NCBI RefSeq assembly: GCF_020005165.1
Contig: NZ_JAHCLT010000001.1
Coordinates: forward strand, 496,001-560,000
Reading direction: 5' to 3'
Origin: Kangiella taiwanensis
GTDB taxonomy: Bacteria; Pseudomonadota; Gammaproteobacteria; Enterobacterales; Kangiellaceae
Length of the DNA stretch: 64,000 bases
The position numbers were made by a program, and so were the translations under genes. Below, piece by piece: positions 1-64,000 of this stretch (positions are counted from its first letter, which is position 1; every line of letters starts with the position of its first letter). The notes under the pieces were generated by a model, which had not been told where the DNA came from, made no database searches, and worked only from the letters and a program-made list of their open reading frames with translations.

Positions 1-615
1 AGCTTGGTTAATATCGGGCAGTTGAAACTGGCTTTGTACCTTTTCTGGCAGTAAGTTGTCGATTGGGTGCTTATCTAATAAGGCCACCGCTTGTTGAGTT
101 AATGGCCTAAGGCTGTTTTGGTGTAACCCATCAGTTGTAGGGTACACTGGCGTTAAGCTATCGAGTAAAGGGGCAGAACTGGTCGCGGTGATGGCTGTCA
201 GTTCAGGATGTACCATATTGCATTGATACCCAAAACGGCGAACTTCACCAAAAGCGTAAAATTCGGCACCTTTTTCGAGCCGTTGTTGTTGGCTTTTATT
301 GAAGTAGAAAAAACGGAAGTCGATGCTGGCTGTTTGATCGCTAGCGCGACAGATAAGCGAGCGTCGCTTGCCGTATTTCACTTGGGTCATCTCGACCTGC
401 ACTTTGATCAAGGCTCGATCGCCGTCCTGTAAACTGGCGATGGTTTTTATTTGAGTCCGATCTTCATACCGAAGGGGGAGATGCAATAGAAGGTCGAGGA
501 CATTGCGGATATGCAGTCGTTCGAGCTTTTCAGCCAGCTTCGGGCCAACCCCTTTCAGACTGGTGCAGTCGAGGTTAGCGAGGTTGATATCCGAAGCGAG
601 TTTAGAAATGGCCAT
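1..615 (-). CDS. recG: ATP-dependent DNA helicase RecG (N-terminal part, cut by window edge)
   Basis: The first 205 codons of RecG, the helicase that remodels stalled replication forks and Holliday junctions, are read here; the gene runs off the left edge. The N-terminal wedge region is recognisable: a helix-hairpin-helix-like stretch (LKGVGPKLAEKLERL, about residues 21-35) followed by LLLHLPLRYEDRT, a typical RecG signature, and an OB-fold beginning around residue 60. The helicase motifs lie outside the window. The ATG overlaps the oxyR stop codon by one base (TAATG), so translation is probably coupled to oxyR. An oxyR-recG operon is described in Pseudomonas aeruginosa. Confidence 0.93.
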   Translation of the reverse strand, partial: MAISKLASDINLANLDCTSLKGVGPKLAEKLERLHIRNVLDLLLHLPLRYEDRTQIKTIASLQDGDRALIKVQVEMTQVKYGKRRSLICRASDQTASIDFRFFYFNKSQQQRLEKGAEFYAFGEVRRFGYQCNMVHPELTAITATSSAPLLDSLTPVYPTTDGLHQNSLRPLTQQAVALLDKHPIDNLLPEKVQSQFQLPDINQA

Positions 616-1532
616 TAATCGTTAATGCGTTCACCTGGGAGTTCGATAATCTCAAGCGCCTGCTTAATCAAATCGAGAGCTTTCTTTCGTGGGAAGCTGC
701 GGCGGTAAGCCAGAGCCACCTGGCGACTCGGTTTCGGGGTATCGAATTCACGAGTCACTAGCCCTAGTTTTTCATTATGAAAGTCCGCCGCTGATTTCGG
801 GATCACGCTGATTCCAAGACCGCTAGCGACCATTTGACGAATGGTTTCAATCGAGCTGCCTGTGATCCAGTCTTTTTGTGGGTTTAAACTGTTGTCGCGA
901 CACTGTGGACAGGCTTCGAGTACCTGATCACGAAAGCAGTGTCCAGCACCTAACATGATCATCACTTCATCAGCGATATCCACTAATTGCAGTGAATCGC
1001 GTTTGACCCAAGGGTGACGCTCTGGCAATAAAGCGATGAAATCTTCTTGGTATAAGGGAATCACATCAACTTCGGGCTCTTCAAAGGGAAGTGCCACAAT
1101 GATTGCATCAACATCACCATTACGCAGTTTGGTGCGAAGGTTATGGGTATAATCTTCATCAATATGAAGTGGCATCTTTGGAGCGAGTTGGCGCAGCTGC
1201 GGTATCAGCGATGGCAAAAGGTAAGGGCCGATGGTGAAGATGGCACCAATTTTTAGTGGGCCGTCAAGTTGATCCGAGTTTTGCTTAGCCATTTGCTTGA
1301 GCTGGCTGACCTGCTCAAGAATGCGCTGGGCTTGTTCGACCACGAGATCACCTTGTGGCGTGGTACGTACGTCTGATTTACTACGCTCAAAAAGGGTGAT
1401 CCCCAGTTGTTCTTCAAGCTTTTTTACGCCAACACTTAACGTTGGTTGGCTGACGAAACATGCTTCTGCCGCACGGCCAAAATGGCGCTCGCGGGCAACC
1501 GCAACAATATACTTAAACTCTGTTAGTGTCAT
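615..1532 (-). CDS. oxyR: Hydrogen-peroxide-sensing LysR regulator OxyR
   Basis: A LysR-family regulator of 305 residues that activates peroxide defence genes when oxidised. The winged helix-turn-helix is at the N-terminus (FGRAAEACFVSQPTLS, about residues 18-33). The redox pair falls at Cys199 and Cys208 (GHCFRDQVLEAC), the same numbering as the E. coli disulphide switch, which separates OxyR from other LysR proteins; a further Cys211 is present. The gene is followed by recG with a one-base overlap. On the mRNA the Shine-Dalgarno GAGAGAGG can pair with an upstream TCTCTCTC about 17 bases away, so the leader may fold over the start site. Confidence 0.95.
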   Translation of the reverse strand: MTLTEFKYIVAVARERHFGRAAEACFVSQPTLSVGVKKLEEQLGITLFERSKSDVRTTPQGDLVVEQAQRILEQVSQLKQMAKQNSDQLDGPLKIGAIFTIGPYLLPSLIPQLRQLAPKMPLHIDEDYTHNLRTKLRNGDVDAIIVALPFEEPEVDVIPLYQEDFIALLPERHPWVKRDSLQLVDIADEVMIMLGAGHCFRDQVLEACPQCRDNSLNPQKDWITGSSIETIRQMVASGLGISVIPKSAADFHNEKLGLVTREFDTPKPSRQVALAYRRSFPRKKALDLIKQALEIIELPGERIND

Positions 1533-1541
1533 AATTGATAG

Positions 1542-1574
1542 CCTCTCTCTATTATGATCCAGTGCTGAGAGAGA
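1542..1574 (-). promoter_or_regulatory. Inverted repeat covering the oxyR ribosome binding site
   Basis: On the minus strand TCTCTCTC (1567-1574) is followed after a loop of 17 bases by GAGAGAGG (1542-1549), which is the likely oxyR Shine-Dalgarno sequence 9 bases before the ATG. Seven Watson-Crick pairs plus one G-T pair could form in the mRNA and hide the ribosome site. That it regulates oxyR translation is inference. Confidence 0.4.
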
Positions 1575-1649
1575 TAAGTCAATCCATAAGTCATCTATTT
1601 CTGCTGATTATTGGTTAGAACTTATCACGGTTTACACCTCACCACATTG

Positions 1650-2456
1650 TCATGTTTTTTGTGCAATAAACATGGATAACGGGCGACCGTCTTCTAGGTG
1701 GTGCACTTGATTGAGTAAGACTGACCAATCTTCAAAGCGTTCAGACAGCTCGTCGTTTTTGAGTAAAAAGTCCGCTTTTTTGGGTTTACCAAACTTTGCG
1801 GCACCCTCAAGAAAGGTATGAATAACGATTTTACAGCCGGTAGGCAAGTGCTCCTGATAGATATCGAATAGAGGACGATGTAGGAAACGGCTTTGCATGA
1901 TGAGTTGAGGTTGCTCTTTCTGAATCAACTCAATCAATTTTTCTGGGTTTTTACGACAGTCCATTTGTACTGTAGAAACATTCACATCCCAGCGCTCCGC
2001 TGAGTGAGATACCCGCTCTAAAGCTTGATCAAAGTAATCAATAGCAAAAACATCGTACCCCATTAGCCCGAGTAAAATCACGTCGCGCCCAGAGCCACAA
2101 CCAACATCAATGGCAGATGTAGCTTTGGTATCTGGGGTGATGAGCTGTGCGTATTCTTCAACAACGGGGTTACCGAACCATAAACGATGGTGGCTTGGCC
2201 CAGTCTCAACAGGAAGCTTGGATAAGCTTTCGGATGTAAAAACGTCCTCAATGATAAAGTTTCGCTCTAAGAATAACTCTAATACTTTTCGTTGATCAGA
2301 GGGTTCAACACAGAGGCTAAGTACAGTTCCTTTCGGAGGAACCTCGTGCCACAAGTCATCAAGTTGATTAAAAGGGATGTGTACTGCATTAGGCAAGTGG
2401 CCCTCAAGAAATTGCTCAAGAGGGCGCAAATCGATAATAGCGGATGAATTTGTCAT
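1650..2456 (-). CDS. Rhodanese-like domain fused to SAM-dependent methyltransferase
   Basis: 268 residues with two domains. Residues about 5-85 are rhodanese-like (IDLRPLEQFLEGHLPNAVHIPF), with a Cys in the expected active loop (SLCVEPSDQR) but without the usual CRSGxR pattern. Residues about 95-268 are a class I methyltransferase with the SAM-binding motif DVGCGSGRD (about 118-126) and an acidic end of strand 2 (FAID). The substrate is unknown. The ATG overlaps the stop of the DUF418 gene upstream (TAATG), so the two are probably one operon. Such fusions are seen in gammaproteobacteria without an assigned function. Confidence 0.8.
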   Translation of the reverse strand: MTNSSAIIDLRPLEQFLEGHLPNAVHIPFNQLDDLWHEVPPKGTVLSLCVEPSDQRKVLELFLERNFIIEDVFTSESLSKLPVETGPSHHRLWFGNPVVEEYAQLITPDTKATSAIDVGCGSGRDVILLGLMGYDVFAIDYFDQALERVSHSAERWDVNVSTVQMDCRKNPEKLIELIQKEQPQLIMQSRFLHRPLFDIYQEHLPTGCKIVIHTFLEGAAKFGKPKKADFLLKNDELSERFEDWSVLLNQVHHLEDGRPLSMFIAQKT

Positions 2457-3685
2457 TAAGCTCGCTTAAAAGGTTGTAACTTACCGTAGCTCAAACTGCG
2501 CCACAACCACTCTAGTGGGCCATAACGGAACCGTGATAACCACCAAGGCGACCATATTAGCTGGGCGACAAATATGACTGCGACAATCAACATCAGTTGA
2601 TAGCGTTCAAGCTGTGCAAACAAGCCAAAACCATGACTGTAGAAAAGTATCGTGCAGATAATGCTTTGTGAAATATAGTTGCTGAAAGCCATACGCCCAA
2701 CAGCCTCAAGTCGATTTTTAAAGCCTTGAAGCTTGTCGGATTTAACCCATAGACAAAATAAACCAATGTATCCTAGCGCTACGAAAACGGCAGCAAAGCT
2801 ATTGAGCGACATGAAAGACAGCATGGTTGTTCGCATGCTGAACTCAGTGTCGATCAGTAAGAAATTATCGTAAGCAATAATGCCAAAACCGATGAGGAAA
2901 CAAATAACCATCATTTTGATGTAGAAGCTCCTGCTTCTCTCTGCAGTGAGCACACCCAACTGATACAGTCCCATACCGAGTAACATCGAACCACCGATTC
3001 GGAAAAGACCAAAGAACAACGCCATCATCGGTAAGTTAGTGGTAAAAAAGTCAATTCGATGGTCTAGTTGAGAGGCGTAAGTGCTGGTGTAGACAGCGTT
3101 TTCTTGCGCTATAAACGCTTGTGATGGTGCAAACATGTCGAACATGTCCTGCATTTCTTCGTCAGGAACGTCTCCACCAAAGACAGCGAACAGGGTCATT
3201 AAGGCGACCATAATACTGATGAAAATAGCTCCAACGATAATTTTGGTTGACGCTTTGGTATCACGTGCGAACCAGTAAACCCACAATCCTGTGATGGCAT
3301 ACGTCACCAGAATGTCGCCGTACCAAATAAATATCGCATGGAGTACACCGAAGCAGAGTAACCAGAACATCCGTTTGTAATGCACCCCAGTTGGTGATGT
3401 GCCATTTGCTGTGGCACGTTGGGCCATTAACATGATTCCGGCGCCAAAGAGCATAGAGAATAGTGTATAGAATTTCTGATCGGCAAAAGTATGAGTCACA
3501 AACCAAGTAACCAAATCAATAGTTGACGGTTCGCCAAGCGCTTTAGGGTTAACATAGTAGGCATAGATATTGGCGAAGGCATAGATATTCATAATCAGAA
3601 TACCCGCAACGGCAATACCGCGTATCAAATCCAGTGAGCGGTATCGGGAGGTTGACTCGGTGGGTGTGAGTGCAGTTGTTGTCAT
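2456..3685 (-). CDS. DUF418 multi-pass membrane protein
   Basis: A 409-residue inner-membrane protein with about ten hydrophobic segments. The N-terminal signature RSLDLIRGIAVAGILIMNI (residues 16-34) and the C-terminal region ending in FRYGPLEWLWRSLSYGK are diagnostic of the DUF418/YeiB family, which is related to membrane acyltransferase-like proteins; the biochemical role of the family is not settled. It precedes the rhodanese-methyltransferase gene with a one-base overlap. The upstream gap to the divergent gene at 3782 is short and AT-rich, and probably holds both promoters. Confidence 0.85.
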   Translation of the reverse strand: MTTTALTPTESTSRYRSLDLIRGIAVAGILIMNIYAFANIYAYYVNPKALGEPSTIDLVTWFVTHTFADQKFYTLFSMLFGAGIMLMAQRATANGTSPTGVHYKRMFWLLCFGVLHAIFIWYGDILVTYAITGLWVYWFARDTKASTKIIVGAIFISIMVALMTLFAVFGGDVPDEEMQDMFDMFAPSQAFIAQENAVYTSTYASQLDHRIDFFTTNLPMMALFFGLFRIGGSMLLGMGLYQLGVLTAERSRSFYIKMMVICFLIGFGIIAYDNFLLIDTEFSMRTTMLSFMSLNSFAAVFVALGYIGLFCLWVKSDKLQGFKNRLEAVGRMAFSNYISQSIICTILFYSHGFGLFAQLERYQLMLIVAVIFVAQLIWSPWWLSRFRYGPLEWLWRSLSYGKLQPFKRA

Positions 3686-3781
3686 ATCAGATCCTTTGCT
3701 TATTTTTCAGGCAGTATAGCTCTAATGAACTTAATTAACCAACAGTATCTAAGTAACTAATTGTTAATAAAGGGAGTTTTC

Positions 3782-4375
3782 ATGAAAAATATTTCAATTA
3801 CAGGACTACTCATCATCGTTATGAGTTGGTTGATTTACTACTTTGTTTTTAGTTTATCACTTGAACCGAAAAATAACTTTAAAGCCGATATCTCAGAAGA
3901 TAATGTAACTCAGGGTGTGAAAGGTAGTACTAAGGGTCTGGAAACTAAGATAACAGAGAGTAATGAATCTCGACTTAAAGCCAAGACGATTGATACCGAA
4001 AAGCCTAAGCCCGAACCTGAAAAGAACCTGTCGGGGATCGATCTTAAGATTGACGGCAATATGCTGGAGGAGTCGTATTTAGCTGAGTCTAACAGTGACT
4101 TTGGTTGGAAGTCGTATTGGCAGAATGAGCTTTATGTGATCTTGATGGAGTCATCAAGAAGTTACCCTTTTATGTCTCAAGCAACGGACTGTAGAGAGTT
4201 AACTTGTAGAGTTGAGGTGGAAGTTTCTACTCAACAGTTGCACTTCATCAAACAGGCCGTCGTTGCTATCGACGCAGAGTTTTCGAGGCGACAAATGCCA
4301 TTGGCTATTAACAGCATTGATGTCAAGGAGGGCGCTATTGTGTTTTATGTTCAGCCCGGCGACATGCCTCGGTAA
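3782..4375 (+). CDS. Hypothetical single-pass membrane-anchored protein
   Basis: 197 residues, not recognised by name. An ATG start is chosen because AGGGAG (3771-3776) lies 5 bases upstream; an in-frame TTG at 3761 has no such site. Residues about 5-24 are one membrane segment, followed by a lysine- and glutamate-rich low-complexity linker and a small C-terminal domain with DCRELTCRVEVEV, two cysteines five residues apart. This pattern recurs in periplasmic hypothetical proteins of gammaproteobacteria. It is divergent from the DUF418 gene and convergent with trmH. Confidence 0.65.
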   Translation: MKNISITGLLIIVMSWLIYYFVFSLSLEPKNNFKADISEDNVTQGVKGSTKGLETKITESNESRLKAKTIDTEKPKPEPEKNLSGIDLKIDGNMLEESYLAESNSDFGWKSYWQNELYVILMESSRSYPFMSQATDCRELTCRVEVEVSTQQLHFIKQAVVAIDAEFSRRQMPLAINSIDVKEGAIVFYVQPGDMPR

Positions 4376-4392
4376 CCATTCATAGGTTATGA

Positions 4393-5079
4393 CTATATTT
4401 GTCGCCTTAGCTCGTCCCACTCTGGGTCATCTATATCGCCACGCTCATCAAGCTTTGGATAGCGCATCTTGTGCTTATCACAGTACTTTTTGATCGTTGG
4501 GTGGAGCGCGTTAAATAAAATATAGTCGACTTCTTCTTGTGGTACTTTTAACTCGCCATACATTTCAGCTTCTGCACGCTGCCTTTGCGCTTCATAGAGA
4601 ATTAATGCGCTGGCGACAGAGACATTGAGTGATTGCACCATACCAACCATCGGAATAATGACATGTTCGTCGGCGAGGTCTGCAGCTTCGTCGGATACGC
4701 CAACCAACTCTGAACCAACTAAAATACAGGTTGGTTTGGTGTAATCAATGCTGCGGAAATCTACCGCTCTATCAGAAAAGTGTGCGGCTAAAACTTGCAT
4801 GCCTTGGTTTTTAACTTCAGCAATACCTGATGCTAAATCAGCGTGTTTGTGCGTTGTCACCCAGCGTTTGCTACCGCTAGAAGTATGGTGTCCTGAGTAA
4901 CTGACGCCTTCAGGAAATACAGCATGAACATGACCGATGCCAACGGCGTCAGCGGTACGGACAATAGCAGCAAGGTTATGGGGCTTATGCACTTCATCCA
5001 TAAAAACCGTCAGATCAGGCTGACGGTTGGATAGTAACTCTATGATTTTGTCATAACGACTCGGAGAACGTTCTTGCAA
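4393..5079 (-). CDS. trmH: tRNA (guanosine-18-2'-O)-methyltransferase TrmH
   Basis: A SpoU-class (SPOUT) RNA methyltransferase of 228 residues that modifies G18 in the D-loop of tRNAs. Motif 1 (HKPHNLAAIVRTADAVGIG, residues about 31-49), motif 2 (ILVGSELVGVSDEA) and motif 3 (IPMVGMVQSLNVSVASALILYE) are complete, and the C-terminal TrmH extension is present. It lies 3 bases behind ridA and downstream of spoT, the arrangement of the E. coli spoT-trmH-recG operon with ridA inserted. Confidence 0.95.
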   Translation of the reverse strand: MQERSPSRYDKIIELLSNRQPDLTVFMDEVHKPHNLAAIVRTADAVGIGHVHAVFPEGVSYSGHHTSSGSKRWVTTHKHADLASGIAEVKNQGMQVLAAHFSDRAVDFRSIDYTKPTCILVGSELVGVSDEAADLADEHVIIPMVGMVQSLNVSVASALILYEAQRQRAEAEMYGELKVPQEEVDYILFNALHPTIKKYCDKHKMRYPKLDERGDIDDPEWDELRRQI

Positions 5080-5082
5080 CGA

Positions 5083-5466
5083 TTAGTCCTCAAGGGTCAT
5101 GATGGCATCCATTTCAATCTGGGCACCTTTAGGAAGTTCTTTCACACCGATAGCCGCGCGTGCAGGATAAGGCTGCTCGAAATACTGCGCCATGATGTCA
5201 TTAACCGTCGCGAAGTGGCTTAGGTCAATCATAAAGATATTGAGTTTAGAGATATGGTTCAGTGAGCCACCAGCCGCTTCACACACTGCGGTTAAGTTCT
5301 TAAACACTTGATGAACTTGCTCGTCAAAATCTTGAACTAACTCCATGGTTTCAGGAATTAGAGGAATTTGCCCTGAAAGGTAAACCGTATTGCCGGCTCT
5401 CACCGCTTGCGAATAAGTGCCAATAGCAGCAGGCGCTTTTTCGGTATTAATGACTTGTTTGGTCAC
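5083..5466 (-). CDS. ridA: RidA family enamine/imine deaminase
   Basis: RidA hydrolyses reactive 2-aminoacrylate and related enamines released by PLP enzymes. The GTG at 5466 is preferred (127 residues, the family's usual length), with AAGGACAC just upstream; a start further upstream would add about 21 residues with no counterpart in the family. The family pattern is clear: [12 protein letters not shown] near the N-terminus, YLSGQIPL, and [23 protein letters not shown] with the substrate-binding Arg near residue 105. The gene overlaps the 3' end of spoT by 20 bases and is 3 bases from trmH. Confidence 0.93.
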
Positions 5467-7603
5467 GTTTGTGTCCTTTTGGTTGTATATCGGGGTGGCG
5501 ATAAACCTTATTAACGAAAGGTACCACACGTAATTTCTTGATTATCGAGGCGAGGTGAACGCGATTTTTGACACCAATTTGGAAAGTGATGATGTTAACA
5601 TCCCCGTCCAACTCGTTAATGTCAACGTTAACAATGTTGCCTTCTTGGTTGGCAATAATATTCGTAACTTGTGCGAGCACACCGCGTTGGTTAAATACCT
5701 GTAGCCGTAGCTCGGTAGTAAAGTCGCCTTCTAAATCGTCTGACCATTCTACGGGTACATAATGATCATTTTGCTTGTGCGCGCGCTGGATATTAGGGCA
5801 GTTATCGCGGTGAATATTAAAGCCACGACCAGGACTGACGTATGCCATGATGGGGTCACCCGGAATGGGGCGACAGCATCGGGCATATTTAATCACTAAC
5901 CCTTCCGTGCCTTTAATAGCAAGCGGAGAGCGCTCTTCTTGTGATTCTGACTTTTTATCCTGAGCTTCCTGTTCTTCAGCATCGCTGGTTAAGCGGTGTG
6001 CGACCAAAGCGCTGGCGATTTTGCCAAGGCCGATCCCTGCTAACAAATCATCAAAACTGGCATACCGGGTCACGTCAGTGATTTGCTGCAATTTGTCTTC
6101 TGCAAATTCGTCTAACGATTTCTTCAGTGACTGCTCAAGCAAGCGTCGCCCAAGATGAACGGCTTCATCATGACGCATGTTTTTGACGAAATTACGGATA
6201 TTGGTTCGTGCTTTGCCCGTCACCGCGTAACTTAGCCATGCAGGGTTAGGGCGTGAACCTGGTGCCGTAATAACTTCAACAGTACGACCATTCACAAGCG
6301 GCGTACTCAAAGGTGAAAACTGCTTATCAATCTTGCAGGCGATGCAAGTATTGCCGATGTCAGTGTGGATCGCATAAGCAAAATCCACAGGTGTCGCGCC
6401 CTTAGGCAACTCGATAATCTTTCCTTTAGGGGTAAATACGTAAACTTCGTCTGGGTAGAGATCGATTTTGACGTTTTCAATAAACTCAATCGAGTCACCA
6501 ACGTTTTGTTGCATCTCAATCAAGCTTTGTAGCCACTCGCGTGCTTTGGTTTCAGCTGGGTGGTGTGAATTACCGGTTTTGTAGAGCCAGTGAGCCGCAA
6601 CACCATGTTCCGCCATTTGATCCATTAGCTCGGTACGAATTTGAACCTCAATATGGAGGCCTGATTTGCTTCGTAAAACCGTGTGCAATGATTGATAGCC
6701 GTTTGCTTTAGGAATGGCAATGTAATCTTTAAAGCGACCAGGAATGGGTTTAAACAAATTGTGAATCTGGCCTAACACCCGATAGCTGGAATCTTCGCTG
6801 TCTGTAATAACACGGAAAGCGTAAATATCCATAACTTCGTTAAAGGTGCCGACTTTGTCGCGCATTTTCTTGTAAATGCTGTAGAGACTCTTCTCACGCC
6901 CAATCACTTGGCATTTGAGGCCTGTGTCTTTTAAGCGATTGCGTAGTTGCTTGGTGATGCGTTCGACAACTTCTTTGCGGTGGCCTCGAACTTTACTCAC
7001 CGATTCTTTTAAGACGCGATACCGCATTGGATACAGGTTTGCAAAACCAAGGAGTTCCAACTGTTCTTTAATGCGGTGAATACCAAGGCGATTGGCAATA
7101 GGTGCATAAATTTCTAGCGTTTCGCGTGCAATACGACGACGCTTGTCAGGGCGCAAGGCTCCTAGGGTCTGCATGTTATGCAGTCTGTCCGCCAGCTTGA
7201 TCAAAATAACGCGGATATCCTGCGTCATCGCCATCATCATCTTGCGGAAGTTTTCGGCTTGAGCTTGCTCTTTGGACTGGAAGTCGATTTGTGTCAGTTT
7301 ACTAACACCTTCGACCAAATCGGCCACGGTTTCGCCGAATTGCTCGGTAAGATCCTGCTTAGTGACATCACAGTCCTCAATCACATCATGCATTAAGGCC
7401 GCCATGATGGTCTGATGATCAAGATGTAAGTCAGCTAAGATATTTGCCGCTGCAACAGGGTGGGTGATATAGGGATCACCACTGGAGCGCATTTGCCCAT
7501 CGTGGGCGCACTCAGCCACTTGATACGCACGTTCCGCATCGGCAACCTGCTGTGGTTCTAAATAACCTTCAAGAACGTATTTAAGATCTGCAAAATAGGC
7601 CAT
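5447..7603 (-). CDS. spoT: Bifunctional (p)ppGpp synthetase/hydrolase SpoT
   Basis: 718 residues, normal for SpoT. Order of domains: HD hydrolase with MHDVIED (His72-Asp73 pair) and ITHP (47-50), which makes hydrolase activity likely; RelA/SpoT synthetase domain about 230-345 ([25 protein letters not shown]); TGS domain about 385-450 ([16 protein letters not shown]); C-terminal zinc-finger-like region ([11 protein letters not shown]) and ACT domain about 640-710. It follows rpoZ by 46 bases, as in E. coli, and is translated into ridA through an overlap. Confidence 0.97.
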
Positions 7604-7649
7604 GCGTATCAGTGTTATGTGCTGTAACTAATGCGAAGTCGGAATCAAA

Positions 7650-7898
7650 TTAAAATAGAACTGGACGAGATTCCTGCTCTTGCTCAGCTGCGCGCTCATC
7701 AGCCGCAACCGTTTCTGCAGTAGTTAAACCTTCTTCAATTTCACGTAGCGCAACAACTGTCGGCTTATCATTGTCCCATTCAACTTTAGGGTCATGAGTA
7801 CCATTAGCGATCTGACGTGCGCGTTTCGCTGCCAACATAATTAAATCAAAGCGGTTACCAACAACTTCTACCGCATCTTGAACTGTAACACGTGCCAT
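7650..7898 (-). CDS. rpoZ: RNA polymerase omega subunit
   Basis: The 82-residue omega subunit chaperones the beta-prime subunit during assembly and forms part of a ppGpp site on RNA polymerase. The N-terminus [19 protein letters not shown] and the AAKRARQI helix are typical. The position between gmk and spoT is the classical one and fits the shared link to ppGpp. The gap to gmk (7899-8012) contains the small palindrome ACACTA-N7-TAGTGT (7949-7967), of unknown role. Confidence 0.97.
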
Positions 7899-8012
7899 AA
7901 CTTACCTCTTACAACCTTGCGGAACATCCGCATTAACAATCTTCTAACACACTAATAAAAATAGTGTATCCAAAAAAGCGAGCCAGAAACAGCCTAGCCC
8001 AGTAAAAATGGT

Positions 8013-8678
<666 letters not shown>

Positions 8679-8683
8679 CTAAA

Positions 8684-9550
8684 TTATTCAATATTTTGAA
8701 CTTGCTCGCGCATTTGCTCGATGAGGACTTTGACTTCTACCGAGCTGTTAGTGATGTTGGCGTTGATCGACTTAGAGCCCAATGTGTTTGCCTCACGATT
8801 AAACTCTTGCATTAAGAAGTCTAAGCGACGCCCAACAGGCCCCTTGTCTTTCAATAGCCTCAAGCACTCAGTGACATGGGTGTTTAAGCGATCGAGCTCT
8901 TCTGCAACATCCAACTTCTGTGCTAAGAAGACCATTTCTTGCTCTAAGCGCTCAGAGTCGAGTTCAACTTTCGCCTCTTCGAAGCGGTTGATCAGGCGCT
9001 CGCGCTGCCATTTCATCACTTCGGGCATTTGCGCTTCAACTTTAGCCACTTCCTCTGAAATACCTTTTAAGCGCTGCTCAATAATGTCTGAAAGCGCTTC
9101 GCCTTCACGTTGGCGAACTTCAATCAATTGGTCAACCGCTTGTGAAAAGGCTTGTTTGACGTCCTTTTCCATGGCGTCGGTATCGGCTTCTTCTTGTTGC
9201 AATAAGCCCGGCCAGCGCATCAGCTGAACTAAATCAGCAGATTGATTATCTTGCGCCAACACCTGTAATTCTTCATGCGCCGTCAAGAGTTGTTGGGCCA
9301 TCTCTTGGTCCAGTTTCATGCGGCCAGCATGTTTTGGATTCATCTCAATACGCAATGAGCAGTCCAATTTGCCGCGGTTCAAACGTTTACGCAGTACGTT
9401 CCGTAGCTCAAACTCAAGATGGCGGAATGATTCAGGCATTCTAAAGTTAGGCTCCAGAAAGCGCTGATTTACCGACTTAATTTCCCAAGTTACATTGCCC
9501 CATTCGGCAGCAAACTGCTGGCGAGCGAAAGCGGTCATGCTTTTTAACAT
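8684..9550 (-). CDS. yicC: YicC family endoribonuclease-like protein
   Basis: 288 residues, full-length. The N-terminal MLKSMTAFAR and EIKSVNQRFLE and the C-terminal LDFLMQEFNREANTLGSKS are diagnostic of YicC/YloC, a family with reported endoribonuclease activity on sRNA or mRNA. A long charged helical middle (about 90-240) is typical. It is directly upstream of gmk and probably starts the gmk-rpoZ-spoT transcript; the 169-base gap above it to apaH would hold the promoter. Confidence 0.93.
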   Translation of the reverse strand: MLKSMTAFARQQFAAEWGNVTWEIKSVNQRFLEPNFRMPESFRHLEFELRNVLRKRLNRGKLDCSLRIEMNPKHAGRMKLDQEMAQQLLTAHEELQVLAQDNQSADLVQLMRWPGLLQQEEADTDAMEKDVKQAFSQAVDQLIEVRQREGEALSDIIEQRLKGISEEVAKVEAQMPEVMKWQRERLINRFEEAKVELDSERLEQEMVFLAQKLDVAEELDRLNTHVTECLRLLKDKGPVGRRLDFLMQEFNREANTLGSKSINANITNSSVEVKVLIEQMREQVQNIE

Positions 9551-9719
9551 ACGAGAACAAACTCCGATTCGAACAGTGGCTTCAAATGTCTTGATTTTTA
9601 AGGGCTTAAGGTCAGTACCAGCCTTAAACTGAAAATCGACACGGAAAGCCTACAATTGTACCGATATTTATGCAGATTGGCGATAGTTTAATCAAAGAGA
9701 TTGTGTACCGCAGTTGAAT

Positions 9720-10541
9720 TCAAGCCCATTTGCGTAATGCTTTGACATGAAAGCGTTTTTGATCTTCGAGTCTGAGTGCGGTTAATCGACTGCCCCAGAC
9801 ACAGCCGGTATCAACTGCGTAAATGTTTTTGGCCTTGGCTTTTCCCTCTAAAGCTGCCCAATGACCAAACACCACACGAGTTTCTTGCCCAATATCACTC
9901 AGCTCGTACCAAGGCCTTAAACCTTTGGCCTGCTTGCCGGGCGTCGATTTACTTTTAAAGTCGAGGCTGCCGTCTTGGTGACAAAAGCGCATTCGTGTAA
10001 AAGCATTTGTGATAAATCGTAGACGTTCGATACCTTTTAAGCCTTTTTGCCAGTGATTCGGCTTATTTCCATACATATGCTGAAAAAAGTCAGTTGCTGT
10101 AGTTTTTTTAGAGAGCACCTCTTCGAGCTCGTAGGCGCAAGCGAGTGTCTGATTTAGATCCCAACCTGGCGCAACGCCGGCATGAGTCATCAAAAAGTCT
10201 AGATGCTTGTCATACACGGCTAATGGCTGCTTCCGTAACCATTTCATGAGCTTTTTGGCGTTATCAGCTTCTAAGATGCGGTTAAGATCGTCTTTCTTCG
10301 GTAATTTAGACTGAGTGTAATAAACGGCGAGAAGGTGCAAGTCGTGATTACCTAAGACAATGTCACACAAGTCTTGGTGATCATAAATGTAATTTAAAAC
10401 TTCAAGCGACTTAGGCCCGCGACTGATCAAATCGCCTGCTAACCATAATTTGTCCTGAGCAGGATTAAACTGGATTTTGTTCAGCAGCAGGCGAAACTCG
10501 TCGTAACATCCTTGGATATCGCCAATAGCGTAGGTCGCCAT
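9720..10541 (-). CDS. apaH: Symmetrical bis(5'-nucleosyl)-tetraphosphatase ApaH
   Basis: ApaH cleaves Ap4A to two ADP and also removes NpnN caps from RNA. The metallophosphatase motifs are intact in its 273 residues: GDIQGCYDE (7-15), GDLISRGPKSLEVL (about 36-49), GNHDLHLLAVY, and LMTHAGVAPGWD. It lies 3 bases downstream of apaG, as in the ksgA-apaG-apaH operon of other gammaproteobacteria; ksgA is not in this window. Confidence 0.96.
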   Translation of the reverse strand: MATYAIGDIQGCYDEFRLLLNKIQFNPAQDKLWLAGDLISRGPKSLEVLNYIYDHQDLCDIVLGNHDLHLLAVYYTQSKLPKKDDLNRILEADNAKKLMKWLRKQPLAVYDKHLDFLMTHAGVAPGWDLNQTLACAYELEEVLSKKTTATDFFQHMYGNKPNHWQKGLKGIERLRFITNAFTRMRFCHQDGSLDFKSKSTPGKQAKGLRPWYELSDIGQETRVVFGHWAALEGKAKAKNIYAVDTGCVWGSRLTALRLEDQKRFHVKALRKWA

Positions 10542-10544
10542 GAA

Positions 10545-10922
10545 CTAGTGCAATACTCCAGGGGCAGCTAAGCTAAATATTGGAATCGGCGCGTTAAATT
10601 CGGCACCATTTTGGCCGATCATTTTATAGTCTCCTTCCATCGTTCCAATGGGAGTTGGAATCACTGCACCGCTTGAATACTGGTAACTTTTACCTGGCTC
10701 GATATAAGGTTGTTCGCCGATTACGCCTTGGCCTTGAACTTCGGTCACTTCACCGTTGGCGTCGGTAATCACCCAGTGTCTTGAGTCAAGTTTAGCGCCT
10801 AAGTCACCGGTGTTTTCAATGGTAATGGTGTAAGCGAAAACATAGCGCTCATTGTCTGGTTCTGATTGTTCTTCGATGTATTGCGTATTAACACTAATTT
10901 GAAATTGATACTGTTGTGACAT
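10545..10922 (-). CDS. apaG: ApaG domain protein (Co2+/Mg2+ efflux-associated)
   Basis: 125 residues forming the fibronectin-III-like ApaG fold. The signature is clear: FAYTITIENTGD, SRHWVITDANG, VQGQGVIGEQPYIEPG and YSSGAVIPTPIGTMEGDY. In Salmonella ApaG mutants show altered cobalt resistance and magnesium efflux, but the molecular function is not established. The gene starts 120 bases from the divergent SDR gene. Confidence 0.95.
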   Translation of the reverse strand: MSQQYQFQISVNTQYIEEQSEPDNERYVFAYTITIENTGDLGAKLDSRHWVITDANGEVTEVQGQGVIGEQPYIEPGKSYQYSSGAVIPTPIGTMEGDYKMIGQNGAEFNAPIPIFSLAAPGVLH

Positions 10923-11042
10923 GTGCTGTATCGAGTTACCTAATGCGTTGAATTGTTATGATCATTCTCTAATGTAACTGTGTTAGGCGCAAGCCTGTGA
11001 TAGTATTTAGCTACTTTTTTGCATAAAAACGGTAATAACCCC

Positions 11043-11837
11043 ATGACAAATAACAAGTCCACCAAAAAAGTTAAAACGGTGATGGTCACTGGCGCTAGTT
11101 CGGGTTTTGGCTTGGAGACGGCGAGACGCTTTGCAGGAGAAGGGCACCGAGTCATCGTTGCGGCACGTCGTAAAGAACGTCTCGAAACCCTAAAGCGTGA
11201 ACTTGATGAGGAGTTTGGCCGAGACACGGTATTTGTGATGCCGTTGGACGTCACCTCTGAAGAGCAAATTGATGCGATGATGACCTCCTTACCAGAAGCG
11301 TTTAGCGAGATTGACGTCTTGGTGAATAATGCGGGATTGGCCTTGGGGCTGGAGCCTGCGCATGAAGCCAATTTGGATGATTGGCACCGCATGGTCGATA
11401 CCAACATCAAGGGTTTGTATTTAATGACGCGAAAGATTTTGCCGGGTATGGTCGAACGACGTCATGGGCATATTATTAACATTGGTTCGATTGCAGGAAA
11501 TTATGCCTATCCGGGTGGTAATGCTTACGGCGCGACTAAAGCTTTCGTGAAGCAGTTCACTCGTAACTTGCGAGCTGACCTTTTGGGAACGCGAATCCGG
11601 GTGACTAATATTGAGCCTGGCTTAGCAGAAACCGAGTTTTCACTAGTACGATTTGATGGCGACAAAAACAAGGCTGACGATGTGTATAAAGGAACTGAAC
11701 CTTTGACCGCAGAAGATATCGCTGAAGCTGTGATTTGGGCTGCCCAACAGCCGCAACATGTTAATATTAACACTATTGAGCTGATGCCAACGTCACAAGC
11801 GTGGGCAGCATTGGCGATTGATAAAATTCAGGGTTAA
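11043..11837 (+). CDS. Short-chain dehydrogenase, YdfG-like 3-hydroxy acid dehydrogenase
   Basis: A classical SDR of 264 residues. The dinucleotide site is TGASSGFG (about 15-22), an Arg-rich stretch AARRKERLE follows (NADP preference likely), then NNAG, the catalytic Ser in GSIAGNYAYPG and the YGATK pair (Tyr and Lys). The end, TIELMPTSQAWA, resembles YdfG, which oxidises L-allo-threonine and 3-hydroxy acids. The ATG at 11043 is preferred over an in-frame TTG at 11019, although neither has a strong ribosome site. It begins a three-gene run with the MAPEG and FKBP genes. Confidence 0.88.
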   Translation: MTNNKSTKKVKTVMVTGASSGFGLETARRFAGEGHRVIVAARRKERLETLKRELDEEFGRDTVFVMPLDVTSEEQIDAMMTSLPEAFSEIDVLVNNAGLALGLEPAHEANLDDWHRMVDTNIKGLYLMTRKILPGMVERRHGHIINIGSIAGNYAYPGGNAYGATKAFVKQFTRNLRADLLGTRIRVTNIEPGLAETEFSLVRFDGDKNKADDVYKGTEPLTAEDIAEAVIWAAQQPQHVNINTIELMPTSQAWAALAIDKIQG

Positions 11838-11854
11838 CAACAAGGAGCTCCCAC

Positions 11855-12277
11855 ATGGCTTTTCAACCGATATTATTACCTGTATTTGTAATGGTAGCGC
11901 TGACATTCGTGGTACCGATTGTCATGGCTCGAAGACGTTTCCGTTTCTACCGTGAGCAACGTTTGCACCCACAAAAAACAGCGACACGTAAGGGCATGAC
12001 TGAGCACATGGGAGACGATCGGGCGGCTGATCACTTTAAAAACTTGTTTGAAATGCCGGTACTATTTTATTTGGCTGCAGTGTTGTCGATCATCACGAAT
12101 AGTGCTTCCTACTGGTTGCTTGGATTGGCGTGGTTGTATGTGGTGACTCGAATTATCCACGCGTACATCCATTGCACTTACAATAATGTATTCCATCGTT
12201 TTAAGGCCTTTATCTCTAGTTTCTTTGTGTTACTAGCTTTATGGGTCGTGTTAATCCTAGATATAGTGGTTTTTTAA
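11855..12277 (+). CDS. MAPEG family membrane protein
   Basis: 140 residues with four hydrophobic segments (about 5-25, 67-85, 88-105 and 117-138). ADHFKNLFEMPVLFYLAAVL and RIIHAYIHCTYNNVFHRFKAF match the MAPEG family (membrane-associated eicosanoid and glutathione metabolism), in which some bacterial members are glutathione-dependent transferases. The substrate cannot be told from sequence. AAGGAGC lies just upstream of the ATG, and the gene sits 17 bases behind the SDR gene. Confidence 0.82.
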   Translation: MAFQPILLPVFVMVALTFVVPIVMARRRFRFYREQRLHPQKTATRKGMTEHMGDDRAADHFKNLFEMPVLFYLAAVLSIITNSASYWLLGLAWLYVVTRIIHAYIHCTYNNVFHRFKAFISSFFVLLALWVVLILDIVVF

Positions 12278-12294
12278 ACTGAGTTAGTGTTGAG

Positions 12295-12777
12295 ATGAAG
12301 ATAGAAAAAAATAGTGTAGTAGAACTGGATTATAAACTCATGGATTTAGAGGGTAATGTCTGGGAAAGCTCAAAAGAGGGCGGTCCTTGGGTGTATTTAC
12401 ATGGCCATGGCGAAGTGATGCCGGGATTAGAAGGCAAGCTTACAGGCAAAGCCATTGGGCAGAAAATAAAAGTCGAGCTAGGGCCTGAAGAGGCTTACGG
12501 GCCTTATGAAGATGATTTAAAAACGGAAGTGCCGCGTGAAGCCTTTGGTGAAGTCGAGAACCTGACTGAAGGCATGCGACTTGCTGCCGAGGGAAGTGAC
12601 GGAGTGCATGCGGTTATGGTTCGTGAGATTCGTGACGATGTAGTGATTATCGACGCCAATCACCCATTAGCCGGCAAAGCGGTTAAAGTTGAAGTTAAAG
12701 TGTTATCCGTAAGAGCTGGCACCGAGGACGAAATCGCCCACGGTCATGTGCATCAACACGGGACTTGTGATCATTGA
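12295..12777 (+). CDS. FKBP-type peptidyl-prolyl isomerase, SlyD-like
   Basis: 160 residues. An FKBP core (VVELDYKLMDLEGNVWESS, GHGEVMPGLEGKLTGKAIG) is interrupted by the insert-in-flap chaperone domain (EEAYGPYEDDL through NHPLAGKAVKVEV), the arrangement of SlyD. The short His/Cys tail (HGHVHQHGTCDH) may bind nickel or zinc but is much shorter than the E. coli SlyD tail. The 3' end overlaps the convergent hydrolase gene by 7 bases. Confidence 0.88.
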   Translation: MKIEKNSVVELDYKLMDLEGNVWESSKEGGPWVYLHGHGEVMPGLEGKLTGKAIGQKIKVELGPEEAYGPYEDDLKTEVPREAFGEVENLTEGMRLAAEGSDGVHAVMVREIRDDVVIIDANHPLAGKAVKVEVKVLSVRAGTEDEIAHGHVHQHGTCDH

Positions 12778-13541
12778 TGAACTTGGAACTCATCGATGAT
12801 GGTTTTTACTAAAGCCGCTGACTGCTTAGGTTTGGTATAAAGCAAGAAGTGGCTTCCTTCCATTGGGTACTTTCTAGCGCCCGGATAAATTTTAGCAATG
12901 CTGTCTTTTGCGCGTTGATTTAGGACTTTGTCATTTGAGGCTTCAACATAAGCAACGGGGACTTTTGGTTGGATTGGAAAATTCCCTAATTGCTTTAAGG
13001 CTTCTGTACGCTTCTTCAGCGTGTCGTGAGGAATCGCTTCAACCACTTTTCTGACATGCTTTACTTGTTCAGCAGAGCCATCATCATTCATAAAACGACT
13101 GCCTAAGTGTTTTTCAGCAAAAGGCAGTTTCATTAGGGTGTTAGCCGTTAGCAGCTTGGGCAATTCAAGTAATGGTTTGCTCGGGGTATCAAGCAAGCTG
13201 ACAAAGAAAATGATCCCTTTCAGTGGAATATCGGGGTGTGCATTAAGATAAGGTGCAATCGAGCCTGCGTAGGATTCAACCAATAGCACAAAGGGTTCTT
13301 GAGGGAGCAGAGGGGCGATGTGTTTTGCCAGAGACTGATGGTCTTGTGGCCCATCATCGGGCAAGGGGATAAACTGTGTCTCTAAGGGCTGGCTCTCTAA
13401 GAGATTAGGCTCCAGCGTAAGATGTTGTAGAAATTCTTGGCACAATTGATCGTTGCCATTAAGTCCAGGGATGACGACCAGTTTCACAGCTTTCTCCACA
13501 TCGTTTTTAATTAGTTTAGTTGTCGCTGATGTCAGTAGCAT
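12771..13541 (-). CDS. Alpha/beta hydrolase, substrate unknown
   Basis: 256 residues with an alpha/beta-hydrolase fold beginning at KLVVIPGLNGND (about residues 20-31). The nucleophile elbow reads LLVESYAGS; the first glycine of GxSxG is replaced but the Ser and following Gly remain. The C-terminal EGSHFLLYTKP supplies the catalytic His. No signal peptide. It is convergent with the FKBP gene and lies 20 bases downstream of rph, with which it may be co-transcribed. Confidence 0.75.
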   Translation of the reverse strand: MLLTSATTKLIKNDVEKAVKLVVIPGLNGNDQLCQEFLQHLTLEPNLLESQPLETQFIPLPDDGPQDHQSLAKHIAPLLPQEPFVLLVESYAGSIAPYLNAHPDIPLKGIIFFVSLLDTPSKPLLELPKLLTANTLMKLPFAEKHLGSRFMNDDGSAEQVKHVRKVVEAIPHDTLKKRTEALKQLGNFPIQPKVPVAYVEASNDKVLNQRAKDSIAKIYPGARKYPMEGSHFLLYTKPKQSAALVKTIIDEFQVHQ

Positions 13542-13561
13542 GACATCAGCGTTAGAAAGCG

Positions 13562-14278
13562 TTAGCTAGCGATAGCCTGCTTCTGGATGTCAAAGATCTC
13601 TCGGATACCTTGTTTGCCCAGCTCTAACATTTGCATCAGCTCATCACCGCTAAACGTTTCCCCTTCGGCTGTGCCTTGAATCTCGATGAAACCACCGTGT
13701 TCATCCATAACCAGGTTCATGTCAGTTTCGGCGCTAGAGTCTTCAGGGTAATCCAAGTCGAGAACAGGTGTGCCTTCATAAATACCAACCGACACAGAAC
13801 CAATCATGTGTTTTAGCGGATTGGTTTTTATCATGCCTTTTTGACGCATAGAAAAAAGAGCATCGTGAAGCGCGACACAAGCACCACTGATTGATGCTGT
13901 ACGAGTACCACCGTCAGCTTGTAACACGTCGCAGTCAAGGTAAATAGTGTGTTCGCCAAGCTGTTTTAAATCGACAGCTGCACGCAGTGAGCGACCAATA
14001 AGTCGTTGAATTTCCAAGGTTCTGCCGCCTTGCTTGCCACGAGATGCCTCACGATCCATGCGGCTGTGGGTTGAGCGCGGTAGCATGCCATATTCCGCAG
14101 TCAGCCAGCCTTGCCCTTTGCCTTTTAGGAAGCGTGGAACACTTTCAACCACACTGGCGTTACATAGGACTTTGGTCTCGCCAAACTCGATAAGGACAGA
14201 GCCTTCAGCATGTTTAGTGTAGTTGCGTGTGATGGTGACAGGTCTTAATTGATTGCTGCTTCGTCCGCTAGGGCGCAT
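13562..14278 (-). CDS. rph: Ribonuclease PH
   Basis: A phosphorolytic 3'-5' exoribonuclease of 238 residues acting on tRNA 3' ends. [20 protein letters not shown] at the N-terminus, [23 protein letters not shown] and [17 protein letters not shown] are characteristic, and the phosphate-binding arginines are present. No truncation of the E. coli K-12 type. Often adjacent to yicC in related genomes; here they are about 4 kb apart. A TATAAT on the minus strand (14319-14324) is a candidate -10 element. Confidence 0.97.
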
Positions 14279-14334
14279 AAAGACTCCTCTCTTTATGATG
14301 ATTTAAATCTTGCGTCGATTATACGGAATCTATA

Positions 14335-14360
14335 GACCCATTCCTATGGCAATGGGTCTT
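14335..14360. repeat. Perfect 9-bp inverted repeat upstream of rph
   Basis: AGACCCATT (14335-14343) and AATGGGTCT (14352-14360) are exact complements around an 8-base spacer. No gene ends nearby, so a terminator is unlikely; the element sits just upstream of a TATAAT read towards rph, where a regulator could bind. It could also fold in a transcript. The role is unknown. Confidence 0.5.
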
Positions 14361-14536
14361 TGTTGCTAAAAGATATGATTAATAAATGTAAAGACATGTT
14401 AAATATCAATAAACAGTGATTAAGTTCTATATTTAAAGTGTTTAACCATAAATAGTTCATATTTTGGAAGTCAGCATATTTTATGTTTAAAGGGGTGTGG
14501 TAGCCTTTGTATCAAATTGTAGATAGGAGTTTGAAC

Positions 14537-15412
14537 ATGAAAAAACTATTAAAACTAAGTGCTTTAGCAACCAGTGTCGCGTTGGCACTAGTCGCCTGTA
14601 AATCTGATGATGATCCTGAAAAAGGTAAACTAGCCGTAGCAGTAACCGATGCTCCCGTTGATGGCGCTGAAGCGGTTGTAGTGCAGTTCACTGGTGTAGA
14701 AATTCAAGGCCCTGGTGGCCCGCAAAGTTTTGATTTTAATTCTCCAAAAACCATCGACTTATTAGAGCTTACAGGGGATGAGTCATTGGAGCTTCTGGCT
14801 GAAACTGAATTGGATGCAGGGGAATATCAGTGGATGCGTTTAAAGGTAAACGCAGAGCGTGGCGTAACCGACTCTTATATTGATATTAATGGTGCCCGCT
14901 ACTCATTATTTGTCCCAAGTGGCAGTCAGTCAGGCTTAAAATTGAACCGCCCCTTTGTTATTGCTGCTGGTGGCTTAACAGACTTTACGATTGATTTTGA
15001 TTTACGCAAGTCAGTCCATGAGCCACAGAATGATGCCGAAGATTATTATTTACGCCCAACTTTAAGGATTGTTGATAATGCCCAAGTTGGACACATTAAC
15101 GGCCTGATTGACCCTAATCTAATCAATGCCGAAGGGTGTACGGACTCTAGCGCTGTCTACTTGTTTGCAGGTGCAGATGCAGAAGTGGATGATGTCGATG
15201 CAAACGAACCTGAGCCTATCACAACGGGTCTTGTGGAAGTAAACAACGACGGTGGCTTTGTGTATGAAATTGGTTTTGTATTAGCGGGTGATTACACTTT
15301 AGCGTTTACTTGTGAGGCGGCTAATGATGACCCAGAAACCGATGATGTCATAAACTTCACTACTCAGAATGTAACAGTTACGGCTGACGGTACTGTAACC
15401 GTAGACTTTTAA
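14537..15412 (+). CDS. DUF4382 lipoprotein
   Basis: 291 residues. The ATG at 14537 is chosen because ATAGGAG lies at the right distance and because it gives a lipoprotein signal peptide ending in the lipobox LVAC (Cys near residue 21). The mature N-terminal part, KGKLAVAVTDAPVDGAEAVVVQFTGVEI, is the DUF4382 domain, a beta-sandwich carbohydrate-binding-like domain common in secreted proteins of marine bacteria. A second beta-rich domain follows (about 195-291). Role unknown. An intrinsic terminator follows directly. Confidence 0.82.
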   Translation: MKKLLKLSALATSVALALVACKSDDDPEKGKLAVAVTDAPVDGAEAVVVQFTGVEIQGPGGPQSFDFNSPKTIDLLELTGDESLELLAETELDAGEYQWMRLKVNAERGVTDSYIDINGARYSLFVPSGSQSGLKLNRPFVIAAGGLTDFTIDFDLRKSVHEPQNDAEDYYLRPTLRIVDNAQVGHINGLIDPNLINAEGCTDSSAVYLFAGADAEVDDVDANEPEPITTGLVEVNNDGGFVYEIGFVLAGDYTLAFTCEAANDDPETDDVINFTTQNVTVTADGTVTVDF

Positions 15413-15442
15413 TTCATCTTTGTCGAAAGTTTAAGTGGTAAA

Positions 15443-15470
15443 GGCACCCTAAGTTGGGTGCCTTTTATTT
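15443..15470 (+). terminator. Rho-independent terminator after the DUF4382 gene
   Basis: GGCACCC (15443-15449), a 6-base loop and GGGTGCC (15456-15462), followed by TTTTATTT. It also overlaps the stop codon of the convergent gene, so it may limit transcription from both sides. Confidence 0.85.
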
Positions 15471-16285
15471 ATCAGGCTTTTGCCTAACTTAATAAATAGA
15501 AATAAAAACAATAACGGGAATAAAATGTTCTGCACGATGAAAATCGTGATGAGTTGAATGACGCTTTGGCTAGCCTGCTCAGCGGCAGCTTGGTACGCGG
15601 CAATTTGTTTTTTTACATCCAGCTGATCGGCTGCTTCGGAGAACCAGCGTTTGGTTTTTTCTAGTGCAGACAGTTCTTCTTGTAGCTCATCCTCATCAGG
15701 AGTGTTTTGGCGAATTTGGTTTTCGGTTTGCTCTAACCCTGCACTTGCCACTTGATAGTCTTCAGCCAGAAAGCCTTGGTATAAAGCTTCTGAGCCCAGC
15801 GCCATGAGTGGAGTGGCGAAGCGGACTAATACGAGAAACAAGGCTAACTTGAGTACGAAGGGATGAGCCTCTCGTTTTTTGTGATGTTTGAGTAATAGAT
15901 AGAAGGCCGTGAATACCCAGAAGCCAATAATGAACAGGTTAAAGAGTGACCAAGCACCCATTGCCAGTAGTAATTTTTGGACGCCGATAGCGCTGGCTGT
16001 GACTAACATGACGACGGAAAAGCGTTCAATTAAATCATTGATTGGGTCGAGGATTTCACCGGGCGACAAAGTCAGGCCAACGCCTGCTGGCTGCATGGCG
16101 ATTTCAGCTTCTTGCGCCACTGAAATTAAACCGTTCAGTCCTCTCGCTACAGCAAAAGCCACTAAACTTCGTTTCAGTGCTTGGTCGGTATATTGTTCAC
16201 CATGATAGTCGAGAGCTTTGCTACCTGCTAACAAGCTTGCAATCGCCAAACTGATAATGATGAGCCATAAGTTAATAATTTTCAT
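15449..16285 (-). CDS. Hypothetical multi-pass membrane protein
   Basis: 278 residues, not recognised. A signal-anchor or signal peptide is at the N-terminus (about 1-22); hydrophobic segments lie near 92-112, 114-135, 145-165 and 250-270. The stretch between the last two is soluble and helical (EQTENQIRQNTPDEDELQEELSALE, shown in part), probably a coiled coil. It follows the choice-of-anchor B gene on the same strand but is separated from it by a terminator-like hairpin. Confidence 0.6.
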   Translation of the reverse strand: MKIINLWLIIISLAIASLLAGSKALDYHGEQYTDQALKRSLVAFAVARGLNGLISVAQEAEIAMQPAGVGLTLSPGEILDPINDLIERFSVVMLVTASAIGVQKLLLAMGAWSLFNLFIIGFWVFTAFYLLLKHHKKREAHPFVLKLALFLVLVRFATPLMALGSEALYQGFLAEDYQVASAGLEQTENQIRQNTPDEDELQEELSALEKTKRWFSEAADQLDVKKQIAAYQAAAEQASQSVIQLITIFIVQNILFPLLFLFLFIKLGKSLINKRHPT

Positions 16286-16298
16286 AGGCAGTATAGAA

Positions 16299-16323
16299 AG
16301 CCTTAGGCTAAGCCCCTAAGGCT
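16299..16323 (-). terminator. Hairpin between the choice-of-anchor B gene and the membrane protein gene
   Basis: AGCCTTAGG (16299-16307) and CCTAAGGCT (16315-16323) are perfect 9-bp complements around a 7-base loop. Read on the minus strand it follows the stop at 16332 and is trailed by only a short T-rich stretch (TTCT), so termination may be partial. Confidence 0.5.
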
Positions 16324-16331
16324 AAGGTTTA

Positions 16332-18155
16332 TTAAGAATGTTTAGCCAGTGATAATTGTCTGCGATTAAGAATACAGATCGCTAATAACAATAAGAGTAT
16401 AAGCTCAACAGGGCCGCCACCGCCGCCTGAGTCGTTATCTTCTGCCGGTGGTGTCGTCGGTGTATCGGGCTGTGAAGATCCAGGCCCTTCATCACCGATG
16501 TTGCTGTTATCTTTTAAGACGAATAAACCGTTAGAGATATCGCTAACCAAAATTTTGCCACTTGGTAAGTATGGGAAGGTACCCCAAGCGCCATCAAACT
16601 GCGGGTCATTGGTCGCCGGGATTGGGTATGTGTCGAAGAAGCCAATCTCTTTGGGCTGCGTAGGGTCGGCTACGTCCAAGATAGTTAATCCGCGTTTGTA
16701 GTTGGACATATAATATTTATCACCAAGCGTGAAACCATTATGGTCAATGGCTTGGGTTTGGCCTTCATATCGACCAACAACTTGTGGCGACGTAAGGTCA
16801 CGAATATCCATAACGTAAAGACGAGTGTTAACTCCAAGGTTGCGTTCATCCAGCTCGTCTTGGACAAAGATGTAATTTTTATCGTTGGAGTACCAGCCTG
16901 AGTGAGTGTAACTCGCACCATCGTACGGCGTGCTGCTGATACGTACGGGCGATGATTTGTCGGTGGTGTCCCAAATATCCACGGTGTTTTCATTAAAGTC
17001 GATAAACAGCTCGCAGGGGTTATGTCCTGCGGCACATTGATCGGTACGGCTGTCGTCAATGATCATGTTGGTGGCGTCGTGAACATAGCCGGTAGAACTT
17101 GGCGTAGTGACCAACGCAGGGTTCTCAGGATCGACTAAATCAAACACACGATAAGAACCGTTGCCGAGGTTAGAACCAGCGATATAAAGATAGGGTTCAT
17201 GGCCATCAAGTGCTGTGCCGTTGGTGTAATCTATGTTGCCAAGATACACATTGTGTGCCGTTTGGAAGACGTCAATGGTGTTAACCAAGCTAATATTGTT
17301 CGGTGCGTCGCTTAAATCGATGACTTGTAAGCCACCTTGACCTTCCGTGGTGACATAAGCATAGGCCTTATAATTGCCACTAGCATTATCAAGGTACTGA
17401 TAAACCTTAATATCACGCCAAGTACTGTTAACACCCGCAACAGTTCCAACTTCTGTTGGGTTATCTGCGTCAGTAACATCGATTAGGGTCGTACCATTAA
17501 CTACGGCTAATAAAGCATACTCACGATTATTATTAAGATCGACATAACCCCAAATATCACTCGCACTTGAAGGGCTACTACTGATTGAGGCTAATGAAAA
17601 TTGTGAGACAAGATCGACTTGGTAGCATGGAAAGTCATCAGCGTTACCGTTGGTGCAAGCAATCTGCTTTTTGTTCGTGCTGTTAACCTTCTGATAACGC
17701 TCCAGCATGTCTAAGTATTCAGGTTTGACCCTAAACTCTTGATTGCCTTTGGTGTCTTGCAGCAGGCGAAAGCCTTTCTTGCTCAGCTGATCGCGGTACT
17801 CTGCAGGAAGGCCAACAATAGTGGTGATGTGCTTTTCAGGGTTCTGTTTCTTATAGCCGTTGTTTTGAGAGAAACCACCTTTCACCGCCACCATATCATT
17901 CAGTAAATAAAAGATATCCATTTCCTCGGCGTAGTATTTGCCGGATGCGACATAGATTTTGTCGCCTTTGCTTGACTCGTTAACCGCATAGCTGATGGAA
18001 GCGCAAGGCTCGCTCGGTTTAGAGCAGTTACCTTGGTCGACACCATCGACTGCGACATAGCGAATGGGGTGGGCGCCACTGTGTGCTGAAGCAGGTTCGG
18101 TACTAAAAAACGCCGTACAAAAAGCAAGCAGGCCCAAGGGTAGAACTCTTTTCAT
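16332..18155 (-). CDS. Choice-of-anchor B family surface protein with GlyGly-CTERM-like tail
   Basis: 607 residues. A signal peptide (about 1-24, ending ASA) is followed by a DUF1565-like start of a repeat (YVAVDGVDQGNCSKPSEPCASI) and then the choice-of-anchor B domain (about 195-540), with repeated blades such as SDIWGYVDLNNNREYALLAV, TLIDVTDADNPTEVG and LTILDVADPTQPKEIG, similar to LVIVD repeats. The C-terminus has a run of glycines, a hydrophobic helix and NRR, which fits a GlyGly-CTERM sorting signal cut by rhombosortase and handled by type II secretion. Its target and function are unknown. Confidence 0.82.
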   Translation of the reverse strand: MKRVLPLGLLAFCTAFFSTEPASAHSGAHPIRYVAVDGVDQGNCSKPSEPCASISYAVNESSKGDKIYVASGKYYAEEMDIFYLLNDMVAVKGGFSQNNGYKKQNPEKHITTIVGLPAEYRDQLSKKGFRLLQDTKGNQEFRVKPEYLDMLERYQKVNSTNKKQIACTNGNADDFPCYQVDLVSQFSLASISSSPSSASDIWGYVDLNNNREYALLAVVNGTTLIDVTDADNPTEVGTVAGVNSTWRDIKVYQYLDNASGNYKAYAYVTTEGQGGLQVIDLSDAPNNISLVNTIDVFQTAHNVYLGNIDYTNGTALDGHEPYLYIAGSNLGNGSYRVFDLVDPENPALVTTPSSTGYVHDATNMIIDDSRTDQCAAGHNPCELFIDFNENTVDIWDTTDKSSPVRISSTPYDGASYTHSGWYSNDKNYIFVQDELDERNLGVNTRLYVMDIRDLTSPQVVGRYEGQTQAIDHNGFTLGDKYYMSNYKRGLTILDVADPTQPKEIGFFDTYPIPATNDPQFDGAWGTFPYLPSGKILVSDISNGLFVLKDNSNIGDEGPGSSQPDTPTTPPAEDNDSGGGGGPVELILLLLLAICILNRRQLSLAKHS

Positions 18156-18284
18156 TGGTGACTCCTAAAATTGTCTATTTTCCAGCCTATAACAACAACT
18201 TGGCTTTTTCCATGAAAAAAGTCTGTTAAAAAGAACCAAAAGTGATTATTTTGTAAACAAGGATAATAGCTAATGGTTTGATTT

Positions 18285-19361
18285 ATGGGCTTATTTTCTC
18301 AGCATAAAAAATACATTGCGTTCATCTGGCTTGGTATTGTTATAAGCTTTGCAACCACTGCCAGCAACGCGAGCTCTGAGCTGCCAGCAATACCACTACA
18401 GAGCCATTTGATTAAAGTGAGTGGTCATAACATCCACGTTCATCAAAAAGGAAAGAAAAGTCACAAGGAACAACCCTTGCTCATACTCCTATCAGGGCCA
18501 ACCGACAACTGGCATAGTGATAGCGCTTGGTGGGCCTTGGCACAAAGTGTCTTGGCGGAACGTTATCAAACCTTGTCGATTGATCGAGCAGGGCAAGGGT
18601 GGTCACAAAAAATCGATCACCCTTCATACCGCCAGTTTGCGCAAGACCTCAAGGTACTTTTAGCACAAGGGAGCTTGCTCGAACCGAGTGAGGAGTTTGT
18701 TTTTGTGGCCTTCGCCAGTTCGAATCTATCGTTGAATCTATTGCTGGCTGATCCTTCTATTAAGAGCCGGACCCGTGGTGTGGTATTGATTGACCCGGAC
18801 GTGTTAACGCCACATTCCATCGAGCACTACACTGGCGAGACTGAAGGGTATAAACAAGGTTGGCAAGGGCTGGAAGATTATATTCGTGCAGGGAAATATG
18901 ATGCACGTATTGAGGAAAAGCTTGCGGCCGAGCGCCAGCATCTGGAATCGTTGATCCCACAAGAACATGCTGGGCACATGGACTGGGACTATTATGATGC
19001 GATAACAATGATTCGCAGAACACGTGACTATCAAGTGCACAAGTTTTTAGAAGCGAGTGTCTATAAAGAGGACCTAGAGGCGGCAAAGAAACAGGGGTTC
19101 CCAACTGAGATGCCGCTGGTGGTGTTGGATACCGACTTTGAGTCGGCTTATCTGGAGAAGCTGGAAGACGAGAAGATAAAAGCGTCTATCGCACAGTGGC
19201 GTCAAGAAGGTATTGAGAGTTTCTTTGAGATGGCCCAGAAGAGTTCATGTGGCGCTTATTGGCCCGTGAATACTCAGGAGCACTTGTTGATGATGACACA
19301 GCCAGAAATGATTGAGCAGGCCGTTGAAAAAGTTCTGGCCTGCTCAAAGGGCAAATCGTAA
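18285..19361 (+). CDS. Exported alpha/beta-hydrolase-like protein with degenerate nucleophile elbow
   Basis: 358 residues with an N-terminal signal sequence (about 10-30). The fold is recognisable: LLILLSGPTDNWHSDSAWW for the oxyanion strand, LSIDRAGQGWS, and a late His in QEHLLMMTQPEMI. The elbow that should read GxSxG reads AFASSN, so the nucleophile position aligns with Ala or a shifted Ser. It may be inactive or use a changed geometry. It is divergent from the choice-of-anchor B gene and convergent with the malic enzyme gene. Confidence 0.65.
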   Translation: MGLFSQHKKYIAFIWLGIVISFATTASNASSELPAIPLQSHLIKVSGHNIHVHQKGKKSHKEQPLLILLSGPTDNWHSDSAWWALAQSVLAERYQTLSIDRAGQGWSQKIDHPSYRQFAQDLKVLLAQGSLLEPSEEFVFVAFASSNLSLNLLLADPSIKSRTRGVVLIDPDVLTPHSIEHYTGETEGYKQGWQGLEDYIRAGKYDARIEEKLAAERQHLESLIPQEHAGHMDWDYYDAITMIRRTRDYQVHKFLEASVYKEDLEAAKKQGFPTEMPLVVLDTDFESAYLEKLEDEKIKASIAQWRQEGIESFFEMAQKSSCGAYWPVNTQEHLLMMTQPEMIEQAVEKVLACSKGKS

Positions 19362-19374
19362 AACTGTCTAAGTG

Positions 19375-20568
19375 TTAAAGAGGGCGTTGAACGTTATCTT
19401 TAATCGCTTGCTCTCGGACCGCTTCGGCAACTTTCTGTGCAACGTTGCGGTTTAATGGATCGGGAAGAACGTGATCAGCCGATAAGTTATTCACCGCATT
19501 AGCTAAGGCATGTGCCGCTGCAATTTTCATGGCCTCAGTAATTCGAGTCGCACGAGCTTCAAGCGCACCACGGAAAATACCGGGGAAAGCTAAAACGTTG
19601 TTGACCTGATTCGGGAAATCGCTGCGTCCCGTACCAACGACCGAAGCACCTGCTGCTTTGGCTTCGTCTGGCATGATTTCAGGGATCGGGTTGGCCATAG
19701 CCAAAATGATGGGGTCATCATTCATCAGCTTGATATCGTCACCATTCAGCAAGTTACCTTTTGACACACCAATAAATACGTCTGCGTCGCGCATGGCGTC
19801 ACGTAAGTCGCCATTACGATTATGACGGTTGGTGTAAGCAAGAATTTTCTTCTTTTCATGATTGAGGTTATCGCGATCCGGCGAGATGATGCCTTTTGAG
19901 TCGCACACGAGAACATCTTCAACGGGAATACAGGCTGCTTCGTCATGGCCTACGCAGCGCAGTAGCTTGGCGATCGCCGTACCTGCGGCGCCAGCCCCGT
20001 TGATAACCACTTTAAGTTCTTTGATGTCTTTGCCGGTAATTTTGCAAGCATTGATTAAGGCCGCGAGCAATACGATTGCCGTACCATGCTGGTCATCGTG
20101 GAAAACCGGAATACCAATATCCTGCAAGGCTTCTTCGATTTCAAAACATTTCGGTGCAGCGATATCTTCAAGGTTAATGCCGCCAAAGGTTGGCGCAATT
20201 GTCTTAACCGTGGTCACGATTTCTTCGACAGACTCAGCGTCGATTACCAAAGGTACGCCATCAATATCGGCAAACTCTTTAAATAGAATGGCTTTACCTT
20301 CCATCACAGGAAGTGCTGCTTCAGGGCCGATGTCGCCTAGACCCAATACCGCTGAACCATCGGATACGATAGCGACTGAGTTACCTTTCATGGTGTAAAG
20401 GTAGCTGGAGTTTTTATCTTTTGCGATATGATTGGAGACGGCAGCAACGCCAGGGGTGTAAGCGACAGAAAGATCTTCTCGATTTTGAAGCGGGACTTTG
20501 CTTTTAATGCCCCATTTGCCGCGCAAGTATTTGTGGATGTCTAACGATTTTTTGAAAAATTCACTCAT
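19375..20568 (-). CDS. Malic enzyme, short form (malate to pyruvate and CO2)
   Basis: 397 residues, a malic enzyme without the C-terminal phosphotransacetylase-like domain of MaeB. The start MSEFFKKSLDIHKYLRGK is preferred; an open extension upstream would run through the doxX terminator. AYTPGVAAVS, SDGSAVLGLGDIGPEAALPVMEGKA (in part), the metal site EDIAAPKCFEIE and FHDDQHGTAIV, and the nucleotide site INGAGAAGTAIA are present. The cofactor (NAD or NADP) cannot be decided here. It converts malate to pyruvate at the TCA cycle branch point. Confidence 0.92.
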   Translation of the reverse strand: MSEFFKKSLDIHKYLRGKWGIKSKVPLQNREDLSVAYTPGVAAVSNHIAKDKNSSYLYTMKGNSVAIVSDGSAVLGLGDIGPEAALPVMEGKAILFKEFADIDGVPLVIDAESVEEIVTTVKTIAPTFGGINLEDIAAPKCFEIEEALQDIGIPVFHDDQHGTAIVLLAALINACKITGKDIKELKVVINGAGAAGTAIAKLLRCVGHDEAACIPVEDVLVCDSKGIISPDRDNLNHEKKKILAYTNRHNRNGDLRDAMRDADVFIGVSKGNLLNGDDIKLMNDDPIILAMANPIPEIMPDEAKAAGASVVGTGRSDFPNQVNNVLAFPGIFRGALEARATRITEAMKIAAAHALANAVNNLSADHVLPDPLNRNVAQKVAEAVREQAIKDNVQRPL

Positions 20569-20683
20569 GATTGTTTCGTTTCGCTCAAGGCTAGCTTTGA
20601 GAAATTTATGCGCTCTAATGATACGCTCATTGTACGGCAATTGTGGTCGGATTAGCACCGTAAAACGGGACTTATTTGGAAAA

Positions 20684-20703
20684 AAGCCAGTTTTCACTGG
20701 CTT
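20684..20703 (-). terminator. Rho-independent terminator after the DoxX gene
   Basis: Read on the minus strand: AAGCCAG, a 6-base loop, CTGGCTT and then a T run reaching down to 20681. It lies between the stop of the DoxX gene and the chosen start of the malic enzyme gene, supporting separate transcripts. Confidence 0.85.
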
Positions 20704-20729
20704 AATTCATGTTTTAAACGCTGAGTGGC

Positions 20730-21308
20730 TTATTTGGCTTTAGGAAATGCTTTCCCTAACCAGTAATCAACTGAGAAATAGCGTCCTCCACCGGTAAAGA
20801 ATAGCGAAGCCAGCATAATGAAGTAGGTTGCTGCAAACTCAATCCCGTTTTGCAAAATGGCGAAGTTACCTTTTGCTGTGAGCCAGTTATAGTTGCCGTA
20901 TTCTTTTAAAATACTGCGCGCCATATCTAAGCGGTTCCCCACCTCTGGATCCGACGACTGAGCAATAGCGTACCAGCCATTATCCCAGTGTACAGCTAAA
21001 GCGGCGACCAGCATGGTGATCATCAGCGGGATAGCGGCCCAGCGTGTGGCGAAACCAACCAGAATAAAAATACCGCCGATCATTTCCGCACTTGCGGCGA
21101 GAAACGTCATGACATCAGGCATCGGCATGCCCAAGCTAGCGAACCAGTCCGAGGTGCTTGAGAAATTCTCAAACTTACGTGAACCAGCTTCGTAAAGCGG
21201 AAAGAAGAGCACAAGGCGGAATAATAAAGGTGGAATACCGTCTAAATGTTTTAAGTAATGACACACACAAGCTTGAAACTCGTGATATTTGGTTGCGATG
21301 CTACTCAT
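20730..21308 (-). CDS. DoxX family membrane protein
   Basis: 192 residues with four membrane helices. RLVLFFPLYEAGSRKFENF followed by LGMPMPDVMTFLAASAEMIGGIFILVGFATRWAA (in part) matches the DoxX/SURF4-like family, whose bacterial members are linked to redox or detoxification complexes without a firm catalytic role. An internal loop of about 35 residues (DNGWYAIAQSSDPEVGNRL) is longer than in minimal DoxX proteins. It has its own terminator and a ribosome site near 21317. Confidence 0.8.
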   Translation of the reverse strand: MSSIATKYHEFQACVCHYLKHLDGIPPLLFRLVLFFPLYEAGSRKFENFSSTSDWFASLGMPMPDVMTFLAASAEMIGGIFILVGFATRWAAIPLMITMLVAALAVHWDNGWYAIAQSSDPEVGNRLDMARSILKEYGNYNWLTAKGNFAILQNGIEFAATYFIMLASLFFTGGGRYFSVDYWLGKAFPKAK

Positions 21309-21357
21309 AAAAAACTCCTGTTGTTATGGTATTCCTCCTATTCAACGGAGCTGCTCA

Positions 21358-22875
21358 TCAGAGCTTTTTAGTCGGAATACTGCTTTCTTGATAAGGGTGT
21401 ATCTTATCTAAAGGAGTCGATAACCCCGTTTCTGTTACAACTCTAACATGATGTCTTTTTAATCCGCGTGGTTCAGTGACGCCACACGAGTGAGCGATCA
21501 TGCCCACCGCTTTGACTAAATTCTTATGATAATGGTAAACACGCTCAGCTTTATCTGGTACCACCAAACCTTTCTGTAAATCAGGATCGTGGGTGGTGAC
21601 GCCCGTTGGGCACGTATTCTTATTGCACTGCAACGCTTGGATACAGCCGAGCGCAAACATGAAGCCACGTGCCGATAAGGCAAAGTCCGCACCCATAGCC
21701 AAAGCCCAAGCAACGCCAGATGGATTGATCATTTTGCCCGAACAGATCACTTTGATGCGATCACGTAGCCCTTGCTTATGAAGCACATTGAGCACCATGG
21801 GTAGGCTTTCTTTAATGGTTAGGCCAACATAGTCGAACAACGGTTGTGGCGCGGCGCCAGAGCCACCATCCGCGCTATCAATGGTGATAAAGTCAGGTGC
21901 TGATTCTGGCCCTCGGCGGTGTATTTCTTCGCACAAATCAAATAGGAAAGCATCGGTGCCGATGACGGTCTTGAAGCCAACAGGCTTGCCACTAATATCG
22001 CGAATGTGATTGATCATGTCCAATAAGTCGCTGACATTATTGATTTCAGGATGACCGTTAGGACTGATGGAGTCCTGGCCTTCAGGGATGTGACGGATTT
22101 GGGCGATTTCAGCGGTGACTTTACGACCAGGTAAAATACCGCCTTTGCCAGGTTTCGCGCCTTGAGCTAACTTAAGCTCAATCATCTTAACTTGTGGGTG
22201 TGAGCTAGCCTCTTTCAGCTTGTCATCGTCTAAACCACCCTCGTCATTACGAACGCCGTATTTAGCTGTACCAATCTGAAACACCACATCACCGCCACCC
22301 GACAAGTGGTGTGGCGACAAGCCACCTTCACCAGTATTGATCCAGCAACCTGCTTTGGCCGCGCCTTTAGCAAGTGCTTGAACTGCGACTTTGGATAAAG
22401 AGCCATAACTCATGCCCGATATATTGAAGAAGCTCTTGGCGAGATAAGGGGTGCGGCAATAAGGCCCTATTAACACAGGTTGAGACTCAACGGCATTTTT
22501 CTCTAGGGTCGGGAACTGGTCGTTTAAAAACATCACAGTGCCAGTCGGCGTGAGGTTGCGGGTAGAGCCGAAGGCTAACGTACGGCTAACATCTTTTGCT
22601 GCGCGGTAGGCCCAGTTGCGTTCGGCACGATTGAACGGCATTTCTTCACGATCCATAGCGAAGAAGTATTGGCGAAAAAATTCACCCAGATGTTCGAACC
22701 AGTAGCGGAAGTGACCAATAACAGGGAAGTTACGGCGTATTGCCTGTTTTTTTTGTGTTTTATCGATGATATAGACGATGAGGATGGTTATGAGTAATAG
22801 GCTCAGGCCCAAAACAAAGAAAAGTCCGATCCAGTTGAGCACTGTTTTAGCAAAGGCCATAAACCCCGATTCCAT
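21358..22875 (-). CDS. FMN-binding glutamate synthase family protein
   Basis: 505 residues: an N-terminal membrane helix (about 8-33) and the FMN/iron-sulphur central domain of glutamate synthase. FNISGMSYGSLSKVAVQALAKGA (in part), TGEGGLSPHH, GAKPGKGGILPG, TIDSADGGSGAAP and the cluster cysteines in QALQCNKNTCPTG are seen. The glutaminase domain is absent, so it is a stand-alone GltB2-like protein; the reaction is uncertain. The ATG at 22875 has GAGG 9 bases upstream, better than the GTG at 22881. Confidence 0.88.
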   Translation of the reverse strand: MESGFMAFAKTVLNWIGLFFVLGLSLLLITILIVYIIDKTQKKQAIRRNFPVIGHFRYWFEHLGEFFRQYFFAMDREEMPFNRAERNWAYRAAKDVSRTLAFGSTRNLTPTGTVMFLNDQFPTLEKNAVESQPVLIGPYCRTPYLAKSFFNISGMSYGSLSKVAVQALAKGAAKAGCWINTGEGGLSPHHLSGGGDVVFQIGTAKYGVRNDEGGLDDDKLKEASSHPQVKMIELKLAQGAKPGKGGILPGRKVTAEIAQIRHIPEGQDSISPNGHPEINNVSDLLDMINHIRDISGKPVGFKTVIGTDAFLFDLCEEIHRRGPESAPDFITIDSADGGSGAAPQPLFDYVGLTIKESLPMVLNVLHKQGLRDRIKVICSGKMINPSGVAWALAMGADFALSARGFMFALGCIQALQCNKNTCPTGVTTHDPDLQKGLVVPDKAERVYHYHKNLVKAVGMIAHSCGVTEPRGLKRHHVRVVTETGLSTPLDKIHPYQESSIPTKKL

Positions 22876-23045
22876 GAACACTTACCTCATTGACATATCT
22901 ATACAATTTTTCTGTTATATTAACGCTAAAATAGTGCTTAAGACTATTAGTTCAAAGCGTTTGTACTTCGTCAGAGTAATTGAGTTTTTGCTGATAAGTC
23001 AAAAATAAACGTTAATAACTGCATTTCGGTGCTACTGGGGAACCT

Positions 23046-23660
23046 GTGACAGAAAAAGCGTTACCGCCTGAAGATGAGTTGGTTGAGCGACTGAAAAATA
23101 ATGATGTCGTTTTATTCGAGCGAGTGGTGAAAGAATACCATTCAGCGATGTTTGGCGTGGCTTATTCGATCGCCGGCCCTGCTATTGCTGATGAGGTGGT
23201 TCAAGAAGCTTGGGTTTCGGCAATCAATGCGATCCATAAATTTGAGGGTCGCTCAGCGTTAAAGTCATGGTTAATTCGAATTACCGCCAATGAAGCAAAA
23301 ACTCGCTTGCGTAAAGAATCGCGCTCAGTATCCTTAGAAGCCGTTGATGAAAACTGGGCGACGGATACACGTTTTACAGAAAAAGGCCACTGGGCAGGTG
23401 GAAATCCCGAATGGGATATTTCCTCTCCAGATGACCTGTTGGCAGCTGATGAACTTCAAGATTGCGTCAAGAAACACATGGTCAAGTTACCCGACAATCA
23501 GCAACAAATCATAAATTTAAGGGATGTCGGCGGACTAGATATGGACACAATTTGTAACATCTTGGAGATCACTGCATCTAATGCCCGAGTATTGTTACAC
23601 CGTGCGCGCGATAAGATGCAGCAGGTAGTCGCGAGATTTCAGAGGACTGGAGAATGTTGA
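23046..23660 (+). CDS. ECF-type RNA polymerase sigma factor
   Basis: 204 residues, GTG start. Region 2 (FGVAYSIAGPAIADEVVQEAWVSAI, about 35-60, in part) and region 4 (LPDNQQQIINLRDVGGLDMDTICNILEITASNARVLLHRAR, in part) are complete. The linker between them (about 100-140) is longer than usual. It overlaps the downstream zinc-finger gene by 7 bases, the usual coupling of an ECF sigma factor to its anti-sigma factor. The signal sensed is not evident. Confidence 0.92.
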   Translation: MTEKALPPEDELVERLKNNDVVLFERVVKEYHSAMFGVAYSIAGPAIADEVVQEAWVSAINAIHKFEGRSALKSWLIRITANEAKTRLRKESRSVSLEAVDENWATDTRFTEKGHWAGGNPEWDISSPDDLLAADELQDCVKKHMVKLPDNQQQIINLRDVGGLDMDTICNILEITASNARVLLHRARDKMQQVVARFQRTGEC

Positions 23661-23890
23661 GTTGTAAACACACAATAGCCCAAGGGACTGATTATTTGGA
23701 TAAAGAATTGAGCTTTTGGCGCAAGGTCGAGATGAAGATGCATCTCATGATTTGTGTCAATTGTCGGCGTTACGTCAAGCAGCTCAAGCAGACCGTCGTG
23801 ATGTTATCAAAAGGTCAATTTAAACAACCGAGTGAGCAGCAAGTTGAACAATTAAAGAAGGAATATCAAGAGGTTAGTTCAAAGCAGTAG
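23654..23890 (+). CDS. Small zinc-finger anti-sigma factor (ZAS-like)
   Basis: 78 residues, soluble, no membrane segment. His30-x3-Cys34-x2-Cys37 (HLMICVNC) with an upstream Cys4 matches the zinc-binding anti-sigma motif of the zf-HC2 type, and the rest is a helical tail. It probably binds the ECF sigma factor encoded immediately upstream. Lack of a membrane part suggests that it senses a cytoplasmic cue, for example redox or metal state. Confidence 0.8.
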   Translation: MLSCKHTIAQGTDYLDKELSFWRKVEMKMHLMICVNCRRYVKQLKQTVVMLSKGQFKQPSEQQVEQLKKEYQEVSSKQ

Positions 23891-23900
23891 CGTCAATAAA

Positions 23901-23928
23901 GAGGTGTCCCTAGTAGAGTGAACACCTC
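23901..23928. terminator. Convergent hairpin between the anti-sigma gene and bamE
   Basis: GAGGTGT (23901-23907) and ACACCTC (23922-23928) form a 7-bp stem with a 14-base loop between two convergent stops. There is no clear T run on either side, so termination is probable but not certain. Confidence 0.5.
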
Positions 23929-23941
23929 GTAAACTGACCAG

Positions 23942-24253
23942 CTATTCTTTTTCTGGCTTAATTGTTCCTTCCATGCGCTCAAGTTTGTCGTCAGCAAAAT
24001 GCAAAATAAGACGCTTAGAACGCGATTCGCCACTCGAAGGCTCTAAATAGTACAAGTAGTACCAGGTGCTGTCCTCTAAATTCGTGTTTAAAGCAGGCTT
24101 ACCCAAAATAAACGCGATTTGCGACTTAGTCATGCCAGGTTCAATCTTATTCACTTCTTCTTGTTGTAAAATATTGCCCTGCTGAATCGACGGTGTGTAA
24201 ACGCAAGCAGAAGCAAGAACGAGCAATAGCGATAAACAAAACAGTTTTTTCAT
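23942..24253 (-). CDS. bamE: Outer membrane protein assembly lipoprotein BamE
   Basis: BamE is a non-essential lipoprotein of the BAM complex that inserts beta-barrels into the outer membrane. The 103-residue protein has a lipoprotein signal peptide ending SAC (Cys near residue 17), then VNKIEPGMTKSQIAFILGKP and STWYYLYYLEP, diagnostic of BamE/SmpA. It is divergent from fur, the common arrangement in gammaproteobacteria. Confidence 0.94.
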   Translation of the reverse strand: MKKLFCLSLLLVLASACVYTPSIQQGNILQQEEVNKIEPGMTKSQIAFILGKPALNTNLEDSTWYYLYYLEPSSGESRSKRLILHFADDKLERMEGTIKPEKE

Positions 24254-24380
24254 GTGTTACCTAATTTCTTGAGTTATTAGTGATTTTAGAGGTTCTTATT
24301 TAACTTTCCAAATCACTTTATATACAATCTGCGCCCTAGTATAATCATTTTGTCGCGCAAATCTATCGGAGGATGTATTT

Positions 24381-24782
24381 TTGGAAAGCCAACAGTTAAA
24401 AAAAGCAGGTCTTAAAGTAACTCTACCCAGAGTTAAGATTTTGCAAATACTGGAAAGTTCCGACGAACGCCACTTGAGTGCTGAAGATGTCTACAAGATG
24501 TTGCTAGACTCAGGTGATGACGTAGGTTTAGCGACGGTTTACCGTGTCTTAACCCAGTTCGAAACCGCAGGCCTTATTACTCGTCACAACTTTGAAGGCG
24601 GCCACTCAGTCTTTGAATTGGATGATGGCGAACATCACGATCACATGGTTGATGTCGATGATGGCACAGTGATTGAATTCATGAATGACGAAATCGAGCG
24701 TCTACAGCATGTCATTGCTGAAGAACATGGCTTTGAGATTGTGGATCATAGTTTGGTTTTGTACGTTAAGAAGAAAAACTAA
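24381..24782 (+). CDS. fur: Ferric uptake regulator Fur without cysteines
   Basis: 133 residues, TTG start with GGAGGA (24368-24373) 7 bases upstream. The DNA-binding start LKKAGLKVTLPRVKIL and the metal-site region EHHDHM, the Glu-rich DEIERLQ helix and VDHSLVLYVKKK are typical. The structural-zinc CxxC pair of E. coli Fur is replaced by DVDD, and the whole protein has no cysteine. The closest style is the Pseudomonas Fur, which also ends in VRKKK or VKKK. A TATAAT at 24340-24345 is a candidate -10 element. Confidence 0.94.
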   Translation: MESQQLKKAGLKVTLPRVKILQILESSDERHLSAEDVYKMLLDSGDDVGLATVYRVLTQFETAGLITRHNFEGGHSVFELDDGEHHDHMVDVDDGTVIEFMNDEIERLQHVIAEEHGFEIVDHSLVLYVKKKN

Positions 24783-24785
24783 TTT

Positions 24786-24907
24786 AAAAAGCATCTTTTC
24801 TTTCGAACTCTTCGTTAAAAAACTCTTCAAGGCTAGTCATTTACTTGGTGTAAACTCCTAGCCTTGCTTCGGTTTTTGCCTCGACCTCAAAAGAAAATCC
24901 AGCTTTT
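24786..24907. repeat. Large nested imperfect palindrome, copy A
   Basis: Nested complementary blocks surround a TTTAC (24840-24844)/GTAAA (24850-24854) centre: AAGGCTA 24829-24835 with TAGCCTT 24859-24865; AAAAAC 24818-24823 with GTTTTT 24872-24877; TTTTCTTT 24796-24803 with AAAGAAAA 24890-24897; AAAAGC near 24787-24792 with GCTTTT 24902-24907. The design and central bases match copy B at 36007-36125, although the arms differ in sequence. It starts a few bases after the fur stop and could act as its terminator or as a mobile REP-like element. Confidence 0.75.
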
Positions 24908-25199
24908 AGGGCTAACTCGTGGTACCAAAGGCATTTCTCTAACTGCGCACTCACACCAAAATTCTAATTTCCTCGAACTATGTCATTCTGGCGTGGAGCG
25001 GGATATTTCTCGTCTTGTTTAATTGCTTTTAGTTATTTTTTATCTAATACCTTATAACTCAAGAAGTTGTAAAGAAATCTGACTGATTGATTTTCGTACA
25101 GTTGGGCGTATACTTTTTGGCCTTGGGGATTTTTTTGATCTCTATCAAAAGCTTGCGTTTGTTGTAGTTTTTTACTCGGTTAACGAAAAGGAGTTAGCT
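24908..25199 (+). promoter_or_regulatory. Gap with a promoter for the exported protein at 25200
   Basis: No gene is seen. TTGATT (25087-25092), a 16-base spacer and TATACT (25109-25114) form a good sigma-70-type promoter, leaving a leader of roughly 80 bases. The leader holds a perfect hairpin TTTTGAT (25133-25139), loop CTCT, ATCAAAA (25144-25150). The rest of the stretch shows nothing recognisable. Confidence 0.55.
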
Positions 25200-25970
25200 A
25201 TGAACAAGCGTTTCTATACTTTAAGCCTTCTACTGGCAGTCATACCTTTTGTCTTATTAACGACTCAAACGGCAACCGCCGCCGATGAAAAGCCACCGGC
25301 AATGGCGGAAATGTGGCACTTTAAAATTGATCCGGCGGATCAGAAAAGCTTTGAAAAAGCTCTAAAAGCACATGCGAAATTCAGAAAAGAAAAAGGTGAC
25401 CCTAGAAACTGGGCAGCTTACACGCCGCATACGGGGATTATTGGACGGGACTATTATGTGCGCCATTGTTGTTTTAAGTGGAGCGATCACCAAAAATACA
25501 GTGAGTTAAAAGTGCATGAAGAGCTTGGCAATGACTGGGCAAATGGTCCGGGTAAGTATGTCAAAAAGTCTCGCCATTTTTACTCTTGGGTCGATCATGA
25601 AAACAATAACTGGCCGGAAGGCACGAAAGCGAACTTATTGCGGTTAACCCATCATAAACTCAAGCCTAACTCAGACATCGGCCCTGTGGTCAAAGAAATC
25701 TCTGACTTAGCAAAAAAGATGGGCTGGAAACGTGCTTGGGGTTGGTCTTATGAGCGTAACATGGATGGTGTTTATTTAACGCTTGCAATGCCGAGTGAAA
25801 ATTTTGCCGGTTTTGAGCAACCAAAGCCTGGTTTTGAAGAAATGGCGGCAAAAGAAATTGGTAAGGACGAGCTAAAAGATCTATTCAGTCGATTTGATGA
25901 GCATGTTGATAGCTTGAGTTTCCAGATCATGAGGTTAAGACCTGAGTTCTCGGTAATGCACGATAAGTGA
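25200..25970 (+). CDS. Hypothetical exported protein
   Basis: 256 residues with a clean signal peptide (about 1-28, ending ATAA). Not recognised. Two similar halves may exist: MWHFKIDPADQKSFEKALKAH near the mature N-terminus and LLRLTHHKLKPNSDIGPVVKE in the middle, each followed by a Trp-rich strand, as in dimeric alpha/beta-barrel (ABM-like) domains; this reading is inference. AAAAGGAG precedes the ATG. It stands alone between its own promoter and a convergent hairpin. Confidence 0.6.
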   Translation: MNKRFYTLSLLLAVIPFVLLTTQTATAADEKPPAMAEMWHFKIDPADQKSFEKALKAHAKFRKEKGDPRNWAAYTPHTGIIGRDYYVRHCCFKWSDHQKYSELKVHEELGNDWANGPGKYVKKSRHFYSWVDHENNNWPEGTKANLLRLTHHKLKPNSDIGPVVKEISDLAKKMGWKRAWGWSYERNMDGVYLTLAMPSENFAGFEQPKPGFEEMAAKEIGKDELKDLFSRFDEHVDSLSFQIMRLRPEFSVMHDK

Positions 25971-25984
25971 TCGGTGATTGAATA

Positions 25985-26025
25985 GCCTCGAAGTGGCTTG
26001 TAGAAAAACTAGCTCACTTCGGGGC
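25985..26025. terminator. Convergent hairpin between the exported protein and the S4 protein
   Basis: GCCTCGAAGTG (25985-25995) pairs with CACTTCGGGGC (26015-26025), 11 pairs with one G-T, around a 19-base loop, followed on the plus strand by CAGACTCTTTT. It lies between two convergent genes and probably ends transcription of at least the plus-strand gene. Confidence 0.65.
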
Positions 26026-26051
26026 CAGACTCTTTTGGATAACTGTTTTGC

Positions 26052-26273
26052 TTATTCACCAAGAGTAATTTTATAAAGTTCATCCATAAACTCAATGGTA
26101 TCTCCTGAGACAATTTTCTTACGCTTTTGAGTTTCTACTGCGCCATTAACTTTGACCAATCCCTCGCTAATGATCATCTTAGCCTCGCCGCCACTGCCGA
26201 CGATACCCTCAAACTTAAGGATCTTGAATAATTCGACGGGTTCTTTGTTGATGATGATAGTGTCTGTTGTCAT
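26052..26273 (-). CDS. S4-domain RNA-binding protein, YbcJ-like
   Basis: 73 residues making up a single S4 domain: ELFKILKFEGIVGSGGEAKMIISEG (in part), LVKVNGAVETQKRKKIVSGDTIEF. This is the YbcJ family of small RNA-binding proteins, with no assigned target. It lies 57 bases downstream of the HEPN-like gene on the same strand, so it may share its transcript with recN. Confidence 0.85.
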   Translation of the reverse strand: MTTDTIIINKEPVELFKILKFEGIVGSGGEAKMIISEGLVKVNGAVETQKRKKIVSGDTIEFMDELYKITLGE

Positions 26274-26330
26274 TCTTTACCTTTAGGTTATGTTTGTAGA
26301 CTTTGCACTTTTAAATCAGCACTCTGCGGC

Positions 26331-26957
26331 TTAGTCGTGGAAACTAGGGTGTGAACATACTTGGTTAATAATATCGGCACTGTTCTGCAAAGCAAGATAA
26401 GGAAACGGGGAGATAGAGGAGCTCCCGTGAGCGTATGTATTTCTAAAAAATGGAATGACATCACTTAAAGTTTCAGCGTAATTACTGAGCTCGGGTGGAA
26501 GTGGTGGTGGGGCGCCTCTAAGCTTCGAGAATTCTAGAGCTTCTGAATATTGACGCTCTTTAAATTTTTTGATTTGACGCCAATAGGATAGCTTTTCAGT
26601 AATAATAACTTTATCTTTAACTGCTTTTTTTAAGAGTTTAGAAAATGGTGTTTTAGTATTATTTTGTTTATCTCTCAAAGCCATCTCTATAGTTATGTAT
26701 GCGTATAGTTCTGAAATAGGCATGAACCTGTAAACATACCAAGAGTAAAGGGCTAAATTTTTTGCAGTTTCAAAGTGTGTCACGATATTAGTTGGAGTAT
26801 GTTCATTTAAAGCTATTTTATAAATTGGTTTAGAAAACTCTTCAAGAGTTAATGGGGTAAAAGAACCGTCTTTATATTTACCAAACCCTTCCCAGCGAGA
26901 GTCCGGAGTATTGATATTGGTAAGGGAGTTAACAAACTCTGCGTTAATGTTCGCCAT
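26331..26957 (-). CDS. HEPN-like protein with RxxxxH motif
   Basis: 208 residues, not matched to a named family by eye. It is mainly helical and contains FFRNTYAHGSS, that is Arg172-x4-His177 with Asn after the Arg, the signature of HEPN ribonucleases and nucleotidyl-transferase-associated proteins. A second helical region (YSWYVYRFMPISELYAYITIEMALRD, in part) resembles the first long helices of that fold. The gene overlaps the 3' end of recN by 14 bases. It is AT-richer than recN, consistent with a later insertion. No paired antitoxin-like gene is visible next to it. Confidence 0.55.
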   Translation of the reverse strand: MANINAEFVNSLTNINTPDSRWEGFGKYKDGSFTPLTLEEFSKPIYKIALNEHTPTNIVTHFETAKNLALYSWYVYRFMPISELYAYITIEMALRDKQNNTKTPFSKLLKKAVKDKVIITEKLSYWRQIKKFKERQYSEALEFSKLRGAPPPLPPELSNYAETLSDVIPFFRNTYAHGSSSISPFPYLALQNSADIINQVCSHPSFHD

Positions 26958-28608
26958 GAGCCAACAACTCCCTTGCGTGACTTCTGATAGTCTCGGTTAT
27001 CTCTACACCACCAATCATGCGGGCTAATTCTTCAATTCGCTGATCGGTATCAAGTTGTTGAAGCTCAGTCTGAGTGCTTTTCTTATCTTGTGACTTGGCG
27101 ACCATTAGGTGCTGGTGGCCTTGGGCGGCGACTTGTGCTTGGTGTGTGACGCAGAGAATTTGGGCTTTTTTGCCTAAGTCTGCCAGAAGCTTACCGACGA
27201 TTTCGGCTGTGCCACCACCGATACCAACGTCAACTTCGTCGAAAATTAATGTTGGTAGCTGGATGGTTTGGGCGTTAATCACTTGTAAGGCCAAGCTGAT
27301 GCGAGACAGTTCACCACCAGAAGCCACTTTACGTAAAGGTTGTGGTTTCTGACCAGGGTTAGTGCTGACCATAAATTCGGCGGTTTCGAGTCCTTGAGAC
27401 TTGAAGCTGTCTTTATCCGTAGGGTTCAGTGCAACTTCAAACACGCCGTTTCCAAGCCCTAAGTCTTTCATCAGCTTAACAACTTGCTTTTCGAGCTCTT
27501 TAGCCGATTTTGCGCGCGCTTTAGATACTTTTGTCGCCAGTTTGCTGTAATTCTCTTGCTGAAGACTTAATTCTTTCTCTAGATCATCAAAGGTTTGCTC
27601 GTCGCCCGAAAGCTGTTCGAGTTCTTGCTCGATAGTTTGCTTAGTTTCAGGCAGATCAGTCATGGTCACCTGATGCTTACGTGCTAAGTCGTGAAGTAAG
27701 GTTAGCTCTTGGTCAAGTTGCTCGTATTCTGCGGGATCAATATCTAGGCGCTCTAAATAGTCTCGCAGTTCGTGACTGGCCTCTTCGATCTCGACCAAAG
27801 CTGACTGCAGTAAATCGTGGGTGTTGCTAACGCCATCATCCATATTTTTCATGTCGCTAATGATATGGATAACCCGTCCCAACTGACTAATGATATTCTC
27901 CTCGTCTTCATTCAGCGCCATCAGGCTTTGCTGGCCCTGCTCCAGTAATTTACTGGCGTTTGCGGCACGTTTGTGATCATTTTCAATGTCGTGCGCACGA
28001 TCAATCGGTGCCTTTTCAAGCTCTTCAAGCTGGAAAGTCAGTAAGTCTCGGCGATCATTTTTGTCTTTCAATGATTCTTTAAAAGACGTTAACTTCGTTG
28101 AAATGTCACTTATGTTCTTAGAAAGAGAACGTAGCTCTTGAGTTTCAGCTGATAAGTCAGCGAAACGGTCAAGAAGTTGTAAATGTGTCTGTGGCTTAAA
28201 CAACGACTGATGTTCATGCTGGCCGTGAATATCAACCAAAAAGTCGCCAAGCTCGCTTAACTGCGTCAAATTAACGGGTTGCCCGTTAATAAAAGCACGT
28301 GAACGCCCATCGTGATTAATCACGCGGCGAAGAATGCAGTCATCTTCATCATCCAGCATTTGCTCATCAAGCCATGCTTGGACAGGTTTAAGCTTCTTAA
28401 TATCAAAAACAGCGCTAATTTCCGCACGTTTAGCGCCGTTTCGTACCACGCCACTGTCTGCTCGTGCACCGAGCGCAAAGGATAGGGCGTCCACCATAAT
28501 GGATTTACCGGCGCCGGTTTCACCCGTGACCACGGTCATGCCAGCTTGTAGATCCAAATCAAGCTGATCGATGATGGCAAAGTCTTTGATATGAATACTT
28601 GAGAGCAT
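26944..28608 (-). CDS. recN: DNA repair ATPase RecN
   Basis: An SMC-like protein of 554 residues acting early in double-strand break repair. Walker A TGETGAGKS (about 29-37), long coiled coils about 150-370, the signature ASGGELSRISLALQV and Walker B TLIFDEVDVGIGG, then LCVTHQAQVAA are present. No SOS (LexA) box was recognised in the short region upstream. The nadK gene and a small membrane-protein gene precede it on the same strand. Confidence 0.96.
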   Translation of the reverse strand: MLSSIHIKDFAIIDQLDLDLQAGMTVVTGETGAGKSIMVDALSFALGARADSGVVRNGAKRAEISAVFDIKKLKPVQAWLDEQMLDDEDDCILRRVINHDGRSRAFINGQPVNLTQLSELGDFLVDIHGQHEHQSLFKPQTHLQLLDRFADLSAETQELRSLSKNISDISTKLTSFKESLKDKNDRRDLLTFQLEELEKAPIDRAHDIENDHKRAANASKLLEQGQQSLMALNEDEENIISQLGRVIHIISDMKNMDDGVSNTHDLLQSALVEIEEASHELRDYLERLDIDPAEYEQLDQELTLLHDLARKHQVTMTDLPETKQTIEQELEQLSGDEQTFDDLEKELSLQQENYSKLATKVSKARAKSAKELEKQVVKLMKDLGLGNGVFEVALNPTDKDSFKSQGLETAEFMVSTNPGQKPQPLRKVASGGELSRISLALQVINAQTIQLPTLIFDEVDVGIGGGTAEIVGKLLADLGKKAQILCVTHQAQVAAQGHQHLMVAKSQDKKSTQTELQQLDTDQRIEELARMIGGVEITETIRSHARELLAHGEH

Positions 28609-28620
28609 ATTTATTATCGT

Positions 28621-28956
28621 TTATTCGGGCTGAAACGTGCCAGAATGATTGTATGGTTGTCTCCATATATAGTTAAACCAGAATACAGGCATGGCAAAAA
28701 CATGAAAAGCAACAATTGCTATGACCCACAACATTTTCTTGTCTTTAGGTACTCTATTCGTTTTAGCGATATAAGCGACGTAACCCAATACGAGTATGAA
28801 AACAGAAACAGCGTATGGAATGATAAAGCTCTGAAATGCAGAGAAGTTATTGTCGCTAAATGGAGCTGTTGTCATTGTTGCGTAGGTATAAAATAATGCT
28901 GCCATTGGCAATAGCGTAACTAAAAGCAATACAATCGCTACCAATCTATTTATCAT
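28621..28956 (-). CDS. Hypothetical small membrane protein
   Basis: 111 residues with three hydrophobic segments (about 5-25, 45-65 and 80-100). Not recognised. It sits between nadK and recN on the same strand with 12 bases to recN and 36 to nadK, so it is probably co-transcribed; local base use is AT-rich. Function unknown. Confidence 0.6.
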   Translation of the reverse strand: MINRLVAIVLLLVTLLPMAALFYTYATMTTAPFSDNNFSAFQSFIIPYAVSVFILVLGYVAYIAKTNRVPKDKKMLWVIAIVAFHVFAMPVFWFNYIWRQPYNHSGTFQPE

Positions 28957-28992
28957 GGAAAACCTTATTTATATCAGCCTAATGGGTTAGGG

Positions 28993-29877
28993 TTATAACT
29001 TCGATCCCCAGCCGAGCTTAGTACGAAGCAGGCGGAAATAGTCGTAATCTTTCGGGTGCAATAGCCACAAATCCTCTTTGCGCTTACGGATGCAAATCTT
29101 TTCGCCCGGTACTACGGGGAATCGAACCTGCCCATCACAGCTGAGCCGTGCTTCGTTTTCGTTGGCTTGGCTGAATACGATATCAACTTTACTGTCTGCG
29201 TCAATTGAAATAGGTCGGCTGGAAAGTGTGTGTGGAAACATGGGCACCAGCGATATAGCGTTAATCGATGGGGACATAATGGGGCCACCAGCCGATAAGG
29301 AGTAGGCGGTTGAGCCTGTCGGCGTTGAAATGATTAAACCATCGCCACGCAAGCTATACACAAAAGAGTCGTTGATATAGACCTCGAACTCGATCATGCG
29401 CGAGATTTCACCGGGATACAGCACGATATCATTAAGCGCATCGCTGTATCGCTCTTGCGAGTCATCGCCTTCGATGTCGGCTTCAAGTAGGAAACGACGC
29501 TCTTGAGTGTATTCACCCGCCAAGACTTCGCTGACCTTTTCAGTCACTTGTTGCGGCTGAATGTCGGTTAAGAAGCCCAAGTAGCCACGGTTTACCCCTA
29601 GTAACGGAATATTATAGCTAGCCATCAAACGAGCGGCATAAAGCATCGAACCATCGCCGCCGACCACAATAACGAGATTGGCTTTTTCGCCGATGGTCTG
29701 CCAGTTCGCTTGATCATCAGCGCTCACATCGATCCCAGAAGCCACCGAATCTTCGACCAAAACGCTGTAGCCATCATCCAGTAGATGACGGTACAAGGTC
29801 ATAATGGTTTCGCCGACTTCTTGATGCTTCGGTTTGCCCATGATGCCGATAGTGTTAAAACTTAAAGCAGGTGCCAC
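28993..29877 (-). CDS. nadK: NAD kinase
   Basis: NadK phosphorylates NAD to NADP. The 294-residue protein has the GGDG motif in VVGGDGSMLYAARL (about 71-84), the conserved LGVNRGYLGFLTDI, and STPTGSTAYSLSAGGPIM. It is divergent from hrcA, as is common in proteobacteria that carry hrcA-grpE, and is followed by a membrane protein gene and recN. Confidence 0.96.
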   Translation of the reverse strand: MAPALSFNTIGIMGKPKHQEVGETIMTLYRHLLDDGYSVLVEDSVASGIDVSADDQANWQTIGEKANLVIVVGGDGSMLYAARLMASYNIPLLGVNRGYLGFLTDIQPQQVTEKVSEVLAGEYTQERRFLLEADIEGDDSQERYSDALNDIVLYPGEISRMIEFEVYINDSFVYSLRGDGLIISTPTGSTAYSLSAGGPIMSPSINAISLVPMFPHTLSSRPISIDADSKVDIVFSQANENEARLSCDGQVRFPVVPGEKICIRKRKEDLWLLHPKDYDYFRLLRTKLGWGSKL

Positions 29878-29892
29878 GGTTGCCCTTTGTCC

Positions 29893-29920
29893 CTTGTAAT
29901 TGCATTATTGACCCACATTT
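29893..29920 (+). promoter_or_regulatory. Candidate sigma-32 heat-shock promoter for hrcA-grpE
   Basis: CTTGTAA (29893-29899), a 13-base spacer and CCACATTT (29913-29920) match the CTTGAAA / CCCCATNT consensus at all but one position in each element (the N aside). Distance to the hrcA ATG is about 110 bases. No CIRCE element is seen here. Confidence 0.5.
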
Positions 29921-30028
29921 AAGAATATATACAGCCAATAGGCAAGGGTTTCGCAAAAATATCAATTGCTTGCGGGACTAAACCTTATTATTAATCGATA
30001 TAACGAACTAAGGCCTGAAAAGACTTTC

Positions 30029-31072
30029 ATGAGCAAATTTGACCAACGCGCACAGATTTTGATGAAGACCCTAGTGGAAACTTACATTTCCAGCGGGCAA
30101 CCTGTGGGCTCGAAGACGTTACTGCAAAACTCGCAGTTAAGCGTCAGTGCGGCGACGGTGCGCAATGTCATGCAGGATCTTGAAAGTATGGGCTTACTAA
30201 CCGCGCCGTACACGTCAGCTGGGCGTATTCCCACGTCGCAAGGGGTTCGCTTGTTCGTCGATCAGCTGCTGACTGTGTCCGATGTGGAGGAGATTTATCT
30301 GCAGCAATTGCAGAAGCATTTAGGCAAAGTCTCGGAAACAGGCGAGATGCTGTCGAGTGTATCGAATATGTTGTCCCAAGTGACTCAAATGGCTGGTCTG
30401 ATTCGGGTACCGCGCCGAGACGTGACGCGCGTTAAACAAGTAGAATTCGTCCCTCTGTCGCAGAATAAAGTGTTGGTAGTGTTGGTATTAAGTGACGGTG
30501 AAGTGCAAAATCGTGTGATTCAGCTCGACACACCGGTGTCGAGAAGCGAGTTACAGCAGGCTTCAAATTATGTGAATCACCACTTCGCAGGCAAAGAGCT
30601 GGATACGGTACGTCGCGAGCTTTTACAAGAGCTGAAGGATGATCGGGCCAAGATGGATCAAATGATGGCTTCGATGATGGAAGTTGCTGAAAAAGGGTTT
30701 ACCGGCGGTGAAGACGATGAGGTTCAAATCACCGGCAAGTCGCAGCTTCTCAATTGGGTCAATTCTGGTGATATATCGGATCTACAGTCCGTGTTTAATG
30801 CGTTTTCAGAAAAGACCCAGATGTTAACCTTGTTGGATAAATGCTTGAATGCAGAGGGTGTGCAGCTCTTTATTGGCGAAGAGTCGGGCTACGATGTGTT
30901 ATCGCAATGCAGTGTGGTTGGCGCACCTTACAGTATTGACGGTGAAGCCGTGGGCGTATTAGCTGTGGTGGGTCCAACACGTATGGCTTATGACAAGGTG
31001 ATACCTATGGTCGATATTACGGCGAAATTGATATCGGCGGCCTTGAATAATGATGATGAAACCTCATATTGA
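30029..31072 (+). CDS. hrcA: Heat-inducible transcription repressor HrcA
   Basis: 347 residues. The ATG at 30029 is chosen over an upstream in-frame start because MSKFDQRAQILMKTLVETYI matches the family N-terminus. The helix-turn-helix (LSVSAATVRNVMQDLESMGLL, in part) is followed by the GAF-like domain and the typical QTSAGRIPT-like TSAGRIPTSQGVRLFVD. HrcA represses heat-shock genes by binding CIRCE; none was found in this window, so its main target (perhaps groESL) is probably elsewhere. It precedes grpE by 69 bases. Confidence 0.94.
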   Translation: MSKFDQRAQILMKTLVETYISSGQPVGSKTLLQNSQLSVSAATVRNVMQDLESMGLLTAPYTSAGRIPTSQGVRLFVDQLLTVSDVEEIYLQQLQKHLGKVSETGEMLSSVSNMLSQVTQMAGLIRVPRRDVTRVKQVEFVPLSQNKVLVVLVLSDGEVQNRVIQLDTPVSRSELQQASNYVNHHFAGKELDTVRRELLQELKDDRAKMDQMMASMMEVAEKGFTGGEDDEVQITGKSQLLNWVNSGDISDLQSVFNAFSEKTQMLTLLDKCLNAEGVQLFIGEESGYDVLSQCSVVGAPYSIDGEAVGVLAVVGPTRMAYDKVIPMVDITAKLISAALNNDDETSY

Positions 31073-31141
31073 GAGACACAGAATATTCAGCCAGCGACAA
31101 CGTCAGTCGTTGGTTAGCGTTAAATAGTTTGGAGAGTTGGT

Positions 31142-31792
31142 ATGTCTGAGAAAGACAAGCAGAATCAAGACGTTGAAAAAGACAGCGTTGAAAAACAAGA
31201 AGAGCTGAGTGAGGCGGATAAAAAAGCTGCTGAGGAGCAGGTGCAGAAAGTTGTGGACGAAGCTTTAGAAGAAGCTGTTGAAGCGGCTGAAGACGATAAC
31301 TTAGCTGATTTAAGCGATGAAGAGCGTAAAATTGTTGAGTTAGAAAAGGCGTTAGAAGACGCAGAAGCTAAAGCTGCTGAAAATATGGATTTAGCGCTTC
31401 GCACTAAAGCAGAAGCAGAAAATATTCGTCGCCGTTCTGAGAACGAAGTGAGTAATGCCCGTAAATACGCGATTGAGAAGTTTGCTGAAGAGCTACTTGC
31501 AGTTGTCGATAGCTTAGAGCAGGGCTTACAGGCTAAAGCCGAGCATGAAGAATCGAAGGCGATGAAAGAGGGTATGGAGCTGACTCTAAAAATGACCTTA
31601 TCGACGTTGAAAAAGTTCGGTGTTGAGCAACTGAATCCTGTTGAAGAAGTGTTCGATCCGCAATTACACGAAGCCATGACCATGGTGCCAAGCCCTGATC
31701 ATGAGAAAAATACCATTATTGATGTATTCCAGAAAGGCTATTCATTGAACGGACGGATTATTCGTCCGGCGCGTGTGGTAGTTGCCCAGTAA
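31142..31792 (+). CDS. grpE: GrpE nucleotide exchange factor
   Basis: GrpE releases ADP from DnaK. The 216-residue protein has an acidic low-complexity N-terminal third (about 1-75), a long helix (DLALRTKAEAENIRRRSENEV, in part), the ELLAVVDSLEQGL segment and the beta domain ending GYSLNGRIIRPARVVVAQ. The acidic leader is longer than in E. coli GrpE. It ends in a strong terminator and is separated from dnaK by the YebC-like gene and two small secreted proteins. Confidence 0.96.
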   Translation: MSEKDKQNQDVEKDSVEKQEELSEADKKAAEEQVQKVVDEALEEAVEAAEDDNLADLSDEERKIVELEKALEDAEAKAAENMDLALRTKAEAENIRRRSENEVSNARKYAIEKFAEELLAVVDSLEQGLQAKAEHEESKAMKEGMELTLKMTLSTLKKFGVEQLNPVEEVFDPQLHEAMTMVPSPDHEKNTIIDVFQKGYSLNGRIIRPARVVVAQ

Positions 31793-31818
31793 GCAATACA
31801 TTTGTATTTCGTGAACAA

Positions 31819-31850
31819 AAGCTGTCTAAATACCTTAGGCGGCTTTTTTT
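31819..31850 (+). terminator. Rho-independent terminator after grpE
   Basis: AAGCTGTCTAA (31819-31829), a 5-base loop and TTAGGCGGCTT (31835-31845), 11 pairs with two G-T wobbles, then a T run to 31850. Confidence 0.85.
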
Positions 31851-31938
31851 ATATCGGTAGATTAATTAATGCCCACTTTCTGAGCATTTCGTAATACAAT
31901 ACGCCAAACTTTAAAATCATAACGTTGAGAGAATACAG

Positions 31939-32655
31939 ATGGGTCGTGCCTTTCAAAACCGTAAAGAGTCGATGGCTAAGACGTCGGATCAAAACGCCAA
32001 GGTTTACAGTAAATACAGCCGTGAGATTTATGTTTGTGCAAAACAAGGTGGCTCTGAGCCGGATAGTAACCTTGCTTTGCGCAGCTTGATGGATCGTGCC
32101 AAGCGTGATCAGGTTCCTGCGCACGTTATTCAAAAAGCGATTGATAAAGCTGAAGGCGGTGCAGGTGAGGATTTCGCTGTAGCGCGTTATGAAGGCTATG
32201 CGCCTGGTAATGTTATGGTGATTGTCGACTGCCTGACGGATAATCCAAATCGTACGTTCGGTGAGGTTCGCCAGTGTTTTGTTAAAACCAAGTCGAAGAT
32301 TGGAACGGAAGGCAGCGTGATGCACATGTTCGATCACAGCGCTATTTTTGTGTTTGAAAGTGATGATGAAGAAGGTGCTTTAGAAGCACTGATGATGGCG
32401 GACGTTGATGTGACCGATATTGAGCATGAAGATGGCAAGATCACGGTATTTGCACCACAGACCGAGTACTTCAAAGCAAAGAACGCACTTCAGGAGCATT
32501 TTGAAGGCATTGAATTTGAAGTTGATGAAATTCAGTTTGTACCGAAAGTGATGACTCAGATCTCTGGTGAAGATAAAGAGATGTTCGAAAAGTTTATGGA
32601 TATGGCAAACGATCAGGACGATGTGCAAAACGTTTATCACAACGCTGAGTTTTAA
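31939..32655 (+). CDS. YebC/PmpR family protein (YeeN-like)
   Basis: 238 residues. [26 protein letters not shown] (in part) differs from the classical YebC start (MAGHSKW) and resembles the YeeN branch; [29 protein letters not shown] (in part) and [23 protein letters not shown] (in part) are typical. Family members act as transcriptional regulators or, as shown for some, translation factors relieving ribosome stalling. It has its own region between two terminators, so it is probably monocistronic. Confidence 0.9.
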
Positions 32656-32714
32656 TTTATTAAAATAGCGCTTACGGATGGTAAGTGCCGATTTTCAGAA
32701 GAAAAATTTAAAAG

Positions 32715-32761
32715 CCTTGGTTAGGGTTGCTGTAAAAGCATGAGTCCGCCAAGGTTTTTTT
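32715..32761 (+). terminator. Rho-independent terminator after the YebC-like gene
   Basis: CCTTGG (32715-32720) and CCAAGG (32749-32754) enclose a 28-base loop that can itself form TGCT/AGCA, followed by seven T. A smaller hairpin GCGCTTAC/GTAAGTGC lies upstream near 32667-32687. Confidence 0.65.
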
Positions 32762-33110
32762 ATTCCCAGATCATTCCCAAGCTCGTGCAAAAAATACCCC
32801 TAAGACTAACGAAAGAATTAGTAGTTCCCGCAATAAAAAGTTCCTCTCAAAAACGTGACGAGCACCTCGTTCTAGCGGATAAAAAACAATAAAAGATTTT
32901 ATTAATCAATGAGTTATCAGTTATAGCGCTTTCGATAAGATCACTTTAAAAGTGCAAAGCGTTAAACGCTTTCATAGTCAATTTCATCACAAAAAAACGT
33001 CCAATTGTTAAACCCTGTTTTACAAAAAACTGAGTGTGAAATTCGTCATGTTTTTTTATGACTTTTGCGTGTTAAAACAAAAGTCCACTTGCAACAAAAG
33101 GTAAAAAGTT
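32762..33110 (+). promoter_or_regulatory. AT-rich upstream region with clustered palindromes before the small secreted paralogues
   Basis: No gene is seen in this stretch. It holds CACTTT-A-AAAGTG (32942-32954), directly followed by AAAGCGT-TAA-ACGCTTT (32956-32972), both perfect; then GTCAT/ATGAC (33045-33062) and ACTTTTG/CAAAAGT (33061-33084) close to the ATG at 33111. The first two are operator-like, the last two could fold in the leader. Which protein binds is unknown. Confidence 0.5.
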
Positions 33111-33398
33111 ATGAAGAAGTCAAACACAGTTTTAGGATTAATTTTAGGTGCAGCTTTTGGTCTTGCTGCTGGAACGGCTAACGCAGGCGACGCAGACATT
33201 TTGAAACAGATGGATGTTCGAGCATGTGAAGCTCAAACACAGCAAAAGACTAACGAAAACGGTGAGCAAACGCAAAAGCCTTGTGAGTGTGAGATTGAAA
33301 ACACTGACTACGAAGCTTTGTCTGAAGCCAAGAAAAAAGGTGATTTAGCGAAAATCCAAAAAATCAATCAGGAAGCGAAAGAAGCTTGTGCTGAATAG
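33111..33398 (+). CDS. Small secreted four-cysteine protein, paralogue 1
   Basis: 95 residues with a signal peptide (about 1-25, ending ANA). The mature part has four cysteines: RACEAQ, KPCECEIEN and EACAE. It shares RAC.AQ, C.C..ENTDY.AL.EAKK.GD.AK.Q.I and a final Cys with the gene at 33460, so the two are tandem paralogues. The family is not recognised. The four Cys and periplasmic location suggest two disulphides. Located between a YebC gene and dnaK. Confidence 0.7.
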   Translation: MKKSNTVLGLILGAAFGLAAGTANAGDADILKQMDVRACEAQTQQKTNENGEQTQKPCECEIENTDYEALSEAKKKGDLAKIQKINQEAKEACAE

Positions 33399-33459
33399 TT
33401 AACGACTTGAACTTACTCCCACTAACGAAATACATTTTGCAATCTAGAAGGTGATTATT

Positions 33460-33744
33460 ATGAAAAAGACATTATTAACACTAACCACTGTATTTGGTCT
33501 GGCTATTGCAAGCAGCGCAATGGCAAATGAAGCGGAAACAATGAAGCTGCAGGAGTTGCGTGCTTGTGATATGCAAGCACAGCAATTGCCGGAAGAAGTT
33601 CGTACTAAGCAGCAGGAAAGCTGTAAGTGCGTGGTTGAAAACACAGACTACGACGCTTTGGTAGAGGCGAAGAAAAGCGGTGATATGGCTAAAGTACAGG
33701 AAATTAAAAGCAAGGCAAGCCAGTCTTGTCGTGGTGCTCAATAA
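33460..33744 (+). CDS. Small secreted four-cysteine protein, paralogue 2
   Basis: 94 residues. The ATG at 33460 is preferred, with AGAAGG 8-9 bases upstream; a GTG three codons earlier overlaps that site. A signal peptide (about 1-22, ending AMA) precedes a mature domain with four cysteines in the same order as paralogue 1 (RACDMQ, ESCKCVVEN, QSCRG). It lies 61 bases behind paralogue 1 and is followed by two hairpins, the second a good terminator. Confidence 0.7.
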   Translation: MKKTLLTLTTVFGLAIASSAMANEAETMKLQELRACDMQAQQLPEEVRTKQQESCKCVVENTDYDALVEAKKSGDMAKVQEIKSKASQSCRGAQ

Positions 33745-33755
33745 TCAGGCATCAC

Positions 33756-33772
33756 CCCATGCTTAGCGTGGG
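33756..33772 (+). terminator. Small hairpin downstream of paralogue 2
   Basis: CCCATGC (33756-33762), TTA, GCGTGGG (33766-33772), seven pairs with one G-T, followed by ACTATTTTC. Weak as a terminator by itself; it precedes the stronger one at 33834. Confidence 0.4.
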
Positions 33773-33833
33773 ACTATTTTCTCTCCTACTACCTAAGAAG
33801 GGAAAATAACACTCCTATACATAGTCACTAGAA

Positions 33834-33856
33834 GTCGGCCTTCGGGCCGGCTTTTA
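33834..33856 (+). terminator. Rho-independent terminator upstream of dnaK
   Basis: GTCGGCC (33834-33840), TTCG tetraloop, GGCCGGC (33845-33851), then TTTTATATTTTT. It ends the transcript of the small secreted paralogues. Confidence 0.85.
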
Positions 33857-33886
33857 TATTTTTAGCATTAAATCTCCTCCCCTCCC

Positions 33887-33914
33887 CTTGAAATAACGCC
33901 ACTACCACCAATAT
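33887..33914 (+). promoter_or_regulatory. Candidate sigma-32 heat-shock promoter for dnaK
   Basis: An exact CTTGAAA (33887-33893), preceded by CCCC, is followed after 11-13 bases by CCACCAATAT (33905-33914), a partial match to CCCCATNT. Position about 150 bases before the dnaK ATG. The 33915-34060 stretch is an apparent leader without recognised structure. Confidence 0.6.
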
Positions 33915-34060
33915 TGCAGTCTATCGTCGGGATGCTCAGCCGAAACAACTGCAACAAAGTTGAGTACCCTTAAAAAAAGTAGGATTAAGGGGTTGATCTA
34001 CCAAACCCAGCCCCCACATAAGCTACAAGCAAGATTTAAAGACCCTTTTGGAGTGAAAAC

Positions 34061-36004
34061 ATGGCCAAAATTATCGGAATTGATTTAGGTACAACAAATT
34101 CATGTGTTGCCGTTATGGACGGTGACAAGCCTCGCGTTATCGAAAACGCGGAAGGCGCGCGCACGACCCCATCGATCATCGCTTACACTGAAGACGGTGA
34201 AACGTTAGTCGGTCAGTCTGCGAAGCGTCAGGCAGTAACTAACCCAGAAAACACTTTGTATGCGATTAAGCGTTTGATTGGTCGTAAATTCAAAGACAAA
34301 GTCGTGCAAAAAGACACGGGTATGGTTCCGTACAAAATTATCGAAGCGGACAATGGTGACGCTTGGGTACAAGTGAATGACAAGAAAATGGCACCGCCAC
34401 AGGTTTCTGCTGAAATCTTGAAAAAGATGAAGAAAACAGCAGAAGACTTTCTAGGTGAAGAAGTTAAAGAAGCCGTGATTACGGTTCCTGCATACTTCAA
34501 CGACTCACAGCGTCAGGCGACAAAAGATGCGGGTCGAATCGCTGGTCTAGACGTTAAGCGTATTATTAACGAGCCAACAGCGGCTGCGTTAGCTTACGGT
34601 ATGGACAAAGAGCGTGGCGATCGCACCATCGCGGTGTATGACCTTGGTGGTGGTACCTTCGATATCTCAATTATTGAAATCGCGGAAGTTGATGGCGAGC
34701 ATACCTTCGAAGTGCTTTCTACTAATGGTGATACGTTCCTTGGTGGTGAAGACTTCGACATGCGCGTGATCGAATACTTGGCGTCTGAATTCAAGAAAGA
34801 GTCAGGTATTGACCTTAAAGGCGACGCATTAGCGATGCAACGTTTGAAAGAAGCTGGTGAGAAAGCGAAGATTGAATTGTCTTCAAGCAGCCAGACAGAA
34901 GTTAACTTGCCGTACATCACAGCAGATTCAACGGGTCCTAAGCACCTTAACATCAAGCTAACTCGTGCAAAATTAGAAGCATTGGTTGAAGACTTGGTTG
35001 AGCGTACGCTTGAGCCAGTAAAGCAAGCATTGAAAGACGCAGGCGTTTCTAACTCAGAAATCGACGACGTGATCTTGGTTGGTGGTCAAACTCGTATGCC
35101 TAAAGTACAAGAAGCAGTTTCTGGCTTCTTCGGCAAAGATGCACGTAAAGACGTTAACCCTGATGAAGCGGTAGCAGTTGGCGCTGCGATTCAAGGTGCG
35201 GTACTAGGTGGTGACGTAAAAGACGTTCTACTACTCGACGTAACGCCTCTAACGCTTGGTATCGAAACGATGGGCCAAGTGATGACTCCGCTGATTGATA
35301 AAAACACAACGATCCCAACTAAGGCATCGCAAACCTTCTCAACAGCTGAAGACAACCAAACTGCAGTAACGGTTCACGTGCTTCAAGGTGAACGTAAGAT
35401 GGCTGCGCAGAATAAATCACTGGGTCGTTTTGACTTAGCGGATATTCCTCCAGCGCCACGTGGTACGCCTCAGATTGAAGTAACGTTCGACATTGATGCT
35501 AACGGTATCATGCACGTTTCGGCAAAAGATAAAGCGACTGGTAAAGAGCAATCGATTCAGATTAAAGCCTCTTCAGGTTTGAGCGATGAAGAAATCGATC
35601 AAATGATTAAAGATGCTGAGGCGCACGCTGAAGAAGATAAGAAGTTCCAAGAGCTTGTTGAAGCTCGCAACCAAGCGGATGGCCTAGTTCACGCTTCACG
35701 TAAGTCACTAGATGACGAAAGCATCACTTTCGAAGAAGGTGAGAAAGAAGCGATTGAAGCTGCAGCTAACGAGCTTGAAGAAGCGATCAAAGGCGACGAC
35801 TTAGAAGATATTAAAGCTAAGACGGAAGCCTTGAGCCAAGCATCTGCGAAGATGGCTGAGCGTATGTATGCAAACGCACAGCAGCAAGCGGAAGCTGGTC
35901 AACAGCCAGGTGGCGAGCAAGCTTCTAATGACTCAAACAATGCTGGCGATGATGTTGTAGACGCTGAGTTTGAGGAAGTTAAGGACGATAAATCTAAGTC
36001 ATAA
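34061..36004 (+). CDS. dnaK: Hsp70 chaperone DnaK
   Basis: 647 residues. The ATPase domain starts [19 protein letters not shown] and carries [17 protein letters not shown], the connecting [14 protein letters not shown] and [12 protein letters not shown]; the linker [15 protein letters not shown] leads to the substrate domain; the tail ends with the conserved acidic [16 protein letters not shown] lies before the ATG. Codon use is strongly biased (few rare codons), as for highly expressed genes. It forms the DnaK-DnaJ-GrpE machine with its neighbours. Confidence 0.99.
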
Positions 36005-36006
36005 TT

Positions 36007-36125
36007 AAAACGGCTCTTTGGCTCGATAGCTTTGTTGCTGAGTTTTCTGCGAGTGCTCATTTACCTGAGTAAACTCCGCTTCTCGAAAACTCAGCGCCTC
36101 GCTCTCAAGCCAAATTACTCGTTTT
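36007..36125. repeat. Large nested imperfect palindrome, copy B (dnaK-dnaJ gap)
   Basis: Nested arms around TTTAC (36060-36064), CTGA, GTAAA (36069-36073): GCTGAGTTTTC 36037-36047 with GAAAACTCAGC 36085-36095 (11 perfect pairs); TTTGGCT 36017-36023 with AGCCAAA 36108-36114; AAAACG 36007-36012 with CGTTTT 36120-36125. Same architecture, length and centre as copy A at 24786-24907. A transcript would fold it into a long rod between dnaK and dnaJ, which could set the ratio of the two messages. Confidence 0.8.
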
Positions 36126-36230
36126 AATACACTATCAGTTGGATAGGCAACTGATAGGAAGAAAAGGTAAACGCAGGATTTGATTCCTGCGTTTGCGGTT
36201 AAAGCAGATTGAAGAAGAAAGTAGCTAACT

Positions 36231-37379
36231 ATGTCGAAACGCGATTATTACGAAGTATTGGGTGTCTCGAAAGGCGCTGAAAAAGCTGAACTTAAAAAAG
36301 CTTATCGTCGTCTGGCGATGAAGAATCACCCCGATCGTAATCCCGATGATAAAGAAGCTGAGCAACGCTTCAAAGAAGCAAAAGAAGCGTACGAAGTCTT
36401 AAGTGATCCGCAGAAACGCCAAATGTACGATCAGTATGGTCATGCTGGCGTTGACCCTAACATGGGCGGTGGCGGCGCTGGTGGCTTCGGCGGCGGTGGC
36501 GACTTTAATGATATCTTCGGTGATATTTTTGGCGACATTTTTGGTGGTGGTGGCGGTGGTCGTCGCGGTGGCGGCAGACGTCAAGCCCGCGGTAACGATC
36601 TCCAGTACAACCTTGAAATTAGTTTAGAAGAAGCGGTTCGCGGTGTTGAGAAGGAAATTAAAGTTCCAACTTACGTCAACTGCGATACCTGTGATGGTGA
36701 CGGCGCTAAACCGGGTTCGGGTACAACTACTTGTACTACCTGTGGTGGCCAAGGTGCGGTACGCATGAGCCAAGGCTTTTTCTCGGTACAGCAGACCTGC
36801 CCAGATTGTCAGGGTACGGGGCAGATGGTCAAAGACCCGTGTGATGATTGTCATGGTCAAGGTCGAGTGCATAAGACCAAAGAGCTTAAAGTCACAATCC
36901 CAGCAGGGATTGATGACGGCATGCGTGTTCGCTTAACAGGCGAAGGCGAAGCGGGTGGTCCTGGCGCGATTGCTGGTGACTTGTACGTTCAGGTCTATGT
37001 TAAAGAGCACCCAATCTTTAAGCGTGATGGCGTGAACTTGTACTGTGAGATGCCACTAAGTTTTGTCACTGCGGCTCTTGGCGGCAAGCTTGATGTGCCG
37101 ACTTTAGACGGAAAAGTTTCATTAACCATTCCTGCAGAAACGCAAACAGGTCGCCTGTTCCGCATGAAAGGCAAAGGTGTTAAAGGCGTTCGGAGTAGCA
37201 TGGTTGGTGACTTGTTATGCCGTGTGATTGTGGAAACTCCAGTAAAGTTGAACAAGAAGCAGAAAGAGCTGCTTGAAGAGTTTCAACAAACGGTGAATGA
37301 CTCGGATGGTAAAAACAGCCCAAAGCAAAGCTCTTGGTTTGACGGAGTCAAAAAGTTCTGGGATGCGATGACCAGTTAA
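36231..37379 (+). CDS. dnaJ: Hsp40 co-chaperone DnaJ
   Basis: 382 residues. J-domain with HPD ([15 protein letters not shown], about 31-45), Gly/Phe-rich region (about 75-118, with [14 protein letters not shown]), four zinc-finger CxxCxGxG repeats ([42 protein letters not shown]; about 150-215) and the C-terminal substrate domains. It stimulates DnaK ATPase. The 226-base gap from dnaK is filled mainly by palindrome B. A strong terminator follows. Confidence 0.98.
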
Positions 37380-37396
37380 GCAATCTTTATGGAAAG

Positions 37397-37419
37397 GCCC
37401 GCCTCGTGCGGGCTTTTTT
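37397..37419 (+). terminator. Rho-independent terminator after dnaJ
   Basis: GCCCGC (37397-37402), loop CTCGT, GCGGGC (37408-37413), then six T. Confidence 0.93.
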
Positions 37420-37481
37420 GTGTTTGGCTGAAAAAAGATTTATGCTCGTAATCCTAATAGTTATAGCGCGTAATGAATTAG

Positions 37482-38102
37482 ATGATAAAGTTATTTGAGC
37501 TAGCAAGAGTCAGCCTTTATGGTGTTTTACTTCTGTTGCTAGTTGCCTGTGGAGCAGAAGAAAAGTTACAACCGTTAAGCTCAGATGCCGTTGTTGTAGC
37601 CTTTGGCGATAGTTTGACGGAAGGTGTCGGCGCTTCGCGGGACAGTGCGTATCCTCAGGTTCTGGCTGAAATATCCGGCTTAAGGGTCATCAATGAAGGT
37701 GTTTCTGGCGAGACAACAGTAGAAGGGTTAGCTCGATTGCCTTTGGTACTGGGAGCTCATGAACCGGACTTAGTGATTCTCATGGAAGGTGGTAATGATA
37801 TCTTGCGAAACATGAGCCATGCTCAAGCCAAGAGTAATTTAGCGCAGATGATTCAGATGATTCGCTTGAGTGGTGCGCAGGTCGTATTGCTAGGTATACC
37901 AGAAAAAAACCTGTTTTCAGACTCCGCGGATTTTTATCAGCAACTAGCCGATGAGCATAATGTGGCGTTTGAAGGTGAGATGATGTCTGACTTACTGAAA
38001 ACACGCTCCTACAAGTCGGACTCGATCCATTTAAACAACCAAGGCTACCGTGAATTAGCCAATAGAATTTATGGTTTCTTGCAAGAGCAAGGTGCTTTGT
38101 AA
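37482..38102 (+). CDS. SGNH/GDSL esterase, TesA-like lipoprotein
   Basis: 206 residues. Lipobox LVAC (Cys near residue 23) after an N-terminal hydrophobic stretch, so a lipid-anchored form is likely. All four SGNH blocks are present: FGDSLTEG (Ser nucleophile, about 41-48), Gly in NEGVSGETT, GGNDIL and the DSIHLN Asp-His pair. TesA relatives are arylesterases/lysophospholipases of the periplasm; most are not lipoproteins, which is a small difference here. dapB follows after 18 bases, but there is no clear functional tie. Confidence 0.85.
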   Translation: MIKLFELARVSLYGVLLLLLVACGAEEKLQPLSSDAVVVAFGDSLTEGVGASRDSAYPQVLAEISGLRVINEGVSGETTVEGLARLPLVLGAHEPDLVILMEGGNDILRNMSHAQAKSNLAQMIQMIRLSGAQVVLLGIPEKNLFSDSADFYQQLADEHNVAFEGEMMSDLLKTRSYKSDSIHLNNQGYRELANRIYGFLQEQGAL

Positions 38103-38120
38103 CAATTGAAGTCATTAGGT

Positions 38121-38924
38121 ATGAGTAAAACACAGATAATTATTAACGCCGCGACGGGGCGTATGGGAAAAGAGTTATTACAAGCGACCGTTTCGGATAG
38201 GGATGCAAGTTTGGCAGGTGCCGTTGCGCGCGCCGGACACCCAATGGTGGCTAACGATGTAGCATACCTTATTGGCTCTGAGCCTCAAGGTGTTGTGATT
38301 AGTGACAGCCTAGCGAATGAGCTCAGTAACGATAAGGTCTTGATAGACTTTAGTTTGCCAGATTATTCGATGGAAAGCATAAAGAGTGCGGTCGAAGCGG
38401 GTAGCCCAGTGGTGATCGGCACCACGGGTTATTCAGAGGAACAGTTAACGCAGATTAATAACGCATCCAAGTCGATTCCAATTGTGCTAGCCGCTAATTA
38501 CTCGATTGGCGTCAATAGTCTGATTGGTCTGGTCAAGCAAGCGACAAAGTTATTAGGCGATAAAGCTGATATAGAGATTTTTGAAGCTCATCATAAGCAT
38601 AAAAAAGACGCACCATCGGGAACAGCCTTAGCGCTTGGCGAGGCGGTTGCTGAAGAAAAAGGGCAAAACCTTAACGATATTGCAGAATGGGCACGTCATG
38701 GTGATGCGCCTCGAAAAGAAGGTACTGTCGGTTTTTCGGTGCTGCGTGCTGGTGACATTGTTGGCACCCACGACGTTGTGTTTGCGCTCAATGGTGAAAT
38801 GGTCACTCTACGTCATGAAGCCCAGTCGAGACAATGCTTTGCAAGCGGTGCAGTCACAGCAGCAAAGTGGTTAAAAGATAAGCCTGTTGGCCTCTATAAT
38901 ATGCAGGATGTATTAGGGCTCTAA
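38121..38924 (+). CDS. dapB: 4-hydroxy-tetrahydrodipicolinate reductase
   Basis: DapB reduces HTPA in the lysine and peptidoglycan diaminopimelate pathway. 267 residues from MSKTQIIINAATGRMGKE (nucleotide site GRMGKEL); an in-frame start 15 bases upstream is less like the family. ISDSLANELSNDKVLIDFSLP, GTTGYSEEQL, and the signature EAHHKHKKDAPSGTALALG are complete. dapB next to carAB is a common order in gammaproteobacteria. Confidence 0.97.
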   Translation: MSKTQIIINAATGRMGKELLQATVSDRDASLAGAVARAGHPMVANDVAYLIGSEPQGVVISDSLANELSNDKVLIDFSLPDYSMESIKSAVEAGSPVVIGTTGYSEEQLTQINNASKSIPIVLAANYSIGVNSLIGLVKQATKLLGDKADIEIFEAHHKHKKDAPSGTALALGEAVAEEKGQNLNDIAEWARHGDAPRKEGTVGFSVLRAGDIVGTHDVVFALNGEMVTLRHEAQSRQCFASGAVTAAKWLKDKPVGLYNMQDVLGL

Positions 38925-38962
38925 GTAAACTTGAGGCTCACACAGTTCTATTCTTGCATTAT

Positions 38963-39005
38963 GGTTGAGATATTCGCCATAGATCGTGTGCGAAATATCT
39001 CAACC
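38963..39005. repeat. Long hairpin after dapB
   Basis: GGTTGAGATATTCG (38963-38976) pairs with CGAAATATCTCAACC (38991-39005), 14 pairs with one bulged base, around CCATAGATCGTGTG. No T run follows, so a simple terminator is unlikely; a REP-like or mRNA-stabilising element after dapB is possible. The arms and loop are unrelated to palindromes A and B. Confidence 0.65.
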
Positions 39006-39112
39006 GCTTGTAATCCTAGTCGAAATTTTCCAGACGAGATCGCAGTTTTAGCCTTAAGAAAATAAGTAATATATTGTTTTATAAGGTAATTATCCTTTAA
39101 TTCAAATCTGTA

Positions 39113-39143
39113 TTGATGATTCCCCCTATTGTTCTTTTTTATA
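39113..39143 (+). promoter_or_regulatory. Weak candidate promoter for the sRNA at 39150
   Basis: TTGATG (39113-39118), a 19-base spacer and TTTATA (39138-39143); a start near 39150 would follow. The spacer is longer than ideal. A short AAGG/CCTT palindrome (39083-39097) lies upstream. Confidence 0.35.
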
Positions 39144-39149
39144 AACGGC

Positions 39150-39282
39150 GTAGAGTTTTAAGAGTGCAAAGGACGCACAGAAGGAAAATTAGCCGAGGGA
39201 TTTGGTGAGACAAGGAAGTAGCAGGGAGCACTTTAAAAAGGCATGAGGCCACTCGAAAATGGGCGGGATTACCGCCCTTTTT
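39150..39282 (+). ncRNA. Candidate CsrA/RsmA-binding small RNA
   Basis: No open reading frame of note. About 130 bases ending in a strong terminator. Five ANGGA motifs lie within about 65 bases (AAGGA near 39169, AAGGA near 39181, AGGGA near 39197, AAGGA near 39211, AGGGA near 39223). Two are in hairpin loops: GTGC-AAAGGAC-GCAC (39165-39179) and AAGTaGC-AGGGA-GCACTT (39214-39232). This is the hallmark of CsrB/RsmY-type RNAs that sequester the translational repressor CsrA. The exact 5' end is a guess; the assignment is inference from motif pattern. Confidence 0.5.
39261..39282 (+). terminator. Rho-independent terminator of the candidate sRNA
   Basis: GGGCGG (39261-39266), loop GATTA, CCGCCC (39272-39277), then five T. 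It stands more than 330 bases from the dapB stop, which argues for a separate short transcript here. Confidence 0.9.
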
Positions 39283-39365
39283 CATTTGTATTCTTGGAAA
39301 GTTCTACTTGCTACTGAAACCTGCTTTTTAGGGCGCGATTATTTGGAATTGTTAGGCAACTCTCA

Positions 39366-39394
39366 TAGACATAAAAAGAGTGATCCCTTACAAT
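39366..39394 (+). promoter_or_regulatory. Sigma-70 promoter for carAB
   Basis: TAGACA (39366-39371), exactly 17 bases, TACAAT (39389-39394): five of six matches in each element. A start near 39401 leaves a leader of about 90 bases containing the 13-bp palindrome TCATTA-T-TAATGA (39442-39454), a possible operator. Confidence 0.75.
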
Positions 39395-39490
39395 ACACGG
39401 AATTTGCCGAATTTTTGTCTTTTTGTGAAAAATGTGCGGAGTCATTATTAATGAATCCGATTTTTTTGCGCCTAAAAAACGGAGGTTTCT

Positions 39491-40651
39491 TTGCCAACAC
39501 AAGAGTCTCAGCAGCTACTTTCAAGTCTGCAACCCGCCATTTTAGTTCTCGAAGACGGTAGCGTTTTCCATGGTTCATCAATTGGTTACGATGGACAAGC
39601 TGTCGGAGAGGTGGTTTTCAACACGGCCATGACTGGCTACCAAGAGATACTAACTGACCCTTCTTACGCTAAACAAATAGTCACCTTAACTTATCCCCAT
39701 ATTGGTAATACTGGTATCAACAGTGAAGATGTTGAATCCGACCAGGTGTGGGCGGAAGGTTTGATTATTCGTGATTTGCCACTGTTACACAGTAACTGGC
39801 GTAGCGAAGAGACATTAACTGATTATCTCAAGCGCACTAAACGTGTCGCTATTGCTGATATCGATACGCGTCGATTGACGCGAATTTTGCGTGATAAAGG
39901 TGCGCAGAACGGCTGCATCATCGCAGGCGATATTGATGAAGCGAGAGCATTAGAGCTTGCTAAAGAATTCCCTGGCCTTAAAGGCATGGACTTAGCGAAA
40001 GAGGTTTGCACCGATAAGCAATACTCTTGGAATGAGTCGACCTGGGATTTGGTTAATGGTTACGGTGAACGCCAAGAGTCTAAGTTCAAGGTGGTAGCTT
40101 ATGACTATGGTGTGAAGAAAAATATTTTACGCATGCTCGCCGAGCGCGGCTGTGAACTGACGGTAGTTCCAGCGCAAACACCAGCTAAGGATGTGTTGGC
40201 TATGAATCCTGATGGTGTTTTCCTATCAAATGGTCCAGGTGACCCTGAGCCGTGTGATTATGCGATTAAGGCGATTCAAGACATCTTGGAAACTGATATT
40301 CCAGTATTCGGGATTTGCTTAGGTCATCAGCTATTAGCATTAGCCAGTGGCGCTAAGACTATCAAGATGAAGTTTGGTCATCACGGTGCGAACCACCCAG
40401 TTAAAACGCTGGAAAATGACCGAGTGATGATTACCAGCCAAAACCACGGCTTTGCGGTGGATGAGGCAACGTTGCCTGAAAACCTAACGGCAACTCATCG
40501 TTCATTGTTTGACGATTCTCTACAAGGCATCCATCGTACGGATAAGCCGGCGTTTAGCTTCCAGGGCCACCCTGAAGCGAGCCCAGGTCCGCAAGATGCG
40601 TCGCCATTGTTCGATCATTTCATTGAGTTAATGGAACAAGCAAAAGCCTAG
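39491..40651 (+). CDS. carA: Carbamoyl-phosphate synthase small subunit
   Basis: The glutaminase subunit, 386 residues, feeding ammonia to CarB for arginine and pyrimidine synthesis. TTG start with GGAGG 5 bases upstream. [35 protein letters not shown] (in part) at the N-terminus and the class I glutaminase elbow [16 protein letters not shown] with its catalytic Cys and the late His-Glu in [10 protein letters not shown] are present. carB follows after 15 bases. Confidence 0.97.
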
Positions 40652-40666
40652 GAGAGAAAATAGAAT

Positions 40667-43600
40667 ATGCCAAAACGTACTGATATAGAAAGCATCTTAA
40701 TTTTAGGCGCTGGCCCAATCATCATCGGTCAGGCTTGTGAGTTCGATTACTCAGGTGCACAAGCGTGTAAAGCGCTAAGAGAAGAGGGTTACCGAGTTAT
40801 TTTGGTTAACTCAAACCCTGCGACGATTATGACTGACCCGAATATGGCTGATGCGACATATATCGAGCCAATTGAGTGGGAAGTTGTATCTAAAATCATT
40901 GAAAAAGAAAAGCCTGACGCGATTCTTCCAACGATGGGTGGCCAGACTGCATTGAACTGTGCGCTTGATTTGGCTTCTCGTGGCGTACTGGAAATCCATG
41001 GCGTTGAGATGATTGGTGCGAATCGTGAAGCGATTGATAAAGCGGAAGACCGTGAGTTGTTCGCTAAGTCGATGGCTAAAATTGGTTTGGATCAACCGCG
41101 TCAGGATATCGCTCGTAGCTTAGAAGATGCGTGGAAAGTGCAAAAAGAAGTGGGCTTCCCATGTATTATTCGTCCGTCGTTCACCATGGGCGGTACGGGT
41201 GGCGGTATTGCCTACAACAAAGAAGAGTTTGAAGAGCTGTGTTACCGCGGTTTAGATTTATCGCCGACTAACGAGTTGTTGATTGATGAATCGTTAATTG
41301 GCTGGAAAGAGTATGAGATGGAAGTTGTTCGTGATAAGAATGACAACTGCATCATTATCTGCTCGATTGAAAACTTTGACCCAATGGGTGTGCATACGGG
41401 TGATTCGATTACGGTAGCGCCAGCACAGACGTTGACCGACAAAGAATATCAGCGTATGCGTGATGCGTCGCTGGCGGTATTACGTGAAATCGGTGTTGAG
41501 ACGGGTGGTTCGAACGTACAGTTCGCGATCAATCCGGACAATGGTCGCATGACGATTATCGAGATGAACCCACGTGTATCACGTTCATCAGCATTAGCGT
41601 CAAAAGCGACAGGTTTCCCAATCGCAAAAGTCGCTGCAAAGCTAGCCGTTGGCTATACGTTGGATGAGCTTCAGAACGAAATTACTGGCGGTAAAACACC
41701 AGCATCATTCGAGCCGAGCATCGATTACGTTGTAACCAAAATTCCTCGTTTCAACTTCGAAAAGTTCCCGAATACAGATGCTACTTTGACCACCCAGATG
41801 AAGTCTGTGGGCGAAGTCATGGCGATTGGTCGCACATTCCAAGAGTCCATGCAAAAAGCATTGCGTGGCTTGGAAGTTGGCGCGAATGGCTTTGATCCTA
41901 AGCTTGAAGAAGACAACGAAGAGTGGGTCGACACCTTACGCCAAAACCTACGTGTGCCTGGCACAGACCGTATCTGGTACATCGGAGATGCCTTCCGCAA
42001 GGGCTGGACGATTGATGATGTATTTGATTTAACGGGTATCGACCGCTGGTTCCTTGTTCAGATTGAAGAGCTTATTAAGATCGAGCAAATGCTTGAAGGG
42101 AAGTCATTGTCGGATCTTGACGAGCATTTGATACGTCAAGTGAAGCGCAAAGGTTTTTCAGATGCTCGCTTGGCTGAAATATTCGCGTGCCGTGAAAAAG
42201 AAATTCGCAAGTTGCGCAAAAAGTTTGGCGTCGTACCAGTCTACAAGCGCGTTGATACCTGTGCAGCTGAGTTCGCGACCAGCACGGCTTATATGTACTC
42301 AACGTATGAAGAAGAGTGTGAGTCGGATCCGTCAGATCGTGAAAAAATCATGATTTTGGGCGGTGGCCCTAACCGTATTGGTCAAGGTATTGAGTTTGAC
42401 TACTGCTGTGTGCATGCGGCCTTTGCGATGCGTGACGACGGCTACGAAACCATTATGGTTAACTGTAACCCAGAGACAGTTTCTACGGATTACGATACGT
42501 CAGACCGCTTATACTTCGAGCCACTAACGCTTGAAGATGTACTTGCGATTGTTGACGTAGAAAAGCCAAAAGGCGTGATTGTTCATTACGGTGGTCAAAC
42601 ACCGCTGAAATTAGCACGTGACTTAGAAGCTGCAGGCGTACCGATTATTGGTACGTCGCCGGATGCGATTGACCGTGCGGAAGACCGTGAGCGTTTCCAG
42701 CGTGCGATTGACCGTTTAGGGTTGTTACAGCCGCCTAACCGCACGGCGCGTAACCTTGAAGAAGGTGTGCGTTTAGCGGAAGAGATTGGTTATCCGCTAG
42801 TCGTACGTCCTTCGTACGTGCTAGGTGGTCGTGCGATGGAGATTGTTTACAACGAAGACGAGCTTCGACGTTACATGAATGACGCGGTAAGCGTATCGAA
42901 TGAATCGCCTGTATTGCTTGATCGCTTCTTGGATGACGCGATTGAGGTGGATGTTGATGCTATCTTCGATGGTGAGAAAATTCTCATCGGTGGTGTTATG
43001 GAGCACATTGAGCAAGCGGGTGTTCACTCGGGTGACTCTGCATGTTCGATTCCGCCATTCAGCCTGAGCAAAGAAGTTCAGGACGAGATGCGGCATCAAA
43101 TGCTAAAAATGGCGAAAGAGTTACAAGTTCGTGGCTTGATGAATACTCAGTTCGCGATTCAGGGCGACAAGATCTTTATTCTTGAAGTGAACCCACGTGC
43201 TTCGCGTACGGTTCCGTTTGTGTCGAAAGCAACAGGTACGCCTCTAGCGAAAATCGCTGCGTCTGTCATGGCTGGCAAAACGCTAGAAGAAATTGGCTAC
43301 ACGCAAGAAGTAATCCCAACTTATTACTCTGTAAAAGAGCCGGTCTTCCCGTTTAATAAATTCCCAGGTTCGGATCCAATCCTTGGCCCTGAGATGAAAT
43401 CGACCGGTGAAGCCATGGGCGTTGGCAAAACCTTTGGTGATGCATTCTATAAAGCAAAACTGGGTGGTGCTAGCGGTCAGATTGTTCCTTTAGCAGGACG
43501 TGCGATTATTAGTGTGCGTGAAGCTGACAGAGTGGGCTTGGTCGATGTGGCTAAGAAGTTGGTGGAGCAAGGCTTTGAGCTGATGGCTACCAGCGGTACT

Positions 43601-43897
43601 GCTCGCGCTATTCGTGAAGCCGGTATTCCATGCCAGCGTATTAATAAGATGTTTGAAGGTCGCCCACATATTGTGGACTACATCAAGAATGGTGAGGTAG
43701 ACTACATTATTAATACAACAGAAGGTAAGCAAGCGATTGCTGACTCTTTCTTGATTCGTCGTAGTGCGCTACAGCATAAAGTACCGTACACCACGACGTT
43801 GGCAGGAGCGGTAGCTTCTTGCGCGGCGATGAAAGAGCATACTCGTAGCACCATTAATTCTGTTCAGGAATTACATAAACAGGTAAAAGCAGTATGA
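40667..43897 (+). CDS. carB: Carbamoyl-phosphate synthase large subunit
   Basis: 1076 residues with the usual duplicated ATP-grasp halves: [19 protein letters not shown] (in part) in the first and [19 protein letters not shown] in the second, each followed by its ATP-grasp region ([28 protein letters not shown]). The C-terminal MGS-like regulatory domain (about 940-1076) is complete. Codon bias is strong. The stop overlaps the greA start (ATGA), so greA is translationally coupled. Confidence 0.99.
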
Positions 43898-44376
43898 ATA
43901 GAGTTCCAATGACTGCAGCTGGCGCAGAACAGTTGCAGGCTGAGTTGAATGACCTTAAAAAAGTGCAGCGTCCTAAAGTGGTCGCTGCCATTGCTGAAGC
44001 TCGTGAGCATGGCGATTTGAAAGAGAACGCTGAATACCATGCAGCGCGTGAACAGCAGGGGTTTATTGAAGGCCGTATTCAAGAAATTGAAGCGAAGCTT
44101 TCAAACTCTCAAATTGTTGATATCACCAAAATTACTAACACGGGCAAAGTGATCTTTGGCTCGACGGTGGTTTTGATTAACCTAGAAGATGGTAAAGACA
44201 CCGAAGTGCGTTATCAGATTGTAGGTGATGACGAAGCTGATATTAAACAAAATAAGCTCTCTATTAATTCACCGATTGCTCGAGGCCTTATTGGTAAAGA
44301 GGAAGGTGATATTGCTGACATTCAAACTCCGGGCGGTAAAGTGGAGTATGAAGTCGCTGAAGTGCTTTATATCTAA
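43894..44376 (+). CDS. greA: Transcription elongation factor GreA
   Basis: GreA stimulates RNA cleavage by backtracked RNA polymerase. 160 residues: coiled-coil start [51 protein letters not shown] (in part) with the tip Asp and Glu of GDLKENAEY, and the C-terminal FKBP-like domain ([16 protein letters not shown]). The order carB-greA with a 4-base overlap is typical. In many relatives yhbY follows; here a 13-kb segment lies between. Confidence 0.98.
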
Positions 44377-44378
44377 GT

Positions 44379-44951
44379 CTATTTCTTGTGTTTAACTAGC
44401 CTTACGGTCTGTAGGGCTAGTCCCATCAAAGTTAAAATCATCCCTACAAAATAAAAAACTCTATTGATTAAAGGTGAAATAGTACGCTCCCCAAGTAAAA
44501 TGTAGGTTCCATCAGTACCTTGGTATGGCTCACGATACTTTTCTCCCATGAATTCATCAGTAACAATAAAGTTTGGTATTAATACCTCGCTTTGATGCTT
44601 GGGGTTTTCATATTGGGAGAGTTGATAAGTATAAGCTGTATTGTTCTGGATGATACCAAAATACGCTAAGGCTATGGATAGAAACCCCGTTAAGATTAAG
44701 GCAGTACCGATATAAAAAAGCCTTCCTAAGGACTCGTTACTGTTTTCTTTAACCTCTTTAGCAAAAGCTATATCTGATATGTGGCAGTGGTAAGTAGTAG
44801 CAATTTTTTTAAGTATTTCAAGCGAAGGAAGTGCTTGGTCATTTTCGAGTTTTGACAAGTAGGATTGTTGAATACCTATTTCTTTAGCGGCCTGACCTTG
44901 AGTCCAACCTTTATCTAATCGAATTTGTCTTAATGCTTTATACTTGACCAT
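44379..44951 (-). CDS. XRE-family regulator with two membrane segments
   Basis: 190 residues. Residues about 5-60 are a Cro/C1-type helix-turn-helix (TQGQAAKEIGIQQSYLSKLENDQALPSLEILKKIA, in part). Two hydrophobic helices follow (about 78-98 and 163-183) with a loop of about 60 residues that would face the periplasm, so it is a membrane-bound one-component regulator. It ends 3 bases from greA on the opposite strand and is divergent from the gene at 45107. A TATTCC-ACAA-GGAATA palindrome (45011-45026) in the shared upstream gap is a candidate operator. Confidence 0.8.
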   Translation of the reverse strand: MVKYKALRQIRLDKGWTQGQAAKEIGIQQSYLSKLENDQALPSLEILKKIATTYHCHISDIAFAKEVKENSNESLGRLFYIGTALILTGFLSIALAYFGIIQNNTAYTYQLSQYENPKHQSEVLIPNFIVTDEFMGEKYREPYQGTDGTYILLGERTISPLINRVFYFVGMILTLMGLALQTVRLVKHKK

Positions 44952-45010
44952 TGTACTGTATTGATAGATTTTTTAATTAAATTCATTAGATTGTGACAAA
45001 TACATTCGAT

Positions 45011-45026
45011 TATTCCACAAGGAATA
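45011..45026. promoter_or_regulatory. Palindrome between the XRE regulator and the 45107 gene
   Basis: TATTCC (45011-45016) and GGAATA (45021-45026) around ACAA, followed by a second GAATATC (45031-45037). Position in a divergent gap next to an XRE gene suggests an operator; no binding data. Confidence 0.4.
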
Positions 45027-45106
45027 TCAAGAATATCAGTAATTTATATTGATTTCATGTTTTGTAAAGATAATTATGAAGATGAAATTAATAACATAGG
45101 AAAGAG

Positions 45107-45535
45107 ATGAGAGTTGCTAAAATAATATTTTTTGTGGGTTTAATGGTGATTGCTTCAGCTGTTTCAGCAGAAACTAAAAAGTATATGTTCGACATTAAAT
45201 TGTTCGAAATCGCGGATGTCAGTAATGGTGTACAAAACTATCAAGAACTGAAGCCATTCACAAACCCAAAAATGATATCCGAAGAAAATAAACCTACAAG
45301 AATGAAAGTATCAGGCGATATACAAAAAGATCTGAATTTTGAATTAGAATTGCTAGCTAAGAGTAATAGGTCTTTTGATATTAACTTTGAATTGTTTAAG
45401 AGTGGAGAGTCGGTATCTGGACCTATAAAAACAGAAAGTTACTCTAGTGATAAGACTTGGCTCATGGTGACAAAGTTTGACGGTAAAAGCTTACTAGTTA
45501 CTGTGGACATGGAGGAGTTGTTAAATCAGAAATAA
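45107..45535 (+). CDS. Hypothetical periplasmic protein
   Basis: 142 residues with a signal peptide (about 1-21, ending VSA). The mature part is beta-rich (MFDIKLFEI, MKVSGDIQKDLNFELELLAK, SFDINFELF, LLVTVDMEEL) and has no cysteine. Not recognised. GGAAAGAG precedes the ATG. It is divergent from the membrane-bound XRE regulator and could be its target, but no pathway is indicated. Confidence 0.6.
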   Translation: MRVAKIIFFVGLMVIASAVSAETKKYMFDIKLFEIADVSNGVQNYQELKPFTNPKMISEENKPTRMKVSGDIQKDLNFELELLAKSNRSFDINFELFKSGESVSGPIKTESYSSDKTWLMVTKFDGKSLLVTVDMEELLNQK

Positions 45536-45575
45536 TTTCACATGGTTTTCACAAGTATGAGATGATAATTCAGTG

Positions 45576-46526
45576 ATGAAAAAAATACCGATAGCGATTA
45601 GTTCTTGCCTACTGGGCAACAAGGTCCGCTTTGATGGCGGACACAAGCAGTCAAAGTATTGTTTAAATACTCTGAGCGATTGGTTTGATTACCAACCAAT
45701 ATGTCCTGAGATGGGCATAGGTATGCCTGCGCCTCGACCGCCAATCCGCTTAATCGAGGATGATGTTAAAGACATCAGAGTCGTTCAGGTGGATGACCAC
45801 TCTTACGATGTCACCGATGAACTTAAAGCATTTGCTAAAGAAAAGCTGCATGACTTAAATGACGTCTGTGGCTACATTGTCATTAGGAACTCCCCAAGTT
45901 GTGGTATGGAGCGTGTTAAGGTTTATCATCAAAATGGAAACCCAGCTGGGCGATCAGATCGTGGTGTGTATATCAATGAGATCATGAATGAGCGACCTGA
46001 GTTACCGGTTGAAGAAGAAGGACGATTGCAGGATGCGAAGTTGAGGGAGAATTTTATCACTCGAGTCTTCGCTTATCAGGATTTTAAAAATAGTGTCAAA
46101 AGTCAGCCGTCAGTTAATGCCTTAGTGAAATTCCATAGTCGTTATAAATATTTAGTCATGGCGCATAGTTATGCTGGGTATAAGTCTCTGGGGAGACTGG
46201 TAGCGAATAATGATGGTTTAGGGCTTGATGACTTAGTTATTACCTATGAAAAAGAGTTGATGTTAGTCTTAAAAAAATTGGCTAATGCAAAATCTCACAG
46301 TAATGTTTTGTATCACATTATGGGCTATCTAAAAGAGGATCTGACGTCTCAAGCAAAGCAAGAGTTGATTGAGGTTGTTGAGCAATATCGAAAAGGCATT
46401 GTGACCTTAATTGCGCCAATCACCTTGATAAATCATTATATAAAGCAGTTTGGTAATGACTATATTGCACAGCAGGCCTACCTAAATCCACACCCAGTCG
46501 AGTTAGGGTTAAGGAATTATATTTAA
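45576..46526 (+). CDS. DUF523-DUF1722 protein (YbgA-type)
   Basis: 316 residues in two domains. DUF523 (about 1-150) has the conserved cysteines in SSCLLGNKVRFDGGHK, QPICPEMGIG and RNSPSCG; stand-alone DUF523 proteins include the iron-sulphur thiouracil desulphidase TudS. DUF1722 (about 185-300) follows (LVKFHSRYKYLVMAHS). E. coli ybgA, adjacent to phr, has the DUF1722 part, and the neighbouring photolyase repeats that pairing. The ATG at 45576 directly follows a GTG codon; no strong ribosome site is seen. The stop overlaps the phrB start (TAATG). Confidence 0.85.
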   Translation: MKKIPIAISSCLLGNKVRFDGGHKQSKYCLNTLSDWFDYQPICPEMGIGMPAPRPPIRLIEDDVKDIRVVQVDDHSYDVTDELKAFAKEKLHDLNDVCGYIVIRNSPSCGMERVKVYHQNGNPAGRSDRGVYINEIMNERPELPVEEEGRLQDAKLRENFITRVFAYQDFKNSVKSQPSVNALVKFHSRYKYLVMAHSYAGYKSLGRLVANNDGLGLDDLVITYEKELMLVLKKLANAKSHSNVLYHIMGYLKEDLTSQAKQELIEVVEQYRKGIVTLIAPITLINHYIKQFGNDYIAQQAYLNPHPVELGLRNYI

Positions 46527-47899
46527 TGTCGAAGAAATTAGTTTGGTTTAGACAAGACCTTCGAGTTAAAGATAACCCTGCGCTTCACCATGCAGCAAAG
46601 TCGGGTGAAGTGATATGTGTATATATCGAGGCAAAAAAACAGCGTGAGCAACATCATGAAGCAAGGGCCAAAGTAGGCTTGATTTATGACTCGTTACTGC
46701 TATTAAGGGAAGACCTCAACAAGCTGAACATTCCTCTTCACATCATGACCTGCGATTATTTTGATGAGCAGAGAGCGCTGATTAAAGAGCTGATCAAAGA
46801 CAAGGATGCAGATGCCTTGTTCTTTAATAATGAGTACCCTATTAATGAGTTGGAGCGTGATAGGGGTGTTGAAAAGGAACTAGGTGCTGATGGAATAGAT
46901 GTGAACCGATTTCATGGTGATATGGCATTAGAGCCGAATCAAGTGAAAAACAAGCAAGGCGATCCTTACCGAGTATTTACCCCTTATAAAAAAGCATGGA
47001 TAGAGGTGCATAAAACAGCGCCGATAGAGCCTATATCAATACCTGACAAGCAGAATGCTAACATTGGAGAGCAAATTACAGAGGACTTTTCCCAAGACTA
47101 TCGTCAAGATCTTTGGCCGCCGGGTGAGCAGGCTGCATTAGAAAGAGTCGATAAGTTTTTAGATAAAGTGGATCAATATAAAAGTAAACGTGATATTCCA
47201 TCCGTCGCTGGAACGAGCTGTATATCACCCTATTTAGCCATTGGTGCGATTTCGTCAAAACAATGTATCCATGCTTTGTTAAACCATTATGATGGTGAGG
47301 AACAGAAACTGTACGGTAATACCTGGTTTTCAGAATTGGTGTGGCGAGAGTTTTACAGGCAAGTATTAATTGATAACCCACAGCTGACTAAGCATAAGCC
47401 GTTTAATACTGATGCTAAAGAAGTTTGGGTTGATAATCAGGAAGCGTTTGATGCATGGAAGGAGGGTAAAACGGGCTTTCCTATCATTGATGCGGCCATG
47501 AGGCAGTTAAATCAAACGGGGTGGATGCATAACCGTTTACGTATGAACGCTGCGATGTTCCTAAATAAGTTATGTCTCGTGGATTGGCGATCGGGTGAGC
47601 GTTATTTTATGGAGACATTAATTGATGGTGATTTTGCATCAAATAATGGCGGTTGGCAGTGGTGTTCTTCAACAGGTGCTGATGGCGCTCCTTATTTCCG
47701 AATTATGAGTCCTTTATCCCAGTCGCAACGTTTTGATCCTGAGGGCGAATTTATTCGTAAGTTAGTCCCAGAGTTAAAAGATCTGGATAAAAAATCCATT
47801 CATAATCCTAGCTCCGAACAACGGCAAGAAGCAGGTTATCCGGAGCCCATTATCGACTATAAGGAATCGCGGAAAAGAGCATTGGAATTACTGGGCTAG
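46526..47899 (+). CDS. phrB: Deoxyribodipyrimidine photolyase (CPD photolyase)
   Basis: 457 residues of the class I photolyase family, which repairs UV-induced cyclobutane pyrimidine dimers using light. Antenna domain start LVWFRQDLRVKDNPALHHA; FAD domain with TSCISPYLAIGAIS, NTWFSELVWREFYRQVL, GWMHNRLRM and FASNNGGWQWCSSTGADGAPYFRI (in part). The electron-transfer tryptophans appear present. Overlaps the DUF523 gene by one base and the convergent gene by four bases. Confidence 0.96.
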   Translation: MSKKLVWFRQDLRVKDNPALHHAAKSGEVICVYIEAKKQREQHHEARAKVGLIYDSLLLLREDLNKLNIPLHIMTCDYFDEQRALIKELIKDKDADALFFNNEYPINELERDRGVEKELGADGIDVNRFHGDMALEPNQVKNKQGDPYRVFTPYKKAWIEVHKTAPIEPISIPDKQNANIGEQITEDFSQDYRQDLWPPGEQAALERVDKFLDKVDQYKSKRDIPSVAGTSCISPYLAIGAISSKQCIHALLNHYDGEEQKLYGNTWFSELVWREFYRQVLIDNPQLTKHKPFNTDAKEVWVDNQEAFDAWKEGKTGFPIIDAAMRQLNQTGWMHNRLRMNAAMFLNKLCLVDWRSGERYFMETLIDGDFASNNGGWQWCSSTGADGAPYFRIMSPLSQSQRFDPEGEFIRKLVPELKDLDKKSIHNPSSEQRQEAGYPEPIIDYKESRKRALELLG

Positions 47900-48432
47900 C
47901 GTTTGATTCGTTCGGCTAGATCGTTGAATTGCCCGTCCATACTTTCTTTACCAAACCACACATTGAGATAGGTTGAGTGGCACTGAGGGTTGTCCATTTG
48001 GTGCAGTGCTTGACCATTCAAATAAAGTTTTAGACCTTCTTCTTGAAATAAATACAGATCATAGTTGTCGCCAGATGTGACGTCACGATAGACATTATTA
48101 AGGGGAGCAAAGTGCTCTGAGCAGCGAGACTTTTCCTCTTCAGTCAGGTTCTCTTCTAAATACTCGATAGCACCCTCAGTAAATTGTTGGCCTTCAACAT
48201 CACGAAGGTATGAAAAGCGCAAAAGCTTTGTCTGGTCATCAAATACATGTTTAGCAGTGTCGCAGTTGGGATAATAAATACCGACATCTACAATATCAAA
48301 GAAGTACTTGGTGACACGTTCTTTATCACACAACTTAAAGGTACCTTGACTGTGTTCAATAGACTTTGGCAACTCAGCCTGGGCGCTGAGGCAGGCTGAG
48401 AGACCAACTAAAGTGAGCATAAGGCGGTTCAT
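47896..48432 (-). CDS. Chalcone-isomerase-like periplasmic protein
   Basis: 178 residues with a signal peptide (about 1-19, ending AQA). DIVDVGIYYPNCD, LLRFSYLRDVEGQQFTEGAIE, and LYLNGQALHQMDNPQCHSTYLNVWFG (in part) match the bacterial chalcone-isomerase-like family, whose plant relatives bind fatty acids or isomerise flavonoids. In photolyase/Cfa clusters of other gammaproteobacteria such a gene recurs, so a role in membrane lipid handling is inferred. Its ATG overlaps the stop of the NTF2-like gene. Confidence 0.78.
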   Translation of the reverse strand: MNRLMLTLVGLSACLSAQAELPKSIEHSQGTFKLCDKERVTKYFFDIVDVGIYYPNCDTAKHVFDDQTKLLRFSYLRDVEGQQFTEGAIEYLEENLTEEEKSRCSEHFAPLNNVYRDVTSGDNYDLYLFQEEGLKLYLNGQALHQMDNPQCHSTYLNVWFGKESMDGQFNDLAERIKR

Positions 48433-48995
48433 TAAAGACTATCCCTGACTTTTCTTACGAAATAGCCAATGTAAGGCAGGTGTTGATAAAAGCCTTCTGC
48501 GCCATCCCAATAGTCTTGATGGAGAATGATTTTTCCTGCTTCGTTGAAGCGAAGCTGAGTCATGCCGATCGACACAGAACGAATATCCCTGCCTTTCGCG
48601 GTGAACTCCATGACCATTTTCCAGCGTAGGTAGTAATCCGTATCGCTTTTACTCACATCCAGTATTTCAACCGTTGTTGTTTGGACATTCTCGGCAGTTT
48701 CTTCCATGTAAGGGATTAACTCATCAATGGTACGGAAGGTTTTAAAAGTATCATTGAAATAGAAAGAGTCAGCGTAAACTTCTTTGATGTTGGCCGCTTT
48801 TGCATCTTTATGAAAGTCTTTGAATACGACCTCAAAGTGAGATGCGGGATCGGGATGCGAGCTAGTCGACGGTATCGTTTTGATGACTGTTAAAAAATCT
48901 TCAACACGGTCGTTGTACATGCGATCTCCTCCAGAAGAACAGCAAATAATAGCCATACTCAGTATTAAGGCTGTAATAAGTTTTAAAAGCTTCAT
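48432..48995 (-). CDS. NTF2/SnoaL-like exported protein
   Basis: 187 residues. The N-terminal hydrophobic stretch ends in CCSSGG, a poor-fit lipobox, so either a lipoprotein or a secreted protein. The rest matches the SnoaL-like (NTF2) cone fold: YADSFYFNDTFKTFRTIDELIPYM (in part), YLRWKMVMEFTAKGRDIRSVSIGMTQLRF (in part) and HQDYWDGAEGFYQHLP. Homologues occur in photolyase-Cfa gene clusters. It is divergent from the desaturase gene and coupled to the chalcone-isomerase-like gene. Confidence 0.75.
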   Translation of the reverse strand: MKLLKLITALILSMAIICCSSGGDRMYNDRVEDFLTVIKTIPSTSSHPDPASHFEVVFKDFHKDAKAANIKEVYADSFYFNDTFKTFRTIDELIPYMEETAENVQTTTVEILDVSKSDTDYYLRWKMVMEFTAKGRDIRSVSIGMTQLRFNEAGKIILHQDYWDGAEGFYQHLPYIGYFVRKVRDSL

Positions 48996-49130
48996 TGTGC
49001 GAATACCTACTTTATGATGTTATAAGAGAATATAAGTAGGGACGTCAAATATTTGTGAATAAGCTGTTCACAGGATCTTCACGAATTGGGGCTTAATCTT
49101 GGCATCAACAGTACTTGAGGATTTTTTCAA
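48996..49130. promoter_or_regulatory. Divergent control region of the lipid-modification genes
   Basis: Three repeat structures in 135 bases: CCTACTT/AAGTAGG (49006-49012 and 49034-49040), TGTGAA/TTCACA (49054-49059 and 49067-49072), and TTCAC at 49067 and again at 49078, a direct repeat with 11-base spacing as favoured by OmpR-family response regulators. Which of these the cluster's response regulator binds is unknown. Confidence 0.5.
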
Positions 49131-50018
49131 TTGAAACAGTGGTTTGATAACAAAGCGGTAGGGACTTTTGCAGAAGACACGGTCGACTGGCCGCGAGTGA
49201 TCCCCTATATATTACTTCACCTAACATGCCTATTTGTATTGGTTGTGGGTGTGAGCTGGATAGCAATTGTGATCTTTGCAGCCAGTTACTTTATCCGTAT
49301 GTTTGCAATTACGGCCTTCTATCATCGTTATTTCTCACACAAAAGCTTTAAAACAAGCCGTTTTGTGCAGTTAGCTTTTGGTTTCTTGGGAGCTACAGCG
49401 ACACAAAGAGGTCCACTGTGGTGGGCTGCACATCACCGACATCACCACAAACATGCTGACACAGAGAAAGATACTCATTCGCCGCGTCACGGATTCCTAA
49501 GAAGCCATACGCTATGGTTTTTAACAAAAAAGAACTTCCCAACTAATGAAGATCGGGTAAAAGATTTAGCTCGATATAAAGAGTTGAAGTGGTTAGACCG
49601 GTATGATGTGGTTCCACCAATCATTTACGCGTTCTTAATTTTACTCCTTGGTACTTACATCGAGCATGTTCATCCTACTCTGGGCGCGACTAAGTGGCAG
49701 ATATTGATCTGGGGCTTCTTCATCTCGACAGTAGTGCTATCCCATGTCACTTTTTTGATTAATTCTCTAGCTCATCGCTGGGGCTACAGAAGCTTTGATA
49801 CAGATGATGACAGTCGAAATAATCCGTTATTAGCACTGCTGACCCTCGGAGAGGGGTGGCACAATAACCATCATAAATTTCCAGCCTCAGTTCGCCAAGG
49901 CTTACGATGGTGGGAATTAGATGTTAGTTATTACTTACTATTGTTAATGGAAAAGCTAGGTTTAGTCTGGGATTTAAAAAAACCTGAAGGCACAAAAGTA
50001 CAGGAGCAAAGAGTTTGA
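49131..50018 (+). CDS. Membrane fatty-acid (acyl) desaturase
   Basis: 295 residues, TTG start with GAGGA about 9 bases upstream. Four membrane segments and the three histidine boxes of the OLE1/DesC-like family: HRYFSH (65-70), HHRHHH (101-106) and HNNHH (near 242), binding the di-iron centre that inserts a cis double bond. It probably makes unsaturated phospholipid or acyl-CoA chains that the following Cfa-type genes act on. The stop overlaps the next start (TTGA). Confidence 0.92.
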   Translation: MKQWFDNKAVGTFAEDTVDWPRVIPYILLHLTCLFVLVVGVSWIAIVIFAASYFIRMFAITAFYHRYFSHKSFKTSRFVQLAFGFLGATATQRGPLWWAAHHRHHHKHADTEKDTHSPRHGFLRSHTLWFLTKKNFPTNEDRVKDLARYKELKWLDRYDVVPPIIYAFLILLLGTYIEHVHPTLGATKWQILIWGFFISTVVLSHVTFLINSLAHRWGYRSFDTDDDSRNNPLLALLTLGEGWHNNHHKFPASVRQGLRWWELDVSYYLLLLMEKLGLVWDLKKPEGTKVQEQRV

Positions 50019-51271
50019 AGGTAGCAGTCATTGGTTCTGGAATTTCAGGTATTTCGGCAGCAGAATATTTATCAGAAAAGTGCGATGTCACCGTATTTGA
50101 AAAGAATGATCGAGTTGGAGGGCATGCAGATACACATAGAATTGATGTCGGTGGTGAGGAAATCGATGTCGATACCGGATTTATTGTATTTAACCCAAAT
50201 AATTATCCCCGTTTTAGCCAGCTTTTGGAAAAATATCAGGTTGCCTACAAAGATAGTGATATGAGCTTTGCAGTTTCAAACCGCTTTACTGGTTTGGAAT
50301 ATAATGCGACCAACCTCAACACGTTATTTTGCCAGCGCAGGAACCTTCTTAACCCAAAGTTTTATCGAATGATAAAAGATATCATTCGGTTTTACCGTGA
50401 GGCATCAGAGTTATTAGAGGATGAGTTTTCTGATGTGTCACTGGGGCAGTACCTCCGTAAGAACAAGTACAGCGACTATTTTATTAATGAGCATATTATT
50501 CCGATGGCCTCAGCGTTGTGGTCTGGTAAAGCAGACTTAATTATGAATTTTCCAGCAAAGTATCTAGTAGCCTTTATGAAAAACCATAACATGATGCAAC
50601 TGGATAACCGACCTGTGTGGAAAACTATTGATGGAGGCTCAAAAAAATATTTACAGGCGATAACTGAAAAAGCGAATTTCACAGTAAAACTAAATTCAAC
50701 AATAAAGCATATTGTGAGAGACACAGCTAACGTGAAAATTGTCATGGAGGATGGAACAGAGGATATTTACGATCACATTGTTATGGCCTGCCATAGTGAC
50801 CAGGCGTTAATGTTATTAGAAAACCCAACACCACAAGAAGACGCTGTCTTGAGAGCCATAAAATATCAGCGTAATGAAGTTTGCTTACATTGGGACACTG
50901 AACTCTTACCGCGCAACAAAAATGCTTGGGCGAGCTGGAATGTACTCCGTAATGAGAGTAGCAAGGAGCAATGTACGGTGAGCTACTATATGAATTTATT
51001 GCAATCTTTACCTACATCCATGCCTGTAATCGTAAGTTTAAACATGAGTGAGCAGGTAGATACCAATAAGGTATGGAAGTATTTAGAGTATGAACATCCA
51101 GTTTATACACAAGATACCATTGATGCCCAAAAAAGAAAGATTGATATTCAAGGTAAGAATAGGAGTTACTTTTGTGGTGCTTATTGGGGTTGGGGATTTC
51201 ATGAAGATGGAGCTCGGAGTGGTTTAGAGGCTGCGCAGCAGTTGCTGCGTGATAATGGATATGCTGAATAA
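50015..51271 (+). CDS. FAD-dependent amine-oxidase-like oxidoreductase
   Basis: 418 residues, TTG start. The dinucleotide fold KVAVIGSGISGISAAEYLSE (in part) is followed by VFEKNDRVGGHADTHRI and a C-terminal FCGAYWGWGFHEDGARSGLEAAQ (in part), typical of the predicted NAD/FAD-binding family (COG2907) that accompanies Cfa and DUF1365. Relatives are linked to furan or cyclopropane fatty acid formation in Rhodobacter; the exact reaction here is inferred, perhaps oxidation of a methylated acyl chain. Overlaps the DUF1365 gene by 11 bases. Confidence 0.88.
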   Translation: MKVAVIGSGISGISAAEYLSEKCDVTVFEKNDRVGGHADTHRIDVGGEEIDVDTGFIVFNPNNYPRFSQLLEKYQVAYKDSDMSFAVSNRFTGLEYNATNLNTLFCQRRNLLNPKFYRMIKDIIRFYREASELLEDEFSDVSLGQYLRKNKYSDYFINEHIIPMASALWSGKADLIMNFPAKYLVAFMKNHNMMQLDNRPVWKTIDGGSKKYLQAITEKANFTVKLNSTIKHIVRDTANVKIVMEDGTEDIYDHIVMACHSDQALMLLENPTPQEDAVLRAIKYQRNEVCLHWDTELLPRNKNAWASWNVLRNESSKEQCTVSYYMNLLQSLPTSMPVIVSLNMSEQVDTNKVWKYLEYEHPVYTQDTIDAQKRKIDIQGKNRSYFCGAYWGWGFHEDGARSGLEAAQQLLRDNGYAE

Positions 51272-52082
51272 TAGTCTTGTTAAGGGTTGGGTTAGACACC
51301 GACGATACCTGCCAAAGCCACACGAATTTGATTATGACATGTCATGGACTTTGCTGGATCTAGATGACATTGATGAGCAATTTAGAAAAAGTAAACTGTG
51401 GTCGGTTGAGAAGGTTAATATTGTTTCATATCGTGCTGACGATTTTCACCAAGGGCCAAATAGAAAGCTTGAAGGAGGCTCTAACCTGAGAAGCCAACCT
51501 TTGAACAACAAGCAGAATATAATCAACAGCATCCAGTCCAAAACAGGAAAAGAGTTTACTGGTAAGGTTTTTATGATGTCGCACTTGAGGAACTATGGAT
51601 ATAACTTTAACTCCGTGTGTTTCTACTTTTGTTTTGGACATGACTCAAATTTAAAATTTATTGTTAGTGAGATCACAAATACCCCTTGGGGGGAGCGGCA
51701 CAGTTATGTTTTTGACTGCGAAAATGATAATGAAAAAGCGAGTCAGGCTGCAAAAAATAAAGTAACTCACCAGTTTAACTTCAGTAAAGAGTTTCATGTA
51801 TCACCCTTTATTCAAATGGATATGCGATATCGTTGGACTTTTATCATTAGCGCAACAGAACTACGAGTCCATATGGCAGTATTGACAGAGAATGAACATA
51901 AATATTTTGACGCCACCTTCACGGGGGAGCTTTTACCATTAACCAAAAGTAACATGAGAAAGTTCGCCTTTAGTCATGCATTGCAGCCTCAAAAAATGAG
52001 TCTATTGATATATTGGCAGGCTTTAAAACTTTGGCTTAAGCGGTTTAGAGTTTTTGACCACCCCAAACATAGCCAGTCTTAG
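51261..52082 (+). CDS. DUF1365 family protein
   Basis: 273 residues from the ATG at 51261; starts at 51249 and 51255 are less like the family, whose members begin near LV.GWVRHRRYLP. DYDMSWTLLDLDDID, VFMMSHLRNYGYNFNSVCFYFCF (in part), EVTNTPWGERHSYVFD-like EITNTPWGERHSYVFD, and HVSPFIQMDMRYRW match DUF1365 (COG3496). Always found with the COG2907 flavoprotein and Cfa; its activity is not known. Tight overlaps indicate co-translation. Confidence 0.88.
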   Translation: MLNNSLVKGWVRHRRYLPKPHEFDYDMSWTLLDLDDIDEQFRKSKLWSVEKVNIVSYRADDFHQGPNRKLEGGSNLRSQPLNNKQNIINSIQSKTGKEFTGKVFMMSHLRNYGYNFNSVCFYFCFGHDSNLKFIVSEITNTPWGERHSYVFDCENDNEKASQAAKNKVTHQFNFSKEFHVSPFIQMDMRYRWTFIISATELRVHMAVLTENEHKYFDATFTGELLPLTKSNMRKFAFSHALQPQKMSLLIYWQALKLWLKRFRVFDHPKHSQS

Positions 52083-52090
52083 GAGATTAG

Positions 52091-53371
52091 ATGTCCCAGC
52101 TGACACGCGTAGAAAAGCGAAATAGTACTACTGATATTGAACCAGTAACAGCAAACAGTGGTATGTTGAAAGTTATCCGTAACCAAGTAAAAAATACACT
52201 TGGGCGTATAAGCAATGGGTCTATTACTGTGACAGACCCAGTTGAGACATATGTTTGTGGTGAGCAACAAACAGATCTTGCAGTAACCATAACCATTCGA
52301 GATTTAGACTTTTACCGCCTAGTTGCACTAGAAGGAAGTAATGGCGCTGCGCAAGCTTATATTGATAGCAAGTGGGATACCGATAACCTAACCGGTTTAG
52401 TTCAAATACTTGTAAGAAATATAGAGTTATTGGATGAGATGGAGGGTGGTCTTGCTTGGATAAAAAATAGTGTTTTAAAAGTATGGCATTATTTTAATAA
52501 AAACAGCATATCGGGAAGTAAAGGCAACATTTCTGCTCATTACGATCTCGGGAATGAATTTTTTAAACTCTTTCTAGACAAGCATATGATGTACTCCTCG
52601 GCCATATATGAGGCTGATGAGTCGTTAGAAGAGGCATCTGAAAGAAAGCTAAAAACGATTTGTGAAAAGCTTGATTTAAAGCCAACAGATAAGGTTATTG
52701 AGATTGGGACGGGCTGGGGCGGAATGGCAATTTATGCCGCTAAAAATTATGGCTGTCATGTCACTACAACGACCATCTCGGAGCAACAATATCAGTACGC
52801 TAAGAAGAGAATTATTGAAGAGGGACTCGAGGATAAGGTTGAGTTACTTAAGAATGACTATCGCGATCTGAGAGGAAGCTTTGACAAGTTAGTGTCGATT
52901 GAGATGATCGAAGCTGTAGGGCATCATTACCTCGATACTTACATAAAGAAATGTAGCGAATTATTAAAATCAAATGGTTTGGCACTTATCCAAGCAATTA
53001 CGATAGAAGACCGTCGTTACAAACAAGCGTTAAAGTCAGTTGACTTTATTAAGAGATATATCTTTCCTGGTAGCTTTATTCCTTGCGTCTCAGCGGTTGT
53101 TTCTAGCTCCGCACATAATTCTGACTTAAGGCTGATTAATCTGGAAGACTTTGGCGAAAGCTATGCGAAGACACTGAATCATTGGCGTGATCGATTCAAC
53201 GCCAACTTAGAAGAGGTTAAAGGCCAAGGATACAGTGACCAGTTTATTCGTATGTGGGAGTTTTATTTGTGTTATTGCGAAGGGGGCTTCATAGAAAAGT
53301 CAATCAGTGATACTCATCTCCTGTTTGCAAAACCTGAGAATAAGAGGAAGCAATGGCTGGCACAACGTTAA
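52091..53371 (+). CDS. Cyclopropane-fatty-acyl-phospholipid synthase family methyltransferase
   Basis: 426 residues. The Cfa signature SAHYDLGNEFFKLFLDKHMMYSSAIY (in part), the SAM motif VIEIGTGWGGMAIYAAKNYG and the conserved LVSIEMIEAVGHHYLDTY (Glu of the active site) and RMWEFYLCYCEGGF are complete. It transfers a methylene or methyl group to a double bond in phospholipid acyl chains. AGGAG stands 7 bases upstream. The stop overlaps the DUF2878 gene by 19 bases. Confidence 0.93.
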   Translation: MSQLTRVEKRNSTTDIEPVTANSGMLKVIRNQVKNTLGRISNGSITVTDPVETYVCGEQQTDLAVTITIRDLDFYRLVALEGSNGAAQAYIDSKWDTDNLTGLVQILVRNIELLDEMEGGLAWIKNSVLKVWHYFNKNSISGSKGNISAHYDLGNEFFKLFLDKHMMYSSAIYEADESLEEASERKLKTICEKLDLKPTDKVIEIGTGWGGMAIYAAKNYGCHVTTTTISEQQYQYAKKRIIEEGLEDKVELLKNDYRDLRGSFDKLVSIEMIEAVGHHYLDTYIKKCSELLKSNGLALIQAITIEDRRYKQALKSVDFIKRYIFPGSFIPCVSAVVSSSAHNSDLRLINLEDFGESYAKTLNHWRDRFNANLEEVKGQGYSDQFIRMWEFYLCYCEGGFIEKSISDTHLLFAKPENKRKQWLAQR

Positions 53372-53913
53372 ATTCCAATAACATTATCAACTTTATCCTG
53401 TTCCAATTAGTATGGGTTGGTTTTGTATTGGGTGCAGCTAAAGACTTCATTTGGCTAGGTTGCGTCTTTTTGGTTGTGATGTTGGCTTGGCAGTTATGGT
53501 CAACACGTCGACATGACGGTGACATTATAGCTATTGGCGCTTGCGCTGTAGCAGGGTTTGTATTAGCTTCAGCTTGGTCAGCGAGCGATTTGATTGTCTA
53601 CCAAAACCATTGGCCTCTTGACCAAATTGCTCCTTGGTGGATCGTTGCGCTGTGGATTTCCTTCGGAGCAAGTTTCAATCATTCACTCGGCTGGATACAA
53701 AGCAGTCCTTATCTTGCTGGTGCCTTGGCCGCTGTTGGTGGGCCTCTGTCTTATTTAGCAGCTGAGCGTGTTGGTGCTGTGGTGATTCATAAGCCATGGA
53801 TAACATTAACGCTAATGGCAATTGGTTGGTTCGTGATAGCGTTTGTGTTAACACTGATTGTTGACCGTGCTCAGCAAGCTGAACATTCTGGACTTGCTAA
53901 TGCACCCTACTAA
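53353..53913 (+). CDS. DUF2878 membrane protein
   Basis: 186 residues with about six membrane segments. FILFQLVWVGFVLGA, WWIVALWISFGASFNHSLGW and GGPLSYLAAERVGAV match DUF2878, a family found almost only beside Cfa/COG2907 genes. Function unknown. It overlaps the Cfa gene before it and the DUF1295 gene behind it. Confidence 0.85.
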   Translation: MAGTTLNSNNIINFILFQLVWVGFVLGAAKDFIWLGCVFLVVMLAWQLWSTRRHDGDIIAIGACAVAGFVLASAWSASDLIVYQNHWPLDQIAPWWIVALWISFGASFNHSLGWIQSSPYLAGALAAVGGPLSYLAAERVGAVVIHKPWITLTLMAIGWFVIAFVLTLIVDRAQQAEHSGLANAPY

Positions 53914-54676
53914 TTTCTTAATCGTACTACTAGGCTTAAATTTACTGTCGCAGGCAGTAGCTTGGTGGTGGCAGAAAAAACATCAACATGCTGATATTGC
54001 TGATGTGGTTTGGTCAGGAATGATCGTGGTTAATGGGGGGCTTATTCTTTGGCAGGCAACCGGCGATCTTTTCCATAAAAGCATTATTCTAATCATTCCT
54101 GTACTTTGGTACTTAAGATTGTTTTTGCATTTGGCTGAACGTTACGATTTATCGAATGAAGATGGACGCTATGCCTATTTAAGGAACTACTGGGAAGATA
54201 ATACTCAGGCAAAATTCTTTGCATTTTTTATGGGACAAGGCTTAATCATCAGTCTGTTTAGCTTTCCAGCTTGGGTATTAGCAAATCACTCGTCCGAGGT
54301 AAGTTTTTGGGATATTTTTGGTCTGTTAATTATTCTCTTTTCATATCTTGGAGTGTGGTTATCTGATCGCCAGTTGCGACAGTTTAAGAAAAGCGCAGAA
54401 AGTAAGGGAAAGGTTTGTGATGTTGGGTTATGGAAATATTCTAGGCATCCGAACTACTTCTTTGAGTGGACCCACTGGTTTGCATATCCATTATTATCAA
54501 TAGGCTCAGATCAACTGTGGATGATGTGGCTATATCCATTCCTGATGTTAGCATTTCTTCTTAAGTTCACGGGGATTCCTTTTAATGAACAACAAAATAT
54601 TCGCTCTAAAGGGGATGCTTACCGTGAGTATCAAAAACGTACGAATAAATTTTTTATAGGTCCCACCAAGAGTTAA
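53900..54676 (+). CDS. DUF1295 membrane protein, steroid 5-alpha-reductase-like
   Basis: 258 residues from the ATG at 53900, which begins a better match than the upstream alternative. Six or seven membrane segments, then GLWKYSRHPNYFFEWTHWFAYPLL (in part) and QNIRSKGDAYREYQKRTNKFF (in part), the cofactor-binding end of the DUF1295/ICMT-like superfamily of membrane reductases and methyltransferases. In this cluster it might reduce or methylate a modified acyl chain. Overlaps DUF2878 by 14 bases. Confidence 0.85.
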   Translation: MHPTNFLIVLLGLNLLSQAVAWWWQKKHQHADIADVVWSGMIVVNGGLILWQATGDLFHKSIILIIPVLWYLRLFLHLAERYDLSNEDGRYAYLRNYWEDNTQAKFFAFFMGQGLIISLFSFPAWVLANHSSEVSFWDIFGLLIILFSYLGVWLSDRQLRQFKKSAESKGKVCDVGLWKYSRHPNYFFEWTHWFAYPLLSIGSDQLWMMWLYPFLMLAFLLKFTGIPFNEQQNIRSKGDAYREYQKRTNKFFIGPTKS

Positions 54677-54693
54677 TCTGAGAGGAACATAAC

Positions 54694-55737
54694 TTGATTA
54701 AAACGATTATTAGCATGATGGAGTCAGGAACCTTACCTGACACTGTAATTAGAGCAGGCATAAGAAAACTGTGTAAACAGCGTTTGGAAGAAGAGCATAT
54801 TAATGATATCGAGGCGCAGAGTGAGCAGTATGATCGTTTTCTTCAGGAGTTACGTCGCAGTGATATTGCTATAAAAACAGACAAAGCCAATGAGCAGCAC
54901 TATGAGGTTCCTGCAGATTTTTATTTATTATCTCTTGGCGAGCACCTGAAGTATAGCGGGTGTTTATGGGACGAGAATACACAGACGCTTTCGGAAGCCG
55001 AAGAAAACATGCTAGAGCTGTATACAAAGCGTGGAGAGTTTGTCGATGGGCAAAGTATTTTAGAGCTGGGGTGTGGCTGGGGTTCGTTAACATTGTACCT
55101 TGCTAAAAAATATCCAAACAGCCAGATTACGACGATTTCAAACTCAAGTTCTCAGCGCCAGTTTATCGAGTCAAAAGCGAAAGAACGTGGACTGAGCAAT
55201 ATTGAAGTTATTACGGTCGATATTAATCAATTTGAAACCGATAAAACCTTTGACCGCATTGTATCAATTGAAATGTTTGAGCATATTCGTAATTACCAGC
55301 AATTGTTTCAGCGTATAGAGCAGTGGCTAAATGATGAAGGGAAAGTCTTTTTGCACATATTTTGTCATCGATATTTGATGTATCCTTTTGAAGAAGAAGG
55401 CGACGATAACTGGATGGGTAAATATTTTTTCAGTGGGGGGCAAATGCCTGCTGCAGATACCTTCTTACACTTCCAAGGTAATTTGGATCTAGAAAAGCGC
55501 TGGTTATTGAGCGGTAAACACTATGAAAAAACTTCTAATGCTTGGCTAGAGAATACCGATAAAAACAAAGATTCTATTTTATCAGTGTTTGAAAAAGTGT
55601 ATGGTGAAAAAGAGGCCAAAATTTGGTTACAGCGTTGGCGTATATTTTTTATGTCTTGTGCTGAGCTATTTGGTTTGCATAACGGAAACGAGTGGTTAAT
55701 AGCACACTATCGATTCAGCAAAACTAAACACAACTAA
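54694..55737 (+). CDS. Second Cfa-related methyltransferase, coclaurine-N-methyltransferase-like
   Basis: 347 residues, TTG start with GAGAGGA upstream. HYEVPADFYLLSLGEHLKYSGCLW (in part) replaces the bacterial HYDLGNEFF signature; then SILELGCGWGSLTLYLAKKYPNSQI (122-146, in part), ITTISNSSSQRQFIE, and SIEMFEHIRNYQ. This is the branch that contains plant coclaurine N-methyltransferases and bacterial relatives of unknown substrate. Two Cfa-superfamily enzymes in one operon suggest two methylation steps. The stop abuts the histidine kinase ATG with no gap. Confidence 0.88.
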   Translation: MIKTIISMMESGTLPDTVIRAGIRKLCKQRLEEEHINDIEAQSEQYDRFLQELRRSDIAIKTDKANEQHYEVPADFYLLSLGEHLKYSGCLWDENTQTLSEAEENMLELYTKRGEFVDGQSILELGCGWGSLTLYLAKKYPNSQITTISNSSSQRQFIESKAKERGLSNIEVITVDINQFETDKTFDRIVSIEMFEHIRNYQQLFQRIEQWLNDEGKVFLHIFCHRYLMYPFEEEGDDNWMGKYFFSGGQMPAADTFLHFQGNLDLEKRWLLSGKHYEKTSNAWLENTDKNKDSILSVFEKVYGEKEAKIWLQRWRIFFMSCAELFGLHNGNEWLIAHYRFSKTKHN

Positions 55738-57024
55738 ATGGCAAGAAAGCAAAAGAAAATACACCATAAACTTGTTAGGGCGATGTTGATACAGCTCGTC
55801 CTGATTAGTGGTGTGACTTTGCTTAGTGTATATGGTGCTGCAAAAGTCGTTGAAAAAGTATTAATTAAACAAGCATTAGAAGGTGAGGCTGAGTTTTATT
55901 GGAATCACTATAAGGATAATCCAACCAGCAACCTGCCTCGCACCCTAAATCTGACTGGTTATATGGATAAAAGCCCGCACTCAGAGCCTGTTCCGAAAGA
56001 TATCGCGAAATTACCAGTGGGCTATCAGCGACTAGAAACTCGTGACAAGCGCCCTTTAGTTCATGTTTCTGAGAAGTATGGCAGAAAATTATACTTGGTT
56101 TTTGAAGAAGGACAGGTTGCTAAACTGGCTCTGTTCTTTGGTATCACACCGTTGGCATTGGTCTTACTGATTATATATTTGCCTGCCTGGATCAGTTACT
56201 ACATGGCAAAGCGAGCTGTGTCTCCGGTGATAAAGCTATCACGCAAAATGGAAAAGGTTGATGCAGATCAAGGCTTTGAAATCGACTTTTCAGATTTGGA
56301 GCAAGATGCTGATGCGGAAGTCGATGTCTTGCTTAAAGCTTTCAAGCAGTATGCCCGTAAAGTAGAAGAGTACGTGGATCGTGAGAAAAACTTTACACGG
56401 TATGCAAGCCATGAATTAAGAACCCCCTTAGCCGTACTAAAGGGCTCACTTGCGCTATTAGAACGTCAAGAGCTTGATCAAAGACAGCAAGCAGTGGTCA
56501 GCCGGATGCACCCGATGATCCGAGAGATGGAAGAGTTATTAGAAGCGCTATTATTGTTGTCACGTGATCAAACACCTGAGGAAAGTGAAACCCCAATTGC
56601 TCTAGATAAGTTAGTAGAAGAGCAGTTATTTCAAATTCAAAAAATTAATTCGCACAAAGATATTCAAGTATTAAAGGCTTTGGATGATAGCCTGACAGAA
56701 AGAGTCCCTGAAAGGCTGTTCTGCATTTGCATTAACAATCTTATTAGCAACGCTTTCAATTACACAGAAAGCGGTACTATCAGTGTAAGCATCAAGGGTA
56801 GAGATATTACTATTGAGGATACTGGCTGTGGTATCCACCCAGCTGCACTTAAACGAATCCACGAGCCATTTTATCGAGAGAACCGAGAGAATATCAAAAT
56901 TAAAGGATTCGGACTTGGCCTATCTATCGTTTACCGTATTTGCGAACAGCTTGGTTGGCAGCTAGTGATCGAGAGCTACCAAGGTGAGGGCACTAAAGCA
57001 ATACTGACGATTCCTGAACGTTAA
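55738..57024 (+). CDS. Sensor histidine kinase
   Basis: 428 residues. Two membrane helices (about 16-38 and 129-152) flank a periplasmic domain of about 90 residues, then a short HAMP-like linker, HisKA with His225 (ASHELRTPLAVLKG) and HATPase with NLISNAFNYTESG, DTGCGIHPAAL and GFGLGLSIVYRI. The start codon directly follows the methyltransferase stop, so the kinase is made from the lipid operon. The 3' end overlaps the convergent response regulator by four bases. Confidence 0.93.
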   Translation: MARKQKKIHHKLVRAMLIQLVLISGVTLLSVYGAAKVVEKVLIKQALEGEAEFYWNHYKDNPTSNLPRTLNLTGYMDKSPHSEPVPKDIAKLPVGYQRLETRDKRPLVHVSEKYGRKLYLVFEEGQVAKLALFFGITPLALVLLIIYLPAWISYYMAKRAVSPVIKLSRKMEKVDADQGFEIDFSDLEQDADAEVDVLLKAFKQYARKVEEYVDREKNFTRYASHELRTPLAVLKGSLALLERQELDQRQQAVVSRMHPMIREMEELLEALLLLSRDQTPEESETPIALDKLVEEQLFQIQKINSHKDIQVLKALDDSLTERVPERLFCICINNLISNAFNYTESGTISVSIKGRDITIEDTGCGIHPAALKRIHEPFYRENRENIKIKGFGLGLSIVYRICEQLGWQLVIESYQGEGTKAILTIPER

Positions 57025-57707
57025 TCTTTGGGAGGTACAATCTTCAGGCCTAAGCTCGGAACGGTTTCTAATAGAGCGCAGTCAAAAGGCTTATCGATCA
57101 CTTTACGAAGGTTGTAGAGATGGCTTCTCAAAACGTCACTATCTGGAACCAGGTCACCCCAAAGTTCACGCTCTATCTCTTCTCGGGACACGAGTTCAGG
57201 CGAGCGTCGCATCAGCATCTTCAGTATTTGTAACCCTGTAGGCGATAGTTTTAGTTCTGAGCCAGCGCGGGTCACTTTCATGGTTTTTGGATCCAGCTCT
57301 AAGTCATGGATCTTTAAAGTCTTACTGCTGAAATCACCTTTATGACGCTTAATGATAGACTTTAGGCGAGCGTCCAGTTCTTCAAAGTCAAACGGCTTTA
57401 TTAGGTAATCATCAGCCCCAGTATCGAACCCTTCTAGCTTGTCTTGCAGTTGGTCCCTTGCAGTTAGCATCAGTACAGGGATATCCGATTCAGCTTCTTG
57501 GCGTACTTTCCGGCAAATTTCGTAGCCATTGATCCCGGGTAGCATGATATCAAGGATTAGAGCATCGTAACTGTTGGTTAAAGCGAGATTAAGTCCTGAC
57601 GTTCCGTCATTGGCGTAATCGACAATATAGCCGCACAACTCGAGAAACTCACCAGTCGTTGCCGCTAATTCAGCATGGTCTTCAACTAACAGGACGCTAT
57701 AAGCCAT
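57021..57707 (-). CDS. OmpR-type response regulator
   Basis: 228 residues: receiver domain with phosphoacceptor Asp53 (LILDIMLPGINGYEI), Asp10, Lys104 (LIKPFDFEELD), and a C-terminal winged helix (about 130-225; LKLSPTGLQILKMLMRRSPELVSREEIERELWG, in part). It is the likely partner of the kinase, but lies tail to tail with it and 16 bases downstream of yhbY, so it is probably expressed from the yhbY promoter and the two partners are on different transcripts. Confidence 0.93.
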   Translation of the reverse strand: MAYSVLLVEDHAELAATTGEFLELCGYIVDYANDGTSGLNLALTNSYDALILDIMLPGINGYEICRKVRQEAESDIPVLMLTARDQLQDKLEGFDTGADDYLIKPFDFEELDARLKSIIKRHKGDFSSKTLKIHDLELDPKTMKVTRAGSELKLSPTGLQILKMLMRRSPELVSREEIERELWGDLVPDSDVLRSHLYNLRKVIDKPFDCALLETVPSLGLKIVPPKD

Positions 57708-57723
57708 TGATATCCTTTGCGAT

Positions 57724-58035
57724 TTATTTAGGTAGTATGATTTTTACATCATCTGAGCGACGATACAAGGCTAAAATATGCCCAATAACTTGAACTTCTT
57801 GGCCCTTGGTCTCCTTGCAGATGGCTTCTATGATAGCTTTTTTGTCTTCACGCTCTTCTGCACGAACCTTGATCTTTATCAGCTCATGATGATTAAGAGC
57901 CAAGTTAATTTCTTCGAGAACGTTCTCTGTCAGGCCTTTATCGCCAATCATGACGACTGGTTTGAGGTTATGTGCTTTGCTGCGCAAGAACTTGATTTGC
58001 GTCTTACTTAAAGGTGTTTGTTTAGATTGAGACAT
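57724..58035 (-). CDS. yhbY: YhbY, CRM-domain RNA-binding protein
   Basis: 103 residues, one CRS1/YhbY domain: LSKTQIKFLRSKAHNLKPVVMIGDKGLTENVLEEI (in part) with the GxxG-type loop GDKG. YhbY binds pre-50S ribosomes. It is divergent from rlmE with the promoters in the gap 58036-58128, the normal order in gammaproteobacteria; the response regulator behind it is not part of that order. Confidence 0.95.
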   Translation of the reverse strand: MSQSKQTPLSKTQIKFLRSKAHNLKPVVMIGDKGLTENVLEEINLALNHHELIKIKVRAEEREDKKAIIEAICKETKGQEVQVIGHILALYRRSDDVKIILPK

Positions 58036-58128
58036 TTGATGAACTTAATAGTGAGAATTGCAGTTATTTTACCTTAAAAACGGTACAATAGAGACTTGTT
58101 TTACCGAATACAAGTGATTTTCTACGAC

Positions 58129-58749
58129 ATGTCTCGTACAAAAAGCAGCCAGCGTTGGATGAAAGAGCATTTTGATGATCCTTATGTAAAAAAATCACAG
58201 AAGGACGGCTATCGCTCGCGCGCTGTGTATAAGCTGGAAGAGTTAGATAAAAAATACGGCTTAATGAAGCCCGGCTGCACAATCGTCGATCTTGGCGCGG
58301 CACCAGGGGGCTGGTCACAGTACGCCGCTTATAAGGTAGGCTCTAAAGGTAAAATCTTTGCATTGGATATCCTGCCGATGGATCCCTTGCCAGATGTTGA
58401 TTTTATTCAAGGGGACTTTCGAGAAGAGTCCGTGTTGAATGAGCTTTTAGAGATGATCGGTGAACACAAAGCGACCCTTGTATTATCGGATATGGCCCCC
58501 AATATGAGTGGGATGGATGCCATCGATCAGCCGAAGGCAATGTACTTGGCTGAACTAGCGTTAGAGCTGGCAAAAGAAGTGTCATCGAAAGGCGCGAATT
58601 ATGTGGTTAAAGTGTTCCAAGGCGAAGGTTTTGATGAATATATTCGCCAATGTAGGCAAAGCTTTGATAAAGTCATGATCCGAAAGCCAGATGCGTCGCG
58701 AGCGCGTTCTCGAGAAGTATACGTTGTGGCGGTCGGCTTTAAAGGGTGA
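58129..58749 (+). CDS. rlmE: 23S rRNA (uridine-2552-2'-O)-methyltransferase RlmE
   Basis: 206 residues from [17 protein letters not shown]; an upstream start would add 11 atypical residues. [15 protein letters not shown] contains the catalytic Lys, [16 protein letters not shown] the SAM site, [18 protein letters not shown] the Asp, [13 protein letters not shown] the second Lys and [11 protein letters not shown] the Glu: the K-D-K-E tetrad is complete. It modifies the A-loop of 23S rRNA; ftsH follows, as usual. Confidence 0.97.
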
Positions 58750-58920
58750 TGCACCGCTAAACTAAGGCGGTAAAACTATGGAATGTGTTACGTTTTGTTA
58801 CGAGACTAGTTTTAAAAAGCTAGATTTATTAAGCAATTAGGCTTATTAATGCTACGAAGCATGGCATAATACTGAGTCAGAAAGTAAAGACAGGAATCTG
58901 TCACAATTGAGGTTCGAATT

Positions 58921-60873
58921 TTGAGCGATTTAGTAAAAAACATACTATTTTGGGTTATCGCAGCGGTAATTTTATTCGTTGTCATTGATGCCATTCAGGA
59001 GAAGCAGCTCGACGATAGTAAAATTCCTTTTTCTGAATTTGTAGAAAAGATTGAGGCCAAGGAAGTTGATGATGTCGTCATCAACCCTAACGACATTGTT
59101 GTGTCTGGCCGTGAAACGGGTTCGAACCGTAATATCCGCGCCGAAATTCCGGATGGTGGACACGGCAAACTGAATGAGATTTTGTTGGAGAACAAAGTTC
59201 AGTACTCAGGTAAGAAGCGTGAAAGTGGCGGTTTCGGTACTTTCTTGCTGAGCTTTGGCCCGATACTGCTTTTAATCGCGGTGTGGATTTACTTTATGCG
59301 TCAGATGCAAGGCGGTGGCAAAGGCGGTGGCGCCTTGTCATTCGGCAAGAGCAAAGCACGCATGCTGAGCGAAGACCAAGTGAAGACAACCTTTGCTGAC
59401 GTTGCTGGCGTCGAAGAAGCTAAAGAAGAAGTGGGTGAACTTGTCGACTTCTTGCGTGATCCACGTAAATTCCAACGCTTGGGCGGCAAAATACCTCGTG
59501 GCGTTTTAATGGTCGGCCCTCCAGGTACGGGTAAAACCTTACTGGCACGTGCCATTGCCGGTGAAGCAAAAGTACCATTTTTTACTATTTCAGGCTCAGA
59601 CTTCGTAGAAATGTTTGTAGGTGTTGGTGCTTCGCGTGTTCGTGATATGTTCGAGCAAGCAAAGAAGCATGCGCCTTGTATCATCTTTATTGATGAGATT
59701 GATGCCGTTGGCCGTCATCGTGGCGCAGGCCTAGGTGGTGGTCACGATGAGCGTGAGCAAACCTTAAACCAGCTTTTGGTTGAAATGGATGGTTTTGAAG
59801 GTGGTGAAGGCGTGATTGTGATTGCAGCAACCAACCGTCCTGACGTTCTTGACCCAGCACTACTTCGTCCTGGACGTTTCGACCGCCAAGTGATTGTTGG
59901 CTTACCGGACATCAAAGGTCGTGAGCAAATTATTAAAGTTCACATGCGTAAGATTCCTGTGGGTGATGATGTTGAGCCAAGCTTAATTGCTCGCGGTACA
60001 CCTGGGTTCTCAGGTGCTGATTTAGCAAACCTTGTTAACGAAGCGGCTTTATTCGCTGCACGTGATAATAAGCGCACCGTAGGCATGGAGCAGTTCGAGA
60101 AGGCGAAAGACAAAATTCTGATGGGCGCTGAGCGTCGCTCGATGGTCATGACCGAAGAAGAGAAATTAAATACGGCTTACCATGAAGCGGGTCACGCAAT
60201 TGTGGGTCTGCGCGTTCCAAGTCATGACCCTGTATACAAAGTGAGTATTATTCCACGTGGTCGCGCGCTGGGTGTCACGATGTATTTGCCTGAGCAGGAC
60301 AAGTACTCTTTGTCAAAGGAAGCTTTAGAAAGCCAGCTATCGTCATTGTTTGGTGGGCGAATTGCTGAAGAGCTACTGAACGGAGCGGATAAAGTGACAA
60401 CGGGTGCTTCCAATGATATCGAGCGTGCGACAGACATCGCTCGTAACATGGTGACTAAGTGGGGCTTGTCTGAAAAGCTGGGACCTATGTCTTATGCTGA
60501 AGACGAAGACGAAGTGTTTTTGGGACGTTCTGTAACGCAGCATAAGAACATTTCTGATGATACCGCTCGAATGATTGATGCCGAGATACGCGATATCATC
60601 GATCGTAACTATGAGCGGGCGAAAAACATCTTAACTGAAGATATGGATAAACTTCACGCTATGGCGCAAGCTCTAATGAAGTATGAGACCATTGATGCAA
60701 AACAGATTGATGACATTATGAAGGGTGACGAGCCTAGACCTCCCGCTGAATGGTCTGATAAAAGTACGCCATCGGATTATGACTCAGATAAAAAGTCAGA
60801 GGATGGTCAGGAGAGTGGTGAAGAAAAAAAGGAACCGGAAAATAATCCAACACCACGTCAGAGTGACGATTAA
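58921..60873 (+). CDS. ftsH: ATP-dependent zinc metalloprotease FtsH
   Basis: 650 residues, TTG start. Membrane helices at about 5-25 and 106-126 flank a periplasmic domain; AAA+ module with Walker A GPPGTGKT (199-206), Walker [12 protein letters not shown] and arginine fingers in RPGRFDR; zinc site HEAGH; C-terminal acidic tail. FtsH degrades membrane proteins, LpxC and sigma-32. Follows rlmE by 171 bases and is ended by a strong terminator. Confidence 0.98.
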
Positions 60874-60880
60874 TACTTAA

Positions 60881-60905
60881 AGGGTCCTGCAGGGCCCTTT
60901 TTTTA
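60881..60905 (+). terminator. Rho-independent terminator after ftsH
   Basis: AGGGTCC (60881-60887), loop TGCA, GGGCCCT (60892-60898), seven pairs with one T-G, then a T run. It separates ftsH from folP, so folP-glmM may need read-through or its own promoter. Confidence 0.9.
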
Positions 60906-60924
60906 TATAGAAGCAGAGAGAATC

Positions 60925-61737
60925 ATGTTGGGAAAACTATTGAATTCGCCCAGACCTTTGGTAATGGGGATATTAAATGTGACACCGGACTCTTTCTCTG
61001 ACGGTGGGCAGTTCTTGGATGAGAATAAGGCTCTGGGTCAGATAGAGGCGATGCTGGAGAATGGCGCTGACATCATTGATATCGGTGGTGAATCAACGCG
61101 CCCAGGAGCATCTGAAGTGACCGTAGAGGAAGAACTGAGTCGAGTTATTCCTTTAGTACAAGCTGCTAAATCACTCGGTGCGGTAGTTTCAGTTGATACT
61201 AGCAAACCACAGGTGATGGCTGAGGCTCTTACTTGCGGTGCAGATATTATTAACGATGTGAGGGCGCTCCGAGAAGAGGGTGCTGTTGATGTGCTATTAA
61301 AAAGCAATGCGTATGTTTGTTTAATGCATATGCAAGGTCAACCTCGGACAATGCAGAAGAATCCACGGTACAATAATGTATTGAATGAAGTTCAGCTCAT
61401 GTTAAGAAATCGGATTGCAGAATGCGAAGCGAATGGTATCGATACAAAAAGAATTATTATTGATCCGGGTTTTGGTTTTGGAAAGACATTAGAGCATAAT
61501 ATTGAATTGATGCGACAACTGGACAAGCTACATGAATTAGGTTGCCCGATTTTAGTTGGTGTTTCACGTAAGACAATGATCGGTGAGATGTTGCAAGAAG
61601 AGATACCTGAGCGTTTAATTGGGAGCGTTGTCGCAGCCAGCTATGCTGCAATTAAAGGTGCAAAAATCTTACGAGTGCACGATGTGAAAGAAACTGTGCA
61701 AGCGTTGAAAATTATAAGTGCATTTGAGCATAAATAG
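60925..61737 (+). CDS. folP: Dihydropteroate synthase
   Basis: The sulphonamide target of folate synthesis, 270 residues. [16 protein letters not shown] (about 14-29), [22 protein letters not shown] (in part), [43 protein letters not shown] and the end [22 protein letters not shown] (in part) are all present. It overlaps no neighbour; glmM starts 22 bases later. The order ftsH-folP-glmM is conserved. Confidence 0.98.
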
Positions 61738-61759
61738 TTATAAGAACAGGAACAATCAA

Positions 61760-63091
61760 ATGAGCGAAAGAAAGTATTTTGGTACAGATGGCATTAGAGG
61801 CACTGTAGGGGAGTTCCCAATCACACCTGGCTTTGTGCTAAAACTTGGTTGGGCGCTAGGGCAGGCTTTGGGTAACAAAGGAAGCGTGGTTATTGGCAAA
61901 GATACTCGCATCTCGGGCTACATGTTTGAATCTGTTCTGGAAGCTGGGTTAACCGCAGCGGGTGTGAATAGTTTATTAGTGGGCCCAATGCCAACTCCTG
62001 CCATAGCTTACCTAACGAGAACTTTTCGTGCTGATGCAGGCATCGTGATCAGTGCATCGCATAATCCTTATCATGATAATGGGATAAAATTTTTCTCAGC
62101 CGACGGTACCAAGTTCCCAGATGATGTGGAGCTAAAGATCGAGTCGTTACTTGACCAAGATATGACAACATTGGCAAGCGATAAGCTGGGGAAAGCATAT
62201 AGAATTGGTGATGCTGCAGCTCGTTACATTGAGTTTTGTAAAGCCAGCTTTCCCAATAATTTGTCATTAAAAGGACAGAAACTGGTGGTAGATTGTGCAC
62301 ATGGAGCCACTTATCACATTGCTCCACATGTTTTTAAAGAGTTGGGGGCAGAAGTCATTGAGATTGGTAATAAGCCGAATGGTCTAAACATCAACCTTGA
62401 TTGTGGCGCGACCTCTACCGGGGCCCTGTCGGCGGCAGTGTTAGATAATCAAGCTGATTTAGGCATAGCATTTGACGGCGACGGAGATCGCGTAATGATG
62501 GTCGACAATGAAGGACGCTTAGTCAATGGTGACCAACTCATTTGGTTGCTAGCAAAGTACCTAAAAGATGAAGGGAAGCTTAAAGGCGGTGTCGCTGGAA
62601 CGTTGATGACGAACATGGCGGTTGAGGTTGATTTTAAAAAGTCTGGCATTGAATTTGAAAGAACAAAGGTCGGTGATCGTTACGTTATGCAATCACTTAC
62701 AAAGAATGGTTGGAACATTGGTGGAGAGTCGTCGGGTCACGTCATTTGTTTGGATTATAATTCAACAGGTGATGGTGTCGTTGCAGCGTTACAGGTTTTA
62801 AAAGCCTTGGCAGAGACACAGCAAACGTTATCAAATTTTTCGGACTCTCATGTACTGTTCCCGCAAGAATTGATCAACGTCAGAGTAAAAGATGCTGATT
62901 CCATTTTACAAAACGAAAAATTAAAGGCCGTTATTAAGGGTGTTGAGAAAGAGCTTAATGATGAAGGTCGAGTTCTAATTCGAAAGTCTGGTACCGAACC
63001 TTTGATAAGAGTTATGGTTGAAGCTACCGATAAAAACGTAGCAAAAAGTAATGCAAATTTGATTGCAAATGAAGTAAAGCAGCTGATGTAG
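61760..63091 (+). CDS. glmM: Phosphoglucosamine mutase
   Basis: GlmM interconverts glucosamine-6-phosphate and glucosamine-1-phosphate for peptidoglycan and LPS. 443 residues from [20 protein letters not shown] (CAGGAA upstream); an earlier in-frame start lies within folP. The phosphoserine loop is [17 protein letters not shown] (Ser near residue 102), the metal loop [14 protein letters not shown], the sugar loop GGESSGH and the phosphate site [14 protein letters not shown] are intact. Confidence 0.98.
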
Positions 63092-63149
63092 AAAATTGTA
63101 AAATTGTACAAAGTTGCGTATATTTTGGAGTGTAAGTTATTGTTTCATG

Positions 63150-63155
63150 TATAAT
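63150..63155 (+). promoter_or_regulatory. Candidate -10 element for the OmpA-family gene
   Basis: A perfect TATAAT 44 bases before the ATG. The best -35 candidate, TTGGAG, sits 19 bases upstream, longer than ideal. AAGGAAGAGG precedes the ATG as ribosome site. Confidence 0.5.
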
Positions 63156-63198
63156 GGCTTTACTCTTTAAACACAGGAAAAAGGAAGAGGGCAAAACT

Positions 63199-64000
63199 AT
63201 GAAAAAGAAACTAATCGCAGCAGCATGTATGTTGGCTTTAGGCTCAACTGCAGTTGCAAGTGAAGGTGAAGTGAAAGATCGCCATGGTTTTTATGGATAC
63301 CTTGGTGTACACACTCTTGATTTAGATGTTTTCCATGAAACTCCAGAAAGAGTGGGTGGCAACACAGGCTTTGGTTGGATATTCAACAAGAACTGGCAGG
63401 TTGAAGGTAACTATCATTACACGGATGGTTTAGGTCACCCTAACGGTACTCGCCCAGACTTGATCACCTATGGTTTGGATTTCCAATACAATGATACAAG
63501 CTGGATGGGTAGTACTGAAACTCACCCTTTCATTAAAGTCGGTTACGGTAAGCATAACGATAAATACGATCAGTATGCTACGTCGATTGAAGATGAGTTT
63601 TACAAAGTAGGTGTTGGTATCCAGCACTTTGCTAACGATGATGTCTTCATGCGTCTTGGTTACGATTTCCTAGATTCAGGTGAGCGTGGCGATGACAAAA
63701 TGACATACTTCAACATTGGTATGTTCTTCGGTGAAACTGTGCGTGCAGCCGCTGCTCCAAAAGTTGAGCCAAAGAAAGAAGCTAAAGACTCGGATGGCGA
63801 CGGCGTAATTGACGCAAACGATCGTTGTCCAGGTACTCCAGCGGGCGCAGCAGTTGACGCCTATGGTTGTGCATTAGATAGCGACGGCGATGGTGTTGCT
63901 GACTATAAAGATGCATGCCCAGGAACAGAAGCTGGTGCTAAAGTTGACGAAAAAGGTTGTAAGATTGAACCTAAAGAAGAAGTTGTTGTAGACATGCGTC
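63199..64000 (+). CDS. OmpA-family outer membrane porin with thrombospondin-3-like repeats (3' end outside window)
   Basis: 267 codons are seen. A signal peptide (about 1-20, ending AVA) is followed by an eight-stranded barrel (about 25-182: FYGYLGVHTLDLDVF, NIGMFFGETVRAAAAP), a Pro/Lys hinge, and two calcium-binding repeats of the DSDGDGVIDANDRCPGTPAGA type (about 197-255). The C-terminal peptidoglycan-binding OmpA domain must lie beyond the window edge. Resembles OprF and Kangiella-like OmpA proteins in this order of domains. Confidence 0.93.
   Translation, partial: MKKKLIAAACMLALGSTAVASEGEVKDRHGFYGYLGVHTLDLDVFHETPERVGGNTGFGWIFNKNWQVEGNYHYTDGLGHPNGTRPDLITYGLDFQYNDTSWMGSTETHPFIKVGYGKHNDKYDQYATSIEDEFYKVGVGIQHFANDDVFMRLGYDFLDSGERGDDKMTYFNIGMFFGETVRAAAAPKVEPKKEAKDSDGDGVIDANDRCPGTPAGAAVDAYGCALDSDGDGVADYKDACPGTEAGAKVDEKGCKIEPKEEVVVDMR

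What the first reader, a model, noticed from the sequence alone, without database searches (positions are those of the whole stretch)
44379..57707. Photolyase-desaturase-methyltransferase island under two-component control
Between greA and yhbY, which are near neighbours in many gammaproteobacteria, lie 15 genes that appear to form one functional unit: photolyase and DUF523/DUF1722 protein, chalcone-isomerase-like and NTF2-like exported proteins, and an overlapping run of acyl desaturase, COG2907 flavoprotein, DUF1365, Cfa methyltransferase, DUF2878, DUF1295, a second methyltransferase and a histidine kinase. Related sets without the desaturase, second methyltransferase and kinase are known next to an ECF sigma/ChrR pair and respond to singlet oxygen. 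Here the sigma/anti-sigma pair is absent and a kinase/regulator pair is present. Inference: light or photo-oxidative stress triggers repair of DNA and conversion of newly desaturated acyl chains to a methylated, cyclopropane or furan form.
Basis: partly seen in the sequence, partly recalled or inferred. Interest (0 to 1): 0.8.

Follow-up and report, generated by a model that had tools for sequence, protein, structure and literature searches.

The report
Two-component-controlled furan fatty acid operon
A marine bacterium carries, beside a light-driven DNA repair gene, what looks like a full set of genes for making furan fatty acids (membrane lipids thought to protect against reactive oxygen), apparently switched on together by a sensor-regulator pair instead of the controllers known from other bacteria.

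Summary
The 15 genes are real. Thirteen form a conserved Kangiella island; the first two are variable. The overlapping run is best read as a furan fatty acid (FuFA) operon: COG2907 = UfaD, DUF1365 = UfaO, first Cfa-like protein = UfaM, second methyltransferase = FufM family, plus an acyl desaturase, DUF2878 and DUF1295. A cyclopropane product is unlikely: the Cfa bicarbonate ligand His266 is Gln in 90 of 90 cluster copies, kept in 5 of 5 true Kangiella Cfas.

Control by the kinase/regulator pair is supported by a promoter code found here, TTCAC-N6-TTCAC-N11-(-10 box). It precedes the FuFA operon (20 of 20 Kangiella), the photolyase operon (17 of 20 exact, 3 with one mismatch) and an unlinked dehydrogenase (12 of 20), and its presence tracks the kinase across taxa. 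In 229 gammaproteobacteria, ChrR stands beside UfaO in 7 and this kinase in 10 others.

Known chemistry, wiring that my paper searches did not find described. No lipid, light response or DNA binding has been measured.

The parts
45537..45569 (+). predicted regulator site TTCAC-N6-TTCAC and -10 box GATAAT (45564-45569) of the DUF523/DUF1722-photolyase operon
   Evidence: exact match; same place exact in 17 of 20 Kangiella, one mismatch in 3
45573..46526 (+). DUF523 (2-thiouracil desulfurase-like) + DUF1722 protein
   Evidence: Pfam
46526..47899 (+). deoxyribodipyrimidine photolyase, PhrB type
   Evidence: Pfam; NCBIfam NF007955 6e-150, 500 bits, just under the cut-off of 506
47896..48432 (-). 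chalcone isomerase-like protein (Chalcone_3)
   Evidence: Pfam; beside the operon in several kinase-linked loci
48432..48995 (-). SnoaL/NTF2-like exported protein
   Evidence: Pfam; beside the operon in several kinase-linked loci
49027..49059 (-). predicted divergent site TTCAC-N6-TTGAC with -10 box TATTCT, for the SnoaL/chalcone-like pair
   Evidence: one mismatch; an exact divergent site is present in 10 of 19 kinase-linked loci
49067..49099 (+). predicted regulator site TTCAC-N6-TTCAC and -10 box TAATCT (49094-49099) of the FuFA operon
   Evidence: exact in 20 of 20 Kangiella
49131..50018 (+). acyl desaturase of the acyl-CoA desaturase 1 type
   Evidence: Pfam; nearest solved structure 4ymk, 3.7e-33
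50015..51271 (+). UfaD candidate, COG2907-type FAD protein
   Evidence: Pfam; role by gene order and family as in PMC7380195
51249..52082 (+). UfaO candidate, DUF1365
   Evidence: Pfam 1.2e-68; UfaO holds DUF1365
52091..53371 (+). UfaM candidate, Cfa-like methyltransferase with Ser/Ala/Gln at E. coli Cys139/His240/His266
53353..53913 (+). DUF2878 membrane protein, role unknown
   Evidence: Pfam
53858..54676 (+). DUF1295 membrane protein, role unknown (true start may lie downstream of the listed TTG)
   Evidence: Pfam
54694..55737 (+). FufM-family candidate, coclaurine N-methyltransferase-like
   Evidence: 6gkv 5.5e-82 over 4-343 of 347; FufM 37.9% identical to AT4G33110
55738..57024 (+). sensor histidine kinase with a conserved region of about 90 residues between two hydrophobic segments (segments read by eye)
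   Evidence: Pfam; alignments A4, A5
57021..57707 (-). OmpR-type response regulator, convergent with the kinase
   Evidence: Pfam; NCBIfam nearest CopR/RppA/PhoB types, all under cut-off

Best explanation
The island is a membrane and DNA photoprotection unit whose core is a furan fatty acid operon. Proposed chain: the desaturase and the FabA route supply cis-unsaturated phospholipid chains; UfaM C-methylates the double bond; UfaD adds a conjugated double bond; UfaO closes the furan ring with oxygen from O2; the FufM-family enzyme methylates the ring to a dimethyl furan, a scavenger of reactive oxygen. The kinase reads a signal at the envelope and phosphorylates the OmpR-type regulator, which binds TTCAC-N6-TTCAC in place of a -35 box, 11 bp before the -10 box, and activates the FuFA operon, the SnoaL/chalcone-like pair, the photolyase operon and an unlinked short-chain dehydrogenase. 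Shown here: gene content, conservation, active-site signature, motif, its spacing, its co-occurrence with the kinase. Inferred: the products and order of reactions (from alphaproteobacterial homologues), that this regulator is the one that binds the motif, and the light or oxygen-radical trigger.
For: Each of the four enzyme families of the proven pathway (PMC7380195; sections 4, 9, 10 read) has a member in one operon. Cfa-like protein: His266 to Gln in 90 of 90 cluster copies, five of them from ChrR-linked clusters. Second methyltransferase and UfaO co-occur: 25 of 32 genomes with the former have UfaO, against 67 of 229 overall, 19 within 10 kb. Motif: exact upstream of the desaturase in 16 of 19 kinase-linked loci, 0 of 42 others; 13 of 14 unlinked loci with a one-mismatch site have the kinase elsewhere, against 2 of 14 site-less ones tested; -10 box at one spacing in 16 of 24 sites; 102 promoter-pattern matches against 9 for the reversed pattern in 27 genomes.
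Against: No FuFA, light response or binding is measured. The class II type of promoter is inferred from spacing. Kangiella has FabA, so the desaturase's job is unclear. RSP1087-1089 beside ufaDO were dispensable for FuFA in R. sphaeroides, so some operon genes may do something else. Halomonas UfaM in E. coli gave cyclic chains as well. 3 of 19 kinase-linked loci have no exact site (one of them a one-mismatch site), and 2 site-less loci have the kinase. The simple repeat alone is weakly enriched: 74 matches against 46 reversed-control matches in 20 Kangiella genomes. Some promoter-pattern matches lie in long open frames or before genes with no evident link. Related kinase/regulator paralogues could share the motif.
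Confidence: 0.7

Rival explanations
1. Cyclopropane or 10-methyl-branched fatty acids: the Cfa-like enzymes close rings or methylate, and the flavoprotein reduces the product, as in 10-methyl stearate synthesis.
For: Pfam and NCBIfam place the first methyltransferase nearest Cfa; UfaM of Halomonas gave cyclic chains too; a flavoprotein plus methyltransferase makes 10-methyl stearate in Mycobacterium (PMC5660069, title and abstract start in listing).
Against: Bicarbonate ligand His266 lost in 90 of 90, against kept in 5 of 5 true Kangiella Cfas; DUF1365 (UfaO family) directly downstream of the flavoprotein; FufM-family enzyme in the operon.
Confidence: 0.1
2. The FuFA operon is real, but the second methyltransferase acts on an amine (as its plant relatives do), so the product is monomethyl-FuFA plus an unrelated methylated head group or amine.
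For: The nearest solved structures are plant N-methyltransferases.
Against: FufM, shown to methylate a furan carbon in vitro and in vivo, is itself 37.9% identical to a plant protein that I recall as coclaurine-type; gene neighbours are lipid genes, in other classes too.
Confidence: 0.15
3. The kinase/regulator pair is only a neighbour with its own envelope targets; the repeat belongs to another regulator and the photolyase link is incidental.
For: No direct binding data; in a Hahella-type MAG sites stand between another OmpR-type regulator and an efflux gene (L268), so related regulators may share the motif; 24 of 74 Kangiella repeat sites fall outside the three named targets.
Against: Site presence follows the kinase even where the pair is unlinked (13 of 14 against 2 of 14), with the regulator homologue beside the kinase in 12 of 12 loci read.
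Confidence: 0.15

Closest known systems
FuFA pathway of Rhodobacter sphaeroides and Rhodopseudomonas palustris (UfaM, UfaD, UfaO, FufM), under ECF11 sigma-E/ChrR in R. sphaeroides (PMC7380195, PMC6852236)
   Same: All four enzyme families; UfaD followed by UfaO
   Different: There ufaM (RSP2144) or fufM (RPA0924) lie away from ufaD-ufaO and ChrR controls; here all four are in one operon with a desaturase, no ChrR, and a kinase/regulator pair
Light-inducible photolyase-UfaM cluster of Pseudomonas under class II LitR and short LOV (PMC9758184)
   Same: Photolyase, FAD oxidoreductase, UfaM and a short-chain dehydrogenase in one regulon
   Different: Controller is a MerR-type repressor with a LOV photoreceptor, not a two-component system; no desaturase or FufM named in the passages read
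Blue-light/ROS regulon of Vibrio cholerae under sigma-E/ChrR and MerR (PMC5241685)
   Same: Cfa-annotated gene (VC1122) and photolyase-family genes induced together
   Different: Controllers; the Cfa-annotated gene was read there as cyclopropane synthase
Halomonas sp. YLGW01 ufaM-ufaD-ufaO set (PMC12089945)
   Same: Consecutive FuFA genes in a gammaproteobacterium; UfaM activity shown in E. coli
   Different: No FufM, desaturase or kinase described in the passages read

Membership tests
Bacterial FuFA pathway | UfaD-family flavoprotein next to a UfaO-family (DUF1365) protein | tested here: met
   Pfam; adjacency in the window and in most of the 80 loci; direct alignment to RSP1091/RSP1090 was not possible
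Bacterial FuFA pathway | UfaM methyltransferase distinct from cyclopropane synthase | tested here: met
   Residue signature, 90 of 90 at His266; that proven UfaM proteins share it was not tested except by five ChrR-linked neighbours
Bacterial FuFA pathway | FufM family member | tested here: inconclusive
   Same plant-like methyltransferase family by two steps; FufM itself (Q6NBA4) was not in reach
Bacterial FuFA pathway | furan fatty acids in phospholipids | not testable with these tools
   needs GC-MS of lipids
ECF11 sigma-E/ChrR core regulon | ChrR anti-sigma factor in the genome | tested here: not met
   0 matches to TIGR02451 in G000; the search rings in Caulobacter as control
Cyclopropane fatty acid synthase | bicarbonate ligands Glu239, His266, Tyr317 (PMC11387697, passages) | tested here: not met
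   Glu and Tyr kept, His266 replaced by Gln
OmpR/PhoB-type two-component system | HisKA/HATPase_c kinase, receiver plus Trans_reg_C regulator, direct-repeat operator | tested here: met
   11-bp-period repeat; binding itself not tested
LitR/LOV light-controlled cluster | MerR-type LitR with B12 domain beside the cluster | tested here: not met
   no such gene among the ORFs 42500-60000; the rest of the genome was not searched for it

The most novel reading that the evidence does not exclude
Gammaproteobacteria have a third, independent wiring of the photo-oxidative FuFA and DNA-repair response: a dedicated envelope-sensing two-component system that reads membrane lipid damage (perhaps oxidised furan chains themselves) through its conserved sensor region of about 90 residues, with its own promoter code and a regulon of photolyase, dimethyl-FuFA synthesis and a dehydrogenase in Kangiella, and of FuFA synthesis, lipocalin and a repair-type nuclease in Methylophaga.
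Probability: 0.35. Interest if true: 0.78.

Novelty: new variant of a known kind. Interest (0 to 1): 0.64.

Why it matters
It predicts dimethyl-furan lipids in gammaproteobacteria (Kangiella, Methylophaga, Methylococcaceae, Lysobacterales) from sequence alone; it gives a residue test that separates UfaM from Cfa, which family searches confuse; and it names a kinase, a regulator and a promoter code that can be tested at the bench. How bacteria without photosynthesis perceive photo-oxidative membrane damage is open, and a kinase tied to the lipids that singlet oxygen destroys would be a handle on it.

Tried and rejected
Desaturase as sole source of unsaturation: rejected, FabA over its cut-off in 19 of 20 Kangiella genomes (the 20th, G014, has only a weak match).

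HTH gene (44379-44951) and 142-aa gene (45107-45535) as parts of the island: rejected.

Site at 51907 (TTGAC-N6-TTCAC inside UfaO, conserved in several Kangiella) as a promoter: set aside as coding sequence. The third exact repeat in the window, at 63260, lies outside the island and was not followed.

Sigma-70 and terminator consensus scans: nothing above shuffles (25 promoter-like against 33.5; 12 terminator-like against 10.1).

A wide Kangiella regulon: azurin (2 genomes), BFD-type ferredoxin (5 sites of one type), a small-GTPase operon (3) and DUF11-like proteins (3) have sites. After the 38 island sites and 12 dehydrogenase sites are taken from the 74, 24 remain, fewer than the 46 reversed-control matches. 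Not claimed.

Mutual exclusion of ChrR and kinase beside UfaO: 0 overlaps of 7 and 10, Fisher p 0.30: a trend only. The other Fisher values ignore relatedness and are not used as proof; one of them used 2 of 16 instead of 2 of 14, because two of the 16 handles (L085, L086) have no desaturase.

Rows dropped before counts: I used the 33 best of 52 desaturase rows (E 1e-85 or better) and the 21 best of 44 kinase rows (E 1e-80 or better); by eye none of the dropped rows lies within 10 kb of UfaO. Kinase searches scored only the 7 best candidates per class genome, so kinase counts there are lower bounds. Contig ends can hide neighbours.

Structure prediction: the UfaO job was accepted but had not finished; the sensor-region job was never accepted. 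No structural claim is made and no fold search was run.

Papers: ten searches. 'Furan fatty acid' with 'histidine kinase' gave 5 papers, none about such control by title and abstract start; with 'Kangiella' 0. Only open-access papers are held.
Full report
WHAT IS THERE. The 15 genes between greA and yhbY are at the stated places and, but for one, match the families named. The genome has 2.56 Mb in six contigs. Contigs as long as those of genus members G018 and G003 are titled Kangiella. Twenty of 20 genus members have the second methyltransferase at 63-100% identity. In the relatives whose island I read (L035, L036, L185, L186, L190, L191, and part of it in G002 on L224), the order from DUF523/DUF1722 onward is the same. 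The HTH gene and the 142-aa gene are not stable and are left out of the island.

WHAT IT MAKES. In R. sphaeroides and R. palustris UfaM methylates cis-vaccenate in phospholipids, UfaD (RSP1091, FAD-binding) desaturates the product, UfaO (RSP1090, holding DUF1365) gives the furan with oxygen from O2, and FufM (RPA0924) methylates the furan to the dimethyl form (PMC7380195; abstract, sections 4, 9, 10 and passages read). The window operon has a member of each family. The link for FufM is indirect: FufM is 37.9% identical to Arabidopsis AT4G33110 (PMC10940516, passages read), and the second methyltransferase matches plant coclaurine-type methyltransferases along its length at 5.5e-82, against 1e-25 for the best cyclopropane synthase. 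That AT4G33110 is of the coclaurine type is recalled. In a draw of 299 genomes of the phylum, 19 have this protein, 10 of them outside the class; of those 10 loci (1.5 kb flanks) DUF1295 is beside it in 5 and UfaD in 3.

UFAM, NOT CFA. E. coli Cfa holds a catalytic bicarbonate through Glu239, His266 and Tyr317 (PMC11387697, passages read). I aligned 90 cluster copies, 89 of them within 3 kb of UfaO or UfaD, one a known duplicate (L147 is the contig of L055), five from ChrR-linked clusters. His266 is Gln in 90; His240 is Ala in 89; Cys139 is Ser in 86 (Ala 3, Cys 1); Glu239 and Tyr317 are kept in 90. Five true Kangiella Cfas keep all of them. I read this as the switch from ring closure to methylated olefin. 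This genome has no close Cfa: its other two CMAS matches have 37 and 32 bits. Against a clean switch: E. coli with Halomonas UfaM showed cyclic chains besides the methylated one (PMC12089945, passages read).

HOW COMMON. In an even draw of 229 gammaproteobacteria UfaO is in 67, the second methyltransferase in 32, both in 25, and within 10 kb of each other in 19. The desaturase lies within 10 kb of UfaO in 20, the kinase in 10; desaturase and methyltransferase are both near in 14. So the extended operon recurs, but 48 of 67 UfaO genomes lack the methyltransferase nearby. Among the 80 nearest methyltransferase loci (of 550 relatives found, itself a capped list; many contigs short) full-length matches were UfaO 71, desaturase 60, kinase 22, regulator 20, one of the last weak and unrelated (L073, 32%). 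They include Methylophaga, Methylococcaceae, Lysobacterales, Porticoccus and Hahella-type records.

HOW IT IS CONTROLLED. Upstream of the desaturase in kinase-bearing loci I saw an 11-bp-period direct repeat, TTCAC-N6-TTCAC. In the window it is exact at 45537 and 49067 (3 matches in 64 kb, 0.21 expected, none of 100 shuffles with 3). Tests follow. (a) Of the 80 loci, 61 have a desaturase with upstream sequence: an exact site stands within 250 bp in 16 of 19 kinase-linked and 0 of 42 others. (b) Of those 42, 14 have a one-mismatch site; 13 of the 14 have a full-length kinase homologue elsewhere in the genome (E 5e-130 or better), against 2 of 14 site-less loci tested out of 28; two further handles without a desaturase have none. 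The regulator homologue is beside the kinase in 12 of 12 loci read. (c) A TAxxxT box starts 11 bp after the repeat in 16 of 24 sites, 0 to 3 at the other offsets from 5 to 17. (d) Repeat plus -10 pattern in 27 genomes, nearly all chosen for the kinase and some of them the source of the pattern: 102 matches against 9 for the reversed pattern. The repeat alone is much less specific: 74 against 46 in 20 Kangiella. (e) In these 20, the desaturase site is exact in 20; the photolyase-operon site is exact in 17 and has one mismatch in G004, G006 and G018. I read the genes directly in 8 of the 20; in the other 12 the sites are placed by their distance from the methyltransferase. (f) The scan pointed to a gene outside the island: a short-chain dehydrogenase with the site 38-39 bp before its start and a -10-like box, in 12 of 20 genomes (the other 8 were not examined). 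Homologues at 31-37% identity lie between kinase and regulator in Porticoccus (L039) and near the cluster in L041, L093 and L164. A short-chain dehydrogenase is also part of the light-inducible Pseudomonas cluster (PMC9758184, passages read); orthology was not tested. In Methylophaga sites precede a lipocalin in 4 of 4 genomes from which I fetched regions, and an exonuclease/GIY-YIG protein in 2; I fetched 20 regions for the 102 matches, and others precede genes with no evident link. A lipocalin also stands by the methyltransferase in 9 of the 80 loci, as judged from one member.

REGULATORY SWAP. ChrR over its cut-off is in 7 of 229 genomes, all 7 with UfaO within 10 kb; the kinase is near UfaO in 10 others. 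No overlap, though the numbers are too small for significance. With the LitR/LOV system of Pseudomonas this would be a third kind of controller of FuFA and photolyase genes.

WHAT IS NOT SHOWN. Lipids, light response, DNA binding and the signal. The kinase has a conserved region of about 90 residues between two hydrophobic segments that I read by eye and matches no sensor-domain family. DUF2878, DUF1295, the SnoaL and the chalcone-like proteins have no known role; RSP1087-1089 were dispensable for FuFA, and whether they correspond was not tested. The claim that the kinase-FuFA link is undescribed rests, over open-access papers only.

Noticed in passing
L187:1562-1601 (G000:C3:457561) and 11 other Kangiella loci: The -10 box before the dehydrogenase lies only about 7-8 bp from its start codon, and the one before DUF523/DUF1722 ends 3 bp before the listed GTG start: leaderless transcripts or later start codons.
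   Followed up: no
L205, L223 (azurin); L197, L202, L217 (BFD-type ferredoxin): Single-clade sites of the same promoter pattern before an azurin gene and upstream of a small ferredoxin gene; possible lineage-specific targets, not above the control count.
   Followed up: partly
L258, L264: Methylophaga exonuclease plus GIY-YIG protein (UvrC/Cho-like, my reading) with the promoter pattern upstream; may take the place of photolyase as DNA-repair member.
   Followed up: partly
L268:2311-2343 and 2338 on the other strand: In a Hahella-type MAG the pattern stands between an OmpR-type regulator and an outer membrane efflux gene, so a paralogous system may use a similar site.
   Followed up: no
G000:C3:14370-15200: A second, more distant acyl desaturase (391-aa frame, 1.2e-44) in the same genome, away from the island.
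   Followed up: no
window 63260-63275: A third exact TTCAC-N6-TTCAC match, minus strand, outside the island.
   Followed up: no
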